Below are positions 1 to 64,000 of a DNA stretch of 64,000 bases, in pieces. The first letter of the stretch is position 1. Every line of letters begins with the position of its first letter. Made by a program: the position numbers and the translations under genes. The DNA is from Epilithonimonas caeni DSM 17710 (GTDB lineage: Bacteria > Bacteroidota > Bacteroidia > Flavobacteriales > Weeksellaceae), in the NCBI RefSeq assembly GCF_000426465.1, contig NZ_AUFK01000017.1, positions 189,044 through 253,043 of the forward strand. The letters are read 5' to 3'. The notes under the pieces were generated by a model. It worked only from the letters and a program-made list of their open reading frames with translations, was not told where the DNA came from and did not search any database.

Positions 1-15
1 ATCTTTGAAAAAACA

Positions 16-49
16 AAAATCCCCACAAACATACGCCTGTGGGGATTTT
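16..49. terminator. Strong bidirectional intrinsic terminator hairpin
   Basis: A perfect 12-bp stem (16-27 with 38-49), GC-rich in the middle and flanked by A and T runs, encloses a 10-nt loop. The symmetry would allow termination in both directions. It probably ends a gene lying left of the window. From 50 to 297 I see no gene, only AT-rich DNA with the tandem repeat listed separately. Confidence 0.8.
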
Positions 50-133
50 CTATATTTTGTTAATTAATATTAATCAATAACTACTTAACTTCTTCTAATA
101 TAATAACTACTATAAATCAAATAGTTATATTTT

Positions 134-155
134 TATGGTACAAATATGGTACAAA
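134..155. repeat. Perfect tandem 11-bp direct repeat
   Basis: TATGGTACAAA occurs twice head to tail (134-144 and 145-155) in an otherwise featureless AT-rich intergenic stretch. It may be a protein-binding site or part of an element boundary. The sequence alone does not decide this. Confidence 0.5.
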
Positions 156-297
156 AAAGTTATTCTTTATTTATGTATTAAATATTTACACATAAAAACC
201 TTCTCAACTAATGGGAGATATTATAATTTACAATCTAACCAATATTATAATTTTTTTGACTTAGAACAGTATTTTATAAATAATCTTTTTTATTGAT

Positions 298-1371
298 TTA
301 TTTTATAATAAACTTTGTATTCAGATCGCCAGTTTTCAAAATATAAATACCCTTAGGAAGATCTGTAAGAATAATTGTATTATCTTTTTGAAATGGATTT
401 TCAATTGTCTGTACTAATTGACCAGTCATATTATAAATCAAAGCAATTTTATATTGTCCTAGATTTTTTCCGCCTAACACATAAATCTTATTATCTTTTA
501 CGGGATTAGGAACGATCACAAGACTTTTTGACAAATCTACATCTGCAACTCCCATATAAGCACCCCAAATTAAAGCGACGAACTCAGGACGATCGATGTA
601 TGGATTTCTATTACCTTGGTAAGTGAATGCCGCATTATTTCTTGCTATCTCAAAAGGAGAAACAGGATCTAAATTATTCCACTCGAGTAATTGTTTTAAT
701 TCCCATGTCTGTAAGCCAGGGTAGGCTGTACTACCTAATATGTTTCCGCTGCTGAAACCTGATAGCTGCGTCTCGTATCTGGTTACAAAATATAATATCA
801 TTCTGGCAATATCACCTTTAAACTCATCAATTGGTTCAAAAACAGTCCCCGCATAACCTGCAGATACTGAACTTCCCAGTTTAGAACCGTTTAGTGATGT
901 AAATGAGGTTGATCCTACTTTTCCAAAAGGATAATTTGATCGCATTCCGTTGACTTTTCCGTCAGTAGGTGTAACAAAATGGACATCAGATCTCATCGGT
1001 AAATTCTGATTAAATAAACTTTGCGGTACGACATGTTCTCGGTTGTAACAGTCTCCTTCAACACTATAATTTCCACATTGTTTGACTCCATGATTATAAA
1101 TATATGGATCTGTTCCTGTCGGATTTTCAGAATACATATCCATTACAGTTCCATCATTTTCGTAGAAATAATCCCTATCTGTGCTTTGAAAAGCTGTCAG
1201 CAAATTGCCATAGCCATTATCTTGGTGGCCGTTGGTAATGATAGTTTTCAACTTTGACTTTAAAGAAGCTCCTGATAATCCCGCAGTGCCATCATAATAG
1301 TTTGACGGAGCCTGTCCATAAACAGAATTTAATACAAGGCTTACCAAAAGAGTTAGTACAAGTTTTTTCAT
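298..1371 (-). CDS. Secreted endonuclease I family nuclease with type IX sorting domain
   Basis: This 357-residue protein is a predicted extracellular DNase/RNase. Residues 1-20 are a signal peptide ending near VYGQA. The nuclease domain (about 25-275) carries the beta-beta-alpha-metal signature NREHVVPQS and the later PTDGKVNGMRSNYPFG, QGNRNPYID and RPEFV segments typical of the endonuclease I family. The last 75 residues (SLVIVPNPVKDN... ending in KFIIK) are a typical type IX secretion C-terminal sorting domain, so the enzyme should cross the outer membrane and be released or anchored. Family and secretion route are well supported; the biological role (nutrient DNA scavenging or biofilm DNA turnover) is inferred. 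It is the last gene of the minus-strand block at the left edge. Confidence 0.93.
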   Translation of the reverse strand: MKKLVLTLLVSLVLNSVYGQAPSNYYDGTAGLSGASLKSKLKTIITNGHQDNGYGNLLTAFQSTDRDYFYENDGTVMDMYSENPTGTDPYIYNHGVKQCGNYSVEGDCYNREHVVPQSLFNQNLPMRSDVHFVTPTDGKVNGMRSNYPFGKVGSTSFTSLNGSKLGSSVSAGYAGTVFEPIDEFKGDIARMILYFVTRYETQLSGFSSGNILGSTAYPGLQTWELKQLLEWNNLDPVSPFEIARNNAAFTYQGNRNPYIDRPEFVALIWGAYMGVADVDLSKSLVIVPNPVKDNKIYVLGGKNLGQYKIALIYNMTGQLVQTIENPFQKDNTIILTDLPKGIYILKTGDLNTKFIIK

Positions 1372-1425
1372 TTTGATTTAAATAAAGGGTTAATATTATG
1401 GTTTAAAAAATTTGTTGATAATTTG

Positions 1426-1629
1426 TCATTTTCCGTCATTATGAGTGTGTGTTTTTTCCGAAGGATGCGAATGAATCTTAACATATTTGATATTAAAATT
1501 GTATACCTGATGAATTACCAAAAGGAGCATAAAAAGAAGCCAGCCAACAATAAAAAAAAGATCTTGAGAAGTAAGCCTGTGCTTACCTCTTCGAATAATT
1601 TTTCTTCTAAAACGTCGTTTAAATCCCAT
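1426..1629 (-). CDS. Small single-pass membrane protein with His-rich tail (hypothetical)
   Basis: A 67-residue reading frame with a strongly basic N-terminus (many Arg/Lys in the first 18 residues), one transmembrane helix (about 25-45, FFIVGWLLFMLLLV) and a hydrophilic tail with several His (HSHPSEKTHTHNDGK). The His-rich tail would fit the metal-transport genes nearby, but no family is recognised. A frame of similar length runs on the opposite strand. The minus frame is preferred because it shares the neighbours' orientation and has a sensible membrane topology. Confidence 0.42.
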   Translation of the reverse strand: MGFKRRFRRKIIRRGKHRLTSQDLFFIVGWLLFMLLLVIHQVYNFNIKYVKIHSHPSEKTHTHNDGK

Positions 1630-1637
1630 GTTCTAAA

Positions 1638-2483
1638 TTAGAAGGTTATCTGATAATTAATCCCAAAAGTATTGCTATGACCATTCTTTTGATAAAGAGG
1701 GGCAAGCATAGAGACAGATTTTTTGTTTTTATTAGCTGATAAAAACATATTGATTTTCGGAAATAGCCAATAAGCTAATTCGGTTGAAAGTATTCCTACC
1801 CCAGCGCCCGCTACTACATCTGTTACCCAGTGTTTCTTATTAATAACTCTGTAAACACTTGTGAATATTGCAAATGGATATCCTGATAAACTGAGCCAAT
1901 AATTACTGTCTCTATATTCTCTATACATAAACTGCGCTGTTGAAAAAGCAATTGCTGCATGCCCAGACGGAAAAGACATATTGTTGGATTTATCTGGGCG
2001 TTCTTCTCCAATTAAATATTTTGAAGGTATTACGATTGCTGTCGATATTAGCTGCGATGTTGCAAGAATAATTGTTCTTTCTCTTAAATTATGCTTGCCT
2101 TTCAAACCTGAAATATTAAATCCATAAACCATCACGGCAGGTATGAATTGGGTATAATTATCCAATGTAGAATTATGAAGATTATGGTCTTTTACTTCTT
2201 TTCGTACTCCTGCATCAAATTCTTTCATTTTAGGAATAGCGAAACTCATCGCTCCTATGGATATTAAACTTGTAGGGGCTATAAGTCTCTTATAACTAAA
2301 ATTATTTTCAGGTTTTTGGACAGCAATCGTATCCCCAATTTTTTCACTTACTGTTAAGCTATCCTGTGCTAAAGCCAAATTGCATACTAGCATAAAAAAA
2401 AGAACTGGAATCTTATTTATAATATTGATTATCATTGCATTAATTGAAAAATTAGAGTAAATAGTTTTGTTGAATATTTTCAA
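1638..2483 (-). CDS. PAP2-family membrane phosphatase
   Basis: This 281-residue protein belongs to the type 2 phosphatidic acid phosphatase superfamily. The three catalytic motifs are visible: KYLIGEERP (KX6RP), FPSGH, and YRVINKKHWVTD (the R-X5-H-X3-D motif, with Tyr replacing the usual Ser). A signal or first membrane segment precedes a soluble stretch, and further hydrophobic helices surround the motifs. Substrates of this family include phosphatidate, undecaprenyl pyrophosphate and lipid A phosphates; the sequence does not tell which. An LtaS-like enzyme lies 2.7 kb upstream on the same strand, so a shared role in envelope lipid or phosphate handling is possible but inferred. Confidence 0.9.
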   Translation of the reverse strand: MKIFNKTIYSNFSINAMIINIINKIPVLFFMLVCNLALAQDSLTVSEKIGDTIAVQKPENNFSYKRLIAPTSLISIGAMSFAIPKMKEFDAGVRKEVKDHNLHNSTLDNYTQFIPAVMVYGFNISGLKGKHNLRERTIILATSQLISTAIVIPSKYLIGEERPDKSNNMSFPSGHAAIAFSTAQFMYREYRDSNYWLSLSGYPFAIFTSVYRVINKKHWVTDVVAGAGVGILSTELAYWLFPKINMFLSANKNKKSVSMLAPLYQKNGHSNTFGINYQITF

Positions 2484-2578
2484 TAAACAACCTGTTCTCG
2501 GTTTGAGAACTTTATTTTAATTGATATTTGTTGGAACTTTTCTTAAGTGATTAGTGAAATTAGAATGCTATGTTATTT

Positions 2579-4639
2579 TTATTTGAAATTCATTCGTTGG
2601 ATGCGTACAGCATTTAGAATTGCAATCAATGCAACACCTACATCTGCAAAAACAGCTTCCCACATTGTTGCCAATCCTCCGGCTCCAAGAATTAAAACAA
2701 TTGCTTTGACCACAAATGCTAAAATGATGTTCTGCCAGACAATTCTTTTAGTTTTTTTGCCAATGTTAATAGCCATTGGTATTTTTGAAGGTTTATCATC
2801 TTGAATCACGACATCAGCAGTCTCAATGGTCGCATCACTCCCTAAGCCGCCCATGGCAATACCGACATCACTTAAAGCAACCACTGGGGCATCATTAACA
2901 CCGTCACCAACAAATGCAACGCTCTCATTTTTGGATTTTATTTCTTTCACCTTGTTCACTTTATCCTCAGGAAGAAGGTCACCGAAAGCGTTGTCAATTC
3001 CTATTTGTTCTGCGACATATTTTACAACGCTTGTTTTGTCACCACTAAGCATTGTTGCCTTTACATTTAAATTATGTAACAGTTCTAAAGTTTTTTTAGC
3101 ATCGTCTTTAATACTATCAGCGATAGTTATGTAGCCTGCAAATTTTTTATCATAAGCAATTGCAATAACGGTGTAAACAATTTTTGAAGGATCAACATCA
3201 TATTGAATATTGAACTTATCCATAAGCTTGAAATTCCCTACGAGTATATCCTTACCGTTGATTACAGCTTTAAGACCATGACCTGCAATTTCCTCAGAAT
3301 TCTCAACATTAATTGATGTATCCAAATCGCCAACATATTCGTGGATAGCAGTTGCCACAGGATGGGTACTCTTGCTCTCTACAACATTAACCATCTTAAG
3401 GATTTCATTTTTATCAAATTCTGATTTAATATCGACTTCCTGAACTTTAAATACTCCTTCCGTCATAGTACCGGTTTTATCCATCACAACATTTTTTATT
3501 TCGGCAATCTTATCTAGAAAATTACTGCCTTTAAATAAAATTCCGTTTCGACTTGCTGCACCAATACCTCCAAAATACCCTAAAGGAATTGAAATGACTA
3601 AAGCACAAGGACAAGAAATTACCAGAAAGATCAAAGCTCTGTATAACCAATCTCTAAAAATATAATTATCGACAAAAAAATATGGAATAAGACATATCAG
3701 TACTGCTAACACAACAACAATCGGAGTATAAACTCTTGCAAATCTTCTTATAAACAGCTCCGTAGGTGCCTTCTGCGCAGTCGCATTTTGAACCAATTCT
3801 AAAATCTTACTGAGTTTACTGTCCTCATAAGCTGTATTGATTTTTACCAAAGCAACACTATTCATATTAATCATCCCTGCAAGAACAGTCTCTCCTTTAT
3901 TTTTTGTATCAGGTTTACTTTCGCCGGTTAGTGCTGCCGTATTAAAAGATGCTGAATCTGAAATAAGCTCTCCATCCAAAGCAAGTTTTTCTCCAGGTTT
4001 TAACTGTATGGTTTGCCCTATCTCTGCATTGGAAGCTTTAATAGTTTTTGTTTCGTTATTTTCAATAATTGTCACCTCATCCGGTCTTTGATCAAGAAGA
4101 GCTTTAATATTACTTTTTGCTCTTGTTACTGCTAGTGTTTGAAAAACTTCCCCTACAGCATAAAATAACATAACAGCTACACCTTCAGGATATTCACCAA
4201 TTATAAAAGCTCCTATAGTTGCGATACTCATCAAAAAGAATTCAGAGAAAACATCACCATCCTTAATGCTTTCAAAAGCTTCTTTTAAAACAGGAAGCCC
4301 GACAGGGGCATAAGCTGCTGCATACCAAACAATACGAATCCAATCTTTAAACCAGTCTGGTTTAAAATAATTATCTAACGCAATTCCCAACAGAAGCAAT
4401 AACAATGAAACTATTGCGGGAAGGAACATCTGAAAAGTACTCTTATCACTATTGTCATGATCGTGGTTATGTCCATCGTCATCGGAATGATGCTGTACTT
4501 CTTTCTTTACATTTGTTGAACAACAGCCATTATCCTCAACAATGAGTTTTTTGGCTCCTGCATCCTTATAAATCTTGCCTTCCTGAGGCGTACAGCAAAG
4601 CTGGTTACCTTGCTCATCGTAAGTGTGTTGATGTTTCAT
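2579..4639 (-). CDS. Heavy-metal P1B-type ATPase (Zn/Cd/Pb-type exporter)
   Basis: This 686-residue metal-transporting P-type ATPase shows the actuator TGES motif, the membrane CPC ion-binding motif (about residue 343, SCPCALVIS), the phosphorylation motif DKTGTMTEG (about 386), the P1B HP dipeptide (STHPVATAI) and the hinge GDGVNDAP (about 577). The first 65 residues lack a classical CxxC heavy-metal domain. They carry two Cys-Cys pairs and a His/Asp run (HHSDDDGHNHDHD), a metal-binding tail often seen on zinc/cadmium exporters. It should pump divalent soft metals out of the cytoplasm using ATP. It lies 30 bp downstream of mgtC and close to CDF and RND metal exporters. Metal specificity is inferred from the CPC motif and the tail. 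Confidence 0.94.
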   Translation of the reverse strand: MKHQHTYDEQGNQLCCTPQEGKIYKDAGAKKLIVEDNGCCSTNVKKEVQHHSDDDGHNHDHDNSDKSTFQMFLPAIVSLLLLLLGIALDNYFKPDWFKDWIRIVWYAAAYAPVGLPVLKEAFESIKDGDVFSEFFLMSIATIGAFIIGEYPEGVAVMLFYAVGEVFQTLAVTRAKSNIKALLDQRPDEVTIIENNETKTIKASNAEIGQTIQLKPGEKLALDGELISDSASFNTAALTGESKPDTKNKGETVLAGMINMNSVALVKINTAYEDSKLSKILELVQNATAQKAPTELFIRRFARVYTPIVVVLAVLICLIPYFFVDNYIFRDWLYRALIFLVISCPCALVISIPLGYFGGIGAASRNGILFKGSNFLDKIAEIKNVVMDKTGTMTEGVFKVQEVDIKSEFDKNEILKMVNVVESKSTHPVATAIHEYVGDLDTSINVENSEEIAGHGLKAVINGKDILVGNFKLMDKFNIQYDVDPSKIVYTVIAIAYDKKFAGYITIADSIKDDAKKTLELLHNLNVKATMLSGDKTSVVKYVAEQIGIDNAFGDLLPEDKVNKVKEIKSKNESVAFVGDGVNDAPVVALSDVGIAMGGLGSDATIETADVVIQDDKPSKIPMAINIGKKTKRIVWQNIILAFVVKAIVLILGAGGLATMWEAVFADVGVALIAILNAVRIQRMNFK

Positions 4640-4669
4640 AGAAGTATATTTTAAGTGATTTTTAATTTT

Positions 4670-5122
4670 TTATTTTAAATTTTTACTTTGCTCCTTCTTT
4701 GCAATCCAGTTTTTATACCATTTGAATTTATTCAGGCTTAATACAAAAAGGGTGAGAACAGTTGCTAAAAATGACAATAAAAACATATTTAAGGCAAGAG
4801 CCGCTCCAATAGCTGACGCTGCCCATAGTGCTGTAGATGTTGTTAATCCCTGCATATTGCTTGATTTATCTTTTAATGCTAATCCAGCACTTATAAATCC
4901 AAGTCCTGCCGGAATTGCTGCAAGCATTCTGGCTATCGCTGATTTATCATCTGTAAGATGAGAGGCAACCGCAACAAAAAGACAAGATGCCAAGCAAAGA
5001 ATAGCAAACGTTCGTATACCGGCATCTTTATGAGCTGCTTCTCTTTCATAACCTATAATGCTGCCGAATAATATAGATAGCAGCAATTTGCCTGAAAGAA
5101 TAAGTTCAAATTTTATATCCAT
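4670..5122 (-). CDS. MgtC/SapB family membrane protein
   Basis: A 150-residue hydrophobic protein with the N-terminal MgtC/SapB pattern: GSIIGYEREAAHKDAGIRTFAILCLASCLF, followed by the second conserved stretch RMLAAIPAGLGFISAGLALK. Four to five membrane helices fill most of its length. It is near the usual size of the short form, without the C-terminal ACT-like domain of MgtC virulence factors. MgtC proteins modulate Mg2+ homeostasis and F-ATPase activity in other bacteria. Here it sits directly upstream of the metal ATPase in the same orientation, which points to a general ion-homeostasis role. Confidence 0.88.
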   Translation of the reverse strand: MDIKFELILSGKLLLSILFGSIIGYEREAAHKDAGIRTFAILCLASCLFVAVASHLTDDKSAIARMLAAIPAGLGFISAGLALKDKSSNMQGLTTSTALWAASAIGAALALNMFLLSFLATVLTLFVLSLNKFKWYKNWIAKKEQSKNLK

Positions 5123-5143
5123 GTTGTATCTAACATTACTTGA

Positions 5144-7102
5144 TTATTTTTGTTTCAAACCTTGATTTTTATAGAGATAATATGCAGTTTGATAATTTGC
5201 GACAGCCTTGTTAATATACTGATCAGAAAAAATCTTTGGTATCTGTTGATTTTGCGTTTTATTATATAAATAAGCTTCCACTTTCTGCTGAGGGCTCAAT
5301 ATCACAAGTTTATCGTTTTCCATATATCCCAACTTTTGATAGGTACTTACAAAAATTCTAGGAATATAATTGTCGCTCAAAACATTCTTACCATAAAGGT
5401 TACTTCTGTAGTTCCATCCCATTAAATCAAATAAAGTTGGATAAAGATCAATTTGTGAACACATTTTTTCAATTTTTAAAGAGTTTTGGTTCGGAAGATT
5501 TATAATCATTGCTGGGATATGATATTTGGAAATATCAATTTCATTTTTACCTGCGCTACTTGCGCAGTGATCAGCTACAATCACAAATACTGTATTTTTA
5601 AACCACGGCTTACTTCTAGCTTTTTTAAAGAATTGTCCGATAGCATAATCTGTATATTTTATTGCACCTTCCCTACCCGAACCGGATGGTATATCAATTT
5701 TGCCATCAGGATATGTAAACGGACGGTGATTGGAAGTGGTCATCACAAAATCATAAAAAGATTTTCCTTGTTTATATTTCTGGTCTGCCTGTTTAATCAC
5801 TTGATTGTATAAATCTTCGTCACAAATCCCCCATGCATTTTCAAACGTAATTTCTTTCTGGTTGATCGGCGTCCTCAATGCCTGATAGTTTTCTTTTGCC
5901 AAAGGATTTCTCTTCTTATCTATAATATCATATCCGTTATTTCCAAAATATTTATTCATATTATCAAAATATCCATCTCCTCCATAAATAAATGTGTTAT
6001 CGTAACCTTGTGCACTAAAAATTGAGCCTATAGTTGTAAGATGATCATTATCTTCTCTTCTGACAATACTGTTGCCTGGCGTTGGTGGGACAGCTAACGA
6101 CAAAGCCTCCATTCCACGCACTGTTCTGGTTCCTGTAGCATACATTTGTGAGAATAAAATGCCACCGCCGGCTAAAGAATCTAAATTTGGAGTAAGCCCT
6201 TGTTTATTCCCGAAAGTACCCATAAAGTCCGCGCTGAAACTTTCCATTGTTATCATTATAACATTTGGCTTTATAAGATTTTGTTTGCTGGATATTTTTC
6301 GTTCTATAGAAAGGTTATTTGAGAAAAATCTTTGATTATCGTTCAAATCAGTTCTAACTATTTTAAAAGCGCTTTCGTTATCAATTAGTTTGTAAAAATG
6401 ATCGTAATTGATTTCATTGTTTTTATAGGCGGAGAAAAACGAATAAATTCCTGCCTTAGAAATTTCATTTTGATAACGATTGACACTTTTATCTGCTAAA
6501 CTATTACTGATAAACAAAGAGTATATTATGGTAAGGCAGAAAAATCCTAAAAAAACAATTAGTCTAACCGAAAATTTATGTTGTCCGTTAAATGAAAAAA
6601 AGAATATTTTGCTTTTGTAAAACAAAATAAATATTAAGGTCATAAGCAGAAGTATCGATGATATCAAAACGGGTAAAGGGTAAGACTCATTTATGTTATT
6701 AATAACTTCGTAAGTATATACCAAATAATCTACAGCAATAAAATTAAATCGGCTCTCAAACTCCTGCCAAAATGTAACCTCGGCAAAAAATGAAAATAAA
6801 TGTATAAGAAGAAAAATAATAAAAGTGCTGTAGGTAATAATTTTATTGAATAAAGACCTTATGTATTTCTGAGGAAAAATCAATAGATAAAAACTGTATG
6901 GTAGCAGAAAGAATAATCCAACTCCAAAGTCAAACAAAAATCCCAGAAGAAAAATTTTCATTATAGGTAACAGAGATAAATCAGCCTTTTGAAAACTGAC
7001 TGCTAAAAATCCAAATCGGAGAAGTAAAGACGATACCAGATAAAATAAAAAAGAATAAACCAGTAATGTGTAATTGCCCCAATAGTTTTGTTTTAATTTC
7101 AT
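5144..7102 (-). CDS. LtaS-like sulfatase/phosphoglycerol transferase family membrane protein
   Basis: This 652-residue protein has five membrane helices in the first 210 residues followed by an extracytoplasmic alkaline-phosphatase/sulfatase domain. In that domain NVIMITMESFSADFMG holds the first metal site, ATGTRTVRG supplies the probable Thr nucleophile, and VIVADHCASSAG supplies the Asp-His metal ligands. The architecture matches lipoteichoic-acid-synthase-like enzymes and the phosphoglycerol or phosphoethanolamine transferases of Gram-negative bacteria. In Bacteroidota, which lack lipoteichoic acid, the acceptor is unknown, probably an envelope glycan or lipid. It ends 22 bp before mgtC, so co-transcription is likely. 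Confidence 0.88.
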   Translation of the reverse strand: MKLKQNYWGNYTLLVYSFLFYLVSSLLLRFGFLAVSFQKADLSLLPIMKIFLLGFLFDFGVGLFFLLPYSFYLLIFPQKYIRSLFNKIITYSTFIIFLLIHLFSFFAEVTFWQEFESRFNFIAVDYLVYTYEVINNINESYPLPVLISSILLLMTLIFILFYKSKIFFFSFNGQHKFSVRLIVFLGFFCLTIIYSLFISNSLADKSVNRYQNEISKAGIYSFFSAYKNNEINYDHFYKLIDNESAFKIVRTDLNDNQRFFSNNLSIERKISSKQNLIKPNVIMITMESFSADFMGTFGNKQGLTPNLDSLAGGGILFSQMYATGTRTVRGMEALSLAVPPTPGNSIVRREDNDHLTTIGSIFSAQGYDNTFIYGGDGYFDNMNKYFGNNGYDIIDKKRNPLAKENYQALRTPINQKEITFENAWGICDEDLYNQVIKQADQKYKQGKSFYDFVMTTSNHRPFTYPDGKIDIPSGSGREGAIKYTDYAIGQFFKKARSKPWFKNTVFVIVADHCASSAGKNEIDISKYHIPAMIINLPNQNSLKIEKMCSQIDLYPTLFDLMGWNYRSNLYGKNVLSDNYIPRIFVSTYQKLGYMENDKLVILSPQQKVEAYLYNKTQNQQIPKIFSDQYINKAVANYQTAYYLYKNQGLKQK

Positions 7103-7262
7103 ATATCTAAATATTTGAAATGATTAATTGCGTAAAAAAATACGTAAGTATGTAATTCATCTTGAATAGACCCAGATTTTTATAATTCATAGTCTATTTG
7201 ATGTTTTAGAAATTTTCCCATTTACTTATTTCATCTATTAATGCAAGATGGCACAACTGCTA

Positions 7263-8156
7263 TTATAGATGAACCTCCCCCTCTTGGTGCCCTTCAGTTT
7301 CAATTTGGAATGTAGTATGGCTAATTTTAAATTCAGAGGTGGCTTTATCTGACAAATTTTTCAAAAGTTTATTGAGATCTTCCTGATGGTCGGCTACTAC
7401 GTGGGAACTCATCGCATTAACGCCGGAAGTCAATGACCAAACGTGGAGATCATGAAGTTTAATAACTCCTTTTACAGATTCCAAAGAATTTCTAAGCTCT
7501 TCTATATTGACATCTTTTGGAGTTCCTTCTAATAAAACATTCACAGCTTCTTTCAAGAGCTTCCAGGTTCTCGGAAATATTAATAACCCTATCACAGCGG
7601 AAATAAGGGGATCAGCATAATACCATCCTGTCGTCAACATAATAACTCCGGCAATCATTACTCCTACTGAGGTAAGCGCGTCAGAAAGAACCTCAAAGTA
7701 GGCACCCTTCATATTTAGGCTTTCACCTGAATCTTTTCTAATAATCATGATTCCGATAATATTCACCAGCAAGCCTATTCCGGCAACGATCATCATAGCT
7801 GTGCTCTGTACTTCAGGGGGATTTTTGAACCTTTGCCATGCTTCAAACAATACATATACAGAAATTCCCAACAGAACTACCGCATTGATTACTGCCGCCA
7901 GAATTTCTGTTCGGTAATAGCCGAATGTTTTCTGTGCATCGGCTTTTCTTTCACCAATTTTGATTGCTATAAAAGCAAGGAATAATCCGACCACATCAGT
8001 AAGCATATGAGCTGCATCGGCAAGTAGCGCAAGACTTTTAGTAGCTAAACCGCCAATAACTTCGGCAATCATATAAGTGCCACTTAAACATAAGACAATT
8101 AAAAGATTTCTTTTATGTTTTGCAGAAGCCGAAATATTTTTATTCTGATCGTTCAT
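7263..8156 (-). CDS. czcD: Cation diffusion facilitator (CzcD/ZitB-like metal/proton antiporter)
   Basis: This 297-residue CDF protein has six predicted membrane helices. Helix II carries the LLADAAHMLTDVVGLF metal site and helix V carries EVLSDALTSVGVM. The cytoplasmic C-terminal domain starts near residue 210 and includes HDLHVWSLTSG. The C-terminus is HTTFQIETEGHQEGEVHL. CDF proteins exchange Zn2+, Cd2+ or Co2+ for protons out of the cytosol. Its place downstream of bestrophin and the RND efflux genes suggests it feeds metal to the periplasm for CzcCBA-type export. A 160-bp gap without genes follows. Confidence 0.93.
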   Translation of the reverse strand: MNDQNKNISASAKHKRNLLIVLCLSGTYMIAEVIGGLATKSLALLADAAHMLTDVVGLFLAFIAIKIGERKADAQKTFGYYRTEILAAVINAVVLLGISVYVLFEAWQRFKNPPEVQSTAMMIVAGIGLLVNIIGIMIIRKDSGESLNMKGAYFEVLSDALTSVGVMIAGVIMLTTGWYYADPLISAVIGLLIFPRTWKLLKEAVNVLLEGTPKDVNIEELRNSLESVKGVIKLHDLHVWSLTSGVNAMSSHVVADHQEDLNKLLKNLSDKATSEFKISHTTFQIETEGHQEGEVHL

Positions 8157-8183
8157 AACACTAAGATTTGTATTAGATTAAGC

Positions 8184-9062
8184 CTACATTTCATAATAGC
8201 TTGTACTCACTTCTTTAACTGGTACATTCTTCTCTCCGATCATTTGCAAAAGATTGATTTCAATTGTTTTTGCTAATGATGTCATTGGAGTATCTACCGG
8301 TGTATTTTCAAAGGGGTCCTGCATTATGATTGCTGTTTTCTCAATAGCTATAAAAATCACAGGTACAATAATTGTCGTGGCAATCTCAACACCAAGTTGT
8401 GAGTCTTCCAGTCCAAATGGCAGAAGAAATGCAAAAACGTAAATCAATGTATGCAGCAAAATGCTGTAGGCACGAGGGAAAACAGTATTTTTTAAACGCT
8501 CACATTTTCCCATACTGTCACAAAACCTGATGACCATATCGTTCATCTGTACCAATTTGTATTCAGATAAATTCTCCTGTTCTGCCAATTTCCTAAGGTG
8601 ATCAGAATGTTTATCTAAAAGGGCATTGGGAATATTTAAAGCATTGATGTTTTGCGATTCTAAGTATTCTCTTACTCTTATTGAAAAAGGTACTTTTCTT
8701 AAACTTTCTCCTAAAGCATTCAGCCAGATGATATGTCGTTCTGCAAACTCAAATGTATCGTTTTCTGAGTTAGGGAAAAATTGTTTTATTAATCTCATAA
8801 ATGATCTTGAATCATTCACAATAGCGCCCCAAACGGTTCTTGCTTCCCACCATCTTTCATAAGATTGTGCAGTCCTGAATGCTAAAAGTAAAGAGACAGC
8901 AGTTCCTAAAAGTGCAGGAATACTCAATGGTATGGTAATTTTTTTCAAAAAATCAATGTCGTCTAAAAAGCCTATTAGAAAAGCAAAGCTGACAATCAAA
9001 ACGATCTGAAATTTAATCTGTTTAACAAAATACCAAACCGAAATTCTTTTGTTTAAAAGCAT
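8184..9062 (-). CDS. Bestrophin-family anion channel
   Basis: A 292-residue bestrophin/UPF0187 protein. The diagnostic segment is SYERWWEARTVWGAIVNDSR near residues 65-85; hydrophobic helices lie at the N-terminus (FQIVLIVSFAFLIGFL) and near 205-245, and the C-terminal part contains DPFENTPVDTPMTSL. Bacterial bestrophins form pentameric ion channels in the inner membrane. Only 17 bp separate it from the upstream methyltransferase-like gene and 27 bp from the CDF gene. It could balance charge during metal/proton exchange, which is an inference from context only. Confidence 0.9.
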   Translation of the reverse strand: MLLNKRISVWYFVKQIKFQIVLIVSFAFLIGFLDDIDFLKKITIPLSIPALLGTAVSLLLAFRTAQSYERWWEARTVWGAIVNDSRSFMRLIKQFFPNSENDTFEFAERHIIWLNALGESLRKVPFSIRVREYLESQNINALNIPNALLDKHSDHLRKLAEQENLSEYKLVQMNDMVIRFCDSMGKCERLKNTVFPRAYSILLHTLIYVFAFLLPFGLEDSQLGVEIATTIIVPVIFIAIEKTAIIMQDPFENTPVDTPMTSLAKTIEINLLQMIGEKNVPVKEVSTSYYEM

Positions 9063-9079
9063 AATTGAGGATTTTTTAA

Positions 9080-9844
9080 TTATTGACTAAATTTATTTTG
9101 CAACATTGTTTTACGTTTTTTTATTACTTTTAAAATAATGTATAGAATCATAGTAAGAATACAGCCTACAATAAAAATCATATTATAATGCGTATGTCTT
9201 AGGATAATTTCTCCGGTAATTTCAAAAACAGTAAAAATCAGAAACATGGCAAAAAGTCCGTTTTTTTCTTTTAATAGAACTTTTTTTAAACTGAAGCTAA
9301 GATGAGTATTTCTGAAAAGGTATAAATTCGGTATAAAAACCGGTACTTTATCAGCCCACTTAGTATATTGCTCTCCAAATTTTCTTTCTAAAAATTGCTC
9401 TTCAGCAAAAACAATCCTTTCATAATAGACCCAATAAAAAAACACAAATGAAATTACAAACCACAGATTTTCAGTAAACATCGCAAGCCCAAGCCACATA
9501 AAAAAATTACCTAAGTACAATGGATTTCTGGTTGTACTGTAAATACCTGTAGTGTTTAATTCATCTGCAACCTGCCCTGCTTTTGTATTTCTTCCTGAAG
9601 TATTATGCGGAGTAAAACCAACAGTATACACTCTTATAATCAAACCTAAAATGCTTACAGCTAAACAAAGCATCTCAAAGAAAAGTGAACAATCATTATC
9701 GTTTTTCAGCAAAACATTTTGGATAAAAACTCCTAAGCCAAGCGCCAGAACAATAATCGGCAAAAAACTTCTGTATCTGAACAGCCAATTTCCCTGGGTT
9801 TCTAATTCTTGTTTTAAAGGCATAACTAATATTTTTAAAATCAA
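9080..9844 (-). CDS. Isoprenylcysteine carboxyl methyltransferase-like membrane protein
   Basis: This 254-residue membrane protein carries the ICMT/PEMT signature in the middle: TGIYSTTRNPLYLGNFFMWLG, followed by the ERKFGEQYTKWADKVPVFIPNL tail that forms the SAM-binding region in this superfamily. Further helices lie on both sides. Bacteria lack prenylated CaaX proteins, so the substrate is unknown. Homologous genes often accompany metal-resistance operons (NnrU/ICMT-like proteins). It lies downstream of the periplasmic adaptor gene, separated by a hairpin that may reduce read-through. Confidence 0.8.
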   Translation of the reverse strand: MILKILVMPLKQELETQGNWLFRYRSFLPIIVLALGLGVFIQNVLLKNDNDCSLFFEMLCLAVSILGLIIRVYTVGFTPHNTSGRNTKAGQVADELNTTGIYSTTRNPLYLGNFFMWLGLAMFTENLWFVISFVFFYWVYYERIVFAEEQFLERKFGEQYTKWADKVPVFIPNLYLFRNTHLSFSLKKVLLKEKNGLFAMFLIFTVFEITGEIILRHTHYNMIFIVGCILTMILYIILKVIKKRKTMLQNKFSQ

Positions 9845-9872
9845 GTGAAATCAAGATAGGATTTCACTTGAT
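9840..9872 (-). terminator. Perfect 13-bp inverted repeat between czcB and the ICMT-like gene
   Basis: ATCAAGTGAAATC (9840-9852) pairs perfectly with 9860-9872 across a 7-nt loop. On the minus strand the stem is followed by only three T residues, so it would be a weak or partial terminator. It may set the ratio of the RND efflux genes to the downstream genes. It overlaps the start codon region of the ICMT-like gene, so it could also act on translation. Confidence 0.55.
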
Positions 9873-9882
9873 TATTGATTAA

Positions 9883-11196
9883 TTAATGTCCGTGGTCTCC
9901 TGCATTAGAAAGCTTAGCATTCACGAAGAATGCGCCTTTTACCACAATTTTTGCATCAGGTGCAATTGCACTCACAGGCGTAATCGCTGTGTAACCCATA
10001 TCTGAAGTCCCTTTTACCACTTCAATTTTTTCAAAATTCATTTTCTTAGCCTGCTCCTTTGCATGGTTTCCTGCTTCGGTTTCATTTTTGTGACCGTGTT
10101 CCGCCTCTCCTTCATCATGCCCGTGACCATGATCGTCATCTCCTTTTTCTTCAGCGTGCTCTTCCACTTTTTTAGAAGTTTGTACAAATACATAGAATTT
10201 ACCATCGGCTTCTACAATAGCTTCATTTGGAACGGCGGGAGTTTGTGAATTTCCAAGGCTTACATTTCCTGTAATATTCATTCCGTCAATCAAGCCAGCT
10301 TTGTTCCCGGTAACCATTGCATGAACTGAAATCGTTTTACTTTCATTTTCAAAAGATGATCCGATGCTGTACACTTTTGCATTAAAGGTTTCTTCCGGAT
10401 TGTTGGTGAGCTTAAACTGCACAATCTGACCAACTTTCATTTTGGGAAGATCTCTTTCAAAGACTTGTAAATCCAAATGAATTGAGCTGTTATCGATGAT
10501 CTCCAAAACCGGTGACGATACATCAACATAACTTCCTATCTGTGCATTAATCGTACTAACTGTTCCGCTGATTGGCGATGTAATGACCAAGCCTGATCTT
10601 AGGTTTCCATTGCTTACTTTCCCAGGACTGATTCCCATTAGCTGTAATTGTCTTTGTAACGATGATCTCTGGGTTCTTAAACTTTTTAGCTCCGCATCAG
10701 AACTTTGCAGATTCTTTTTTGCTCCGGCATCATTGTCAAAAAGCTCCTTTTGCCTTCTGAATTCCTGCTCTGCATAAGTTATTCTGCTGTTAATAGTCAG
10801 ATATTGTTCCTGTAACTGAATGTATTCAGGGTTACTGATTGTAGCAATAACCTGTCCCTGTCTTACATAATCTCCTATCTGAACGGTTAATGTCTTAATG
10901 ACACCTCCATACAGTGAAGTGACCGTTGCCTTTCTGTTATTGGGTACACGAAGAACACCATTTGCCTTAATAGTTGAGGCTAAATCTTTCATTTCTAAAG
11001 TTCCAAGACTGATTCCTACAGATTTCATCTGTTCTTCAGTCAGTTCCGCAATAGTTTGCGGAGCTTCTTCGTGACTTTCTTCTGCCTGTTCTGTTTTTGG
11101 TTTCTCTTCTCCTTCTGCCGGAGCATCTTTTTTTCCACAGCTGACCGCTAGAATAGAAATTAAGGCTAGAGATACAATGCTATATTTGATTTTCAT
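9883..11196 (-). CDS. czcB: RND heavy-metal efflux periplasmic adaptor (CzcB/CusB family)
   Basis: This 437-residue lipoprotein (signal with lipobox, ILAVSCGKK) is the membrane-fusion component of a tripartite metal efflux pump. The order is a linker, a barrel-sandwich lipoyl half (NNRKATVTSLYGGVIKTLTVQIGDYVRQGQVIATI), an alpha-hairpin (about 120-190), the second lipoyl half (GLVITSPISGTVSTINAQIGSYVD), a beta-barrel and a C-terminal domain. A His/Asp/Glu-rich insertion (about 345-375, DDDHGHGHDEGEAEHGH) and the C-terminal GDHGH are likely metal-capturing elements. The gene starts 4 bp after the RND pump stop codon, so the two are translationally close. Confidence 0.94.
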   Translation of the reverse strand: MKIKYSIVSLALISILAVSCGKKDAPAEGEEKPKTEQAEESHEEAPQTIAELTEEQMKSVGISLGTLEMKDLASTIKANGVLRVPNNRKATVTSLYGGVIKTLTVQIGDYVRQGQVIATISNPEYIQLQEQYLTINSRITYAEQEFRRQKELFDNDAGAKKNLQSSDAELKSLRTQRSSLQRQLQLMGISPGKVSNGNLRSGLVITSPISGTVSTINAQIGSYVDVSSPVLEIIDNSSIHLDLQVFERDLPKMKVGQIVQFKLTNNPEETFNAKVYSIGSSFENESKTISVHAMVTGNKAGLIDGMNITGNVSLGNSQTPAVPNEAIVEADGKFYVFVQTSKKVEEHAEEKGDDDHGHGHDEGEAEHGHKNETEAGNHAKEQAKKMNFEKIEVVKGTSDMGYTAITPVSAIAPDAKIVVKGAFFVNAKLSNAGDHGH

Positions 11197-11200
11197 TTGT

Positions 11201-14200
11201 CTATTTATTGATGATTGAATTAATGATAACTACAGATTCGTTGACCTGTTGAATAGATTCCAGGTATTTAAGCTGAATATTGGTGGAAGTCTGCAGTGCA
11301 AAAAGATATTCTACATAAGAAATTTCTCCTGTTTTATAACCTAATTGTCCTGCTTTGGCAATTTTCTCAGCATTTGGAATCGCTTGATTAACGTAGTAGT
11401 CATACTGATTAACATTTTGCTGATATTGATTAAATGCATTTTGCAATTGCGCTTCAAGCTGCTTTTGCTGGAATTTTGCATTTGATTCTGCCATTTGTCT
11501 CTGATATTCATAAGACTGGATTCTTGCTTTCGTAGCTCCAAATGTCAAAGGAATAGAAACACCAATTGTTGCCGAATGAAACCTGTTTCCTCCATTGAAA
11601 TACTGATCCATCCCGTTGATGGTTTGAAATCCTATCAATGACTGATTAGTATATCCGATGGTAAAGTCAGGAAGTCCCAAAGATTTTTCAACTTTCTTAT
11701 TTTTTTCCGCAATCTGCATTTCCTGATAAAAAGCTTTTACGGTAGGATGCTGTGCAATGGCACTGCTGTCTAAAACATATTGTGCTTGTAGCGGATGATA
11801 GTTCTGATCAAATGGAACTGAAATATCCTCTTCAATATTTAGCAATGTTTTTAAATTTTTATAGGCATTGGTAAGATAAACCTCATTCTGTTTAAGCAAT
11901 AAGTTGATTTCCCCTCTCTGTGTTTCAGCTGTATTGATTTCAATTTTTTTAATATCTCCGGCTTTAAACCTAACCGTTGCAACTCTGATAAAGTCATTGT
12001 ATAAACTATCCAGATTGCTAAGCTTGGATTTATTAAATTGTAAATACTCAATTTGATAATAATACGTTCGAACCTGTTTCGCTAATTCATTCATAGAAAC
12101 TTCCCTGTTGATTTGCTTTCCTTTAATCTGTTCCGCAATCAACTCTTTTCTTGCTTTGAACAAAGTTGGAAATGGAATCGTTTGGGAGATCGAAAATGAT
12201 TGGTCAAATTTCTTAGAGTTATACTGCCCCAATTGAGCATCCACATTCATTTTCGGGAGCTCTTTGGACGTTGGAATCAATGCCTGTGTAGCTTTAATAT
12301 CCAGATCTCTCGATCGGATTGATTGATTATTCTCAATAGCAGTACGTGTAGCTTCTTCGACTGTTATGGTTCTTCCCTGTTGTGCACTAAAAGTCTGTCC
12401 TAAAAATAAAAATCCTAAAACCACAATGGCGGTTACCGATTTGTTATTGATCTTTTTTAAATTAATCTTGGTATTAAAAATAATATACAACATTGGTAAG
12501 ACAAATAATGTTAAGAAAGTCGCCGTAACCAAACCTCCGATAACAACTGTCGCCAAAGGTTTTTGCACTTCAGCTCCTGCACCTGTAGAAATAGCCATCG
12601 GTAAAAATCCTAATGAAGCTACTGTTGCAGTCATTAAAACAGGTCTTAATCTTGTTTTTGTACCTTCCATTACTCTTTTCAGAATATTGGTCTCGCCTTC
12701 CTTTTCCAATTGATTAAATGTTCCAATCAATACAATTCCATTCAAAACGGCAACACCAAATAAAGCAATAAAGCCAATTCCGGCACTGATACTGAATGGC
12801 ATATCTCTCAATAATAATGCGAATACACCACCAATCGCACTCATAGGAATAGCCGTAAAAATTAAAGTGGCTTGCTTAAATGAATTAAATGTAAAATAAA
12901 GCAGCATAAAGATTAAGAATAGCGATACTGGAACTGCAATCATTAATCTCTTACTTGCTGCCTGAAGATTCTCAAATTGACCTCCATAGGTAAAATAATA
13001 TCCTGCAGGAAGTTTTACTTCTTTATCGAGCTTTGATTGTATGTCCTTAACTACACTTTCAACATCACGGTCTTTCACATTGAAACCTATTACAATCCTT
13101 CTTTTTCCCGCTTCGCGGCTGATTTGGGCAGGCCCTAATTTGTAACTAATATTAGCAACCTGGGCGAGTGGAATTTGCGTTCCAGAGGCAGTAGAAATCA
13201 TTAGATTACTAACATCGTCAATATTTGTTCTGTGTAAACTGTCTAATCTTACAACCAGATCGAACCTCCTTTCATTTTCAAAAACCTGACCTGCTGATTT
13301 ACCTGCAAAAGCTGTACTTACTGCATTATTAACGTCTTCAATGTTTAATCCGTAATTGGCCATTCTGGTTCTGTCATACTCTACGTTAATCTGAGGGAGT
13401 CCGCTTACACGCTCAATTTGGGGAGATGTAGAACCTTTAACAGACTGTATTACCTTAGCAGTCTTATCAGCATAAATTGCCAGAGAATCTAAGTTTTCAC
13501 CAAAAATTTTAACTGCAACATCTTGTCTAATACCTGTCATTAACTCATTGAAACGCATTTGGATAGGTTGGTTCTTTTCAAAGAAAACTCCAGGAATCAC
13601 TTCTAATTTCTCTGAGATTTCATCAGCGAGTTCGTCATACGTTTTCTTTGTTTTCCATTCTTTCTGAGGTTTCAAGATAACCATCATATCAGTAGCTTCC
13701 GGTGGCATTGGGTCGGTAGGTACTTCAGCAGCGCCAGTTTTACCAACAACCATTTTTACCTCATCAAACTGTTTTATAATTCTTGAAGCCTGCATTGAAG
13801 TTTCAATACTTTGATTTAAGGAACTTCCTTGTGGAAGGATACAGTGGAATGCAAAATCGCCTTCCTGCAACTGAGGTATAAATTCACCACCCATTCTCCC
13901 AAAAACAAATATTGCTACAGCAAAGAGAGCTACGGTTCCTCCAACCAGCCAATATTTTATTTTTAATGCTTTTTCCAATAAAGGCTGATAAACTTTCTGA
14001 ATTCTGTTCATCATTTTATCAGAGAAATTTTCTTTGTGGCTCATCTTTTTTGATAAGAATAAAGCACTCATCATCGGAATATAAGTCAATGATAAAATCA
14101 GAGCGCCCAAAATAGCAAATCCCACAGTTTTAGCCATAGGCGTAAACATTTTACCTTCTACTCCCACCAATGTTAAAATCGGAATGTATACAATTAGAAT

Positions 14201-15565
14201 AATGATTTCTCCAAATGCTGCACTACTTCTGATTTTGGATGCAGAAAGAAAAACTTCTTCATCCATTTCTGCTTGGGTAAGCATTTTTTTTGATTTATTC
14301 AAGCCTAAATGATGTAAGGTAGCTTCCACAATAATAACTGCCCCATCAACAATAAGCCCGAAATCAATCGCTCCTAAACTCATCAGGTTAGCACTCACAC
14401 CAAACACATTCATCATTCCTAATGCAAACAGTAATGATAATGGAATAGCTGATGCTACAATTAAACCTGCTCTTAAATTACCCAAGAAGATAACAAGTAC
14501 GAAGATGACAATGAGTGCACCTTCAATTAGGTTTTTTTCTACTGTGTCGATTGCTCTTCCAACCAGGTCGGTTCTATCTAAATAAGGTTCAATTACAACG
14601 TCTGCAGGAAGAGATTTTTGTATAACTGGTATCTTTTCTTTAATTCTGTTCACCACTTCATTACTGTTGGCTCCCTTTAGCATCATAACAACACCTCCCA
14701 CAGCATCGACCTGACCATTAAAAGTCATTGCACCATATCTCACAGCACTTCCCAGACGCACTTCAGCAACATCTTTTATGAAGATTGGAACACTGCCCGT
14801 ATTATTTTTAACTACAATGTTCCCTGCGTCTTCTAAAGATGTTACCAAACCGATTCCACGGATAAAATATGCATTTGGCTTTTTATCAATATAAGCACCT
14901 CCTGTATTCTGATTATTTTTTTCGAGAGCGGTAAAAATATCAGATATACTTACGCCCATCGCTCTTAATCTGTCTGGATTTACAGCGACCTCGTATTGTT
15001 TTAACTGACCGCCAAAACTGTTGATCTCTGCAACTCCAGGTGTTCCATTAAGCTGTCTTCGCACAATCCAGTCCTGCATTGTTCGCAGTTCTTTAGCATC
15101 ATACTTTTTCTCACTGCCTTTTTTGGGATGCAGGATATATTGATAAACTTCTCCAAGTCCAGTACTAACAGGGGCAAGTTCAGGAGTTCCAACACCTTGG
15201 GGAATTTCTTCTTCTGCTTGTTTTAATTTTTCAGTAACCAGTTGGCGAGCAAAATAAATATCTACCTCTTCTTTAAAAACAACTGTAATCACTGATAGAC
15301 CGAATCTAGAAATACTCCTAGTTTCCTCAATATCTGGTACATTTGCGATACTTTGTTCAATTGGGAAGGTAACAAGTTGTTCTACTTCCTGTCCAGCAAG
15401 TGTGGGACATACTGTGATGATCTGCACCTGATTATTGGTAATATCCGGTGTAGCATCAATTGGCAGTTTGGTTGCGCTCCAAACTCCCCAAATAATCAAT
15501 AACAAGGTCATGATACCAATGACAATCTTGTTCTTGATACTAAATCTTATGATTTTATCTAACAT
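11201..15565 (-). CDS. czcA: CzcA/CusA-type RND metal pump fused to a TolC-family outer-membrane component
   Basis: This 1454-residue protein is longer than the usual 1030-1050 residues of CzcA. Residues 1 to about 1040 are a complete heavy-metal RND permease: an N-terminal helix, two large periplasmic loops and twelve helices, with the HME-family segment GAIDFGLIVDGAVIIVE in helix IV. A hydrophobic, signal-like segment ending FLGQTFSAQQ (about 1035-1060) leads into about 395 residues with the TolC/OEP pattern (ITVEEATRTAIENNQSI, a long alpha-helical barrel and a second repeat). Inner-membrane pump and outer-membrane channel are therefore encoded as one polypeptide. Such fusions are known in Flavobacteriia. 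Whether the junction is cleaved is not known from sequence. Confidence 0.95.
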   Translation of the reverse strand: MLDKIIRFSIKNKIVIGIMTLLLIIWGVWSATKLPIDATPDITNNQVQIITVCPTLAGQEVEQLVTFPIEQSIANVPDIEETRSISRFGLSVITVVFKEEVDIYFARQLVTEKLKQAEEEIPQGVGTPELAPVSTGLGEVYQYILHPKKGSEKKYDAKELRTMQDWIVRRQLNGTPGVAEINSFGGQLKQYEVAVNPDRLRAMGVSISDIFTALEKNNQNTGGAYIDKKPNAYFIRGIGLVTSLEDAGNIVVKNNTGSVPIFIKDVAEVRLGSAVRYGAMTFNGQVDAVGGVVMMLKGANSNEVVNRIKEKIPVIQKSLPADVVIEPYLDRTDLVGRAIDTVEKNLIEGALIVIFVLVIFLGNLRAGLIVASAIPLSLLFALGMMNVFGVSANLMSLGAIDFGLIVDGAVIIVEATLHHLGLNKSKKMLTQAEMDEEVFLSASKIRSSAAFGEIIILIVYIPILTLVGVEGKMFTPMAKTVGFAILGALILSLTYIPMMSALFLSKKMSHKENFSDKMMNRIQKVYQPLLEKALKIKYWLVGGTVALFAVAIFVFGRMGGEFIPQLQEGDFAFHCILPQGSSLNQSIETSMQASRIIKQFDEVKMVVGKTGAAEVPTDPMPPEATDMMVILKPQKEWKTKKTYDELADEISEKLEVIPGVFFEKNQPIQMRFNELMTGIRQDVAVKIFGENLDSLAIYADKTAKVIQSVKGSTSPQIERVSGLPQINVEYDRTRMANYGLNIEDVNNAVSTAFAGKSAGQVFENERRFDLVVRLDSLHRTNIDDVSNLMISTASGTQIPLAQVANISYKLGPAQISREAGKRRIVIGFNVKDRDVESVVKDIQSKLDKEVKLPAGYYFTYGGQFENLQAASKRLMIAVPVSLFLIFMLLYFTFNSFKQATLIFTAIPMSAIGGVFALLLRDMPFSISAGIGFIALFGVAVLNGIVLIGTFNQLEKEGETNILKRVMEGTKTRLRPVLMTATVASLGFLPMAISTGAGAEVQKPLATVVIGGLVTATFLTLFVLPMLYIIFNTKINLKKINNKSVTAIVVLGFLFLGQTFSAQQGRTITVEEATRTAIENNQSIRSRDLDIKATQALIPTSKELPKMNVDAQLGQYNSKKFDQSFSISQTIPFPTLFKARKELIAEQIKGKQINREVSMNELAKQVRTYYYQIEYLQFNKSKLSNLDSLYNDFIRVATVRFKAGDIKKIEINTAETQRGEINLLLKQNEVYLTNAYKNLKTLLNIEEDISVPFDQNYHPLQAQYVLDSSAIAQHPTVKAFYQEMQIAEKNKKVEKSLGLPDFTIGYTNQSLIGFQTINGMDQYFNGGNRFHSATIGVSIPLTFGATKARIQSYEYQRQMAESNAKFQQKQLEAQLQNAFNQYQQNVNQYDYYVNQAIPNAEKIAKAGQLGYKTGEISYVEYLFALQTSTNIQLKYLESIQQVNESVVIINSIINK

Positions 15566-15721
15566 TGAATTTAATTTTTATTGGATTGCCCAAAGTTAAA
15601 ATCAGTATAAAACTGAATTTAAAAGATGATGCAAAGATGAATAGGATTACAGTGCAATGATATTGCAAAGTTTCCAAGACAATTTAGATGAAAGGGAATC
15701 CTTCCATCATATCAATAAAAA

Positions 15722-16051
15722 TTATATTTTAGGCGGTTGCCAGATTTGGTCGTACACCAAATAAGCGAAGTCGTTTTTCTGAAAATGGATTTTCTTAGAA
15801 AAAAACGCAGTAGCGATTCTTGAAAAAACTAGAATTGGTTCGATTTTATAAGATGCCACCGTGGTTCTGCAACAGTTGCAAGAACAAAATGGAGAACAAG
15901 AATCTGCCTTCGAATGTGAATCTTCTTGTGTCTTTGAACTTAAAGAATAATTGAAATCTTGCTTAAAAGACTGAGCATTTGCACTATCTAGACATGGCAT
16001 TATGGATAACGCCACAAAATAGATGATGAAAAGTAGTCTTACAAATTTCAT
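15722..16051 (-). CDS. Small Cys-rich secreted protein heading the metal-efflux operon (DUF6660-like)
   Basis: This 109-residue protein has a signal peptide (residues 1-26, ending near DSANA) and a cysteine cluster CSPFCSCNCCRTTV around residues 52-65, then a short hydrophilic C-terminus ending LVYDQIWQPPKI. Proteins of this size and pattern stand upstream of CzcA genes in many Bacteroidota and are annotated as DUF6660; the family assignment here is from memory of the pattern. The Cys cluster suggests periplasmic metal binding or sensing. A TAnnTTTG box lies only 5 nt upstream of the ATG, so the mRNA may be nearly leaderless. A 156-bp gap separates it from czcA. Confidence 0.72.
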   Translation of the reverse strand: MKFVRLLFIIYFVALSIMPCLDSANAQSFKQDFNYSLSSKTQEDSHSKADSCSPFCSCNCCRTTVASYKIEPILVFSRIATAFFSKKIHFQKNDFAYLVYDQIWQPPKI

Positions 16052-16055
16052 AATG

Positions 16056-16063
16056 CAAATGTA
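16056..16063 (-). promoter_or_regulatory. Bacteroidetes -7 promoter box for the metal-efflux operon
   Basis: On the minus strand TACATTTG matches the Bacteroidetes consensus TAnnTTTG, just before the first gene of the czc operon. An upstream TTTG is present but its spacing (about 14 nt) is shorter than usual. The box ends 5 nt before the ATG. Confidence 0.5.
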
Positions 16064-16468
16064 TAAAATATAATTACCAAAAAAATATTTTATCCTAAAA
16101 TTTTAAGGAAATTATACATTTGATTATGCCGAATCAAAAAAATAAAATACCTACAATACATCTAAGTCATTTATAATTATAGAAAAAAACTGATGCTTTT
16201 AGATAAAATTAGATATGTACATTTAAATAATATTGCCACCATAATTTAATTTTAACTCAATTTTTCAGTAAACTAATTTTCATTTTTTTCAAAACAAAAT
16301 TATATATTAATTTACACTTGATTTTTAGATGAATAATATATTAAATTCTTATATCAATATTGGTCTTTCCAAATTATAATACTTCTTTAATATAGATGTA
16401 CATATTAAATATTCAAAAAATCATCTTAAAATAGGTTCTAAAATTGAACTGAATTTACGTAATTTTCT
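16064..16468. other. Gene-free AT-rich intergenic region
   Basis: This stretch separates the start of the metal-efflux operon from the 3' end of the AlbA_2 gene. I find no open frame of coding character, no tRNA and no clear terminator stem. It is very AT-rich and may contain upstream regulatory sites for the metal operon. It marks a change of gene content from metal homeostasis to defence. Confidence 0.5.
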
Positions 16469-17740
16469 TTAGTAACCTTTTTCTAAGAACTGTTTCTGAA
16501 TCTGTAAAACTGACTCTTTTGAAGGGTAAAAACTAAAGTAATCTAAAACTTTTAAAATTATAGAACTTGAAATATTTATACCTCCCTCCAGAATTTCTAA
16601 TCGTGAATATTCCTCATTAATAGTGATTTTATCTGTTTTTGTCGTTCTTATCTTCATAAGCGGCATGTGATTCTCGCTGTCCAAATGTAATCTTCTATCT
16701 TTTAACTCATTAAATATAATAGAAATACTCAAACCTTCTTTATATAATCCTTCTATTGTTAAGTGTTCAATAAAAACATATAGTTGAGTAAGATAATGTA
16801 TAATACTTGTATAATAAAACAAGTATTGACCAGAAGGAAATTTTGATGCCCAAGCCCCTCTCAAATGATCACCTTCTAGCCAGTCTTCTACAAAGCTGTT
16901 AATCATGCAAAAACTCTCTGACAAATACATTCTCCACAGTTCTTTTCGAGCTCCTAAATCGGAAAAAGCCTCGTAAGAATTTTCAGCAGTAACTAAACTA
17001 CCCTCGTGTAACGTTCTTGGTATAAATGGCAATGACCATGACGCCTTTACCTGTGCTTTTTCGACAACTTCAAGACATCTTTTAAGACTATGTAAATTAC
17101 CTTTTTGAAGAGGAGTTATATAAACTTCGCAATTGCCTTTCGATTTTATTAATTCATATGATGATGTCTGCTGAAAAGCTTTTATTTCTGCGTCAAATAT
17201 TTCTGCGTCAATATTGGGAATGGTATAGCCAAAACTTTTTCTGCGTTGCATTAATCTAACGGCTGCCAACTCAATGAGATCTCGCAAATCGCTGACATTT
17301 GATATGGCTGCGCTTTCAGGTCTCTTATTTGTATTTCTATAATACAAAGTACTTGCTCTCATTTCTCCGTCCAGAGTTTTTTTACAAAGAGTTGGAATTT
17401 CTTTGAAAGAGAAGATCTTGATTACCACATATTTTAATTCGTTTCTATCTTCCGGAAAATAGACATTGAAATCTACCATTGGTTCTGCATATTTTGAAAC
17501 CTGATCTCGCATTTCATCATATTTGTAAGTGATAATATTTTTCTGGTCAACTCCTACATTAATAAATTCATTATCCTTTTCCTCAATTCCAATTACAATG
17601 TGACCTCCATCTGGTAGATTTGACATTGCCAAGATATCTTTTGTTAGCTTCTTATAATCCCAAGGACTGTTTGCTTTAAAATCTAGTGAAGGGCTTTCCG
17701 TTTGACCCTCAATCAATCTTATAAAATCTTCTGTATTCAT
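16469..17740 (-). CDS. avs1c: AlbA_2 (Schlafen-type) domain protein, probable third component of an AVAST type 1 system
   Basis: This 423-residue protein starts with an AlbA_2/Schlafen-like nucleic-acid-binding domain: ESPSLDFKANSPWD, then AMSNLPDGGHIVIGIEE (about 10-60), the usual E...DFK and GG-x-hhhGh pattern. Residues 150-423 are not recognised and are mostly helical. It lies 56 bp downstream of the trypsin-STAND gene in the same orientation and completes a three-gene set with the MBL-fold gene. AVAST type 1 systems consist of an MBL hydrolase, a protease-STAND protein and a third protein. Calling this the third component is an inference from position and number; the domain call is firmer. 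Confidence 0.68.
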   Translation of the reverse strand: MNTEDFIRLIEGQTESPSLDFKANSPWDYKKLTKDILAMSNLPDGGHIVIGIEEKDNEFINVGVDQKNIITYKYDEMRDQVSKYAEPMVDFNVYFPEDRNELKYVVIKIFSFKEIPTLCKKTLDGEMRASTLYYRNTNKRPESAAISNVSDLRDLIELAAVRLMQRRKSFGYTIPNIDAEIFDAEIKAFQQTSSYELIKSKGNCEVYITPLQKGNLHSLKRCLEVVEKAQVKASWSLPFIPRTLHEGSLVTAENSYEAFSDLGARKELWRMYLSESFCMINSFVEDWLEGDHLRGAWASKFPSGQYLFYYTSIIHYLTQLYVFIEHLTIEGLYKEGLSISIIFNELKDRRLHLDSENHMPLMKIRTTKTDKITINEEYSRLEILEGGINISSSIILKVLDYFSFYPSKESVLQIQKQFLEKGY

Positions 17741-17796
17741 TTATTTTCCAATTTTATTAATATATTTCCCAAAAATATCTCACGACAAAATGTTAA

Positions 17797-20700
17797 TTAT
17801 TTAAATTGAAGTAATTCTTCTCGTAACATATAGGCTTTAGGAGAACTTCTTTTGACTAGAAAATCTAAAATAAATAGAAAGTCAGCTAAAGTATTTTTAT
17901 CTCTTTTTATTTTACCACCATATTTATAAAAAGCTTTTTCAACGAATTTTTCTAAAATATCGTTCTCGACCAGTTCAGCATTTTGGCTTTGGAGCATGGG
18001 AACAATCCATGATATTGAGTTAGGCATAAAATTATAAAATGCAATGCCACTTAAAAATTTTATCGATGAATTAATTCTGTTAAATCCTAAAGTAATTATA
18101 AAATCTTTGAAATATAAGCTTTTACCATCCAATACTGACCATTTTTCAGAGCTCTCCACCCAGTCAATGTCAAAAAGAAAAATTGGTAGAAATCTCGCAT
18201 TGCTGTTATTGATCATCCAATCTTTCAAAAATTCCCAAAATATCCAGAAATTTTCAAGTTGAATTCTACCTATCGCTGCTCTAATAAACTCTTCAACTAA
18301 CTTATATATAAATTTTAAATAATCATCAGGGATACTTTTTTCAGGTGTTTCTATACTTGAATCAAGTATTTTTTTTAAGAGAGGTAATGATAATTCTGTA
18401 GGCTGATTCAGCAGATATCGTGGATAATAAAAAGTAAATGCATGTCTACTTTCATAAAAATCCAGCATGCTTGATTTGGGATCATTTAAAAAAACAGTGT
18501 GTAGTGTCAGAACATCCTGAATAAATTTGTGGTGAGCAGGAAGAGACGTATTCCATGGGATGATACGAAGCATGTCATCCAAGTACCACTGAGTATGTAA
18601 GTCTAATGAAACGATAATTTCATCAGGTATGTTTATACTTCCTTTGATAACAGAATTAATTAGTACTTCCGACCAATTGTCTTCTTCCGACTTATTAAAA
18701 TCACGAGCACTTAATTTCCCTTGATGATATAACATTCGCTTTCTCTCGCTTTCTTTATTTTGTGCCTTTAGAATTACGATGGCTTCTGCTAATCCATACC
18801 AACAGTTTAAAACAAAATCAGGTTCAAATAATACTAATTCCTGTAAAATAGCGTGCTGCAAAGCGATTCGTTCCCTAGCGTCAAGACCCTTTAAAAGTAA
18901 ACGGAAAATTAATTCTTTAACCTTCAATTTTAAATCTTGCTCAATATCAACTTTAAAAATATAGCATAATCCTTTAAGAGAAGGTATATTATCCAATAAA
19001 TCAAAATTAATAGCGTATGGATCTGTTTTCGCTAATTTTTTTGCTTCTAAATTGATAATAGTTTCACAACACCATGCAATTTCATCAGGTTGAAGTTGAT
19101 TTGAAAAGTCACGAAGAGCAATAGACGCCATAGTACCTGGAGAAACCATAATTTCTCGTCTACCATCTAGTTGCAAAATAAATTCATATCCTATTTTCCA
19201 AGTTTCATAGTTATGATCATCAACTTCTTCGTATTCGAAAACTTTTCTTGCCCAAGTCGTATTAGCTGTCGGAACTGTATAATCATTCCCACTTTCTACA
19301 ACATTTCTAATTGTATCATCATATCCGGGAACTACCTGAACATAATTTTCATATCCCTTTTGATTAAAATGTTTAAATTCATACTTTCTAGCATCCATAT
19401 CAAACAAAAACTTTTTAAAAAGCCAATCATCTTCCTTGACATTCTCCCACATTCTGTCGACCTGTTTGAATAAAAGTTCATTATACTCTCGTTGATAAAA
19501 CATATAGTCAGCCACAAATCCAACTAAACCTACATAATACTTATTGCGATGAATTCTTTGATTTGCGGCAATTCGTTCTTTTCTTTCGAATTCTTCGTCA
19601 TTATAGACATTGCTTCTCATCATATCCGAAGTAGACCTTGTAGAATCCCACTTAAAAAACAGTGGGACACCTAATAAGGAGACAGAAGTTTCATCAACTA
19701 AATTAGGAAATGCTTGTAAAATGCTGCAGACCACTCCTAAAATGGCAATATTGTTAGACTCTCTTATCAACCTGTCTAAAAATATGCGTGCTGTTGAAAA
19801 ATCTTTTTTATCCCCAATTTCTAACAAAGTCTTTTCCAAAGCCATCAGCACTGATATTAAGACCTTATCATAAATTGAAAATCCTCGGTACATAGACCAG
19901 TACTCAGGATTCCCATAGTATACACCACACGATCCATCTTCAAAAACAACCTCAATCCTTTCCACCCCTCTCTTTTTTAAAGACAGAAGAATTTCATAAT
20001 TTTTTTCAAAAGCATCATTTAAAAATGGAATAAGGAAATCAAGAGCTTTTTCACCGTGATACAAAAACATCCAATAAAAAAAAGTCTGATAACCTGATGG
20101 TAATCCATAATCATATTCTAAATCTTTATTTAAACCAAAATCATTTACTTTAGGCTCTCGAATAAGCATACTATTAATACTCCCCGGTGCATATTTCTCT
20201 TCCTTTTGAGCCCAGTCTTCAGTAGCCATTTGAATAACTTCTTCAGGGAAAAAGCGACAAATTTGATCTGAAATAACACCTCCGGTAATATAAGCTCTTA
20301 TTTCTCGTAGAAAAGCAGGATCAGTCCATCTTTCATTACCTGTTTCAGGAATCAAGCAAGCTTGAATAATCGAAGCAATAAGTTCCTGATCGGCTGCCGT
20401 CAATTTAAAAAGAATTTTAATATATTTTTTTAAATATTCAGAAGATCTCCTGCCTAATCTCCTCTGAATTGAACGACCCTGCAACCTAAAAATAAAATCT
20501 TCCAACAGAAAAGCAGCGCTTTTTGCACCAGATGGAAGTATGCCTTGGTTAAATTCAGGGAGCTGTTTTGACCATGATTCAATAAGAGTCAAATGTTTTA
20601 ATTCAAAATTTTGCAGCTTAATTTCATTAATATTAGCTTTGATAAAATCAATTATATAATCCCATCCGGAGCCAATAGGCAGAAGATCATTAAAATTTCT

Positions 20701-22674
20701 TTTTTGAGGATCTATTTTTTTACAACTCGTTTGTAGTAAATAGATTATGCGATCCAACAATTTCGCTTCATCTTCAAGAAGCTGTACTTTTAAACTATCC
20801 AGTAGTACTTTGGAATGATTTGATCTAAGTGAAACAATCAGTAGCTCATCTTTCCATGAAGGGGACAAAGTATCATCACTTAAGAGCTCGTGCATAAAAT
20901 ATACGGAAGCTTCCGATTCATATTCATAAAACTCTTCCATCCATAATCTGAATGCCCTTCTCATGGCGGGAGTATTTTCTATCGAAAGTAAAAAATCTTT
21001 TGAGTTTGCAATCTCCGATTTTTGATTTCTTATAAATCTGATCAATGCCCAATCTTCCAATATGTCGTGAGAAGGACTGTAAGCACTGGTATCGGACATA
21101 TCATCCAACTGTAGAATATTATCTTTAACAAGATCAGCAGTCACACTGTTATCGCTCTCATATGTTGTAAAAAGAGACATTTCTCTAGATCTTTTAAGAC
21201 AAATCTCATAGAAAACAGTTCCTCGTCGTGATTGATTGTCTTCAACAATATATTTCCACATTAACCTTTTAAATTGTAACTCGTCCAAGTGTTCCTCACT
21301 TAATAGTTCTGGTATAATTCGTACAGCTTTATCAAGATAATAAGGAGTTCTCAAAAGATGCTTAATCTTAGAATTTTCCATCAATGGCAGTAAGTCAGGA
21401 ATTTTTTCAACGATTAATTCAACCTCAGCATCATTAAATTCACCTACTTGAAAATAAGCAATATTTTCTGGCAGCTCATAATAGTAATCGATTTTAAACT
21501 TCTGTAATAAGTAGTCTCTTATTGTTAAAACTATAGTTATATTTTTATTTTTTTCCAGTATCTGAAGTAGTTCATTAAATGCTCCCGAGCTACCTGACTC
21601 TATTAGTTTTTCAAAGCTTTCTATCCAAATTAAAAAATACTTATTTGATAAAGGACTTGCCAATATTTGTTCGATACTAACTTTACATCCGGCTTTTATC
21701 AAAGCTTCACTAATTGTTTCACAATACAGGTTTTCAGCGGTAAAAGTTAAAACACTACGATCTCCAGACATTTTCAAATCACTTACAGCTGATTTTGTCA
21801 AAGCCGATTTTCCAACTCCCGGGTTTCCATGAACCACTACAAGATTCTTTTCTTTAAGCAATTGCAGGAGGTCTATATTATCACGAGGAACATTAAAATC
21901 TCCGATTTTTTCTCTAGTTCTAGAATTAGTGGTTTGTTCATTTTTTTCCATTTCTTCATAACTTAAGAGAACATCTTTATCTGTCTCCGGTTTGATAGAA
22001 TTGATCAGACTGAACTTAGGATATGGAATCAGCTTATTGTATGCTAAAACTTTGGTCGCCAAAAAAAATCCACCGTCCTCGTATGTATGAATAATACCTG
22101 TAAAATAAGTTTTTCCATACAAGATAGAATAAGCGCCACTTCCAGACAATCCTTCAACATTTTCCAAGGCCTGTTGATAATATGTATCGAGAGAATTTTC
22201 AGACTTTAGTGTAAATTTATATCGATTGCTCTTGATATCTTCGATAAATTTCATAGGAAAAGATCGATCTGCCTCTTGATCATTAAAATTAGCATACCCT
22301 CTAATTTGATAATCTTCCACCATTTCATCAGTATCAATTACCTGACAAAAAAATTGTTTACCTGTAAGTGGAAGAATATTCTTTTTAGAAAGAATCAACA
22401 ATGCCATATCCTCATCATCATCTGACACAATAACAATATCTGTTTCGGTCAAATTGTATGAATGAAATTCTGATGTTTCCTGATTAAAAATCTCTTCAAG
22501 TTTAATATCCGTATTTACATATTCTTTATCGAACTTTTTACCTTCTAAACAATGTTTTGCAGTCAAGACATACACGTCATCAACATCAGGACTCGGGTAG
22601 AAAATTACTGCTGTAGCAATTTCGTGGTTACATCTGATTTTGATTGTAGAAAGCTGTGGTATATTTTCATTCAT
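17797..22674 (-). CDS. avs1b: Trypsin-like protease-STAND NTPase, probable AVAST type 1 sensor-effector
   Basis: This 1625-residue protein combines three parts. An N-terminal chymotrypsin-fold protease (1 to about 225) shows the triad His41 (LTAKHC), Asp89 (DEDMALLIL) and Ser177 (GLSGSGAY). A STAND-type NTPase follows, with Walker A GNPGVGKS at 283-290 and a Walker B-like strand KYFLIWIESFEK. About 1000 residues of helical, repeat-like C-terminal region would serve as target sensor. Avs proteins recognise phage proteins directly and then oligomerise to activate the N-terminal effector, here presumably a protease. Its start codon overlaps the MBL gene's stop by 4 nt (ATGA), a sign of translational coupling. 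Domain calls are strong; the AVAST class is inferred from architecture and gene order. Confidence 0.82.
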   Translation of the reverse strand: MNENIPQLSTIKIRCNHEIATAVIFYPSPDVDDVYVLTAKHCLEGKKFDKEYVNTDIKLEEIFNQETSEFHSYNLTETDIVIVSDDDEDMALLILSKKNILPLTGKQFFCQVIDTDEMVEDYQIRGYANFNDQEADRSFPMKFIEDIKSNRYKFTLKSENSLDTYYQQALENVEGLSGSGAYSILYGKTYFTGIIHTYEDGGFFLATKVLAYNKLIPYPKFSLINSIKPETDKDVLLSYEEMEKNEQTTNSRTREKIGDFNVPRDNIDLLQLLKEKNLVVVHGNPGVGKSALTKSAVSDLKMSGDRSVLTFTAENLYCETISEALIKAGCKVSIEQILASPLSNKYFLIWIESFEKLIESGSSGAFNELLQILEKNKNITIVLTIRDYLLQKFKIDYYYELPENIAYFQVGEFNDAEVELIVEKIPDLLPLMENSKIKHLLRTPYYLDKAVRIIPELLSEEHLDELQFKRLMWKYIVEDNQSRRGTVFYEICLKRSREMSLFTTYESDNSVTADLVKDNILQLDDMSDTSAYSPSHDILEDWALIRFIRNQKSEIANSKDFLLSIENTPAMRRAFRLWMEEFYEYESEASVYFMHELLSDDTLSPSWKDELLIVSLRSNHSKVLLDSLKVQLLEDEAKLLDRIIYLLQTSCKKIDPQKRNFNDLLPIGSGWDYIIDFIKANINEIKLQNFELKHLTLIESWSKQLPEFNQGILPSGAKSAAFLLEDFIFRLQGRSIQRRLGRRSSEYLKKYIKILFKLTAADQELIASIIQACLIPETGNERWTDPAFLREIRAYITGGVISDQICRFFPEEVIQMATEDWAQKEEKYAPGSINSMLIREPKVNDFGLNKDLEYDYGLPSGYQTFFYWMFLYHGEKALDFLIPFLNDAFEKNYEILLSLKKRGVERIEVVFEDGSCGVYYGNPEYWSMYRGFSIYDKVLISVLMALEKTLLEIGDKKDFSTARIFLDRLIRESNNIAILGVVCSILQAFPNLVDETSVSLLGVPLFFKWDSTRSTSDMMRSNVYNDEEFERKERIAANQRIHRNKYYVGLVGFVADYMFYQREYNELLFKQVDRMWENVKEDDWLFKKFLFDMDARKYEFKHFNQKGYENYVQVVPGYDDTIRNVVESGNDYTVPTANTTWARKVFEYEEVDDHNYETWKIGYEFILQLDGRREIMVSPGTMASIALRDFSNQLQPDEIAWCCETIINLEAKKLAKTDPYAINFDLLDNIPSLKGLCYIFKVDIEQDLKLKVKELIFRLLLKGLDARERIALQHAILQELVLFEPDFVLNCWYGLAEAIVILKAQNKESERKRMLYHQGKLSARDFNKSEEDNWSEVLINSVIKGSINIPDEIIVSLDLHTQWYLDDMLRIIPWNTSLPAHHKFIQDVLTLHTVFLNDPKSSMLDFYESRHAFTFYYPRYLLNQPTELSLPLLKKILDSSIETPEKSIPDDYLKFIYKLVEEFIRAAIGRIQLENFWIFWEFLKDWMINNSNARFLPIFLFDIDWVESSEKWSVLDGKSLYFKDFIITLGFNRINSSIKFLSGIAFYNFMPNSISWIVPMLQSQNAELVENDILEKFVEKAFYKYGGKIKRDKNTLADFLFILDFLVKRSSPKAYMLREELLQFK

Positions 22675-23744
22675 ATTTTATGAGTTAAGGGCAGGTACGA
22701 AAGTTCTAAGCTGTCAGGTCCTATTTGTGAATAATCACATTCAAATGTATATCTTTCAAAAGCGTCGTCATCGACCTCAAAGATATTTCTCAATTCTTGA
22801 GTATCACAAGCAAAATGAATTTTGATAATTTCAGAATTTCTTCTCTCGTTCGTAATGATTCTAACTATAGTCTCTTTATCCGGATGTCTGTTATGGATAC
22901 CGTTTCCAGTTATCACATAACAATTGGTCTGAACTATTTCCAGCAATTTAGGGCAGGTATTGGCTTTACTGCCATGATGTGATAATTGCATAAACTTCAC
23001 GGGCAGTGGCCGATCTTTATTATACCCCAATGCATCTAAACTGTCAATTATATCAGAGGGATGACTGTCGGCTAATAAGAGTACTTTTACCTTATCAAAC
23101 TCGGCAAGAACAGCAATAGAGCTTCCATTAACAGGATCTGTATCCGGTTTAAATTCATTCCCTGTAAGTTCTTCAATTATTTTTTTATGGTCGGATTGAT
23201 TTTCTTTTCTACCAATTTTACCATTACTTTCTTCTTCTTTCCACAATTCTGTTGCAGCAGCTTCCTTTTCAGGTGTAGGTGAAAGAATGGTCATTTTAAA
23301 ACCAAAACATTCAATTGGTAATGTTTCAGTATTTATTGGCACTGTGGTAAGAAGATTATTTGCAGTTAAAAAATCCCTAAGTAAAATCCCGTCACCGACT
23401 GAGATTTTCCCATTAGATTCCTTTATCATCTCAGGAGAATGATTAAATAAAAAATTCTTTACAGCGTCTTGTTTATTTTCAATTTTTTTGTCCACGACAA
23501 AACCTTTTACGGCACCGATATGGTCGCGATCTATATGGCTGATAATCCAATTTTCAATTTGTTCGCCAGAAGACAAAATTTCTTTTATTAATGGGGCAAA
23601 AGAATTTTTGTACTCTTTACCATATCCTCCATCAATAAGTATATTATGCCATTGGGAATCTGTTCCTAAAAATCTGATAAAAATAGCATCACCGCCGCCG
23701 ATATCGAAAAAATGAAAACTAATCCGATGTGTTTTTTGAGTCAT
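22671..23744 (-). CDS. avs1a: ComEC-like MBL-fold metallo-hydrolase, probable AVAST type 1 component
   Basis: This 357-residue metallo-beta-lactamase-fold protein of the ComEC/Rec2 C-terminal type opens with HFFDIGGGDAIFIRF and NILIDGG. The metal-binding motif ISHIDRDHIGAVKGF gives H70, D72, D74 and H75; FDKVKVLLLADS and LSHHGSKAN hold the later ligands. It has no membrane segment, so it is a stand-alone cytoplasmic hydrolase, possibly a nuclease or phosphodiesterase. It is the first gene of the three-gene operon and overlaps the STAND gene by 4 nt. An MBL hydrolase as first gene is the hallmark of AVAST type 1. Confidence 0.8.
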   Translation of the reverse strand: MTQKTHRISFHFFDIGGGDAIFIRFLGTDSQWHNILIDGGYGKEYKNSFAPLIKEILSSGEQIENWIISHIDRDHIGAVKGFVVDKKIENKQDAVKNFLFNHSPEMIKESNGKISVGDGILLRDFLTANNLLTTVPINTETLPIECFGFKMTILSPTPEKEAAATELWKEEESNGKIGRKENQSDHKKIIEELTGNEFKPDTDPVNGSSIAVLAEFDKVKVLLLADSHPSDIIDSLDALGYNKDRPLPVKFMQLSHHGSKANTCPKLLEIVQTNCYVITGNGIHNRHPDKETIVRIITNERRNSEIIKIHFACDTQELRNIFEVDDDAFERYTFECDYSQIGPDSLELSYLPLTHKI

Positions 23745-23816
23745 AAAATAATGGTTATTAATACTTTCTTATTTTTTCTAAAATAGGAAAAGTTAATTGG
23801 ATAAGTAAGAGTTTAT

Positions 23817-24422
23817 TTAAATAATTAAACGAAAGGTCAAATTAATCCTTTCTTTCATTTTTACTGTTGATTTAGCAATTCGATGTTCCCAGTTTTCCTG
23901 TAAATCCCCTTTCATAATGAGTAACGAACCGTGAGGCAATGGCAAACTGTATTTGCTCTGATGATGGTCTTTTTTTCTGAAATCAAAGTTTCTGGTTTGA
24001 CCTAAACTGATTGATGCAATCACAGGTCGTTTTCCATAGCGGCTTTCTTTATCTCTGTGCCATGCCACGGAATCATTATTATCACGATACAGGTTTAATA
24101 AAACACCATTGAACTGATACCCAAATTCTTTTTCTATCCTTTCTTTTAAAGTATAAAGCTCGGGAGTCCAAGGATTAGTTCCTGAAACATTTCCGTCTGA
24201 ATCGTAAGAGCTATCATTTCCTCCATACCAAGCAGTAAGGCGGGGTGTTACAACTGTTTTATCATACATCTTCTGAGTTCGCTGTTCCCAAGGTGTCGTT
24301 TTCAGCAGTATATCTTTCAATTCATCGGCTTCTTTGCTGCTCAGGAAATGTTCCTTGTATTCCAAAAGGTCTTTTGGAAATTTATAAAACTCTTCCGTAT
24401 CAAATAAACTCAGCTGACTCAT
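23817..24422 (-). CDS. alkB: AlkB-family 2-oxoglutarate/Fe(II) dioxygenase (alkylation repair)
   Basis: This 201-residue protein carries the AlkB double-stranded beta-helix signature: NLYRDNNDSVAWHRDKES (iron ligands H and D), SLGQTRNFDFRKK, and the final ENWEHRIAKSTVKMKERINLTFR (third His and the 2-oxoglutarate Arg). The N-terminal PRLTAWYGG is typical of the ALKBH2/3-like branch found in bacteria. It removes 1-methyladenine and 3-methylcytosine lesions oxidatively. It lies 145 bp downstream of the S24 repressor gene on the same strand and may be co-regulated with the translesion polymerases. Confidence 0.93.
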   Translation of the reverse strand: MSQLSLFDTEEFYKFPKDLLEYKEHFLSSKEADELKDILLKTTPWEQRTQKMYDKTVVTPRLTAWYGGNDSSYDSDGNVSGTNPWTPELYTLKERIEKEFGYQFNGVLLNLYRDNNDSVAWHRDKESRYGKRPVIASISLGQTRNFDFRKKDHHQSKYSLPLPHGSLLIMKGDLQENWEHRIAKSTVKMKERINLTFRLII

Positions 24423-24567
24423 TGCAATTTTCTATTAAAATATTTATATTTGATCTGGCCCGTTTATACGGGATTTTTTTCATCATTTGTGTTTTTGCTT
24501 CCCTTAGGAGATTTTTTTTTATGAAGTAATGTTAGGAAACTTATTTTTGAGCTTTATTCAAATGAAT

Positions 24568-25344
24568 TCAATTCTTATCTCCTATTTTTTCTTTAATCTG
24601 TTTGATATCGGTCTTGATCTCTGTCATAAAGTTTTGAATATTACGTTCTGCAAATTCATCAGCTCCATATTCTATCGTATTGATACTACAGGCAAATTCC
24701 CAGATCTCTTTAATTTCAGATAATGGAATTTTATATGGCTCATAAAATTGATTGTCAGCTTTTACCCATATACTGTCTGCTTCATGAAACTGGAATCTTT
24801 TGTAACTGATTCCATCATTAGTGGTGATGAAAATATAAGTCCGGTCCGTTTTCAGATCAGAAAGATTTTCTACATATTTTCCAACAATATAAGTTCCGTT
24901 CTTATAAGGCGGCATAGAATCTCCGTCCGCTGGAAACGCTCTAAACTTCCCACCTTTTAAAAAAGGTAAGGATATCGTTTCCAAACTTTCTATGTATTCC
25001 GGATCTCCATAACCGTTCAGATAACCCATAGAGGCTTTTTGTGGAATAATCTCAATCTGATCGTTTCCATCCTGATCAACCCTGATAGGCAGAACAATCC
25101 TATTGTCAGGGAGCTCCATAATCTCATCAATCGAATATTTGCTGACGTTGATGGTCAAAAGTAAATCGATGCTGATATTATAATATCTTGAAATTTTCAC
25201 TAAAATATCAAGGGGTGGCGCTGCGGCATCATCTTCATACTTACTATATCGGCCTCGGGTAATTAAAAGATCATCGGCAACCTTTTGTTGAGACAGATTG
25301 AGCTTACCTCTTAAATACCGCATGTTTTCTGATAAAATTGACAT
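24568..25344 (-). CDS. XRE-type repressor with S24 (LexA/CI-like) peptidase domain
   Basis: This 258-residue regulator has an N-terminal helix-turn-helix (about 1-65, NLSQQKVADDLLITRGRYSKYE) and a C-terminal S24 domain. FPADGDSMPPYKNGTYIVG supplies the Ser of the Ser-Lys dyad, and ISYKRFQ supplies the probable Lys. It resembles LexA/CI/HdiR-type repressors inactivated during DNA damage; no clear Ala-Gly or Cys-Gly cleavage site is visible. It is divergent to the polymerase operon, with 61 bp between the start codons. A perfect palindrome abuts its own start codon, so it probably represses itself and the polymerases. Confidence 0.9.
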   Translation of the reverse strand: MSILSENMRYLRGKLNLSQQKVADDLLITRGRYSKYEDDAAAPPLDILVKISRYYNISIDLLLTINVSKYSIDEIMELPDNRIVLPIRVDQDGNDQIEIIPQKASMGYLNGYGDPEYIESLETISLPFLKGGKFRAFPADGDSMPPYKNGTYIVGKYVENLSDLKTDRTYIFITTNDGISYKRFQFHEADSIWVKADNQFYEPYKIPLSEIKEIWEFACSINTIEYGADEFAERNIQNFMTEIKTDIKQIKEKIGDKN

Positions 25345-25386
25345 TGCTATAAATTATAGCAACAAATATACAATTTTTTGCTACAA
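25344..25386. promoter_or_regulatory. Palindromic operator and divergent promoters of the S24 repressor/polymerase cassette
   Basis: TTGCTATAAATTATAGCAA at 25344-25362 is a perfect 9-1-9 inverted repeat touching the repressor start codon. A matching half-site TTGCTACAA follows at 25378-25386. Between them, on the minus strand, TATATTTG (25363-25370) fits the TAnnTTTG promoter box of the repressor gene. On the plus strand TAATTTTG (25394-25401) precedes the polymerase ATG by 5 nt. This layout suggests repression of both directions by the S24 protein. Confidence 0.72.
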
Positions 25387-25405
25387 ATCGTGATAATTTT
25401 GTCAA

Positions 25406-26551
25406 ATGGAACGAGCGATTGCACATATGGATCTGGATACATTCTTTGTTTCCTGTGAACGGCTGAGAGACTCTGTATTGGAGAATCAGCCCGTGATCAT
25501 AGGTGGCGGAGATCGTGGTGTAGTAGCATCTTGTTCCTATGAAGCCAGGAAATTTGGGGTTCGTTCTGCGATGCCTTTGCGAATGGCTTTACGCTTATGT
25601 CCCGAAGCGCAGGTTATCAAAGGTGATATGGAGTATTATTCCAAAATGTCACATTTGGTGACTGAAATCATTCAGGAAAAAGTTCCTGTTATGGAAAAAG
25701 CAAGTGTAGACGAGTTCTATCTTGATCTGTCGGGCATGGATAAGTTCTTCGGCTGCTATCAATGGACAACCGAAATTGCGGAAGCGGTAAAGAAAAATAC
25801 AGGTCTACCTATTAGTTTTGCATTGTCTACCAATAAAACAGTTTCAAAGATTGGAACAGGTGAAGCAAAGCCAGCCGGTAAATTAGAATTAAAACCGCTC
25901 GCAATACAGCCTTTTTTAAATCCTTTATCCGTCAGAAAGATTCCTATGGTTGGTGATGTGACCTTTGAACTCCTTTCAAGATTAGGTGTAAGAAAGATTG
26001 AAACACTTGCTAAAATGCCAGTGGATGTGCTTCAGGAATTAATTGGAAAAAATGGAACTGAGTTATGGAAAAAAGCCAATGGCATTGATTTAAATCCTGT
26101 GATTCAATATTCAGAGCGTAAATCCATATCAACTGAAACAACTTTTTCCGAAGACACCATCGATATTCCGAATATCAGAAGTATTCTTTCCGGAATGGTT
26201 GAACAGTTATGCTACCAGTTAAGACAGGAAAAATGGCTGACCTCAACGGTATCAGTAAGAATAAGATATGCCAACTTTGATACAGAGACTAAACAATGTA
26301 AGGTGGCTTATACCTCAGCAGACCACACATTGCTGAAATATATTCTGGAACTCTTCAAGAAAGTTTATACCCGAAGAATGAGAATTCGTCTTGTAGGTGT
26401 CAAGTTTACAGGACTGGTTCACGGAAGCCATCAGATGAATCTTTTTGAAGATACCGAAGAGCTGATCTCATTATATCAGACCATGGATAAAATGAAAGAC
26501 CGTTTTGGTGCTAAAAGCCTTGGAAGGGCTTCCGGTTTTTTGACTCAATAA
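25406..26551 (+). CDS. dinB: Y-family translesion DNA polymerase (DinB/Pol IV type)
   Basis: This 381-residue Y-family polymerase retains the catalytic acidic residues: the first in AHMDLDTFFVSCE and the Asp-Glu pair in KASVDEFYLDLSG. It is therefore a likely active enzyme, unlike actinobacterial and proteobacterial ImuB, which have lost them. Thumb and little-finger domains follow, and QMNLF near residue 350 looks like a sliding-clamp binding motif. It is the first gene of a two-gene operon with the DnaE2-like polymerase (8 bp apart), divergent from the S24 repressor. The pairing suggests a damage-inducible mutagenic repair unit. Confidence 0.94.
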   Translation: MERAIAHMDLDTFFVSCERLRDSVLENQPVIIGGGDRGVVASCSYEARKFGVRSAMPLRMALRLCPEAQVIKGDMEYYSKMSHLVTEIIQEKVPVMEKASVDEFYLDLSGMDKFFGCYQWTTEIAEAVKKNTGLPISFALSTNKTVSKIGTGEAKPAGKLELKPLAIQPFLNPLSVRKIPMVGDVTFELLSRLGVRKIETLAKMPVDVLQELIGKNGTELWKKANGIDLNPVIQYSERKSISTETTFSEDTIDIPNIRSILSGMVEQLCYQLRQEKWLTSTVSVRIRYANFDTETKQCKVAYTSADHTLLKYILELFKKVYTRRMRIRLVGVKFTGLVHGSHQMNLFEDTEELISLYQTMDKMKDRFGAKSLGRASGFLTQ

Positions 26552-26559
26552 ATAAAATT

Positions 26560-29500
26560 ATGTTCCTCAATTGTCATACCTATCATAGCCTTCGTTATGG
26601 GACTATTTCTGTTGAAGAATTAGTTGATCTGGCTATGGATTATAAGCTGAAAGTTCTTGCGCTAACTGATATCAATACCGTAACGGGAATCTATCAGTTT
26701 TATAAACTGTGTGAAGATAAAGGCATTAAACCTATTGTAGGCGTTGATGTCAGAGTTGAAAATGAGCAGTATTATATATGCTTAGCGAAGAACCCGAAAG
26801 GAATAGCTGAAGTCAACAGGCTTTTGACCGATTATAATTGTGAAAATATTGAAATTCCAAAATCTAATCCTCAATTAGAAAACTGCTTTGTGATTTATAC
26901 TTTACAAAATAAACCTGATATATTATTGGAACACGAGTTTATCGGAATCAGACAAGATGAGTTAAACCTTTTAATCAATTCTGAATTCAAATCCCTCACT
27001 CATAAAATGGTTATCCTTCATCCGGTAACGTTTAAGACTGATGACGAATACGAACTTCATAAAATATTACGAGCCATAGATGGTAATATTCTTTTTACAA
27101 AACTGGCTGAAAAAGATTATTGTAGAAAAGATGAGTTGTTTATGAGTAAGAAAACTCTTCTCGATCAGTTTAAGCATTACCCAGAAATCGTTGAAAACAC
27201 GAAATTTATCGTCAGTCAATGCAGTTTTGATTTTGAATTTAAAACCCCGAAGAATAAAAAATATTATACTGACAGCAAGGAAAATGACTTTAAATTGTTA
27301 TCCCAGCTTGCTTATGAAGGTTTATCTCATAGATATCCTGATAATAACAGACAGGCTATTGAGAGAGCTGAAAAAGAATTAACAGTTATTCATCAACTTA
27401 ATTTTTGCGGCTACTTCTTGATTACTTGGGATATTATTCAATACAGTAAGCGTATGGGTTTTATGCACGTCGGAAGAGGAAGTGGCGCTAACAGTATTAT
27501 AGCTTATTGTTTAGGCATTTCCGACATATGTCCTCTAGAGCTAGATTTGTACTTTGAGCGTTTTCTAAACTTAAACCGTAAAAGTCCTCCCGACTTCGAC
27601 ATCGATTGGAGTTGGAAGAATCGTGACACTATTTTGGAATACATTTTTGATAAATATGGAAAAAATCACGTTGCTTTTTGTGGAACTAATGTGGAGTTCA
27701 AGAGAAAATCGAGATTCAGAGAACTGGGAAAAGTCTTTGGACTGCCGAAAGATGAACTAGATCAGCTTTCAAAAAAACCGAGAGAACTACACGATCAAAA
27801 TTCAATTGTTCAAGAGATTTATAAGTATGAACAGTTGTTAGTTGGATTTCCCAATCAAAGAAGTATGCATTCTTGTGGGATTCTTATTTCCGAAGAACCT
27901 ATTACAAATTATTCAGTTTTAGAATTTCCTCCAAAAGAATTTCCAATTGTTCAGTTTGATATGCATACAGCTGAGGATATTGGTCTGGAAAAGTTTGACA
28001 TTCTTTCACAAAGAGGATTGGGAACGATTAAAGATACCGTTAATCTAATTAAAGAAAAAAAGGGAATCAATGTAGATATTGAAGATACCAGAATCTCTAA
28101 GGATGAAGTCAAGTGCAATGAATTTTTGAGCATTGGAAAGACCATTGGTTGTTTCTACATTGAATCTCCAGCTATGCGTGGACTTTTGAGAAGATTAAAA
28201 TGTGATAATTACAAAGTATTGGTTGCTGCATCATCAATTATTCGTCCAGGAGTTGCACAGAGTGGAATGATGCGGGAGTACATTTTCCGACACAATCATC
28301 CCGGTCAATTTGAATACTTCCACGATGTATTTGAAAAAGAATTAGGCGAAACCTATGGCATTATGGTTTATCAAGAAGATGTCATTAAAATTGCGATGCA
28401 CTTTGGTGGAGTTTCTGCAGCTAATGGAGATGTTCTTCGAAGAGCTATGAGTGGTAAAGGACGATCACTTTCAGCTTTACAAAAATTAAAAGATGATTTC
28501 TTTGAATCCTGCAAAAGGAAAGGACATCCTGAGCAGCTTTCTCAGGAAGTATATCGACAGATTGAATCTTTTGCCGGCTACTCCTTTTGTAAAGCACACT
28601 CTGCTTCTTATGCCGTGGAGAGCTATCAGAGTCTGTTTCTGAAAGCCTATTACCCTATCGAATTTATGGTATCTGCTATTAATAATGGCGGTGGTTTTTA
28701 CCGAACAGAAGTTTATGTACACGAGGCGAAGATGTCAGGTGCTAAAATTCATAACCCCTGCATTAACCTAAGCGAATTTCATACAACATTATATGGAACA
28801 GATGTGTACTTAGGTCTAATGCATATTGAAAAACTTGAAGCTTCTATCAAAGTAAATATCCCGGAAGAAAGGAAAGAAAACGGCGATTACGGATCATTAG
28901 AAGATTTTATAAAAAGAGTCAACATTGGTATTGAAACTTTACAGATATTAATTTTTGTCGGGGCTTTCAGATTTACCGGAAAGCAGAAACACGAACTTTT
29001 AATTGAAGCAAGATTCCTACTTTCAAAGAATCAATATAAAAGCAAGATCATATCATTATTTGAGGAACCTCAAAAAGATTATAAGCTACCGACAATAGAT
29101 AGAAACCCTTTTGAAGACGCTTTTGATGAAATTGAAATTTTAGGATTTCCAGTTTCCTATTCGATCTTTGATTTACTCAAGACTAAATACAGAGGTCACG
29201 TTTTGGTTAAAGATCTCTTGAAGTATCATAAAAAACAGGTTAAAATGCTGGCATATTTAATTTCCAGGAAACACGTTCCTATCAAGATGAGAAATCATCC
29301 TGGAAAGAAAGACGATATGTATTTCGGAACATGGATCGATGCTGAAGGTGAGTATTTTGACACGGCACATTTTCCCGACAGTTTAAAACAATTTCCCTTT
29401 AAGGAAGGAGGAGTCTACCTTTTATTAGGAACTGTTGAAGTAGATTATCATTTTCCTACTATTACCATTACTAAAATGGCAAAAATGCCTTTGATTGCCG

Positions 29501-29634
29501 ATCCGCGATATTCGATGGATGATGAAAAATCTAAAGAAATGGAAAGAAGTCTACGGGAAGACGTTAGTATGACTCACCGAAATCCCTATCCACAGGAACA
29601 TGAAATTGGATTACCAAGAAAAAAGATAAACTGA
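26560..29634 (+). CDS. dnaE2: DnaE2-like error-prone DNA polymerase III alpha subunit
   Basis: This 1024-residue C-family polymerase has an N-terminal PHP domain (NCHTYHSLRYG, then LALTDINTVTG), palm and fingers with the catalytic PPDFDIDW triad, GRGSGANSIIAYCLG, the conserved FCKAHSASYA region, and a C-terminal HhH/OB part. It is shorter than replicative DnaE (about 1160). The usual TDH of the PHP metal site reads TDI, so the PHP domain is probably inactive for proofreading. Its neighbour is a DinB-type polymerase, as in DnaE2 mutasome cassettes. No imuA-like gene is seen. The frame ends 16 bp before a convergent lipoprotein gene. Confidence 0.93.
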   Translation: MFLNCHTYHSLRYGTISVEELVDLAMDYKLKVLALTDINTVTGIYQFYKLCEDKGIKPIVGVDVRVENEQYYICLAKNPKGIAEVNRLLTDYNCENIEIPKSNPQLENCFVIYTLQNKPDILLEHEFIGIRQDELNLLINSEFKSLTHKMVILHPVTFKTDDEYELHKILRAIDGNILFTKLAEKDYCRKDELFMSKKTLLDQFKHYPEIVENTKFIVSQCSFDFEFKTPKNKKYYTDSKENDFKLLSQLAYEGLSHRYPDNNRQAIERAEKELTVIHQLNFCGYFLITWDIIQYSKRMGFMHVGRGSGANSIIAYCLGISDICPLELDLYFERFLNLNRKSPPDFDIDWSWKNRDTILEYIFDKYGKNHVAFCGTNVEFKRKSRFRELGKVFGLPKDELDQLSKKPRELHDQNSIVQEIYKYEQLLVGFPNQRSMHSCGILISEEPITNYSVLEFPPKEFPIVQFDMHTAEDIGLEKFDILSQRGLGTIKDTVNLIKEKKGINVDIEDTRISKDEVKCNEFLSIGKTIGCFYIESPAMRGLLRRLKCDNYKVLVAASSIIRPGVAQSGMMREYIFRHNHPGQFEYFHDVFEKELGETYGIMVYQEDVIKIAMHFGGVSAANGDVLRRAMSGKGRSLSALQKLKDDFFESCKRKGHPEQLSQEVYRQIESFAGYSFCKAHSASYAVESYQSLFLKAYYPIEFMVSAINNGGGFYRTEVYVHEAKMSGAKIHNPCINLSEFHTTLYGTDVYLGLMHIEKLEASIKVNIPEERKENGDYGSLEDFIKRVNIGIETLQILIFVGAFRFTGKQKHELLIEARFLLSKNQYKSKIISLFEEPQKDYKLPTIDRNPFEDAFDEIEILGFPVSYSIFDLLKTKYRGHVLVKDLLKYHKKQVKMLAYLISRKHVPIKMRNHPGKKDDMYFGTWIDAEGEYFDTAHFPDSLKQFPFKEGGVYLLLGTVEVDYHFPTITITKMAKMPLIADPRYSMDDEKSKEMERSLREDVSMTHRNPYPQEHEIGLPRKKIN

Positions 29635-29650
29635 TTCTTTAGTATTCTTG

Positions 29651-29992
29651 TTATTTATTTTCACAAAGTTCCAGACCTTTAGTGATAAAATCTCCGTATG
29701 AAATTTTTAATCCAGCCCATTTGGGATCATCCAACCATATTTCATCAACTTTACTGATAGCAGCATTATTATGTGAAACACCTTTAGCAGTTCCATTTAA
29801 AGCATATGTCTTTCCATTGCTGGCCTTGCAGTAAATTTCTTTATATCCAGAACAATAAACTTCAACTTCATCAACTGAAAATGGCCATTTTTCTCCATAC
29901 TCCAGCTTTGAAAATTTTATTGTATTTCGCTGGACTGGGTTAGAACACGATAATATTAATACTAAAAGTAATAAACTGTAAATAGCTTTCAT
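29651..29992 (-). CDS. DUF2511-like (YebY-type) small lipoprotein
   Basis: This 113-residue protein has a lipoprotein signal (LLLLVLILSCSN). The body FSKLEYGEKWPFSVDEVEVYC...YALNGTAKG matches the pattern of the DUF2511/YebY family, including the WPF and YALNG segments. The function of the family is poorly known. A TAnnTTTG box on the minus strand (TATCTTTG, 30006-30013) lies 13 nt upstream of the start. It stands alone between the polymerase operon and the defence-like cluster. Confidence 0.72.
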   Translation of the reverse strand: MKAIYSLLLLVLILSCSNPVQRNTIKFSKLEYGEKWPFSVDEVEVYCSGYKEIYCKASNGKTYALNGTAKGVSHNNAAISKVDEIWLDDPKWAGLKISYGDFITKGLELCENK

Positions 29993-30071
29993 TTTTTAAT
30001 TTTGTCAAAGATAGATTTGAAAACTAAATTGACATTACGGGAAACCGTATTACTAAGAACATAAATAGTAT

Positions 30072-30920
30072 TTATGACAAATCTTCTTTATTCACAACAA
30101 TACCAAGCTGGGTTATAAGAAATGTCTTTTGTTCAAAGATTTGGTTCATAATCATCCATACTTTATCCACTAGAGAAAATGTTTTTTGATGGTCCTTATT
30201 AATAATAGTTAGTAAACCTGTGTAGGTAATGCTTTTTATCTTTTGATAATTTCCATTAAAAAACAGTCTATGATCTGTAAAATCGTAAGATTTCAAAACC
30301 ATTTCAAAAGGTTTTTGAGTGTGTAGATTTTTTTTAAAAACCATTACAGAATCATACAATCTTATTTTTGTGCCATCTTTATTTTCAATATAAACCAAAT
30401 ATTGCTGTGTTTCAGGAAGTATAATTTCATTATCGTCATTTGTTTTAACAACTATTCTTGTGACCTCTGGTCTGCTCACATTGATCTTGAAAAATAAATC
30501 TAAAATTCCAAATTCAACTTCCTTCTGTTCATTATCATTATTTTCAGATTCTCTCAGCTGCACTATCTTTATATTATGATGTTCTGCAAACATTTGTGCA
30601 TCCCGAGTAAATCCATTCCTTGACACAATAATTCCTCTTTGTATATCGGTATCATTGATGATAGAAAGAAGCTTCATAACTGTATCTTTAGTTACTTTTT
30701 TTTTCCAGTATTTACATTCGATAGCCGTTTTGTAAGTTTGGCAACCATCAAACTCAGCGGTCAGCACATCAATTTGATGCATAACCCCTGAATTACCTTT
30801 TATTTTACAATTCTGCCCATAACCCTCCACTGGAATATGATATTCTTTTTTTAAAGTATCATAAATATATTTTGTCAGAGATTCATAAATCTTCCAATCA
30901 AGACTGTTTAATTCATCCAT
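30072..30920 (-). CDS. Mrr-like PD-(D/E)XK restriction endonuclease
   Basis: This 282-residue protein has an N-terminal restriction-endonuclease domain of the Mrr_cat type: VEGYGQNCKIKGNSGVMHQIDVLTAEFDG with the catalytic Asp, AIECKYWKKKVTKDTVMK with the E-x-K pair, and RGIIVSRNGFTRDAQMFAEHHNIKIVQL. The C-terminal half (about 145-282) is not recognised and may sense a ligand or modification. Mrr-type proteins cut modified or foreign DNA. It is the last gene of a minus-strand cluster of defence-like genes and lies 11 bp downstream of an unknown gene. Confidence 0.87.
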   Translation of the reverse strand: MDELNSLDWKIYESLTKYIYDTLKKEYHIPVEGYGQNCKIKGNSGVMHQIDVLTAEFDGCQTYKTAIECKYWKKKVTKDTVMKLLSIINDTDIQRGIIVSRNGFTRDAQMFAEHHNIKIVQLRESENNDNEQKEVEFGILDLFFKINVSRPEVTRIVVKTNDDNEIILPETQQYLVYIENKDGTKIRLYDSVMVFKKNLHTQKPFEMVLKSYDFTDHRLFFNGNYQKIKSITYTGLLTIINKDHQKTFSLVDKVWMIMNQIFEQKTFLITQLGIVVNKEDLS

Positions 30921-30931
30921 CGTATTTCACA

Positions 30932-31414
30932 TCAAATTACAACATATAGGTCTTCATCTTGATCATATATAGCCTTCCCTGATTTTACCAAAGGATTCCA
31001 AACTTTATCAATTGCTTCTGGCGTATTCCACTCACAATAATTATCAGATTTTTTCAAATTACTACTGGAAATTATCCTCTTTCCAAAAATTTCTCTACAC
31101 TTTAGAAGAAGGCTGATCGAAATTCCTTTCCCCAAATAGTACTTACTACTGTCAGGATATAAGTCAACTACTTTTAAATCAGTTTCATTTTCCATCTCTA
31201 ATAAAATGAGACTAAAAGAATCATCACTTTCCTTTGACTCTTCATACACTTCAAATACATAAGTAAAACCGTTATATGTCTCATTAAACATATAAGTACA
31301 TCTAGAAGTAAATTGATAAGTCACATTATTTTTAGTACTTATAAAAATAAACTTTCTGGATTCATTAATCTCTAATATCATAGTGTACATTTTATTAAAA
31401 AATAAGATTATCAA
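30932..31414 (-). CDS. Hypothetical protein with weak GNAT-like C-terminal pattern
   Basis: This 160-residue frame has in-frame Met codons at residues 1, 9 and 12; MILEINES (residue 12) may be the true start. The C-terminal half (YYLGKGISISLLLKCREIFG, KRIISSSN, and the final WNPLVKSGKAIYDQDEDLYVV) resembles the acetyl-CoA-binding turn and last strands of GNAT acetyltransferases. The similarity is weak and is my inference. It lies between the Mrr-like nuclease (11 bp) and the DUF262 gene (22 bp) in one orientation, so it is probably part of the same operon. Confidence 0.6.
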   Translation of the reverse strand: MIILFFNKMYTMILEINESRKFIFISTKNNVTYQFTSRCTYMFNETYNGFTYVFEVYEESKESDDSFSLILLEMENETDLKVVDLYPDSSKYYLGKGISISLLLKCREIFGKRIISSSNLKKSDNYCEWNTPEAIDKVWNPLVKSGKAIYDQDEDLYVVI

Positions 31415-31436
31415 ACTGTTAACTAAACAAAAAAAA

Positions 31437-33182
31437 TTAGAATTTAAGTTCCTCCATTAGTTTTACTGTCAAAATAACTTGACGCTGTTTTGCAAATTTA
31501 TCAAATGATGAAAAATTTAAATCATTGGGAAAATAGTACTTTTTCTTATTAATTTTATTTGTAGAAACCCAATCTGCAAGTTGCTTTGCACCTTTTGACT
31601 TGTTTTCATTACCATCTAACATTTGGAGATTAATAATGGAATTAAAATACTCCGGATCTGTAAAGTATTCTCTATTAGAATCAGTCAATTGGATATTATT
31701 TAATTTTAGCTTTTTTTCATTGAAATTTGATATCGGATGACAATGATCAAGATTAAAATCTCCATCCTTATATTTTAAGTTAGGATAAAGTAATGCGAGT
31801 ATGGGAAAAGCGTATCTATTTTCTTTCTGAGTATATAAAAGATTTTCTACAAACTCTTTATCGACGTTTATACTTTTATTGGTTTTAGAAAGCCTCTTTG
31901 CAATAGCGGCAGCAGGGAAAACTGCCGGAGACTTAGCAATTTCTTTTTTCAAAGTATCTCTGATAGCTTTTAATACACCTTCAGCTTGCCCGCCAAATAT
32001 TTGATGTAGCAAAACAACATGAAGCCATTTTTTAATAATTGCTCTATCATCTTTATATGCAACTTTCTTATGAAAATCTTTTACTTTATCAGTTTTGTAT
32101 AAATAATATATAATCGGAAGAACAGCATTTAATGATGTCAGTGTTTTTGGAGCATATCCAAAGTCTACAATAAGTTGAAAGACTTCTTTAATTGCTTTCC
32201 TAATATTTTCCCATTTACTTTCAAAATCTTTAGCATTCTTAATACTGAAATTGGTTACTCTAAATTTAATATCATCGTTGTACAAAATCAGATAGGTACG
32301 CAAAATCAAATCTTTGTTTACGGCAAAGCCGTATTCCTTTACAATTTCATCAACTAATCCATTAATTTCTTTGCGGGCATCTAGAATCATCCAACCTGAA
32401 ATAGTTGTTGACATTACTAAATCCGAATAACTTAAGTTAATACCGCCTGAATTTATTCGTATAAAAATATCTAATGCTCTGGTAAAATCAGAACCTTTTT
32501 CAAGATAGTAGTGAATAAGTTTCTCAAGATGAACAATATCGTGAAGCCGACTCAATATCTCCTGAGCATCCTGATCTTCTATTTCGTGTTTCTTACAATA
32601 AGAATTCAGCTGTGCCATTCCGCGAATACCCAAAATATCTCCGACTTTGAACCATTTATTTCCATCTTCATTTTTTGCTTCTGAAGGTTTTAAAAACAAG
32701 AATTCATATTTTCTATCATCGTCACTATCGTTTAAGTCCTTGCTAGAATCCTTTTTATATTTAAGATTTAAATAAAGATATCTTGTAGGAATAGAGTGTT
32801 CATTATCTTTCCAAGCCAGATTATATTCGTGATAAGCATAAGAACCTTTCAACCCCAGATAAAGTGCAGTAAGGCGCTGCTGCCCGTCTAAAACGACTTC
32901 GAAGCTAGGAAGTTTTTTTGTATCAACTTCTTCTGATCTATTGAGGAATCTTTCTCTATATTTTTTTAAGATCCCATAAAATCGTTGGTTTTGTGTGTTA
33001 TTACCTTCAACTCTCCAAAGCAACATTGAACCAATTGGATATTGTTGCATAAGTGAGTCAAATAACATCTCTATTTTTCCAGATGACCAAACAAAATCTC
33101 GTTGAATTGCAGGAAGTAAATATTGATTGTAATCTATTTTATCGATTGCATCTGCAATTGAAAGCGGAGGAAAAAATGACAT
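31437..33182 (-). CDS. DUF262 (GmrSD-like) protein with C-terminal HNH-like region
   Basis: This 581-residue protein opens with the DUF262/GmrS signature: LPAIQRDFVWSSGKIEMLFDSL and PIGSMLLWRV, then VVLDGQQRLTALYLGL, a ParB/Srx-like nucleotide-binding fold. The C-terminal region (about 470-560) has NLDHCHPISNFNEKKLKLNNIQL and NLQMLDGNENKSKG, an HNH-like pattern such as is seen in DUF1524/GmrD or fused HNH variants. GmrSD enzymes are type IV restriction systems that cut glucosylated hydroxymethylcytosine DNA using nucleotides. The target here is unknown. It lies within the minus-strand nuclease cluster. Confidence 0.87.
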   Translation of the reverse strand: MSFFPPLSIADAIDKIDYNQYLLPAIQRDFVWSSGKIEMLFDSLMQQYPIGSMLLWRVEGNNTQNQRFYGILKKYRERFLNRSEEVDTKKLPSFEVVLDGQQRLTALYLGLKGSYAYHEYNLAWKDNEHSIPTRYLYLNLKYKKDSSKDLNDSDDDRKYEFLFLKPSEAKNEDGNKWFKVGDILGIRGMAQLNSYCKKHEIEDQDAQEILSRLHDIVHLEKLIHYYLEKGSDFTRALDIFIRINSGGINLSYSDLVMSTTISGWMILDARKEINGLVDEIVKEYGFAVNKDLILRTYLILYNDDIKFRVTNFSIKNAKDFESKWENIRKAIKEVFQLIVDFGYAPKTLTSLNAVLPIIYYLYKTDKVKDFHKKVAYKDDRAIIKKWLHVVLLHQIFGGQAEGVLKAIRDTLKKEIAKSPAVFPAAAIAKRLSKTNKSINVDKEFVENLLYTQKENRYAFPILALLYPNLKYKDGDFNLDHCHPISNFNEKKLKLNNIQLTDSNREYFTDPEYFNSIINLQMLDGNENKSKGAKQLADWVSTNKINKKKYYFPNDLNFSSFDKFAKQRQVILTVKLMEELKF

Positions 33183-33264
33183 AATTTATTTTTTAATTTT
33201 AATGTTTTTAGCTTTAAGAACTTTATGTTGATCACTTATAAAGGTCGAGATAACAAAGAGAATA

Positions 33265-34338
33265 TCAATTACTACTCTTTTTATCAAACAAATATTTGCC
33301 TTCTTGTATTTCGAGATAGTCGATTACAAAATGCACAACTTTTCTGGCATCCTTCAGGACTTCTGGTGCTAGTCCAGGCACTTTAAATTGATTAATCTCT
33401 GAATTATAATTAATCATTTCACTATCAAAATTTTCAATCCCTTTTGGTTTACGTAATCTACAGTAAGGATTTATAATACTTAGATTTAAGGTTTCATTCA
33501 AGTTCCAGGAATTCTCAATATTTTTATTATAGAAATCTTTGTGCTTGTAATATAAGTTAGTTAAAATCACTAAGTCTACATTATTGTAATCAGCAGGGTC
33601 GCAAAAAGAACCATTAGTAAACAGACCTTCGGGGCCGTTAAGATAACCTACCCAGCTCTGCATATCCTCTCTATCACCACAGCATATTAATAAAATATTG
33701 ATCTCATTTTCTTTTGATAAATCATTAAATTTTTCGTGCGCGTTAATCAGAAAATCTTTAAGATTATTATCCATACTTTTTAACTCAGAATGTTCTTTCA
33801 GAGATTTACCTTGCTTTATTAAACCTTCATCTATCGCATTGGAAAGTATTGACATTATGTCTAGCCTATTGTCAAGTCGACCATAAGTTTGATATTTGAA
33901 AGATTCTGTATTTTGTACCTTCTCTCTATTAGTAAAAGCCGCACATTTTACTTCAATATTGTATGTGAAATTGTTAGACTGAAATTTAACGTCTACATCT
34001 TTTTGATTTTTAGGGTTTACTTTAGCTTCGACCCTGAAACCATTTTTCTCACAAAAATAATTTGCAACTGCCAGCTCACAGGCACTTTGAATATAAGCTT
34101 TTTCGTCAAATTTTGCTTTTTTTAGCTGTAACTTATTTCCCCAGAGATCCTTGAAATCTCTATTGGATATAAACTGTTTAATTTTTGAAACAGATTCAAT
34201 AAATTCATCAAAATAAATATTTCCGGAATTTTTTGCAATTTTAAGGTAATGACCATCCGGTACATTTAATTCATTAAATTCTTCTCTCATGAAGTGGCAA
34301 TTAGTTTTGGATTTTAAGAAAATAACTTTTAGAATCAC
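33265..34338 (-). CDS. Probable PD-(D/E)XK-fold nuclease-like protein (hypothetical)
   Basis: A 357-residue protein of no named family. Around residues 100-130 the pattern KDVDVKFQSNNFTYNIEVKCA gives D, then E-x-K on adjacent strands after a helix (AYIQSACELAVANYFCEKNGF), which is the core of the PD-(D/E)XK fold. The rest is unrecognised. The start is uncertain: MREEFNELN (34,288) is as likely as the annotated Met, since the first 16 residues look atypical. It is 82 bp upstream of the DUF262 gene, so the two could act as a nuclease pair. Confidence 0.68.
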   Translation of the reverse strand: MILKVIFLKSKTNCHFMREEFNELNVPDGHYLKIAKNSGNIYFDEFIESVSKIKQFISNRDFKDLWGNKLQLKKAKFDEKAYIQSACELAVANYFCEKNGFRVEAKVNPKNQKDVDVKFQSNNFTYNIEVKCAAFTNREKVQNTESFKYQTYGRLDNRLDIMSILSNAIDEGLIKQGKSLKEHSELKSMDNNLKDFLINAHEKFNDLSKENEINILLICCGDREDMQSWVGYLNGPEGLFTNGSFCDPADYNNVDLVILTNLYYKHKDFYNKNIENSWNLNETLNLSIINPYCRLRKPKGIENFDSEMINYNSEINQFKVPGLAPEVLKDARKVVHFVIDYLEIQEGKYLFDKKSSN

Positions 34339-34380
34339 TGGGAAAGTGACTCTTAGATTTAGAGTGAATGACTTAGTTTG

Positions 34381-34911
34381 CTAAAGTCTCGCAAAGAAAT
34401 ATGCAAGATCAAAGATTTCAATTTCTTGTTTTTGATTATTAATATCATCAATATATATTCTCAAATCACCAACTCTTGTTAAAACACCTTCCATTTCTTT
34501 CTTATCGTCATACCAAGAAGTTGAATAAACTACATATAATTCTTTACCAACAACAGTTTCAAAATCAGCTTTTTTTACACTAAAGGGATCAAGAATATAT
34601 TTATTAAAAATAAATAGAAAGTCAAATTCAAAGTACATATTATCGTAGAACCAATCTTTTACTGAGAGTCTAAGTTTATTACCATGCAAAGAATGATCTA
34701 TAATATGTTCGTACCCAAAACGATATTCTTTTGGCTTTGGAGCATTAATCCTTAAAAGAACGACTGACTTTTCTTGGAAAATGATTCTGAATGGGCTTTT
34801 CTCTACTTGCTTTATAGAATCATGTTTCTTGATAACTGAGCAAAAACAATTGAAATCCTGATCAATTTTTAAATTATTTCTTCTCAAGAATTCAATAATG
34901 GAATGTTGCAT
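34381..34911 (-). CDS. Hypothetical protein in defence-like cluster
   Basis: A 176-residue protein with no recognised family. The composition is that of a soluble alpha/beta protein rich in aromatic and charged residues, without signal or membrane segments. The segment FRIIFQEKSVVLLRINAPKPKEYRF suggests a beta-rich core. It lies 42 bp upstream of the PD-(D/E)XK-like gene on the same strand and follows the small 40-residue ORF, so it is probably co-transcribed. It might be a specificity or regulatory subunit; nothing in the sequence proves this. Confidence 0.6.
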   Translation of the reverse strand: MQHSIIEFLRRNNLKIDQDFNCFCSVIKKHDSIKQVEKSPFRIIFQEKSVVLLRINAPKPKEYRFGYEHIIDHSLHGNKLRLSVKDWFYDNMYFEFDFLFIFNKYILDPFSVKKADFETVVGKELYVVYSTSWYDDKKEMEGVLTRVGDLRIYIDDINNQKQEIEIFDLAYFFARL

Positions 34912-34990
34912 AACGTAAATTATTAGTTTTTTATAAATTTACAAAAAAAGCCTGAATAGATATTCAGACTTTAGAATGTTTTAAACAGAG

Positions 34991-35113
34991 TTATTTTTTA
35001 GGTGTAGAAGGCTTACTACTTCCTCCACTTGAAGTTTTAGCAGGATTGTTTCCCCTATTTCCTCCAGAAGGATTTCCTGTTTTACTTGGCCAGTTTTTGT
35101 TTGAATTACTCAT
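34991..35113 (-). CDS. 40-residue Gly/Asn/Ser/Pro-rich peptide
   Basis: A short frame encodes MSNSNKNWPSKTGNPSGG followed by NRGNNPAKTSSGGSSKPS and TPKK. It is basic, lacks hydrophobic segments other than one Trp, and looks intrinsically disordered. It has a clean ATG and a TAA stop. Similar short NWPSKTGNPSG-type peptides are familiar from other Bacteroidota genomes, but I know no function. It is in the same orientation as the surrounding defence-like genes and falls in a 326-bp gap that would otherwise be empty. Confidence 0.55.
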   Translation of the reverse strand: MSNSNKNWPSKTGNPSGGNRGNNPAKTSSGGSSKPSTPKK

Positions 35114-35237
35114 TATTTTAATTTGTTTTAGTGCCTACTACTTTTAACGTCGATGTTGGGCTAGTTTTGACATGATCATGTAATCGAAATACGTGCCAAA
35201 TGTTAAAAAAAGTTAAAATAAGAAATTATTTTAGGAG

Positions 35238-35939
35238 CTATCCATTATAATCAAAATCAGCCAATGGATGTTTTACTCTTTCAGCGGTCGGAATTAGAGA
35301 ATTGAATCTTATTATAACTTTAATTACCTGCTCAATTAGAAGAAGTTGTTCTTTACCAGTAATATTATTAGGTTGGTTTTGAATCAATTCTAATTTAACT
35401 TTTGACTTATTTATTACGGAAGTGTTATCTTCAATTTCTAAACTATGATTCGGCTTAGTGTGAATTCCAAAATTGTGCATTGTATTTCGCAAATAGAAAA
35501 AATAGATAATCACATCTCTTTCATAAGCTGTAATACCTGCAAAAAAGGAAATCATACTTAATAACTTTTCAAAAGTCTCCTTTATAGAAGTTTTATTAAT
35601 TGTATTAGCCCTTGCCTCAAAGTGCTTTGCTATAGCTCTAAAGTTGGTTTCAATGGAAATAAACAGAGCATTATAAAAGGCATCTTTAATGAATCCATTA
35701 AAATTATGATCTAGATCAACCAGATCATTTTCTACAAATCCTTCCCAAATATTTTCTTGAAGATATTTAATATCACTTAAGTGTGTCGATAATTTAAGAG
35801 CAATCAGGTAATTTTGAATGCTTGATGCAATAGCATCCATTGTTATGTTTCTAACATCTTCCAGATCACCGTGATTATTATTAGAAGATGCAAAATTTAG
35901 TAATTTCGATACTAGTTCAATCTTTTCGTCAAATTCCAT
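35238..35939 (-). CDS. Hypothetical helical protein with HEPN-like RNxxH motif
   Basis: This 233-residue, mainly alpha-helical protein has no close family I can name. The stretch YFFYLRNTMHNFGIH (about residues 145-160) resembles the R-N-x-x-H active-site loop of HEPN-type proteins, which are often RNases in defence and toxin-antitoxin systems. The C-terminus is acidic and hydrophilic. It is 61 bp downstream of the DUF6236 gene on the same strand. The HEPN call is a motif-level inference; a structural role is equally possible. Confidence 0.62.
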   Translation of the reverse strand: MEFDEKIELVSKLLNFASSNNNHGDLEDVRNITMDAIASSIQNYLIALKLSTHLSDIKYLQENIWEGFVENDLVDLDHNFNGFIKDAFYNALFISIETNFRAIAKHFEARANTINKTSIKETFEKLLSMISFFAGITAYERDVIIYFFYLRNTMHNFGIHTKPNHSLEIEDNTSVINKSKVKLELIQNQPNNITGKEQLLLIEQVIKVIIRFNSLIPTAERVKHPLADFDYNG

Positions 35940-36000
35940 AGATAGTTTTTTAATTTTTATATTTTATTTATTTCAATCCGCTTTACTTCAAATACGAAAG

Positions 36001-36990
36001 TTATCTGAGTTTTTTGTCTACTAAAGCAAGATATTTCATTCCTGATTGGTCAAAGACATTTTCCGTTTTTTCAATTTTCATCGCGGAATATACAGCATTT
36101 GCAAATCCTGGTAATCCCCAAAGCATAGATTTTAAATCTCCGGTGGCTACAATTCCTTGCGTGGCACCAATAATCCCACATACTGATCCGAAAATAATAT
36201 TTCCTATTTGACTCTCTCCCATTTTTGCGGTTAGCTCACCTTTTCTAATCACCAATTCTCTGATCTTTTCGTTAAATAAATCTGTCCCCTCTATTACTGT
36301 GGGATCAAGCACAAGTAATTCAACTCTGCTTGTAAAAGCATCTAACAGATCACCATGCTTCTCCTTGAAGCGCAACATTTTATCTAACTTTATATTTTGT
36401 GGAAATGGGATCAAACTTTCTAAAATCGTCTGCCTTTTTTTTTGGTTTTTTAGATTTTTAATACTGTAAAACCTTGACCTTAAATTATCAGTCATAGGAA
36501 TTCTGTTCGTCTTAGCTCCAATTATGGTAGCTACGAACTTCATTAATTGATCTGCCGTTTTTGTTTCCACTGCATACCAATTTCCCTCTGCTCTACTGGC
36601 AAGCCCTAAATTTTCAAGACTATAGAAGACATTATCATCAAACTTATCAGCGTGTATTCTGGCAGAAGAAAACTTCTGAGAATGCACTAAATTCCTTTGA
36701 CTATTATAGAATCGATTTTGTGCTTTTTCAAGTGAATTTTTATTCTTCTCAATCTCGGTAACGAAAGGTTTTGTTACTTCCCAAGGTTCATCAAATATCT
36801 CAATAGGATTTATAGGAACTATCAGAGACATTCTAACAAGCTCCATCATAAACGGGTCATAATTCCGTTCTGGTTGCCAAAGATATTCCTGAGGTACAAT
36901 CGCAGCAATATCCTTGTAATAAAGAAGAGTTCTTATAGTCCAGTCATTATCCGGTACATTGATATAAGGGTAATATAAAATATCACTCAT
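36001..36990 (-). CDS. DUF6236-like protein
   Basis: This 329-residue protein opens with ILYYPYINVPDNDWTIRTLLYYKDIAAIVP, the characteristic N-terminus of DUF6236, proteins of unknown function found in scattered accessory loci. Residues 60-270 are mainly helical, with a coiled-coil-like stretch near 80-110. A hydrophobic Gly-rich segment (GNIIFGSVCGIIGATQGIVATG, about 265-285) may insert into a membrane or form a helical hairpin. Such a segment in a defence-like cluster could suit a membrane effector, which is speculation. It lies 40 bp downstream of the HEPN-motif gene. Confidence 0.68.
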   Translation of the reverse strand: MSDILYYPYINVPDNDWTIRTLLYYKDIAAIVPQEYLWQPERNYDPFMMELVRMSLIVPINPIEIFDEPWEVTKPFVTEIEKNKNSLEKAQNRFYNSQRNLVHSQKFSSARIHADKFDDNVFYSLENLGLASRAEGNWYAVETKTADQLMKFVATIIGAKTNRIPMTDNLRSRFYSIKNLKNQKKRQTILESLIPFPQNIKLDKMLRFKEKHGDLLDAFTSRVELLVLDPTVIEGTDLFNEKIRELVIRKGELTAKMGESQIGNIIFGSVCGIIGATQGIVATGDLKSMLWGLPGFANAVYSAMKIEKTENVFDQSGMKYLALVDKKLR

Positions 36991-37030
36991 AGTAATTAGT
37001 TTTTAGTTTTTAGTTTTTACAATAATTTGG

Positions 37031-37714
37031 TTATTCTTTATCTAAGTCATTTCTTTTTTTAACCTGTTCGTCATGATGGTCATTAATTATGGCAAATAAA
37101 TCTTTCATATTCCAAAGGTTTGTAAACATAAAAGTGGAATTATTAAATCCAGAATTAAAGCGGTTATAGATTCCCTCCGCAATATCAGAAAGTTGCTTTA
37201 TTTCAGCGAGGCTTTCAACTTCTATCTCACCAAGTTTATCAGGATCGAAGTGAGCATAATAAGAGTCTCGTCTTGCTTTAATTTTCTCAACCAAAAACTC
37301 CGCCTGATTAATCTCTTCTCTGGAAATAGCAATAGCATTTTTAATATCTGCTTTATGTTTAAACAGATAGTCATATTCACCTTCACTACCATTTTCAGAA
37401 AGCTTACGATTTTTAGTCAGCATCTCTTTGAGTTCTTCGTCAAAATCGCTGTTTTCTAACTTATTCATCAATTTTTTCAGGCTGCGTTTTTCATCCTGAA
37501 CAAACAGTTTAGACAATGTTAGTGTTGCAAAGGAATAAGCTAGTGCTACATAATGCCCTAAAAAATAACTAAAAGGAGCAATTTTTTCTCTGCTTTCATT
37601 ATTTTGCTCAATAATCTCGTCAATATTTGAAGTGCAGATAACTAGATCACGAATCATAATTTGGAAATACTGCATAAAGCTATTCAGCTCATCTTTTGTA
37701 AAAATATTTTTCAT
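37031..37714 (-). CDS. AbiU2-like HEPN-motif protein (hypothetical)
   Basis: This helical protein of 227 residues (240 if an upstream ATG at 37,753 is used) has a HEPN-like motif at KARRDSYYAHFDPDKL (about residue 150), close to the R-D-x-x-x-A-H pattern of AbiU2/HEPN proteins involved in abortive infection. The start at 37,714 (MKNIFTKDEL) is chosen because the 13 residues before it overlap the end of another coding-like frame (37,738-37,911). The RNase role is inferred from the motif only. It heads the defence-like cluster apart from that small frame. Confidence 0.62.
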   Translation of the reverse strand: MKNIFTKDELNSFMQYFQIMIRDLVICTSNIDEIIEQNNESREKIAPFSYFLGHYVALAYSFATLTLSKLFVQDEKRSLKKLMNKLENSDFDEELKEMLTKNRKLSENGSEGEYDYLFKHKADIKNAIAISREEINQAEFLVEKIKARRDSYYAHFDPDKLGEIEVESLAEIKQLSDIAEGIYNRFNSGFNNSTFMFTNLWNMKDLFAIINDHHDEQVKKRNDLDKE

Positions 37715-37737
37715 TAAACTAATATAAAAAATTGTTT

Positions 37738-37911
37738 TTAGTTGTTTCTCCAAACATTTACATCCGTGTAGACAAGCTTTTTCAGCTCATTAAATCGAGT
37801 ATCATCCAGATCTTTTCCGCAAATGACTTCATGCAAGACCCCCGCGTAATCTTTAATTTCTTGGTTAACAATTTTTGCAACTGTTTCCAGTTGATCTTCT
37901 GTAAGATTTAT
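37738..37911 (-). pseudogene. Small coding-like frame lacking an ATG start
   Basis: A 57-residue frame reads NLTEDQLETVAKIVNQEI, then KDYAGVLHEVICGKDLDD and TRFNELKKLVYTDVNVWRNN. It looks like a genuine small soluble helical protein, but the codon where Met is expected is ATA (37,909-37,911) and no ATG lies upstream before a stop. It is either a gene inactivated by an ATG-to-ATA change or one using a rare start. It ends 23 bp before the HEPN-motif gene. Confidence 0.42.
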
Positions 37912-37988
37912 ATTTTTATTTTATTATTATCTAGGTTGATAATCTTTAAGGTTTAGTTATAGATTTGTTACAGTATTAAAGAATTTTT

Positions 37989-38828
37989 TTACAATTTTAG
38001 TCCAGCTGCAATACCTAATCCAAAGAATCTTTTTCCTTGATATGCCCAAGCATCTGCATTACTTCCTGTCATAAAATCATATCCATAACTAAAAATAATT
38101 CCTATATCATTTCTTGCAATCGTTAAACCTGCTGAAGGAGAAAGAACAAGATTACTTGGATTATAAGTAGTAACAACTTTTTTCTTCAGCGGTTCTTTTC
38201 CCAAGCTTGCTGATGAGAATCCGAATGAAGCTCCGGGAGTTACCGACCAGCTGGTACTTGACCTGTGTGAAAAAGTTGTCCAACCCCATGAATATCCAAC
38301 AGAAAAACCCAAATTAATATTCCCAGTTACGACATTAGCAGAGTACTGATTATTATTATAGTCGACAACTGAAGGTCTAACTTTTACACCTATAGCGTTA
38401 ATTCCGACAATAACGGTCTGGTAATGCAGAGTAATGCTTCTTGTAGGATCGCCCACTTTATCTCTACTCAATTTCACAAGTTTAAGTTTATTAGGAGTAG
38501 CTGCATTAATAATTCTTTCCTGACCGTAACAGGGATCTACTGCGCCTTTAGCATCAGAGCCTCCTTTATCATGCTCTATTTGCCAAGGGTCAATAAATAA
38601 TTCTCCATCCTTATTGGTTACTAAACATTTAAAAGATTTATTTAAGGCAGGACAAAAACTGTAATTAGTCGTAGTACCGTCAGTAATCACATACCCTTGA
38701 TCATTTAAATCTTTCAATTTTTCTTTAGAAATGTGATAACGAAATTTGAGTCTGTAGCTGCTAGTTTGTGAATGTAAAAAAGTGATCATGCTGAAAAGCA
38801 TAAACAATCCCAGAATAATTGTTTTCAT
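37989..38828 (-). CDS. Secreted outer-membrane beta-barrel-like protein (hypothetical)
   Basis: This 279-residue protein has a signal peptide (residues 1-20, LFSMITFLHSQ). A central region of about 120 residues contains three cysteines (FCPALNKSFKCL and DPCYGQERI). The C-terminal 120 residues have alternating hydrophobic residues and many aromatic and Gly/Ser residues (FSVGYSWGWTTF, GLTIARNDIGIIFSYGYDF, FFGLGIAAGLKL), as in a beta-barrel of the outer membrane. No family is recognised. It is divergent from the following membrane-protein gene with a 167-bp control region between them. Confidence 0.72.
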   Translation of the reverse strand: MKTIILGLFMLFSMITFLHSQTSSYRLKFRYHISKEKLKDLNDQGYVITDGTTTNYSFCPALNKSFKCLVTNKDGELFIDPWQIEHDKGGSDAKGAVDPCYGQERIINAATPNKLKLVKLSRDKVGDPTRSITLHYQTVIVGINAIGVKVRPSVVDYNNNQYSANVVTGNINLGFSVGYSWGWTTFSHRSSTSWSVTPGASFGFSSASLGKEPLKKKVVTTYNPSNLVLSPSAGLTIARNDIGIIFSYGYDFMTGSNADAWAYQGKRFFGLGIAAGLKL

Positions 38829-38995
38829 GTTTTATTAGTTTTTTGGTTATGAGGTAAATATACAAATATAAGTTCTCAAAATAGAGAAATTTTCATATCC
38901 AAATTACGAACTAACTTAATGTTATTAAAATTAAAATATTTCTACTTTTAAACTAATAAATTACAAATACAAAACAATTTTAAAACGAAATAAAC

Positions 38996-39730
38996 ATGAA
39001 CAGACAAAGATTAATCCGAAAATTAAGAATTATTAATCATAAGTTGAATAAAAAATACATTCCAGTAGAGGATAAGCCGTTTGTGAAAATTGCCGAATTA
39101 ACAGCTATATTGCCTGCACTTGGATTATTTTATTTGTGGCATTATTTTGATTTATTAGGAATTAGCTACTATCGATATTTCAATCTGTCGGACGCAATTG
39201 CTGTACTATATGAAAACCTAATGTTAATGATTTTAATTGGAGTGTTATTCTCACCAGGAATCGTCTGTTTGTTGCTGACTGACTTAAAGTCAAGAAGCAA
39301 AGGTTTATCAATAATTACATTAATTGTAATTATCGTATTATTAATTTGTGGTTTCGGTGTACTAATCAATATGTACAAATTTGCTACGCCAGTAAATATT
39401 GTTTTTATAACAATTATCACTATTTCCAGCTATGTTTACTTTTTTGAAAGTCGAAATCTTGGATTTTGGATGCATTTAGCATTCGCATTTATCTATATGT
39501 ACGCAACCGCTGCACAGGAAGCAAAGTATATATTAAAAGAAAAACCAAAATTTACAATATACTTAAAGCAACACTCGGAGCAACCAATTCTTACGGAGGA
39601 AAGTAGTACAAGGTTCTATCTTTATAAGACTTCTAATTACTATTTTATAAAAGATGAAAAAGAAAATAAAATATTTGGATATTCAATATCAACTCAGGAA
39701 GAAACAGTTGTTGTACCACTAACCAGATAG
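38996..39730 (+). CDS. Multi-pass membrane protein (hypothetical)
   Basis: This 244-residue protein has a basic cytoplasmic N-terminus (about 1-35), five membrane helices between about 40 and 175 (LTAILPALGLFYLWHYF, MLMILIGVLFSPGIVCLLL, IITLIVIIVLLICGFGVL, VNIVFITIITISSYVYFF, FWMHLAFAFIYMYATAA), and a 65-residue C-terminal soluble tail with beta-strand character. I recognise no family. It is a single gene, and the toxin operon begins about 440 bp later after a structured RNA element. Confidence 0.72.
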   Translation: MNRQRLIRKLRIINHKLNKKYIPVEDKPFVKIAELTAILPALGLFYLWHYFDLLGISYYRYFNLSDAIAVLYENLMLMILIGVLFSPGIVCLLLTDLKSRSKGLSIITLIVIIVLLICGFGVLINMYKFATPVNIVFITIITISSYVYFFESRNLGFWMHLAFAFIYMYATAAQEAKYILKEKPKFTIYLKQHSEQPILTEESSTRFYLYKTSNYYFIKDEKENKIFGYSISTQEETVVVPLTR

Positions 39731-39778
39731 TATTAATGTAATTGTCAGTCCTTCGGATTTTTTTGATCCACTTAAGAC

Positions 39779-39809
39779 TTTGCTCCATGAAGTATTCTTA
39801 ATATATTTG
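39779..39809 (+). promoter_or_regulatory. Bacteroidetes promoter upstream of structured RNA element 1
   Basis: TTTG (39779-39782), a 19-nt spacer and TATATTTG (39802-39809) match the Bacteroidetes -33/-7 consensus with ideal spacing. Transcription would start near 39,815 and run through the structured element towards the toxin operon. Confidence 0.6.
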
Positions 39810-39889
39810 TGGTAAACAAAAAATAAAAAAAGTATAAGAATAAATAAATCTTAAATACATATAAAAACATTGCGTTAAGCAGTTATTTT

Positions 39890-40034
39890 CTAAACTCAAA
39901 TACTGGTACTATAAGAATTCTAAGAAAATGTAACTGCAAGATTCGCCCTTCTGGGGCGTGTTTTGCTGCATTTCTTAGAGGGATTATACCAGTATCCTGA
40001 GTTTAGAGTGTCAGTTAATTCACGCTCTTTTTTT
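39890..40034 (+). ncRNA. Structured RNA element 1 with terminator-like 3' end
   Basis: Nested stems are visible: CTAAACTCA with TGAGTTTAG (39890-39898/39998-40006), TACTGGTA with TACCAGTA (39901-39908/39987-39994), CTAAGAAA with TTTCTTAG (39920-39927/39971-39978), then GCAA/TTGC and CGCCC/GGGCG at the tip. The 3' side ends in GAGTGT...ACGCTC (40006-40011/40022-40027) followed by seven T, which looks like an intrinsic terminator. The same closing stems and 3' tail recur in element 2 upstream of susC. It may be a stand-alone small RNA or a cis-acting leader of the toxin operon. Only a 47-codon frame of doubtful reality lies between it and the first gene. Confidence 0.72.
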
Positions 40035-40172
40035 ATGCCCAAAAACTACAACCAAAAACTAAAAATATAATGAAAATCCCTGAAGTAATATTGGACGGAA
40101 TCACCGTAATACTACGGTATCAATTTAAAATGACATCCAGTAATATTGCAATAAAAAAACAAAACACAAATT

Positions 40173-41606
40173 ATGCGAAACAGTACAATTTCTATTATAC
40201 TGCTGTATTTTAGTACAGGATTATCCGCTCAGATTCCAAATCTGCCGACAGGACCAAGTGCATCGACTTCCCCAATTCAAAATTATTCTGAAATATCTTT
40301 CAGAAACAATTCTACGTCAAAAAATACGGTATCCATTCCCTCAGTTAATAATTCTTCAAGAAAGTCAGAAATTGAAAGAAGAAACTGGGAAATGCAGCAA
40401 AACGATTTTAAAATCGTAGAGAAAGAAAATCGAGAGAAAGAGCAAAAACAGTTTGAACAAAAAGTAAATAATCTAGAAATTTCCGGTTATAATCTGCCAT
40501 CACTATCAGCTAATTCAGGAACTAACTTCTATTATGATGCCTTGTCTCAACTTAATAATTTAGATCAAAGCAATTATTCATTAGCTGAAGCGAATTTCAT
40601 TGTTGAAAATGCTTATTCTGAAAGGAAGCTACACTATTCTAATTTCAAAGCCAACATTTCAAAAATAGCTTCTCAGGTTTTGCAAAAAATGAAATCCGGA
40701 AAGGTGACCCCAGTCGATAATACTCTGAAAAACATTGCTTTGTTTAAGCATTTCTCAAAGAATTACAAATATGATTTTGATGATTTTATGGGAAAGAAAG
40801 AATGGAACAAAATGTTTGTTTCCAAATTACTAAAAACAGGAAAAGGACAATGTCACTCAATGCCTCTACTTTATTTGATGGTAGCAGAATCAATCGGGGC
40901 AGATGCTTCATTGGCTATGGCTCCCAATCATACGTATATCCGTTTCAAAGACGATGATAATCAATGGCAGAATATAGAATTGACTAATGGAATCCTTAGT
41001 ACAAATGCTATGATTTTAGAATCCGGTTACATTGGCTCCGAAGCCTTACTGAATGATGTCTATATGAATAGTTTAAGTAAAAAACAGCTTATGTCATTGT
41101 TATATGCAGACTTAGCCAATGGCTATATTCATAAGTACGGAATGGATGAATTTGTCGGAAAAGCATTGGATAAATCTCTTGAACTTTATCCCAATAATAT
41201 GTATGCTAATTTACTTAAATCAATGTATCAGCAGGCGCGATTTGAATATGTAGCAGCAGAATTAGGAATTCAAAATGTAGAAAATCCTGCAGAACTTGAA
41301 AATATAAAATATTTCCCGAAAGGTCTGGAACTTTTAAAAGAAACAAAGATGCAGTTCAACAATATCGACCAGCTCGGATTCAAATTTATGCCAGATGGAG
41401 CTTATTCAGAATGGTTGAGCAATATGAACCGTGAAGCCAACAAACAAAGGAGCGAAGAGCTTGCCGAGAAAATTCGTCTTACCAATTTAGAAAAACAGAG
41501 AAAAAAGAAGGAAGAAGAACAAAAGAAATTGGAGGAAGAGCGTAGAAAAGCAAAAGAGAAAAAAAGAGAGGAGGAAAAAAATAAACCTAAACCTCTTCTA
41601 ACATAA
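40173..41606 (+). CDS. Secreted transglutaminase-like/TPR-like protein, paralog 1
   Basis: This 477-residue protein has a signal peptide (LYFSTGLSAQ). A papain-like transglutaminase core is visible: GKGQCHSMPLLYLMVAESIG (Cys about 226), MAPNHTYIRF (His about 251) and WQNIELTNG (Asn in the third position). Helical repeat segments (LDKSLELYPNNMYANLLKSMY) follow, and a Lys/Glu-rich coiled coil occupies the last 60 residues. Such cores act as transglutaminases, peptidases or inactive scaffolds. It is the first gene of an operon that encodes a second paralog and a Rhs-tip toxin, so it may help process, cross-link or export the toxin. That role is inferred. Confidence 0.78.
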   Translation: MRNSTISIILLYFSTGLSAQIPNLPTGPSASTSPIQNYSEISFRNNSTSKNTVSIPSVNNSSRKSEIERRNWEMQQNDFKIVEKENREKEQKQFEQKVNNLEISGYNLPSLSANSGTNFYYDALSQLNNLDQSNYSLAEANFIVENAYSERKLHYSNFKANISKIASQVLQKMKSGKVTPVDNTLKNIALFKHFSKNYKYDFDDFMGKKEWNKMFVSKLLKTGKGQCHSMPLLYLMVAESIGADASLAMAPNHTYIRFKDDDNQWQNIELTNGILSTNAMILESGYIGSEALLNDVYMNSLSKKQLMSLLYADLANGYIHKYGMDEFVGKALDKSLELYPNNMYANLLKSMYQQARFEYVAAELGIQNVENPAELENIKYFPKGLELLKETKMQFNNIDQLGFKFMPDGAYSEWLSNMNREANKQRSEELAEKIRLTNLEKQRKKKEEEQKKLEEERRKAKEKKREEEKNKPKPLLT

Positions 41607-41616
41607 AAACATCAAG

Positions 41617-42723
41617 ATGAAAAATCAATATTTTAGAAAATCAATGCAATTTGCTTTGCTTGTAATAGTCTCAATGGTTATTACTGTCAAAGCTCAGCGT
41701 AATCAATTTTACGAGGAGGCCTATGCACACATTGACAATATGCTAAGTGGCAAGGAAAAGTATAGTTTTAAGAAAGCTGTCTTAAGTGTTGAGCAGTCTT
41801 ATTACCAGGGAAAGATTGACACGATAGCGATTAATAATGAACTCAAATTCCTGAAATCATTTGCAGAGCAAATAGTTAAAAGCAGAGAACTGACCTATCA
41901 GGGAAATGATAAAGATAAAGTCAGCAAATATGCGGCTCTTTACTCGATCATCTGCCAACCGATACCAGTGATTGTGAAAGACTCTACCATTCAATACAAA
42001 CCTTTCTCTTACGATTTTACCGACGTCTTTGGTCACGATGATTTACCCAATCTCTTTGTTTCCAAATTACTTGCAACAAAAAAAGGAAATTGCAACTCGA
42101 TGCCCTATTTGTACAAAATCCTTGCTGAAGAATTGGGAGTTGATGCCAATCTGGCTTTAGCCCCTAATCACGTCTACATCAAGCATAATGTAAAGTCTTT
42201 AGGATGGTTTAATACCGAATTGACGAGTGGAATTTTCCCTGAAGATGGTTGGTTAATGGCATCTGGATATATCCATCTGGACGCCATCAGAAACGGTATG
42301 TTTATGAAAGCTTTGGATAACAAAGAAAGTTTAGCATTATGCCTATTTGATCTAGCACAAGCTTACAACAGAAGCTTTCCTTCCAACGATGGCGAATTTC
42401 TCCTAAAAGTCCTCAATAAAGCTCTCGAAGTTTATCCAAATTTCGCAAAAGCACGCATTCTAAAAGCTGAAACGTATAAAGCCAGATTTCAAAAATTAAT
42501 GGATAGACAAGATCTAAAGAGTGGGTCTTCAAATAATATCAAACTGGCTTTAGAAAATCCGAAAGCAAAAGAAATATATGATCTGATGGTTCAGGAATAC
42601 AGTACGCTTTACAAGCTTGGTTACAGACAAATGCCTGAAGGAATGTATTTGGATTGGCTTGTATCTCTGAAAACAGAAAGAAATAAATATGAAAATAAAA
42701 AATTAAAAAACAACTTCAAATAA
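41617..42723 (+). CDS. Secreted transglutaminase-like/TPR-like protein, paralog 2
   Basis: This 368-residue paralog of the preceding gene has a signal peptide ([12 protein letters not shown]) and the same core: [20 protein letters not shown] (Cys about 158), [10 protein letters not shown] (His about 184) and [10 protein letters not shown] repeat-like helical region ([23 protein letters not shown]) follows. It lacks the long N-terminal extension and the Lys/Glu tail of paralog 1. It starts 10 bp after paralog 1 and ends 8 bp before the toxin gene, so the three are certainly one transcription unit. The conserved Cys and His suggest catalytic activity. Confidence 0.78.
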
Positions 42724-42731
42724 CCACGAAA

Positions 42732-43847
42732 ATGAAAAAACTATTTTATGTATTCTTTTTGATAATCGCAGTTTTTCTCAATGCTCAAGTAGAAAAGAAT
42801 GTTTCAAACAATCCTGAAAAGATTTACGTAAATCCCGTAAAACTTACCAAAGAAGAAAGATTGCGTCCTTATATGGACGAAGTTCTAAAAACGAGGGATA
42901 CTTTAACACCAGCCGAAGCAGAGCGGAGAAGACAAAACATTGAAGCAGGAAATCCTTTTAAGAAATATGGCTTCTATCCTAAAATTGCTACATTAAGCAA
43001 AGGTAAATATTTAGAAGCTCACGACTTAGACAGTATTGTAAGCATTGGATCAGTCCGTTACAATGCAAGAACCAATGAAATTGTTGAATTATTAGATATC
43101 AACATAGAAAATGCTGACTCACAACCATATCTTGATACTGCAGGTCGCTGGTTTTCTCCTGATCCACTAAGCGAAGAATACAGACGTTGGTCACCATATA
43201 ACTACGCAATGAACAATCCATTGCGATTTATTGATCCGGATGGAAGGTCTACCGAAGATGCAGTTGAAGAATCAGAACAATGTTGTCTTTTTGGTATAAG
43301 TGGATTAGTGAGATTTATGCCAATCTTTGAAGGTGGCTCAAATGTGAGGCCTAATCCTGTTGTTGAAACAATGACAAAAACTAGTGAAGCAACTACAAAA
43401 TCTCAGGAACATTTTAACAGAGGTAGGCAGATGGAACCAGAGCAAATAAACAGAATGAATGAAGAAGGACAAAATGTTACAAAGAATACTAAAAATTTTG
43501 AAGCAACAGATTCGAAAACAGGTAAAACAGGAGGAACGAGACCTGATGGATTCACCAAAGAAGGAAATCCTGTGGAAATAAAAAATGTAAAAAATCAATC
43601 TCTTACAAGACAATTAAGATTTCAGGACAATTTAGTTGATGGAAAAAGGCTAATTTTGAGGATAAACAAGGATGCAAATTTATCAAATCCTTTAAAAGAT
43701 TCAGGGATTGAAATTCAACCTTATAACCTAACAGGACCAGCTCCTGCAAAAACAGATAACATTAGAGTAAATAACAACCCAGCTCCAAAAATTAAACCTG
43801 TCCCAGTAAAAAAAGATCCTTGTGCAGGAATACCAGGTTGTATTTAA
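42732..43847 (+). CDS. Miniature secreted Rhs-tip polymorphic toxin with PD-(D/E)XK-like nuclease domain
   Basis: This 371-residue protein has a signal peptide (residues 1-19) and a 110-residue N-terminal region of unknown fold. The Rhs-associated core end follows ([33 protein letters not shown], about 137-175). After this cleavage-site-like boundary comes a variable C-terminal domain with [21 protein letters not shown] (about 266-286): Asp then E-x-K plus SLTRQLRFQ, as in restriction-endonuclease-fold toxins (Tox-REase type). Normal Rhs proteins are over 1000 residues; the YD-repeat shell is missing here. Four small genes downstream look like immunity genes. Confidence 0.83.
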
Positions 43848-43857
43848 TTAAAATATT

Positions 43858-44226
43858 ATGGAAGACAAATATATTACAGGCATAAAACAAGTTGTCAAAA
43901 CTGCTCAAGCATTTTTAAATGAATTTAAAGAGTTTGCTCCATTTGGTTTAATATTTAAAAATAATGAATGGATTGATCTTGGCGCATATGACGAAAACCT
44001 TACATCGGATCAAATGAAAAATTTTTTAATTAGTACTATTATAGAAGATTTTAATGAGGGTAACACTGAGTTTGGAGCAGTTTGCGTAGATGCTAAAATT
44101 AAAGAAATCGGCGATGTTATTATTATTTACAATACATCAAATGGTAAGGATTGGTTTGAATTAGTTTATAAGTATTATCTCGAAGGAAAGTCGGTTAAAA
44201 TTATCGAAGAAAATATCGAGTATTAA
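43858..44226 (+). CDS. Probable cognate immunity protein (unrecognised family)
   Basis: A 122-residue soluble acidic protein with no family I recognise. It begins 10 bp after the toxin stop codon, the position normally held by the immunity gene of a polymorphic toxin. High Asp/Glu content is common in inhibitors of nuclease toxins. Immunity function is inferred from position, size and charge. Confidence 0.7.
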   Translation: MEDKYITGIKQVVKTAQAFLNEFKEFAPFGLIFKNNEWIDLGAYDENLTSDQMKNFLISTIIEDFNEGNTEFGAVCVDAKIKEIGDVIIIYNTSNGKDWFELVYKYYLEGKSVKIIEENIEY

Positions 44227-44262
44227 TCCCAATGACATTATTGAAAATGTCTTATAATATTT

Positions 44263-44619
44263 TTGACTAAAAGATTGGAAATAAGCAGAACAGAAATAGA
44301 AGAGAAATTTTTACAACATTCAGTTCAACACGGAGTACTTTATGTAAACGGAGATTATAAAAAAGCAAATAAACTTCACAAAGAATTACATAACCTTTAT
44401 AACCATGCAAAGGAGCAACGTGAAGAAGAGCTTTTTAGTGAAATGTTGGATAATCCTGACGAATATGTAAAATTGTGGGCGGCCATTTTTACTTTAAAAT
44501 CAAAACCTGATATAGCTGAGAACATCCTAAAAAAATTATCTACAAATTCGAAAGTAAAAATGACAGCCTCTGCGACTCTTCATTTGTGGAAAGAAGGAAA
44601 ATTAGAACTATTATTATGA
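44263..44619 (+). CDS. DUF2019-like probable immunity protein 1 (TTG start)
   Basis: This 118-residue helical protein has the DUF2019 HEAT-like ending YVKLWAAIFTLKSKPDIAENILKKL, then ATLHLWKEGKL. DUF2019 proteins are common immunity partners in polymorphic-toxin loci. No ATG exists in frame before the conserved region; the best start is TTG at 44,263. It is followed 4 bp later by a second DUF2019-like gene, suggesting an orphan immunity array kept from earlier toxin tips. Confidence 0.72.
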   Translation: MTKRLEISRTEIEEKFLQHSVQHGVLYVNGDYKKANKLHKELHNLYNHAKEQREEELFSEMLDNPDEYVKLWAAIFTLKSKPDIAENILKKLSTNSKVKMTASATLHLWKEGKLELLL

Positions 44620-44623
44620 GATT

Positions 44624-44974
44624 ATGAAGAAAATAGTAGACATTGAAACTGCATTAAAAATGTTTGAGGAGGCTTCAATTATTCAAGTAGAATCTACAGA
44701 AAATGGTAATTTTAAAGTAGGAAATAAAAATTACGAGAAGGTAATGAATGCAGCTTCATTTCTTAAAAACCAAAATTCAATAGAAAGTTTATTTCAGTTT
44801 TTAAACCATCAGCATAAAGGTCCGCGATTATGGTCTGCCTGTTATATCTTACATCTTGATGAAAAGAAAGCGGTCAAAGTTTTAAAAGAAATAATAAAGC
44901 AATCGGGAATAATTGGTTCAACAGCTGAAATTACTTTAGACGAGTGGAAAAAAGGAAATCTAACATTTATATAA
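44624..44974 (+). CDS. DUF2019-like probable immunity protein 2
   Basis: This 116-residue protein is of the same family as the preceding gene: RLWSACYILHLDEKKAVKVLKEI, then STAEITLDEWKKGNLTFI. The two share the ending pattern but otherwise differ, so they are diverged paralogs rather than a recent duplication. The tight spacing (4 bp) indicates co-translation. It probably protects against a related nuclease toxin carried by competitors. Confidence 0.75.
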   Translation: MKKIVDIETALKMFEEASIIQVESTENGNFKVGNKNYEKVMNAASFLKNQNSIESLFQFLNHQHKGPRLWSACYILHLDEKKAVKVLKEIIKQSGIIGSTAEITLDEWKKGNLTFI

Positions 44975-44998
44975 AATAATTATAGAATCTCAAAAAGA

Positions 44999-45349
44999 AT
45001 GGATACTCAAGATTATTTACAAGACCAATTGAAAATTTGTGAAAAGAATTCTCAAATTTCTGATGTAGTAGAGTTAAATACCGTAATTGCATTGGGTCGA
45101 AATTTTAATCCCAACATTCAAATAAATGGACTTAGACATCCCCGAACAAAAGGTTTAACTGGTTGGTATATTTGGTCAGGTGAGTTTTCTTATGCAGATG
45201 ATTTTTTTCAGCCTTCTCACGCCTATCATTTGTTGGAAGATGCTTCTTTTATAATTCAATATCTCGGGCTTCCGGCTGGTAATCGTTTTTTAATAGATAG
45301 TAACGGCTACGAGGATATTTGGTATGATGAAAGTTTGTTGGATGTATAA
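44999..45349 (+). CDS. Imm33-like probable immunity protein
   Basis: This 116-residue protein contains LTGWYIWSGEFSYADDFFQP, then FIIQYLGLPAGNRFLIDSNGYEDIWYDESLL. I associate this pattern (GWYIWSGE, LPAGxRFLID, YEDIWYDE) with immunity proteins of the Imm33-like group found beside polymorphic toxins. The family name is from memory and not checked. It starts 24 bp after the second DUF2019-like gene and belongs to the same immunity array. Confidence 0.68.
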   Translation: MDTQDYLQDQLKICEKNSQISDVVELNTVIALGRNFNPNIQINGLRHPRTKGLTGWYIWSGEFSYADDFFQPSHAYHLLEDASFIIQYLGLPAGNRFLIDSNGYEDIWYDESLLDV

Positions 45350-45394
45350 TCTTATAACTTTTAATTAATTTCAATCATCAACAATAAAATAACT

Positions 45395-45949
45395 ATGAAA
45401 ACAAAACTTCTTTTCTTGCTACTAATACAAATTATATTTGTTAGCTGTCAAAAAAAGGTTACTGATTTTAAGCTCGTAAGCTATGATATAAAATCAAACA
45501 ACGAACTGTCCATTAGTGCTTATACCACTTTGGACAAAGATGGAGTTCTAAATGTTTATCTTGATAGAGAAAGAGATAAAGTATATTATCAATATAAATT
45601 AAGCCAGAGTGAACTTGATGAAATCAATAGCTTATCAGATAAAAATTTGGATAAATATGTAATAAAAAAAGCGCTGGATGCAAATCAAGGTTATGCAGGC
45701 AGTAGAAATTACTTAAGTTTTAAGGTAAATGGAAAGGAAGACAAAATATGTTTTATTTTACCTTTTATGGATTCTGATTTTAAGAAGGTAATAGATTCGC
45801 TGGAAGACAAAATTTATTTGCAGGACGAATCTCAAAGAACTGAAGCATCTCCTATAGATTTCAAAAAAGTAGAAAAAGAAATCATTACACAGAACCAAAT
45901 TGATAATTATCTTCCAAGCAAGTCATTACCACCTCCTCCGATGCGATAA
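45395..45949 (+). CDS. Hypothetical lipoprotein
   Basis: This 184-residue protein has a lipoprotein signal peptide (LLLIQIIFVSCQKK). The body is a soluble, charged domain with beta-strand character, a Tyr- and Lys-rich middle and a Pro-rich C-terminus (LPSKSLPPPPMR). No family is recognised. It follows the immunity array by 45 bp in the same orientation; it might be a periplasmic immunity lipoprotein, but nothing in the sequence shows this. Confidence 0.65.
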   Translation: MKTKLLFLLLIQIIFVSCQKKVTDFKLVSYDIKSNNELSISAYTTLDKDGVLNVYLDRERDKVYYQYKLSQSELDEINSLSDKNLDKYVIKKALDANQGYAGSRNYLSFKVNGKEDKICFILPFMDSDFKKVIDSLEDKIYLQDESQRTEASPIDFKKVEKEIITQNQIDNYLPSKSLPPPPMR

Positions 45950-45977
45950 ATTTCATATATTTACAAAAAGCATAAAT

Positions 45978-46127
45978 ATGAAAGCAATAAAAATCTACAG
46001 TATTGTAGCAACATTGGTAATAGTTGGACTTTCAGTCTGGGTTTACTCAACTAAAAAAGAATTAAAAGAAACAGAAGAAGTTCTTGATCAATGCTCTGAT
46101 CGGTATTATCAGGAAATTAATAAGTAA
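45978..46127 (+). CDS. Small single-pass membrane protein
   Basis: A 49-residue protein, MKAIKIYSIVATLVIVGL and onward, with one N-terminal membrane helix (residues 6-25) and a short Lys/Glu coiled-coil tail ending CSDRYYQEINK. The ATG at 45,978 is preferred over an upstream in-frame ATG at 45,900 that overlaps the lipoprotein gene. A terminator hairpin follows immediately, so this is the last gene of the toxin/immunity transcript. Confidence 0.58.
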   Translation: MKAIKIYSIVATLVIVGLSVWVYSTKKELKETEEVLDQCSDRYYQEINK

Positions 46128-46130
46128 AAG

Positions 46131-46160
46131 AAATCCTAACAAATTAGTTAGGATTTTTTT
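46131..46160 (+). terminator. Intrinsic terminator of the toxin/immunity operon
   Basis: AAATCCTAAC (46131-46140) pairs with 46147-46156 across a 6-nt loop and runs into a T tract. It lies directly after the small membrane-protein gene and also converges on the HTH regulator gene. Confidence 0.8.
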
Positions 46161-46440
46161 ATTCGTCAATCTTATATTTATTAATATCGAAATCAAAGTC
46201 AAAAAGTTCTTTTGGGGTAATACCAAAAGCTGATGACATTTTCAACATCGTTTCTATAGTTGGATTGCCCTTTCCATTTTCAAATTTATTGTAATTGCTT
46301 GAATCGAAATTTGAATTCTGCGCAACCTCATCCATTGAGTTATATTTTGTAGCTCGAATCTTTTTCAAATTTTCTGAAAACTCAAGCATAAATAATCTTA
46401 AGACTTCTTTGCTATCCATAAATAATGTATTTATGGGCAA
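46159..46440 (-). CDS. XRE-family helix-turn-helix regulator
   Basis: This 93-residue protein carries a single HTH_3 domain: ENLKKIRATKYNSMDEVAQNSNFDSSNYNKFENGKGNPTIETMLKMSSAFGITPKELF, followed by an acidic tail. Met residues at positions 8 and 18 are alternative starts; the HTH begins only after residue 20. It is convergent with the toxin operon and divergent from the structured element and susC. A 16-bp palindrome 26 bp upstream of its start is a candidate autoregulatory operator. Confidence 0.85.
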   Translation of the reverse strand: MPINTLFMDSKEVLRLFMLEFSENLKKIRATKYNSMDEVAQNSNFDSSNYNKFENGKGNPTIETMLKMSSAFGITPKELFDFDFDINKYKIDE

Positions 46441-46466
46441 TTTTGGATTTTTGATTTGAAAATTCG

Positions 46467-46482
46467 TGGTAATATATTACCA
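46467..46482. promoter_or_regulatory. 16-bp perfect palindrome, candidate operator
   Basis: TGGTAATATATTACCA is perfectly self-complementary and lies between the divergent HTH regulator and the promoter of structured element 2. It is a good size for an XRE dimer site. No second copy was noticed nearby. Confidence 0.5.
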
Positions 46483-46504
46483 TACAATAAATAAAATTAC
46501 TATA

Positions 46505-46537
46505 TTTGTAAAATAAGTTACAGAATATGTAATTTTG
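46505..46537 (+). promoter_or_regulatory. Candidate Bacteroidetes promoter for structured RNA element 2
   Basis: TTTG (46505-46508), a 21-nt spacer and TAATTTTG (46530-46537) fit the Bacteroidetes consensus. Transcription would start about 30 nt before the structured element. TATATTTG at 46501-46508 is an alternative box. Confidence 0.5.
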
Positions 46538-46575
46538 CGATACTTCAAAGAATAATAGAAGCTATTGCTTAGAAT

Positions 46576-46715
46576 CTCAATTCGAAAACTGGTAATTTTA
46601 GTATACGAGACGATAAGCAGGAAGCTCACGACCTAGGCGTGGGCTCTCTTATCTGTATACAAGGTATACCAGTACCCCGAATTGGATAATGTAGAGTTCC
46701 ACGCCGTCTTTTTCC
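46576..46715 (+). ncRNA. Structured RNA element 2, homologous to element 1
   Basis: Nested stems: CAATTCG with CGAATTG (46578-46584/46678-46684), ACTGGTA with TACCAGT (46588-46594/46667-46673), GTATAC with GTATAC (46601-46606/46655-46660), GATAAG with CTTATC (46612-46617/46648-46653), and AGCTCACG with CGTGGGCT (46623-46630/46638-46645). The segment TATACCAGTA and the following TGT, AGTT, CACGC and TCTTTTT align with element 1, although the inner stems differ in sequence. Conserved shape with changed bases suggests a maintained RNA structure. Confidence 0.7.
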
Positions 46716-46805
46716 AATGCTGTTCGCTTTTCTACTTCTAAGCACCTTCCAAAAATAGTATCAGATTATATGATACAATGAGCTGTACAACTCATTGCGG
46801 CTTTT

Positions 46806-46907
46806 AAAGCTTTCTCGGGACACAATTTCATTCATATTAAATGGCTTTTAGGTGCCTTGCGGTTAACTAACGACTATCCCCTATCCAAAAGGCACTAAGA
46901 AAGTTTT
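46806..46907 (+). promoter_or_regulatory. Long-range paired structure in the susC leader
   Basis: AAAGCTTTCT (46806-46815) pairs with AGAAAGTTTT (46898-46907), enclosing a second stem GTGCCTT/AAGGCAC (46852-46858/46889-46895). No coding frame of note lies between 46,716 and 47,061. This would be a folded part of the susC 5' leader. The remaining leader (to 47,061) has a further imperfect hairpin at about 46,981-47,026. Confidence 0.4.
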
Positions 46908-47061
46908 GTTTTCAAATACCTGAATCCAGAAGTAATAATAACTAAAAAATGAAATAAAAAATAATCCTTATAAATAAGAAAGCCCTTCCCTATTCAGTTT
47001 GCAGACTTCAGGAAAGAGCTAGGTTTATCAAGGAGTTTAATCAAAAAACCCATACAAAACT

Positions 47062-50000
47062 ATGAAAAAATCCTATTCTAAAATAGGAAGCATTGGTATT
47101 GTCTTTTTGTTAACTGCATTATGCAGTAATGCAAAAGCACAAACCAAGACAGTGACCGGAACAGTTACTGTCGGCGAGAATCAGACACCACTTTCTGGAG
47201 TCAATGTATCTCAGGAAGGCAGTGATCAAGTTACACAGACCAATTCGAAAGGATTTTACATCTTACAAATAAACGGTGAAAATCCCATCATAATTTTCCG
47301 ACATCCTGAGTATGCAGAAAAAAGAATTACCGTAAATGGTAAAGCTGTTATTAATCTTTCATTAGATCAGAAAGTACAGGGCATTGAAGAAGTTGTTGTC
47401 AATGCCGGATATTATAAAGTAAAAGAGAAAGAAAGTACCGGTAGTATTGCAAAAGTTTCAGCGAAGGATATAGAAAATCAGCCTGTGACTAATGTTCTAT
47501 CTAGTGTTCAGGGACGACTTGCGGGTGTTACTATCACTCAAAATTCAGGAGTTCCCGGAGGTGGTTATGATATTCAAATAAGAGGTAGAAACAGTTTAAG
47601 AAACAAGGACAACAGCACAATTGATGGAAATCAGCCACTTTATGTGATCGATGGTGTTCCGATGGGTGGAGAAATGACATCACTCTATTCGACTGTTATT
47701 CTACCCGGAAGAAGTCTTAATCCTCTCAACAGCATCAATCCAAACGACATTGAAAAAATTGAAATTTTAAAAGATGCTGATGCAACAGCAATATATGGCT
47801 CCCGTGGTGCTAATGGTGTTGTTTTGGTAACTACTAAAAGAGGAAAGTCAAAACGACTGAATTTAAATTTTAATACATCCTATGGATTAAGTACAGTGAT
47901 TTCTAATCTCAATTTGATTAATACATCAGAATATTTATCTATGAGAAAAAAAGCATTTGAAAATGATGGAATCAGTACTTATCCTGCAACGGCTTATGAT
48001 ATCAATGGAACTTGGAATCAAGATAGATATACAAACTGGCCGGATAAATTAGTTGGGAACACAGCAGCTTTGTCAAACACACAATTATCATTAAATGGCG
48101 GTGGAGAAACAACCAATTTTTTATTGAGCCTTTCAAATAATGAGCAGACCACTGTTTTTGGGGAAGACTTTAAATACAAAAGCAAAAACATTTCCAGCCA
48201 TATCTCGCATCGATCTGCAGACAATAAATTTCAGATGAATATTGCCAATAGTTTTTCAATTCAGAAAAACAATGTCATTAGAACAGATATTACGAGGCAG
48301 GCGTACAATTTAGTTCCAAATGCACCTGAGCTTTACAATTCTGAAGGTGGATTAAACTGGCAGAATAATACATTTGCCAATCCTGTGGCAGCCTACAATA
48401 GCACCTATACAAATGAAAACAAGCAATTTCTTAATAGTATTACAACACAGTATGAGGTTTATAAAAACTTATTGCTAAAGCTTAATGGTGGATTTAACTA
48501 CCAGACATTTGAAGAACTTTCGTTACAGCCCAATACAATTTATAATCCGGCTTATGCTGCGGGTCAGTCAAGCGCAACTTCGACAGCATCTAAGAATAAT
48601 CAGGACAGATTTTCTTTCATCATTGAACCACAAATTAACTGGAATTACCAATCTGAACATCATAAAATCGATGCTTTGGCGGGAGGAACATTTCAAAGAG
48701 AGACAAACGAACAAGGGTCAATTGTAGGTGTAGGCTTTGAAAGTAATGCTTTTATAACAAATATCGGTGCTGCAAGAACAAAAACAGTTTCAGACCAAAT
48801 CACAAATGAATACAGATACGCTGCATTTTTTGGGAGGCTTAATTATCAATATTTAAATAAATATATAATTAATCTGACTGGCAGACGTGATGGAAGCAGT
48901 CGCTTTGGTCCAAATAAAAAGTTTGCCAATTTTGCAGCAGTTGGAGGAGCTTGGTTATTTAAAAAAGAAAAATTTGCCGAAAATCTAGAATGGTTAAGTT
49001 TTGGAAAGCTTCGCGGAAGTTATGGTACTGCAGGTAGTGACAACATTGGAGACTATCAATATTTAGATACTTATACTGTCTCATCATCATATATCTATAA
49101 TTCAGTTACAGGATTGATTCCGTCAAGACTCTATAATGGTAACTATAGTTGGGAAAAAACTAAAAAGCTAGAAGTTGCTTTAGAACTTGGGCTCTTCAAA
49201 GACCATATTAATATTACGACAGCTTGGTATAGAAATCTTTCTTCAAATCAATTGGTGGGCTACCAGCTGCCTTCAATCACTGGCTTTACAAGTGTATTGG
49301 CAAATCTTGATGCTACGGTCGAAAACAAAGGATGGGAATTTGAGTTGGCAGCTCAGCCACTAAAAACAGGGTCTCTTAAATGGGATACTAATTTCAACAT
49401 TAGTTTTCCAACAAACAAATTAGTTTCATTTCCGGGACTGGAAGGTTCAACGTATGCCAATCAATTTATCATTGGGCAATCTACTTCAATTATCAAATTG
49501 TATCAACTTGAAGGTATCGATCCTAAAACAGGAAAATACAGTTTTACTGATTTCAATGGAGATGGAAAGATATCTTCACCTGAAGATAACAAAGTTGCTC
49601 AGGACATAAGTGTAAAGTTCTTCGGTGGGTGGTCGAACAGTTTCAGATATAAAAATTGGGACGTTTCATTTTTGTTTCAGTTCGTTAAGCAAAAAAACAG
49701 AAATTACAACAGTATTATAACTGTTCCTGGCAGTATGAATAATCAGCCAGTCGAAGTTTTAGATGTCTGGTCAACGGACAACCCTACTGGTACATATATG
49801 CCATATACTTCCGGAGTAAACACGCTTCACACATTTTTTCAAAACAGTACAGCATCAGTGTCGGACGCATCATTTATCAGATTAAAAAATGTACAATTGG
49901 GATATCAGATTCCATTAAAAAACAGCGTCTTCAGAAATGTCAAAATATACATTCAAGGACAAAATCTTCTCACGGTAACCAAATATTTTGGTGTTGATCC

Positions 50001-50070
50001 TGAGTTTTTAGCACTGGGCTATCTGCCACCTCTGAAAACATACTCTTTTGGGTTACAGTTCAATCTTTAA
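47062..50070 (+). CDS. SusC/RagA-family TonB-linked outer-membrane transporter
   Basis: This 1002-residue protein has a signal peptide (TALCSNAKAQ), an N-terminal carboxypeptidase-regulatory-like domain (VTGTVTVGENQTPLSGVNVSQEG), a TonB box/plug region (ATAIYGSRGANGVVLVTTKRG) and a 22-strand barrel ending in FGLQFNL. It imports a large ligand across the outer membrane with energy from TonB. Its partner SusD follows at once. The downstream gene is a secreted S9 peptidase rather than a glycoside hydrolase, which points to a peptide rather than glycan ligand. A structured RNA and a long leader precede it. Confidence 0.95.
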   Translation: MKKSYSKIGSIGIVFLLTALCSNAKAQTKTVTGTVTVGENQTPLSGVNVSQEGSDQVTQTNSKGFYILQINGENPIIIFRHPEYAEKRITVNGKAVINLSLDQKVQGIEEVVVNAGYYKVKEKESTGSIAKVSAKDIENQPVTNVLSSVQGRLAGVTITQNSGVPGGGYDIQIRGRNSLRNKDNSTIDGNQPLYVIDGVPMGGEMTSLYSTVILPGRSLNPLNSINPNDIEKIEILKDADATAIYGSRGANGVVLVTTKRGKSKRLNLNFNTSYGLSTVISNLNLINTSEYLSMRKKAFENDGISTYPATAYDINGTWNQDRYTNWPDKLVGNTAALSNTQLSLNGGGETTNFLLSLSNNEQTTVFGEDFKYKSKNISSHISHRSADNKFQMNIANSFSIQKNNVIRTDITRQAYNLVPNAPELYNSEGGLNWQNNTFANPVAAYNSTYTNENKQFLNSITTQYEVYKNLLLKLNGGFNYQTFEELSLQPNTIYNPAYAAGQSSATSTASKNNQDRFSFIIEPQINWNYQSEHHKIDALAGGTFQRETNEQGSIVGVGFESNAFITNIGAARTKTVSDQITNEYRYAAFFGRLNYQYLNKYIINLTGRRDGSSRFGPNKKFANFAAVGGAWLFKKEKFAENLEWLSFGKLRGSYGTAGSDNIGDYQYLDTYTVSSSYIYNSVTGLIPSRLYNGNYSWEKTKKLEVALELGLFKDHINITTAWYRNLSSNQLVGYQLPSITGFTSVLANLDATVENKGWEFELAAQPLKTGSLKWDTNFNISFPTNKLVSFPGLEGSTYANQFIIGQSTSIIKLYQLEGIDPKTGKYSFTDFNGDGKISSPEDNKVAQDISVKFFGGWSNSFRYKNWDVSFLFQFVKQKNRNYNSIITVPGSMNNQPVEVLDVWSTDNPTGTYMPYTSGVNTLHTFFQNSTASVSDASFIRLKNVQLGYQIPLKNSVFRNVKIYIQGQNLLTVTKYFGVDPEFLALGYLPPLKTYSFGLQFNL

Positions 50071-50080
50071 AAAATTTGAA

Positions 50081-51454
50081 ATGAAAACAATTACAAACAT
50101 TACTATATTATTATTCTCACTATTACTACTCAATCTGATTTCTTGTGAAGAGATGCTGGAAGTTGATGTACCGGAAAATCAAATTGATAAAAACAATGTT
50201 TTTCAGGACACTCAAACAGCAAATTCCGCATTATCGGCATTATATTCGAGTTTACGAGATAATTCTCTACTGGCAGGTGATAAGATGGGATTATTTTTGA
50301 GCAATTATACAGATGATCTCACTTGTTATGCAACTACCGCAACAAATGGAATCTATGAAATTTCACAAAATCAACTCATTTCCAGCAATGCTGCAGTTTA
50401 TTCACTGTGGTCAAATACATATCAACAAATCTATTTCTCCAATTCTATCTTAGAAGGTCTTGAAAAATCATCAGGAATTTCAAACACAGACAAAAGAAGA
50501 ATGAAAGGTGAAGCATTACTGATACGCTGTATTTTATATTTCTATTTACAGCAAATATATGGAGATATTCCTTATTTAACTACAACTGATTACACTGCTA
50601 ACAACACCTCATCAAAATTGAGTTCTGATGATGTTCTTGTTCGACTTGAAAACGATTTGAACGAATGTTATATATTATTAGCAGACGAATACAGTAACTC
50701 CGAAAGAATTTTTGTCAATCGTAAAGTTGCAGAACTGATGATGGCAAAGGTATATTTTGCAGAGCAGAGACCAGCCGATGCGGAAGCTAAATTAAAATCA
50801 ATAGCTCAAAGTTCTCTTTATACTTTCGAAACTGACATTGCTAAAGTCTTTCAAAAGTCAGGAAAACATATTTTGTGGCAATTAAAACCTAAAAATTCAG
50901 GAGATGCAACAAAAGAGGCAAGTTTATATTATTTCACAGGTGCAGCACCTTCGAGCTACGCACTATCGACATCTCTTATGTCCTCCTTTGCATCATCGGA
51001 TTTCAGAAAATCGAACTGGATGGCAGTAATTACTGTGGGCGCAAACACTTGGTATAGAGCCGATAAATATAAAAATCGCTCAAATAATACCACAGAGTAC
51101 TCCATTGTTTTCAGGCTTGAAGAAGTTTACCTACTATTATCCGAAAGCTTGGCAAAACAAAACAAACTCAATGAAGCACTGCTATATTTAAATGCTACAA
51201 GACAACGTGCTGGACTTTCGGCGGTAACTTCAGGCATTTCACAGTCTGATTTAATTACTGAAATCGCAAGTGAGAACCGTAGAGAATTCTTTACAGAGAT
51301 GGGGCATCGTTTCTTTGATCTCAAAAGGAATAACAATTTAAATTCTCTTATTTCCTCAAAACCTAATTGGCAGACTAATCATCAACTGTGGCCAATTCCT
51401 CAAAAAGATCTTGAACTAAATTCAAATTTAAATCCCCAAAATCCAGGTTACTAA
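50081..51454 (+). CDS. SusD/RagB-family surface lipoprotein
   Basis: This protein of 457 residues from the chosen start has a lipoprotein signal (LLLLNLISCEEML). SusD features follow: a TPR-like helical core (YFYLQQIYGDIPYLTTTDYT, KVAELMMAKVYFAEQR) and the C-terminal SusD signature RREFFTEMGHRFFDLKRNN. SusD caps the SusC barrel and binds the ligand. The ATG at 50,081 is chosen because an earlier in-frame ATG lies inside susC and would add residues before the signal peptide. The stop codon overlaps the next ATG by one base (TAATG). Confidence 0.93.
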   Translation: MKTITNITILLFSLLLLNLISCEEMLEVDVPENQIDKNNVFQDTQTANSALSALYSSLRDNSLLAGDKMGLFLSNYTDDLTCYATTATNGIYEISQNQLISSNAAVYSLWSNTYQQIYFSNSILEGLEKSSGISNTDKRRMKGEALLIRCILYFYLQQIYGDIPYLTTTDYTANNTSSKLSSDDVLVRLENDLNECYILLADEYSNSERIFVNRKVAELMMAKVYFAEQRPADAEAKLKSIAQSSLYTFETDIAKVFQKSGKHILWQLKPKNSGDATKEASLYYFTGAAPSSYALSTSLMSSFASSDFRKSNWMAVITVGANTWYRADKYKNRSNNTTEYSIVFRLEEVYLLLSESLAKQNKLNEALLYLNATRQRAGLSAVTSGISQSDLITEIASENRREFFTEMGHRFFDLKRNNNLNSLISSKPNWQTNHQLWPIPQKDLELNSNLNPQNPGY

Positions 51455-53946
51455 TGAGATCATTTAAAAATATAATAATTTTACTGTTACTTGTAGGGAT
51501 TTCTTTTTGTCAAGGTCAAACGTTGAGAGGCACATTAGAAAAAAAAATGGCTCAGCAATATCGAATAAAAATTCTTGCGATGTCTCCAAAGGGAAACTGG
51601 GTTATAGCAGGAAAACATTATGATATTAACAAAGATACTATTGAAATTTTTTCAACAAAGAATAAAATTCAAAAACCTCATCTGTTAACGAAAACCTTAG
51701 ATATTCCAATTTTTTTACAAGAAGAAGCTGTGGTAGCATTGGCAAAAGATAAAGCTGTCTTAGTTAGTCTGAATGATAGAAGACAGAAGGTTTTTGACAA
51801 TATTAAAAGAGTTTTTGCGTCTTCAGACACAGGAACTTTTGCATTACTAAACACTGCCGATAAATTGTCTGTCTATAATAACAAAGGGGCATCATACTAC
51901 GAAATAGATAGTGTAGTCAATATTACGAAAGATAATGTAAGTAAAATTTTTGTCGTAAGAAAGGGTGAAAATAAATACGAAATCTACGACACTTCTTCCC
52001 AAAATAAAAAAAAGATCTACGAGAGCCCTGTGCTTATCAAGAGAATTGAAATAAGTGATTCAAAGAAAACACTTTATATAATTGAACAAAACAGTACTGA
52101 TAAAACGGAAAGTTTAGTTTTATTAGATATCAAATCTGGCAATATCTCAAAACCAATTTTACAAGATATAGATACTGGAGATTACATTGTAGTTAGTGAA
52201 ATGAATGAAGAAGGAAAGTATTTTGTAAATGGCCAAACGAAGATACCAAAAAACAAAAATGTCGAAATATGGTATGGAAATGATGGTGATTTAAGCAAGC
52301 ATGACACTGGTTTTGATCCAATTGACAAATATTGGATAATTACAAACAATAATCATGTAAGCGCAATTGATAATAAAGATTCGAAAAAGATTTTTTTATC
52401 TGGCAGTGATAAATATCTTTTCGCTTTTAAAAGAGGAAAACTTCAAAATTATACAGTAGATAATCAAAATATTGATTTACAGATTTTAGATACTCAGAAT
52501 AATACAGCCAAACCCTTTGATATTGTAAAAAGTGCATATTTCACTCTATCCAAAGATGGAGAATTTAGTATTTACAGAGACTTGCAGGATAAATGGGTGT
52601 TATGTAATCTTTCTACGATGAAAAAAGGATATATTCAAGATCACAGTCTGCAAAATCCTGTTTTTAGTAAAGACGCGTCATTAATTTACTTTGATTCTCA
52701 AAAAGGTATTTTCGTTTATAATATTCAGAAGGATAGACTGATCAAAATTAGCGAAAATCTAAGTAAAAAAGTTAAAATTTTGAATAAAGAGAGTCTACCA
52801 TTAATTGGGAGCTATTTCAAGATTTACAGATCGTACCTAAAGAATGATAATTCAGTTTTAATAAAAGTCAGAGATGACGAAGAAAACAAAACGTCATATT
52901 ATACCATTGTAAATAAAGATTTAAAATCAATAATAAAATCCTCAGAAAATTATATTAGAGATTTCTACTACAACAGAAACGCAAATTTTTTTGCTTATAC
53001 ATTAGAAAATTACAACAAACCGATGTCTTTATATTACGTTGATGATCATAAAAAAGAACCAATAATTCTTTTAACCAATGAAAATCGAGATGCTGCAGTA
53101 AAGAATCTTAAAATTGAAATAATAAATTATATTAATTCGGATTATCAGAAGTTGAAGGGTATTTTATATTACCCAACTAACTTTGAGCCTAAAAAAAAAT
53201 ATCCTATGATTGTAAGAATTTATCAAATTCAGAATGATTCGGCAAATCAATATGATATTATAGGCTATAATAATCCTGCTTCTTTTGATTTGAGAACTTT
53301 ACTTGACCAAGGCTATTTCGTTTATTTACCCGATATTGTATTTGGTCCAAAAGGAACAGGTCTTTCAGCATTAGACTGCGTCAATAAAGCATTGGATACA
53401 ATTCAGAACAGACCGTATATTGATCAGTCGAAAATCGGATTAACAGGGCATTCCCATGGGGGATATGAGACAAACTTTATTGCTACACATTCAAACCGTT
53501 TTGCAGCGTATTTATCTGGTGCTGGTAATAGTGATATTGTACGTTCCTATTTTTCTTACAATTATAATTTCCACAGCCCATTTTACTGGCAATATGAAAA
53601 TGGACAATATGAATTGAAATTTCCTTTCAGTGAAAACAAAAAATTGTACTTTGACAACAACCCCATTTATAATGTTGAGAAAGTGAATGCGCCCATTCTT
53701 TTATGGGCTGGTAAAAAAGACGAAAACATAAAATGGGATCAGGTCATGGAATTTTATATTGGGTTAAAAAGGAATAATAAAGATGTTATAGCTCTGTTTT
53801 ATCCAAATCAGGGGCATAATCCAAGTTTTAATTCAGAGGATAGAAAAGATCTTTATTATCGAACATTAGAATGGTGGGATTATTTTTTAAAAGATAAAAC
53901 AAACATAGATTGGATTAACAAACAAATGAAAAAGGATGCTTTATAG
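51454..53946 (+). CDS. Secreted S9-family (prolyl-oligopeptidase-like) peptidase
   Basis: This 830-residue protein has a signal peptide (LLVGISFCQGQ) and a long N-terminal beta-propeller-like region (about 30-560). The C-terminal alpha/beta-hydrolase domain has the nucleophile Ser667 in LTGHSHGGYETNF, an Asp in WAGKKDENIKWD and a His in YPNQGHNPSF. S9 peptidases cleave short peptides, often after Pro. It is translationally coupled to susD by a one-base overlap, so peptide capture by SusCD and hydrolysis in the periplasm or at the surface are probably linked. Confidence 0.9.
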   Translation: MRSFKNIIILLLLVGISFCQGQTLRGTLEKKMAQQYRIKILAMSPKGNWVIAGKHYDINKDTIEIFSTKNKIQKPHLLTKTLDIPIFLQEEAVVALAKDKAVLVSLNDRRQKVFDNIKRVFASSDTGTFALLNTADKLSVYNNKGASYYEIDSVVNITKDNVSKIFVVRKGENKYEIYDTSSQNKKKIYESPVLIKRIEISDSKKTLYIIEQNSTDKTESLVLLDIKSGNISKPILQDIDTGDYIVVSEMNEEGKYFVNGQTKIPKNKNVEIWYGNDGDLSKHDTGFDPIDKYWIITNNNHVSAIDNKDSKKIFLSGSDKYLFAFKRGKLQNYTVDNQNIDLQILDTQNNTAKPFDIVKSAYFTLSKDGEFSIYRDLQDKWVLCNLSTMKKGYIQDHSLQNPVFSKDASLIYFDSQKGIFVYNIQKDRLIKISENLSKKVKILNKESLPLIGSYFKIYRSYLKNDNSVLIKVRDDEENKTSYYTIVNKDLKSIIKSSENYIRDFYYNRNANFFAYTLENYNKPMSLYYVDDHKKEPIILLTNENRDAAVKNLKIEIINYINSDYQKLKGILYYPTNFEPKKKYPMIVRIYQIQNDSANQYDIIGYNNPASFDLRTLLDQGYFVYLPDIVFGPKGTGLSALDCVNKALDTIQNRPYIDQSKIGLTGHSHGGYETNFIATHSNRFAAYLSGAGNSDIVRSYFSYNYNFHSPFYWQYENGQYELKFPFSENKKLYFDNNPIYNVEKVNAPILLWAGKKDENIKWDQVMEFYIGLKRNNKDVIALFYPNQGHNPSFNSEDRKDLYYRTLEWWDYFLKDKTNIDWINKQMKKDAL

Positions 53947-53956
53947 CATCCCTTTT

Positions 53957-54226
53957 TTACTGCAGTCTGAAAAGTTCCTCTCCGCACATTGTCGGGTTGT
54001 CCGAAATTTTCTCGTGCAAAGACGAACTGCTGTCGCCCGACCAAACACATGGGGCTGTGCCCACTGTGTTACACTGTTGTTGTGCGTTTAGACATTCGCC
54101 AGTAACGGCATCAATTCTGTAAGCGTCAACAATTGCTTTTGCTGAATTGCTTTTTGCAGCACTAGTTGCAAATGCTGCGCCTGTGCCAAGTAATACTGTG
54201 ACTACAGGAATCATTAATTTTTTCAT
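53957..54226 (-). CDS. Small secreted four-Cys peptide (DUF6520)
   Basis: This 89-residue precursor has a signal peptide (LLGTGAAFATSAAKS) and a mature part with YRIDAVTGECLNAQQQCNTVGTAPCVWSG and a final Cys in PTMCGEEL, four cysteines in all. This matches DUF6520, small Bacteroidota peptides often encoded beside MauE/DoxX membrane proteins. The function is unknown; disulfide-bonded bacteriocin-like or signalling peptides have been suggested by context. It is transcribed after the MauE/DoxX gene (28 bp apart) and converges on the S9 peptidase gene. Confidence 0.82.
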   Translation of the reverse strand: MKKLMIPVVTVLLGTGAAFATSAAKSNSAKAIVDAYRIDAVTGECLNAQQQCNTVGTAPCVWSGDSSSSLHEKISDNPTMCGEELFRLQ

Positions 54227-54254
54227 ATTAAAGAAATTTGAATTATTGCCTACT

Positions 54255-55766
54255 CTATTTTAGGTTTTCGGCATTCCCCTTTTCATATAAATTAAGAATC
54301 AGTCTAGTAAACTTGTATCTTTTCAATTCTTTGTCAATTAAAACAAAAAGATACATGTCGGTTGCATACATCTGTGTTAGCGCTTTATCATCCTTTTTAG
54401 GAATATAAAAGCTTCCTACATATTCCTGTCGGTCAATCCTGTAGATATCAATGATTGAATTTTTCTTCCATGCTTTCTTAGACTCATACTTGCCAATAAG
54501 CTTTGATTCCACAAAAAGGAGGTTTTGATTAGTTGTAGGATTTTGATTGTTTTTTAAACTTGGAACATTCATTTTATGTCGACCGTCTGGAATTTTAACC
54601 ACATTAAATCTAGCTCGGCTTATGGTGTCAATTGTTTTTAAGCGAGATTTCAATTCAAGATCCTCATCCATGATCATATATTCATTTCTGTAATTATATA
54701 TGTATATAAGATTTTTAAAATTTTGGTTGAGCAACAATTTTCCGTCACTGTCAAATACTCCGTCAATTTGTTTTTGAAGAATATCTGGATTCAATACAAC
54801 TTTTGGATTTCGATTTAAATCAAGGCTACCCAAAGTGTATTGCTGTGTACTTTTACTCTGCGTTCTTAGTGCAAATCTAGCCGAATCTAAAACGGATAAT
54901 TGAGTAAAGTATGCGTTCTGATAACTTATTGTTTCTGCATATTGGTCACCAATTTTACCTCTGTAAATTATTGGGACACTTCCATCGTAAAGAAAATAAT
55001 CGTTTTTAAAGGTCTGAAGCCATAGATTTTTAAAGGAATAGTCTTTCTCATCCAGCTCTATCCTTTGTTGGCTTAAATTTGATAAATCATAATTAATTTC
55101 AGAAAATAATAATGGAGCTGTTATATTTCCAAGATATATTTTTTTACTATCTGAGCCTGCAATATAGTATGAATCCAGCTTTAAATCTATTGATTTATCT
55201 TCTAGTACTGGATGTATTAGAAATCTTCTAACAAAATTATTCTCTTTTTTTATAATGTATTCTGAAGAATAAAATAGATAAACAACAAGAGAAGTACTCG
55301 CGACAAAGACTACAAAAATTTTCACAAAATAGATGATGAATTTTTGTCTATTAATAACCTCAACTAGAATTACGGAAATAAAAGAAAGTAAAATACATCC
55401 AAGATTAAATAATAGATGTTCTGTCCAATCCATTTTCTCAAGTATCCCGCCGCAAGAACAGGGAACAAAGTCGCTAAAATTTAGGATAAGATAAATATAG
55501 ATTGTAAAGGCTATCATAATTCCCATAGAGCTATAAAGCCCAATTAATCGAAATTTGGGAACTATAAGAGTAACTACAATAAGAAGCTCAACAATTATTG
55601 TTGCATAAGAAATAAATCCAGCATAAGCACTTAAAAGTGGTGATTGTGCGATCTGAACCTGGAAATTTCCAAAATCCATTATTTTGCTTGCGCTAGCGTA
55701 GCAGAATAAAAGAATAAAAAAACAGGCCGTTATTAGCGGCACTTGAAGGAAGACTGATTTTTTCAT
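54255..55766 (-). CDS. MauE/DoxX-type redox-associated membrane protein with C-terminal extracytoplasmic domain
   Basis: This 503-residue protein has an N-terminal part (1 to about 170) with four to five membrane helices and the redox-like cysteine motif FVPCSCGGILEKMDW, as in MauE/DoxX/VKOR-like proteins that support disulfide formation. The remaining 330 residues form a soluble, beta-rich extracytoplasmic domain, probably a propeller. It lies just upstream of the four-Cys DUF6520 peptide gene, so a role in forming the disulfides of that peptide is plausible. The substrate link is inferred from context. Confidence 0.83.
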   Translation of the reverse strand: MKKSVFLQVPLITACFFILLFCYASASKIMDFGNFQVQIAQSPLLSAYAGFISYATIIVELLIVVTLIVPKFRLIGLYSSMGIMIAFTIYIYLILNFSDFVPCSCGGILEKMDWTEHLLFNLGCILLSFISVILVEVINRQKFIIYFVKIFVVFVASTSLVVYLFYSSEYIIKKENNFVRRFLIHPVLEDKSIDLKLDSYYIAGSDSKKIYLGNITAPLLFSEINYDLSNLSQQRIELDEKDYSFKNLWLQTFKNDYFLYDGSVPIIYRGKIGDQYAETISYQNAYFTQLSVLDSARFALRTQSKSTQQYTLGSLDLNRNPKVVLNPDILQKQIDGVFDSDGKLLLNQNFKNLIYIYNYRNEYMIMDEDLELKSRLKTIDTISRARFNVVKIPDGRHKMNVPSLKNNQNPTTNQNLLFVESKLIGKYESKKAWKKNSIIDIYRIDRQEYVGSFYIPKKDDKALTQMYATDMYLFVLIDKELKRYKFTRLILNLYEKGNAENLK

Positions 55767-55842
55767 GGCTAAAAAATTTATTAAAAAACTTTAAAATCAA
55801 AATCTGCCCTTTCATTATTATCTTCTTCGTCAATTTTTGAAA

Positions 55843-55905
55843 GATTTCCCTATACCCGATCTAACGTCGTTGGCTGGATATTATATTTTTGAGGTATAGG
55901 GAATC
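55843..55905. repeat. Long inverted repeat between two small minus-strand genes
   Basis: GATTTCCCTATACC (55843-55856) pairs with GGTATAGGGAATC (55893-55905), a 13-14-bp stem with one mismatch or bulge and a 36-nt loop. It lies between the 66-residue lipoprotein gene and the MauE/DoxX gene. It could terminate or attenuate transcription or bind a regulator. Confidence 0.5.
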
Positions 55906-55920
55906 TTTATATCATTTCAT

Positions 55921-56121
55921 TTAGTGTTTCCAATCTTGACCATCCTTTACAGGGGGATCTTTTTCTAATTCAATTTTCATTCTAGTTGAATCAGATGTTT
56001 TATTACTTTCCTTTGCAACTCTAGATAGTGCAAAATCATTATCTACTTGCTCATCAACTTGTCTGCAACTTTGCGCACATAAACCCACAATAAGAATTAA
56101 AAATGGGATAACTTTTTTCAT
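55921..56121 (-). CDS. Small lipoprotein-like secreted protein (hypothetical)
   Basis: A 66-residue protein with a signal peptide and lipobox-like end (LILIVGLCAQSCRQVDEQ), then a short charged mature part ending VKDGQDWKH. Similar short proteins accompany DUF6520/MauE loci in related genomes, as far as I recall. It is the first minus-strand gene next to the tandem palindromes and may be part of the same peptide system. Confidence 0.6.
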   Translation of the reverse strand: MKKVIPFLILIVGLCAQSCRQVDEQVDNDFALSRVAKESNKTSDSTRMKIELEKDPPVKDGQDWKH

Positions 56122-56218
56122 AATAGTAAAATTTATTAAGGATTATCCCGGCCGGTTTTTCTCAGAATTCTTGGAGTCAAAGGTATTGTCGAAAAGACCG
56201 TCCAAACAAGCATATGTG

Positions 56219-56262
56219 GGTGTGCTTTACAAAGCACGACGTCGTGTTTTATAAAGCACGAC
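56219..56262. promoter_or_regulatory. Two adjacent 22-bp palindromic sites, candidate tandem operators
   Basis: Two 22-bp units lie head to tail (56219-56240 and 56241-56262). Unit 1 contains GTGCTTT-AC-AAAGCAC; unit 2 has arms GTCGTG and CACGAC. Both end in AAAGCACGAC. They sit between the divergent 66-residue lipoprotein gene and the AraC-type regulator, a natural place for a dimeric regulator to control both directions. Confidence 0.62.
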
Positions 56263-56398
56263 AACAAAAAACAATGAAACCGCTTCATTATCAATTGTTT
56301 TTAATAATAATTAAATATCTTAATAGAATATTGGGAAAAGCCCTGTTTTATGGAGATTTTACATAAATTTGGCGGTTCTTAATTGAAGCCTACTAACC

Positions 56399-58114
56399 AT
56401 GCTTAAAGGATTTTCATTCATTTTGATATTATTCCCCTTTTTTCTGCTGTTAAATGCGCAGAAGATGAGCGAATATGAGATTATCCGAAAAAATTATGAG
56501 AATCTTCCTAAAAATGATAAAAGAGCAATTCCTTATGTAAAGACTTATATTCAAAAATCGAAAAATGAAAATGATTTTGAACATTTAACCCAAGGATATC
56601 GGGATGCCGTTTTCTTTACTAAAAATGAAAAGCAAAAATTAGTATATTCCGATAGTATGATCTATGCCGCTTTAAAATCACGAGATAAAGATTTGATAGG
56701 TTTAGCTTATTTGGGAAAAGGGATTATCTATTACTTTAACTATAAAAAATTTGATCCGGCTTTAGATGAATATTTAAAAGCTTATAACTATTTAAAAAAT
56801 ACTAAAGACGAGTATTTGAAATATAAGGTCGTCTATCATATGGAAGTCGTCAAAAGCTACCTAGGCTATTATTCAGAATCTAAAGAAAATTTCGAAGAAT
56901 GCATTAAATTTTTTAATAATGAATCAGTTAAACAACTTCATCCAAATGAAGTTTTCAATAATAAAAGGGGATATTTTAACTCTCTTCACCAGTTAATAAT
57001 CTGTCAGAGAAATCTAAAAAATTTTGCTGCTGCTGATAGTTTAATAAATGTTGGGCTAAAAGAAATTGAGGGGATTGATGAATTTTCTTTGGAAAAGAGT
57101 TATTTTTTAAAGTGCAAAGGCATTTCAGCATATAACCGTCAAAATTATAAGCATGCAATCGATATCTTAAATAAATCTTTACCAAAAATATTGAAGGTAG
57201 ATGATTTTGCGACTGCATCATTAATTTACTCTTACTTAGGAAAGAGCTACTATCATTCTGATAAGGAAAAAGCACTCCATTATTTTGAGATGGTAGATTC
57301 AATTTTCGTTCATAAAAATTTTGTTTTACCGGAGACACGTGATAGCTACGAAATTTTAATAAACCATTTTAATAACCTGAACAACACAAAGAAAGAGCTG
57401 TACTACACTAAACAGCTCTTATCAGTTGACAGCTTATTAGGAAAAGAGTTTTACTATTTGACCTCAAGAATTCACAAAGAATACGACACGAAGCGATTGT
57501 TAGATAACAAAGAAGCTTTAGAGAAGAGAAATCTTCTCACTTCCTTAATGGTAATATTTTTTATATGTCTTTCGCTGCTTTTTATCACACTATACATTTT
57601 TAAATATAGGAAGAATAAGAAGATCATGCTGAATTACAGGATACTGCAGATAAAGCTTGACAATCGTCAGCTTGAAAAAATGCTACATCAACATAGTCCC
57701 GATACCATTTACGAGGATGAGAAGACATCGATAATTAGTAAGGAGATTTACCAAGATTTACTATTAAAAATAAAATCATTTGAGGATAGACAAGAATATA
57801 CTCAAATAGGATTAACATTAAATCAGTTGGCGGCTCAATTCAATACTAATACAACATATTTATCAACTTTTATCAACGAATCAAAAGGCGTTAATTTTAA
57901 AAATTACCTAAACAATCTTAGAATTGATTACATTACCAATCTAATGAATACTGATAAAAATTACTTGAAATACACAATTGAAGCATTAGCTGAAAAATGC
58001 GGTATAGCATCCCGTCAGAATTTTTCAGATCTTTTTTATGAAATTAATGGGATGCGTCCAACAGATTTTATCAAAAAAAAGAAAGAAGAGCAAAAAAATA
58101 ATAACGGTAAATAG
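56399..58114 (+). CDS. TPR-containing, membrane-anchored AraC-family regulator
   Basis: This 571-residue protein has a signal/anchor at the N-terminus, about 330 residues of TPR-like helical repeats outside the membrane, one membrane helix (about 380-402, LLTSLMVIFFICLSLLFITLYIF) and a cytoplasmic C-terminal AraC HTH domain (LNQLAAQFNTNTTYLSTFIN, EALAEKCGIASRQNFSDLFYEINGMRPTDFIKK). This one-protein sensor-regulator type is common in Flavobacteriia. It probably senses a periplasmic signal and controls the neighbouring SusCD/peptide genes. A TAAATTTG box lies at 56364-56371. Confidence 0.88.
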   Translation: MLKGFSFILILFPFFLLLNAQKMSEYEIIRKNYENLPKNDKRAIPYVKTYIQKSKNENDFEHLTQGYRDAVFFTKNEKQKLVYSDSMIYAALKSRDKDLIGLAYLGKGIIYYFNYKKFDPALDEYLKAYNYLKNTKDEYLKYKVVYHMEVVKSYLGYYSESKENFEECIKFFNNESVKQLHPNEVFNNKRGYFNSLHQLIICQRNLKNFAAADSLINVGLKEIEGIDEFSLEKSYFLKCKGISAYNRQNYKHAIDILNKSLPKILKVDDFATASLIYSYLGKSYYHSDKEKALHYFEMVDSIFVHKNFVLPETRDSYEILINHFNNLNNTKKELYYTKQLLSVDSLLGKEFYYLTSRIHKEYDTKRLLDNKEALEKRNLLTSLMVIFFICLSLLFITLYIFKYRKNKKIMLNYRILQIKLDNRQLEKMLHQHSPDTIYEDEKTSIISKEIYQDLLLKIKSFEDRQEYTQIGLTLNQLAAQFNTNTTYLSTFINESKGVNFKNYLNNLRIDYITNLMNTDKNYLKYTIEALAEKCGIASRQNFSDLFYEINGMRPTDFIKKKKEEQKNNNGK

Positions 58115-58156
58115 AAATCGAAAATACTAATCTATAATTTTCAAGTGAATTTTACA

Positions 58157-58229
58157 TAATTTTGATGATCTAATCAGGAGAAGAATCTTCTCGTTTGCAA
58201 ATTGAAATGTGCGAATCCTAATTAGGATT
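58157..58229 (+). other. Promoter and paired palindromes upstream of mobilization genes; candidate oriT region
   Basis: TAATTTTG (58157-58164) fits the -7 box. It is followed by the hairpin GAGAAG-AAT-CTTCTC (58178-58192) and the perfect 16-bp palindrome AATCCTAATTAGGATT (58214-58229), just before the mob genes. Transfer origins of Bacteroidetes mobilizable elements usually lie here. The nick site cannot be assigned. Confidence 0.4.
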
Positions 58230-58256
58230 GCCTTAACTATTTTAAAAAATTGCCAA

Positions 58257-58631
58257 ATGAAAGATTTAAAAACCTCAGGCAGATCAAAGACTGCACGAAT
58301 TACTTTAAGGCTACATGACGAAGTAAAAGAAAAATGGCTGAATCACTGTAATAAATACAACCTTCATCTTTCCGATTATATCATTAGCGGCGTCGAAGGA
58401 AAGCTACTTGATAATGACAGGAAAGAAATCATGAATTTCATCGAAAATCAGGTTAATTTATTCTCTAAAATTGAGAATAATATCAATCAGATTGCAAAAC
58501 ATATCAACACCAACAAGCACTTACCCACTACCCTTTTATCTGATTATAATTCAAAGCTTGAAATTCTCAACAGTCTGAAAATTGAGCAAAACAGAATAAT
58601 CAAAAAAATCTATATTGAACTTGCAAAATGA
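58257..58631 (+). CDS. Mobilization accessory protein (ribbon-helix-helix MobB/MobC-like)
   Basis: A protein of 124 residues from the chosen ATG (an upstream in-frame ATG at 58,209 would add 16 atypical residues). The N-terminal part KTARITLRLHDEVKEKWLNHCNKYNLHLSDYIIS is typical of RHH relaxosome proteins that bind oriT. The C-terminal half is a coiled-coil-like helix (NFIENQVNLFSKIENNINQIAKHIN). Its stop overlaps the relaxase start (ATGA), so the two are coupled. Confidence 0.86.
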   Translation: MKDLKTSGRSKTARITLRLHDEVKEKWLNHCNKYNLHLSDYIISGVEGKLLDNDRKEIMNFIENQVNLFSKIENNINQIAKHINTNKHLPTTLLSDYNSKLEILNSLKIEQNRIIKKIYIELAK

Positions 58632-60067
58632 TTGTTAAAATATTAAACAAATCATCCAGTGAGTTCAATGGTGTGATTTATAATGACAAGAAAATTGAAA
58701 AAGGAAAGGGAGAACTTTTATCAATTAAAAATTTCCCGGCTCATCTTAATCACTCTTCGGGAGCTCCAGACATAAAAAACTATCTGAAAGCAGTTTCCAA
58801 AAATAATTCAAGAATAAAAAATCCGCAGTTTCACGCTACAATATCCGCAAAAGGACGCGAATATTCTAAGGAACAATTGGCGCTTACAGCAGATAAATTC
58901 ATGGATAAAATGGGCTATGGTGAACAACCGTACATTGTTGTTTTTCATAATGATACTGCCAACAACCACATTCATATTGTAAGTACAAGGGTTAATAAAG
59001 ACAGCTCAAAGCGTATTGAGAGAGATTTCGAAAAATATAAAAGTCAAACTGCTTTACAGGAAACAATTAAAGAGTTGTACGGTACTGACGTACATCAAAA
59101 TTTAGAAAAATTGATTGATTATAATTATAGTACGTTACATCAGTTTAAGACACTGCTGGAACTTAATGGATACGGCTATTATGAAAAAAATGATAAGTTA
59201 AATATTACAAAAAACGGCGCTTTTATCAAAGTTTTAAATGTCAATGATTTAAATTTTTCAAAAAAAAGTTTTGACGAGAAAAGAAAAAAACAGATATTTG
59301 CTCTATTCAAAAAATACAAAGAGGTATTTTCCAACTCGGTTTTCAGAGTATCGGATAAAAACCATGCCTCCTACCAATCAGAGCTTCAATACCATCTGAA
59401 GAAAAAATTTGGGATTGATGTTGTTCTTTCATTCAAAGATGATAAACAGCCTTTCGGCTATTCCATCATCGACCACAAAACCAATACGATTTACAAAGGC
59501 AGTGATATAATGAAAATGAGTGACCTATTCATTATCAGCTCCCAAGTATTAGACAAAAAGATCTTTGACATTCTGGCCAATTCAAATTTGACAATCGAAA
59601 CGAAGAACGTTTTTAAAAAGCATTTGGAACAAGAGTACAAATGCGAAATCCAGGATTATATGCTTTTTTTGAAACAATCGAAAAAGACAAATTATAATAT
59701 CTGGAAAGACACACGAAATTCAACAATAGATCACATCCTAAACTTAAGGAAAGTAAGTAATAATTCGCAGGATAAAATAAAGATCGTCAGTTTCTCAAAT
59801 GAGGCATTCGTCATTAATAAGATTGACAATGTTGTCTTTACCGTAAAAGAATTGGTCGGAGATTACTATTACAACCTTTATTTATCTCAATTACTAAATC
59901 CTCAAAATCCAGGACACCAGTCTATTGTCAATGGCGTGCAAGCTGCAGAAGCATCAAGTTTAGAAGAAATGTTAAAACGCACTTCCCTATTTGATATTTC
60001 AGCAGCTTCTCCGCCATCAAGCGAAGAACTAGAAAATAGAAGAAGAAAAAAGAAAAAAAAGAGATGA
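58628..60067 (+). CDS. mobB: Relaxase/mobilization nuclease (MOBP-like)
   Basis: This 479-residue relaxase shows motif II-like QFHATIS and motif III FHNDTANNHIHIVSTRVN, the H-x-H metal site, and an earlier LNHSSGAPDIKNYLKAV region. It nicks oriT and pilots the DNA strand during conjugation. Residues 200-479 are the extended C-terminal part of the Bacteroidetes type, ending in a strongly basic tail (ENRRRKKKKKR) that may bind DNA. The start and stop both overlap neighbouring genes by 4 nt. The gene symbol is tentative, following Bacteroidetes usage. Confidence 0.88.
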   Translation: MIVKILNKSSSEFNGVIYNDKKIEKGKGELLSIKNFPAHLNHSSGAPDIKNYLKAVSKNNSRIKNPQFHATISAKGREYSKEQLALTADKFMDKMGYGEQPYIVVFHNDTANNHIHIVSTRVNKDSSKRIERDFEKYKSQTALQETIKELYGTDVHQNLEKLIDYNYSTLHQFKTLLELNGYGYYEKNDKLNITKNGAFIKVLNVNDLNFSKKSFDEKRKKQIFALFKKYKEVFSNSVFRVSDKNHASYQSELQYHLKKKFGIDVVLSFKDDKQPFGYSIIDHKTNTIYKGSDIMKMSDLFIISSQVLDKKIFDILANSNLTIETKNVFKKHLEQEYKCEIQDYMLFLKQSKKTNYNIWKDTRNSTIDHILNLRKVSNNSQDKIKIVSFSNEAFVINKIDNVVFTVKELVGDYYYNLYLSQLLNPQNPGHQSIVNGVQAAEASSLEEMLKRTSLFDISAASPPSSEELENRRRKKKKKR

Positions 60068-60699
60068 TTATTACGTTTGCAAATCAGAAGGGCGGAGTTG
60101 GCAAGACCACTTTAGCCATTGCATTTGCCAACTATCTTTCTATGTTTACCGATAAAAAGGTAAATGTCATCGACTTTGATTTTCAGCGTTCATTTTACAG
60201 GCAATGGTCAGAAGACAAAGAATTAAAAGCAGATTATCTTTATGAAGTAGAGAAAATTTCGGAAGAAAATATTCATCTCACGCAGAATGAAAAAGTTTTA
60301 ATGCAGTTAAAGGAAAGTCAGGAGGTTATTCTTTTTGATACCGCCGGAAATATTCAGAATAATTACACGCAGGTATTACAATACAGTGATGCCATAATAA
60401 TTCCTTATGGATACTCCAGTGTTACAATGATGTCTACAGTACTGTTTCTCAATCTTCTTAAGCTTATCAAAGTCAAGGCAAAAATATATTTCATCAGAAA
60501 TAATATGCGCAAAGACGACAGCTACGAATTGAAACCTGTAATGGATGCTGAATTCAATACGATAGGGAAAGTAATTGGCGGATCAGTTCTAACCAGAAAA
60601 TGTATGCTTAGCATCAACACAAAAGGACTGACATATGAACAAAAGTTAGCTGTCAAAGAAACATTCGATGAATTAATTTATCATCTATGGGAATTTTAG
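60064..60699 (+). CDS. traA: ParA-type ATPase of the conjugation operon (TraA)
   Basis: This 211-residue P-loop ATPase of the ParA/MinD family has the deviant Walker A FANQKGGVGKTTLAIA near residue 6 and the Walker B-like EVILFDTAGN. In Bacteroides conjugative transposons the first tra gene, TraA, is a ParA-like protein thought to help partition or dock DNA. The ATGA overlap with the relaxase and a 13-bp overlap with the next gene show tight coupling. Confidence 0.9.
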   Translation: MIITFANQKGGVGKTTLAIAFANYLSMFTDKKVNVIDFDFQRSFYRQWSEDKELKADYLYEVEKISEENIHLTQNEKVLMQLKESQEVILFDTAGNIQNNYTQVLQYSDAIIIPYGYSSVTMMSTVLFLNLLKLIKVKAKIYFIRNNMRKDDSYELKPVMDAEFNTIGKVIGGSVLTRKCMLSINTKGLTYEQKLAVKETFDELIYHLWEF

Positions 60700-61073
60700 A
60701 CCGCTATACGACCGATGAAGATAAAGAGGAATTAGCAAAGAATCTCAATATTCTGAGTGACGAGGCAGTCTTATCGAAAAAGGGCATTAAACACAAAACA
60801 GCAGATGCAGCAAAAAACACTCGGACAAAGAAAAAACCAACCAATCTAACCGAACTTGATGATAAAACCTTATGCATAATTAATGAATTTGTTGACTCTT
60901 ACAAGAGTAATGACAAAACCAGCAGAATGATAAGGATACAGGATCATCATTACAGAAAGTTGGTGGGCCTTCGTGCTGACGGGATATCTGTAAGCGAATT
61001 TGTAAGTTTTGCGGTGCATCTCGCTCTAAAATCTGACGATTATGAAAATTTCTTAAACATTTTAAAAAAGTGA
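60687..61073 (+). CDS. traB: TraB-like/DUF3408-type conjugal transfer protein
   Basis: This 128-residue protein has a disordered, Lys-rich first half (residues 20-60) and a C-terminal small DNA-binding-like fold: SRMIRIQDHHYRKLVGLRADGISVSEFVSFAVHLALKS. This resembles DUF3408/TraB proteins following ParA in Bacteroidetes conjugation operons. It probably works with TraA as a ParB-like partner; the pairing is inferred from gene order. Confidence 0.75.
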   Translation: MGILDRYTTDEDKEELAKNLNILSDEAVLSKKGIKHKTADAAKNTRTKKKPTNLTELDDKTLCIINEFVDSYKSNDKTSRMIRIQDHHYRKLVGLRADGISVSEFVSFAVHLALKSDDYENFLNILKK

Positions 61074-61079
61074 AAATTT

Positions 61080-61616
61080 ATGGGAAAAGTCCTAATGATT
61101 ACTGGTTTACTATACATTCTATATTATACCGGCATTGCAGTTTATGACTTATTTATAAAAAAACAGATCGTAAATAGAAATGAAAATGATGGCGAATTGA
61201 TCAGCCTTGAGAACTTTATTGAAGAAACTCCAGGAGAAATAATAAATATTTATGAAGATGACGTAGAGAATTTAAACTTACCAAGTTCCTATGATTATGA
61301 AGAGACAGAATTATCCTCCGAAGAAAACGGCGAACCTTTTAACCATCGACGTTTTGAGGAAGAGCGGGAAATTGAAAACTTCTATGGCGACAATCAACAG
61401 GGCAAAGATGAAAAAGAAGTGCGTCAATCATTTCTTTCAAATTTAAGTTCAGTGATCGGAAGCAAAAATTCGGAGGCAATACCTCATCAGAAGGAAATAA
61501 TTCCGTCAGTTATTTCGGATGAGATGTTTCGAAATTTCTTTGAAAAAGCATCAAGACATATCGTTGTCGGCTCTGAAAGCGGTCAGAGTTTTTACAAATC
61601 AAGTTTAGTTTTTTAA
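61080..61616 (+). CDS. Conjugation-operon membrane-anchored acidic protein (TraD-position)
   Basis: This 178-residue protein has one N-terminal membrane helix (LMITGLLYILYYTGIAVYDLF) followed by a long acidic, probably disordered cytoplasmic region (many Glu/Asp, about 35-130). A short conserved-looking end (SVISDEMFRNFFEKASRHIVVGSE) closes it. The position between TraB and TraE corresponds to the traC/traD slot. I do not recognise the family. A strong terminator follows its stop codon. Confidence 0.68.
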   Translation: MGKVLMITGLLYILYYTGIAVYDLFIKKQIVNRNENDGELISLENFIEETPGEIINIYEDDVENLNLPSSYDYEETELSSEENGEPFNHRRFEEEREIENFYGDNQQGKDEKEVRQSFLSNLSSVIGSKNSEAIPHQKEIIPSVISDEMFRNFFEKASRHIVVGSESGQSFYKSSLVF

Positions 61617-61657
61617 TTACATTCAGTCAATGATACGGAAAACGCCGTATCTGTTTC

Positions 61658-61696
61658 GATTCCAAAGCACTTTATGGAGCTTTGGAATCTTTTTTT
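61658..61696 (+). terminator. Strong intrinsic terminator within the tra cluster
   Basis: GATTCCAAAGC (61658-61668) pairs perfectly with GCTTTGGAATC (61679-61689) across a 10-nt loop and is followed by seven T. A smaller hairpin GATACGG/CCGTATC (61632-61638/61645-61651) precedes it. It separates the mob-traA-B group from traE-F-G. Confidence 0.85.
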
Positions 61697-61755
61697 ACCA
61701 GACGGTTTCAAATGAAACAATTCAATTATTGTTCAATTAAAATTTTAAAAATCAA

Positions 61756-62091
61756 ATGAAAAATAATATTACAAGCATTAATAAACACCATAAAATTAAA
61801 AAAGCGCTGTTCTCCGCAATCTTGGTATTATGCACAAATTTACTTTTTGCTCAGACAGGAGGCGCCGGAGCTATATCTTCGGCAACATCGGATATCGAAG
61901 AGTACGTTGAGCCAGTCTCAAACTTAGTTCAAATGATAGGTGCGATCGTAGGCATTGTCGGAGGTGTCCGAATTTACAACAAATGGAACAATGGTGACCA
62001 AGACGTCAATAAAGAACTGATTGGCTGGGGAGGTGCCTGTATCTTCCTGCTTCTCGTTCCCACAGTAATTCAGGCATTTTTTGGAATATAA
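61756..62091 (+). CDS. traE: TraE family conjugal pilin-like protein (DUF4134)
   Basis: This 111-residue protein has a signal-like N-terminus (LVLCTNLLFAQTGGAGA), then two membrane helices (VSNLVQMIGAIVGIVGGVRIY and WGGACIFLLLVPTVIQAFFGI) joined by KWNNGDQDVNKELIG. This is the DUF4134/TraE pattern of Bacteroidetes conjugation systems, thought equivalent to VirB2 pilin. It starts a new transcript after the terminator and lies 3 bp before traF. Confidence 0.93.
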   Translation: MKNNITSINKHHKIKKALFSAILVLCTNLLFAQTGGAGAISSATSDIEEYVEPVSNLVQMIGAIVGIVGGVRIYNKWNNGDQDVNKELIGWGGACIFLLLVPTVIQAFFGI

Positions 62092-62094
62092 GAA

Positions 62095-62400
62095 ATGGAA
62101 GAAAAGAGTTTCTTTCTATACAAGGGGCTAAAGAAGCCCCTTGTGTTTAAAGGTCTGAAAGGAAAGTATATCTATTATGCCGGTGGTTCATTTGCCGGCA
62201 CAATGGTTTTAGGCATCATTCTAAGCAAAGTTATAGGATTCTTTATAGGGATAGTTCTTGCTTTAGGTATTGGTGCAGGATTGATTTGGAATGTCTTCAG
62301 ATTACAGAAAACCAAAGGTCTTTTTAACAAAACGCTTAACAAAAATGAGATTTTTATGATTCCTGTAAAAATAAAACTGAAGCAGAAGTACAAACGTTAG
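62095..62400 (+). CDS. traF: TraF family conjugal transfer membrane protein (DUF4133)
   Basis: This 101-residue protein has the DUF4133 opening FLYKGLKKPLVFKGLKGKYIYYAGG, two adjacent membrane helices (about 28-70) and a basic C-terminal end. It corresponds to TraF/VirB3-type components that associate with the VirB4 ATPase. The gene sits between traE and traG in the canonical order. Confidence 0.93.
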   Translation: MEEKSFFLYKGLKKPLVFKGLKGKYIYYAGGSFAGTMVLGIILSKVIGFFIGIVLALGIGAGLIWNVFRLQKTKGLFNKTLNKNEIFMIPVKIKLKQKYKR

Positions 62401-62412
62401 GAAATACACACA

Positions 62413-63552
62413 ATGAAAAAGAAAAGCTTTAGTCTGCCATTTATTGGCTACGACTACGGTTCAGAATTTAATGTTAATTATGATGTTCTTATCGGTGAAT
62501 TTGGAAACCCGATCATTGCCATCCAAATTAAAAATATTGTCACACAGTATTCGGCAGACCGTGCCTTGTATCTGAAGTATCATTCAATACTACTTAATAT
62601 TATCAGTATTATTGGAGAAGGATATATCGTTCAGAAGCTGGACATTTTCGATAAAAAGATCTACCAGGCGGAAGCACATGAAGAATATTTACAGCAAAAA
62701 TATTCAGAACATTTTGCGGGAAGAATTTACAAAACAATCGATAGCATTCTGGTATTTACCCACAGGATCGATCAAAGCAAAAAGAAAAACCAGTACAAAT
62801 ATTCAGATAAAAAGTATAAGGAATTGCGAGACAAAGCAGAAAAAATCTTTATGCTTCTGAAGGAAAATGATTTTGAGCCCCATTTTTTCTTTGAAAAGAA
62901 TTTTGAGTATTACATCTCCTCTATTCTTTCCATGAACTTTGGCAGATCAACAAAAGCTTTTGACAATATAAGGTCACTTGACAGTAATCTCCAGATTGGT
63001 AATTCCTATGTGAAGACCATTTCTTTAGTAGATGTTGAAAATATTGAACTGCCCAATGAAATTTACCCTTACACAACGTTGGGTGGAAACGGAGCTATCA
63101 AAGATACCGCAGTTGACAATTTTTCTTTTATTAATGACCTGGAACTGTACAATACCATTATTTACAACCAAATTATTGTCATTCCTGATCAGACGGAAAG
63201 AGTTAAATTTTTAGCCAATAAAAAAAATCGTCACGAAGGATTTCAGAATGAACCTTTGAATAGGATCTGCGCCGAAGAAATAGGTATTTTGCTGGATAAT
63301 ATTGCTAAGGACGGTCAGCTTATTGTTGACGCACATTACAGTCTTGTCACCAGCTGCCCAACTATTGAGGATTTGGAAAAAATCCAGTCGATGATTGAGA
63401 ACCAGCTCTTTCAAAAAGGAGTAATTTCCAGTAAAAATTCTTTCAATCAATTGGAGTTGTTTCGAGCATCACTACCGGGGAATGCCAATGAACTAAAAGA
63501 ATACGATTTGTTTACCACAACGAGTGAAGCCTCGCTGTGCTTTTTTTTTTAA
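62413..63552 (+). CDS. traG: TraG (VirB4-type conjugation ATPase), N-terminal part cut by frameshift
   Basis: The first 379 residues of TraG show its usual N-terminus (LPFIGYDYGSEFNVNYDVLIGEFGNPIIAIQIKN) and end in TTSEASLCFFF, then a stop. Homologous TraG proteins continue CFFFKESYPV. Here ten T (63541-63550) stand where nine would keep the frame. The Walker A motif lies only in the next frame (see the following feature). It could be a sequencing homopolymer error, an inactivating mutation or a slippery site. Confidence 0.9.
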   Translation: MKKKSFSLPFIGYDYGSEFNVNYDVLIGEFGNPIIAIQIKNIVTQYSADRALYLKYHSILLNIISIIGEGYIVQKLDIFDKKIYQAEAHEEYLQQKYSEHFAGRIYKTIDSILVFTHRIDQSKKKNQYKYSDKKYKELRDKAEKIFMLLKENDFEPHFFFEKNFEYYISSILSMNFGRSTKAFDNIRSLDSNLQIGNSYVKTISLVDVENIELPNEIYPYTTLGGNGAIKDTAVDNFSFINDLELYNTIIYNQIIVIPDQTERVKFLANKKNRHEGFQNEPLNRICAEEIGILLDNIAKDGQLIVDAHYSLVTSCPTIEDLEKIQSMIENQLFQKGVISSKNSFNQLELFRASLPGNANELKEYDLFTTTSEASLCFFF

Positions 63553-64000
63553 AGAGAGCTACCCCGTAGATGAACCATCCAGTTTTTACCTGAGATTTAC
63601 GGACAGACAGGGAGTTCCGTTAAAGGTCGACACCGCTGATCTGCCAATGCAGATCGGCAGAATCAATAATCGAAACAAATTTGTTCTTGGACCGTCAGGA
63701 AGCGGAAAATCTTTTTTGATGAATAATATCATTGAACAATATTTAGCCTACAATTATGATGTTGTAATTGTGGACACCGGAGACAGTTACAGCGGGACGG
63801 CAAAATATAAGAATGGGAAGTATATTCAGTACACCGAAGAGAAGCCAATCACAATGAACCCCTTTGTAGTCAGCCAATCGGAATTTAATATTGAGAAAAT
63901 TGAGTTTCTAGGAAATCTTATTTTTCTGATATGGCAGGGTGCAGATTCATCGATGACCACCACACAAAAATCCATTATTGATAATCTGCTCTTAGCGTAT
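63551..64000 (+). pseudogene. traG: TraG continuation in the shifted frame, partial at the window end
   Basis: From 63,551 the frame reads KESYPVDEPSSFYLRF and on to NKFVLGPSGSGKSFLM, the Walker A motif of VirB4-type ATPases, then VVIVDTGDSYSG. It stays open to the window end at 64,000. Together with the preceding feature it makes one TraG protein if a single T is removed. The Walker B and C-terminal domain lie outside the window. Confidence 0.88.

Follow-up and report, generated by a model that had tools for sequence, protein, structure and literature searches.

Integrative conjugative elements (ICEs) disseminate resistance and other traits among Bacteroidota, and to our knowledge what switches them on is known for only a few of these elements. 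The MauE/MauD system of methylamine dehydrogenase combines a MauE membrane domain with a small, cysteine-rich exported partner. The NVEALT peptides of Bacteroides are small cysteine peptides found beside a 6-bladed propeller protein; our literature searches found no paper under NVEALT and none on DUF6520. Peptide-pheromone control of conjugation is described for pCF10, pLS20, ICEBs1 (RapI-PhrI) and the RRNPP regulators in the relevant part of PMC6540685. Lasso isopeptidase clusters (astexin, AtxE2), as portrayed in sections of PMC9266682, comprise a ribosomal peptide, a TonB-dependent transporter, FecI/FecR and a prolyl oligopeptidase-type propeller-hydrolase that opens the peptide; according to the same sections they mostly have no antimicrobial activity and their function is unknown.

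Here we analyse a 64,000-nucleotide stretch from Epilithonimonas caeni DSM 17710 (the window), in which an initial annotation had proposed a peptide-based system. We show that its gene block is real and strongly conserved, that it sits at recurrent sites adjoining ICE regulators and transfer genes, and that SusC, SusD, the S9 peptidase, the DUF6520 peptide and the MauE propeller are replaced together between near-identical ICE backbones. The ICE setting is a new result, absent from the initial annotation, and the joint replacement of the five genes, hereafter the cassette, is a second. The ICEEa1 section of PMC5458099 makes no mention of the cassette, and the main texts of PMC8694125 and PMC12561888 are without mention of SusC, SusD, TonB, AraC, peptidase or RteC.

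Composition of the gene block

All seven block genes appear in the ORF list of the window at the coordinates first assigned to them (Table 1), and the gene order and the DUF6520, MauE, AraC, SusCD and S9 family calls of the initial annotation hold by profile scores. SusC scores 686.4 bits against its profile (cut-off 368) and both SusD profiles exceed the Pfam cut-offs, so that paired SusC/SusD is present. The S9 peptidase reaches 81.9 bits, the peptide 31.7 (gathering score 25.4), MauE 97.9 over residues 10-132 (gathering score 27) and the helix-turn-helix (HTH_18) of the TPR-AraC regulator 34.3 (cut-off 33.6), while the TPR match of the latter is weak (E 0.013); the small lipoprotein has no match among the Pfam and NCBIfam profiles searched. 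The SusD start is most likely the ATG at 50081 rather than the listed ORF start, TTG 50048. As annotated, the SusD and S9 ORFs have base 51454 in common and S9 and DUF6520 are convergent, their stop codons 10 bases apart. The block adjoins mob-tra genes beyond 58114, the end of the interval first annotated.

Table 1. Features of the block and its surroundings in the window
Feature	Coordinates	Strand	Family match or remark
Hairpin GTGCCTT (46852-46858) ... AAGGCAC (46889-46895), then T-rich stretch	46845..46914	+	
SusC/RagA TonB-linked outer membrane transporter	47062..50070	+	TIGR04056
SusD/RagB lipoprotein	50081..51454	+	PF14322, PF07980
S9-family peptidase, signal-like N-terminus	51454..53946	+	PF00326
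DUF6520 peptide precursor, putative signal-like N-terminus, mature part ~65 aa	53957..54226	-	PF20130
MauE domain fused to beta-propeller	54255..55766	-	PF07291
Small lipoprotein, C-terminal DPPxKDGxDW-like motif	55921..56121	-	lipobox read from sequence
TPR-AraC regulator, one membrane helix (read from sequence)	56399..58114	+	PF12833
MobC/NikA-like mobilisation protein	58257..58631	+	below Pfam cut-offs; ORF listed from GTG 58209
Relaxase	58628..60067	+	PF03432
ParA-type ATPase, within transfer genes	60064..60699	+	
TraE-like	61756..62091	+	DUF4134
TraF-like	62095..62400	+	DUF4133
VirB4/TraG-like	62413..63552	+	PF03135

The four cysteines noticed in the window peptide (C45, C52, C60 and C81) recur in 102-103 of 103 distinct peptides; one peptide is exceptional and has lost C45 and C81 together, which fits a disulfide. 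The peptide model has a pLDDT of 72.6, with blocks after residue 30 at 78-87, and a structure search with it gave no match below E 5. In the MauE model five long membrane-type helices are followed by the propeller, and the CSCGG motif (residues 103-107) falls between membrane helices 3 and 4. This motif is kept in 120 of 120 distinct MauE proteins, among them 80 loci sought partly by the motif itself, so that the unbiased part consists of the 60 genus loci; its conservation is suggestive of disulfide formation by MauE. Many propellers match that of MauE, the top solved match being the DUF4221 protein 3s9j (E 1.3e-8, TM-score 0.39/0.51). At two loci (L034, L035) MauE and the propeller lie in split ORFs. 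In S9, the catalytic residues S667 and D756 are present in 114 of 114 distinct proteins and H788 in 113, with one gap. AtxE2 is among the solved relatives of the window S9 (E 2.4e-6), and RagA, a peptide importer, is the second-best solved relative of the window SusC.

Occurrence and ICE setting

The main sample consists of 60 long MauE genes (score of 100 bits or more, frame of 368 aa or more) from 60 Chryseobacterium-type genomes, taken from profile matches in genus genomes down to E ~4e-9; 15 short genes of at least 100 bits were kept apart. The same gene arrangement also occurs in named genomes of several other genera, whose loci (L090-L169) lean to close relatives because they are the best 80 of at least 514 relatives, found partly via the CSCGG motif. 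SusC, SusD and S9 surround all 60 long MauE genes, with S9 always on the strand opposite to MauE; a recognised DUF6520 gene is found in 56 loci, each time on the MauE strand, and an AraC regulator in 59. Conversely, 66 of 69 DUF6520 matches have a MauE scoring 100 bits or more no further than 3 kb away. The initial annotation had proposed looking in other genomes for an association of DUF6520 and MauE with SusCD-S9 loci, and the block around 60/60 long MauE genes therefore favours the association; the parts belong together, as had been supposed.

Of the 60 long MauE genes, 57 have RteC or TraN within 50 kb and 38 have RteC within 10 kb. In a control MauE family (60 rows, one per genome, ~61-71 bits, frames mostly 370-404 aa, with G038 at 184), the corresponding counts are 2/60 within 50 kb for RteC or TraN and 0/60 within 10 kb. 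The constancy of the block and this difference in ICE proximity rule out chance neighbours. Seen from the transfer genes, a long MauE lies no more than 80 kb from 52/84 TraN and is lacking at that distance from 32/84 TraN modules, and the cassette is therefore not needed for transfer as such. These proximity counts use 98 of 109 RteC rows and 84 of 89 DUF4138 (TraN) rows, weak or partial matches being left out. A tblastn search of 72,556 plasmid records with the window MauE gave no match, and spread of the cassette by plasmids is rejected.

In the window, the TPR-AraC gene lies directly upstream of, and on the same strand as, the mobC-relaxase-parA-tra genes, and in the 20 kb past the window end TraN (DUF4138) and a coupling protein (YWFCY/TraG) extend the tra gene row. 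With a relaxase, a coupling protein and TraE/F/G/N all present, the host of the block is probably a CTnDOT-type (Bacteroidota T4SS-B) ICE. RteC is not adjacent in the window ICE, the nearest being 721 kb away. Where TPR-AraC and RteC occur together they are co-oriented, with a median gap of 46 bp, and in the nine loci with TraN, the genes TraJ-K-M-N, AraC, MauE and DUF6520 are all on one strand.

Co-variation and exchange as a unit

We compared the protein distances of the block genes by Mantel correlations, which were computed on related loci. In class A, the distances of SusC, SusD, S9, DUF6520 and MauE correlate with each other (r 0.77-0.94) and those of TPR-AraC correlate with RteC (r 0.79), whereas between the two groups, cassette and backbone, r is 0.23-0.42. 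The peptide follows SusC (partial r 0.47), SusD (0.40) and S9 (0.43) beyond what MauE explains, in agreement with the tie to SusCD-S9 initially suggested. With TPR-AraC its partial r given MauE is -0.07, and the small lipoprotein in type A loci correlates at 0.90 with TPR-AraC and at 0.35-0.52 with the cassette. In class B the five cassette genes correlate at 0.86-0.96, and ECF/FecR with AraC/TraN/TraM at 0.68-0.86 despite their positions at opposite ends of the cassette; the separation is weaker here, with r 0.50-0.68 between cassette parts and AraC/TraN/TraM.

To describe exchange we used 1711 pairs of 66 loci with data, taking as backbone pairs those in which RteC and TPR-AraC are both at least 90% identical and scoring SusC as a whole protein. 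Among the 30 backbone pairs, S9 is at most 40% in 19 (swapped) and at least 70% in 11 (matched), with none between. No measured part of the five genes reaches 70% in the swapped pairs, 14 of which come from one backbone cluster, and none falls under 55% in the matched pairs. The AraC regulators remain with the backbone. Nucleotide breakpoints fall in the 5' part of MauE in 4/4 pairs inspected and in SusC in 3/4, and a sliding window on SusC places the crossover at residues 121-180; in two swapped pairs (L013/L069, L065/L083) the SusC N-terminus has changed as well (47-48%). In class A SusC after residue ~180 tracks the peptide (0.53-0.76), whereas the first 120 residues do not (0.16-0.18), and among related loci these first 120 residues track the ICE backbone. 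The five-gene exchange shows a transfer unit, not physical contact. The co-variation and the exchange as a unit make it less likely that the genes are independent and only happen to face each other.

We saw no rule that copies residing in the same genome must differ: the difference between them is no larger than expected (DUF6520 0.370 vs 0.356, P 0.78), which argues against a strong self-exclusion rule.

Regulators and leader sequences

FecR occurs in 13/13 loci without TPR-AraC and in 0/41 with TPR-AraC alone; both AraC kinds are found in 6/60 loci, five of those with FecR, so the regulator types are not fully exclusive. The initial annotation had cast TPR-AraC as the sensor of the peptide. 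We find that it tracks RteC and the small lipoprotein and not the peptide, and it is therefore a backbone regulator and not obviously a specific peptide receptor; a version-specific receptor role is disfavoured by the correlations above. Since neither TPR-AraC nor FecR follows the peptide, a step connecting the specific receptor with the regulator is missing, and the one class B SusC scanned has no STN signalling domain by Pfam.

A 12-mer is common to the fronts of SusC and TPR-AraC in a subset of loci, standing out in 21/169 loci, which are related and in some cases the same locus twice. Over 82 loci the longest word shared by the SusC leader and the AraC-MauE interval does not differ significantly (10.5 vs 10.4), and a common operator in all loci is rejected. 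The window hairpin lies ~210 nt upstream of SusC, and some other ICEs have a similar frame. The RNA of the SusC leader folds weakly, no better than shuffles (z -1.05, -0.41, 0.15), and an Rfam search gave one chance-level match.

Possible function and alternative explanations

What stands of the peptide-system reading is the linkage of its parts, the cysteines, the S9 triad and the co-variation; the TPR-AraC sensor role finds no support, and the ICE setting had been missed. Peptide oxidation, export and uptake are putative. It is quite possible, to our minds, that the element produces a peptide of its own, oxidises it, takes it back up and cuts it, and that this peptide is a signal typed by version and tied to transfer. 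More tentatively, Bacteroidota ICEs might carry a pherotype-like identity locus for a folded, disulfide-bonded peptide of the element. Only cells with the same version would recognise it, import it and destroy it, and it would thereby type elements and set the timing of transfer. In the first of these readings, the cassette would be a five-gene specificity unit placed between the element's own regulators. The CSCGG loop of MauE, which is probably periplasmic, would form two disulfides, C45-C81 and C52-C60, in the exported peptide (DUF6520) held by the propeller, and the peptide would then exit the cell. No outer-membrane exporter was seen in the block, and the peptide may therefore stay in the periplasm. 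Cells with a matching cassette would import it through SusC-SusD and the S9 peptidase would cut it in the periplasm; in some distant loci a redoxin, or a redoxin with an S8 subtilase, occupies the S9 slot, as expected for the opening of a disulfide-bonded peptide. Uptake or its products may inform the backbone regulators (TPR-AraC, or ECF/FecR with a short AraC), whose targets would be the promoters of the cassette as well as RteC, mob and tra nearby, so that the ICE could gauge the number of neighbours with the same version and adjust excision or transfer.

In this phylum we know of no earlier peptide census system of conjugation, and in none known to us is SusCD the receptor. If the proposal is true, this would be the first in the phylum, with the version replaced as a unit by crossovers near the SusC plug and the membrane domain of MauE. 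Because the cassette sits next to regulators of excision and transfer in several arrangements of ICEs and comes in discrete, exchangeable versions, peptide-timed transfer becomes a testable question. DUF6520 and propeller-fused MauE proteins gain a defined setting, and the swapped loci are natural chimeras for mapping SusCD specificity.

The joint exchange of the peptide with receptor and peptidase, a behaviour that toxin-immunity sets also display, would suit a bacteriocin with self-protection, or an exclusion system, in which the peptide damages or blocks related cells via their SusCD, carriers survive by uptake and cleavage, and resistance selects new versions, so that versions come to differ. 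In line with this, variability is highest in S9 and then in the peptide (mean identity 0.30 and 0.36). We consider it unlikely, since among the block genes annotated by the profiles used there is no recurrent exporter or small immunity protein, the cassette follows the Tra proteins less than its own members, and co-resident versions are no more different than random. Sets of this kind might instead diversify to escape piracy, as the matched receptor-carrier sets of pyoverdine do, if the four-cysteine peptide bound metal outside, SusCD re-imported it and S9 cut it to release the metal, in the manner of siderophore and methanobactin loci. TonB-dependent type uptake with a peptidase and, in class B, ECF/FecR agree with such a role, as does an RND pump in the window ~31 kb upstream of the block, whose membership of the ICE is only putative. 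Metal efflux genes are reported on ICEEa1 in the section of PMC5458099 devoted to it, and lasso isopeptidase clusters, of similar architecture, are likened to siderophore systems in part of PMC9266682. The kept CSCGG in the genus loci points to redox work on the cysteines, however, as does the paired cysteine loss to a disulfide, and a site beside RteC, mob and tra is unexpected for nutrient cargo, making a metallophore-like role unlikely.

That the locus is nutritional cargo, with SusCD-S9 feeding on environmental peptides and MauE and DUF6520 as accessories (say, as a plug or chaperone for SusC in the periplasm), draws on the kinship of SusC with RagA, on S9 peptidases being common and on the TraN modules that lack the cassette. 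Yet the constancy of the peptide and of MauE comes close to that of SusCD, the peptide tracks the later part of SusC and not its front as a chaperone of the N-terminus would, and nutrient loci are unexpected at recurrent sites beside RteC and tra; we regard this as distinctly unlikely. A crossover in the conserved plug combined with a variable barrel is the pattern of receptor switching, and phages could drive diversification of SusC as a surface receptor with neighbouring genes swept along. This does not require that S9, the peptide and the MauE propeller change too, as they do in 19/19 swapped pairs, and appears very improbable.

Comparison with known systems

Like the lasso isopeptidase clusters, the system joins a peptide to TonB-type uptake, sigma/anti-sigma genes and an S9-type propeller-hydrolase. 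It differs from them in having MauE, a cysteine precursor with a signal-like N-terminus, SusCD in place of a single transporter and an ICE location; the window has no ORF for a lasso synthetase between SusC and TPR-AraC, and its S9 scores 73.8 bits against the lasso isopeptidase model NF033523, below the cut-off of 400. With the RRNPP pheromone systems, as presented in part of PMC6540685, it has in common an element-encoded peptide, a presumed import, a TPR-bearing regulator and a conjugative element. Those systems are Gram-positive and use short peptides and an oligopeptide permease, whereas the cassette has a four-cysteine peptide, SusCD and S9; the DUF6520 gene in the ICE codes for a signal-like N-terminus, read from its sequence, and export is predicted. 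The regulator beside the cassette, an AraC protein with HTH_18 and a weak TPR match that does not co-vary with the peptide, falls outside the RRNPP family.

As in the methylamine dehydrogenase system, a MauE membrane domain accompanies a small cysteine-rich partner, but here MauE is propeller-fused and the partner is a peptide of ~65 aa, and no MauD was noticed on inspection of the S9 version. A small cysteine peptide beside a propeller protein also recalls the NVEALT loci, as do the split MauE and propeller ORFs, a likeness by description. The cassette is surrounded by RteC, a relaxase, a coupling protein and Tra genes, as in CTnDOT-type ICEs.

A recurrent gene block around long MauE genes

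Re-read open reading frames and profile matches bore out the coordinates and gene families that the initial annotation had assigned to the block in the window (table). The genome carries five DUF6520 matches, one of them under the Pfam cut-off, and 12 MauE matches, five of them long (at least 100 bits and a frame of at least 368 aa), with long MauE and DUF6520 pairing one to one. Across 60 Chryseobacterium-type genomes, DUF6520 matches number 69 and long MauE genes 60; a MauE gene of at least 100 bits lies within 3 kb of 66 of the former, and a DUF6520 match within 3 kb of 56 of the latter. When up to 20 kb was read around each long MauE gene, SusC, SusD and S9 were each present at all 60, with S9 always on the strand opposite to MauE; DUF6520 was present at 56, AraC of either kind at 59 (the exception, L078, lies near a contig end) and the small lipoprotein at 38. 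The initial annotation had proposed that DUF6520 and MauE are associated with SusCD-S9 loci, and had named a lack of this association in other genomes as the refuting observation; the block instead recurs around every long MauE gene, so the association is upheld.

Features discussed, with positions and strands
Feature	Sequence	Position	Strand	Remark
Window	single-contig genome, 5.6 Mb	2269163-2333162
SusC, SusD, S9 peptidase	window		+	facing DUF6520 and MauE
DUF6520, 503-aa MauE protein	window		-	convergent to S9
Small lipoprotein	window		-	beyond MauE
TPR-AraC protein	window		+	after the lipoprotein
1454-aa protein	window	11201-15565		RND pump and outer-membrane efflux domain fused (ACR_tran + OEP)
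423-aa, 1625-aa, 357-aa proteins	window	16469-24422		by sequence, might be a defence island
Split TPR-AraC	L006, another copy in the same genome	12555-14386		two ORFs (115 + 416 aa); profile matched the first only; intact relatives exist
DUF6520 peptide	L021	9918-10199		lacks C45 and C81; coupling protein of its ICE in pieces
Separate MauE membrane-domain and propeller genes	L035	9249-11274		two-Cys peptide ORF between them
Short MauE	G000, C1	4904450-4904830
AGAACCTCACCA	L009	2744-2755; 12385-12396

Conserved residues and predicted folds

C52 and C60 are kept in all 103 distinct DUF6520 peptides and C45 and C81 in 102; the sole exception (L021) lacks both, and this joint loss suggests pairing of C45 with C81 and of C52 with C60. 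In S9, the serine and aspartate are invariant across all 114 distinct proteins, and the histidine is present in 113, the remaining one having a gap. All 120 distinct MauE proteins have CSCGG, the named loci having been sought partly by this motif. In the model of MauE, at a pLDDT of 81.9, a propeller comes after the membrane-type helices; the best solved match of the model, with modest TM-scores, is the DUF4221 protein 3s9j. The solved relatives of SusC include RagA, a peptide importer.

Setting in conjugative elements

The cassette belongs to integrative conjugative elements (ICEs). RteC lies within 10 kb of 38 of the 60 long MauE genes and TraN within 5 kb of nine, and one or the other lies within 50 kb of 57, the remaining three being on contigs with neither; for the core MauE family, a control with one copy in each of the 60 genomes, the counts were 0 within 10 kb and 2 within 50 kb. 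Starting from the 84 TraN modules instead, 52 have a long MauE no more than 80 kb away and the other 32 do not.

Three arrangements are seen repeatedly. In arrangement A, RteC follows TPR-AraC on the same strand after a median gap of 46 bp, and coupling protein, relaxase and ParA often lie further along. In arrangement B, TraJ-K-M-N, a short AraC, MauE and DUF6520 all share one strand, and an ECF sigma factor and FecR precede SusC. Arrangement C, found in the window and in C. artocarpi (L113), places TPR-AraC immediately ahead of mobC, relaxase, parA and tra genes, and the window's tra row extends past its end to TraN and the coupling protein. FecR is present in all 13 loci lacking TPR-AraC (12 with short AraC, plus L078), in none of the 41 with TPR-AraC alone and in five of the six with both AraC kinds, whose ICEs seem to hold a second cassette.

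Apparent second cassettes with FecR (often ECF) and SusC lie beyond TPR-AraC in some ICEs (L016, L052, L053, L066, L070, L085), that of L016 adding SusD, a TlpA-like protein, two DUF6520-like peptides and a short MauE. In genomes G000, G010, G025, G032, G042, G043 and G052, among the matches listed, a separate short MauE of about 150-180 aa (74-78 bits) is found at a distance of 34-40 kb from the type B module and is probably part of the same ICE.

Cassette and backbone vary separately

The five cassette parts (SusC, SusD, S9, DUF6520 and the MauE-propeller protein) are, judged by their sequences, a matched set exchangeable as a unit. In type A (33-38 loci per comparison) their pairwise distances inter-correlate at 0.77-0.94 and those of TPR-AraC with RteC at 0.79, against 0.23-0.42 between the two groups; the lipoprotein correlates with TPR-AraC at 0.90, with RteC at 0.69 and with the cassette at 0.35-0.52. 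Partial correlations given MauE are 0.47, 0.40 and 0.43 for DUF6520 against SusC, SusD and S9, and -0.07 and -0.08 against TPR-AraC and RteC. DUF6520 tracks SusC and not TPR-AraC, even though TPR-AraC is the closer on the map. In type B, with 31 distinct loci and 16-31 of them in any one comparison, the pattern is the same but the contrast weaker: the five parts inter-correlate at 0.86-0.96, ECF and FecR on one flank reach 0.68-0.86 with AraC, TraN and TraM on the opposite flank, and the cassette correlates with these flanks at 0.32-0.45 and 0.50-0.68, respectively.

Data were available for 1711 pairs of the 66 distinct type A loci. In 30 of these pairs RteC and TPR-AraC are both at least 90% identical, and S9 identity there is at most 40% in 19, at least 70% in 11 and between these values in none. 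No measured value for whole SusC, SusD, S9, peptide or MauE propeller reaches 70% in the 19 swapped pairs, and no measured cassette value falls below 55% in the 11 matched ones. Eight backbone clusters account for the 30 pairs; swaps occur in five of them, and one cluster of seven loci with three cassette versions supplies 14 of the 19 swapped pairs. The converse is seen in loci L060 and L075, with SusC 94% and peptide 97% identical but RteC 48% (S9 58%, MauE 65%).

Four swapped pairs were followed at the nucleotide level. On the MauE side, their similarity of 92-94% stops some 140-370 bases past the start of the ORF. On the SusC side, three pairs show similarity of 83-87% within the initial 100-730 bases of the gene, and in L013/L069 such similarity is confined to the region upstream; weak pieces (71-80%) lie between the two breakpoints. 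SusC residues 1-120 track the backbone (0.55-0.63 for type A, 0.63-0.81 for type B) and those past 180 track peptide, S9 and SusD, the switch falling at 121-180, the most conserved stretch of SusC. Of the 15 swapped pairs for which the SusC N-terminus could be compared, 13 share it at 89-95% identity and two at 47-48%. In MauE, the N-terminal 40 residues side with the backbone, clearly in type A, and track both in type B; the propeller tracks the peptide. These crossover positions imply that promoters and N-termini mostly stay with the regulators and that the likely ligand-contacting parts are moved together. The sites may also partly reflect where homology permits recombination.

The 12-mer AGAACCTCACCA is present in 21 of 169 loci, with 34 matches in the 139 classified loci against about 0.33 by chance: 19 before SusC and 15, reading the other way, about 12 nt ahead of the TPR-AraC start codon, with both in 13 loci. 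It could be an operator, or an antisense RNA pairing site between the SusC and TPR-AraC leaders; because the loci carrying it are related and a general test for words shared between the two leader regions of a locus was negative, we treat it as a lead only. It is absent from the window, where the hairpin frame of such leaders is present.

Spread beyond the genus

An alignment search with long MauE gave a match at 1e-20 in 22 of 395 genomes of the class, its own included. SusC-SusD is convergent with MauE in all 20 neighbourhoods fetched (in L036, with the propeller part only), and RteC, relaxase or coupling protein is present in 10 of the 19 outside the genus, L044 being within it. Distant families either encode MauE and propeller as two ORFs (L034, L035) or have MauE by itself (L037-L043, L045), and these loci have an adjoining small exported-looking peptide, found by eye, with two cysteines (four retained in L034). 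The position of the L035 peptide ORF fits the propeller as partner of the peptide. Where S9 would stand, L040 and L042 carry a redoxin, L045 a weak redoxin match and L035 a redoxin together with an S8 subtilase; the redoxin of L037 lies on the far side of SusC, and neither redoxin nor subtilase was found at this position in L038, L039, L041 and L043.

Among the best 80 of at least 514 named relatives, several of them cut by contig ends, 72 have SusC, 74 SusD, 76 S9 and 70 DUF6520, and 53 have RteC, coupling protein, relaxase, TraN or TraM; their genera are Chryseobacterium, Pedobacter, Sphingobacterium, Chitinophaga, Draconibacterium, Empedobacter, Flavobacterium and others. Among the matches listed, the window's MauE is 56% identical to a Pedobacter MauE and 58-59% to the best Chryseobacterium ones, a closeness expected of horizontal spread.

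Possible role of the cassette

A predicted oxidase-peptide arm combined with an import-and-cleave arm, the two exchanged as a whole, fits a peptide that the element makes and matching carriers handle. Because the cassette keeps turning up next to RteC, mob and tra genes, an element-typed signal linked to transfer is taken as its most likely role, with moderate confidence somewhat below even odds. A bacteriocin or exclusion role is less likely, involvement in metal scavenging slightly less so again, and a part in nutrition is the least probable of the three.

No description of this module appeared among the papers listed by searches of the open-access literature. By the criteria applied, the cassette does not qualify as a lasso isopeptidase cluster or as a known type of peptide-pheromone control of conjugation. 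In architecture the lasso isopeptidase cluster is nearest, a system itself reported without an established function (PMC9266682). In logic the nearest systems are those in which peptides control pCF10, pLS20 and ICEBs1 (PMC6540685).
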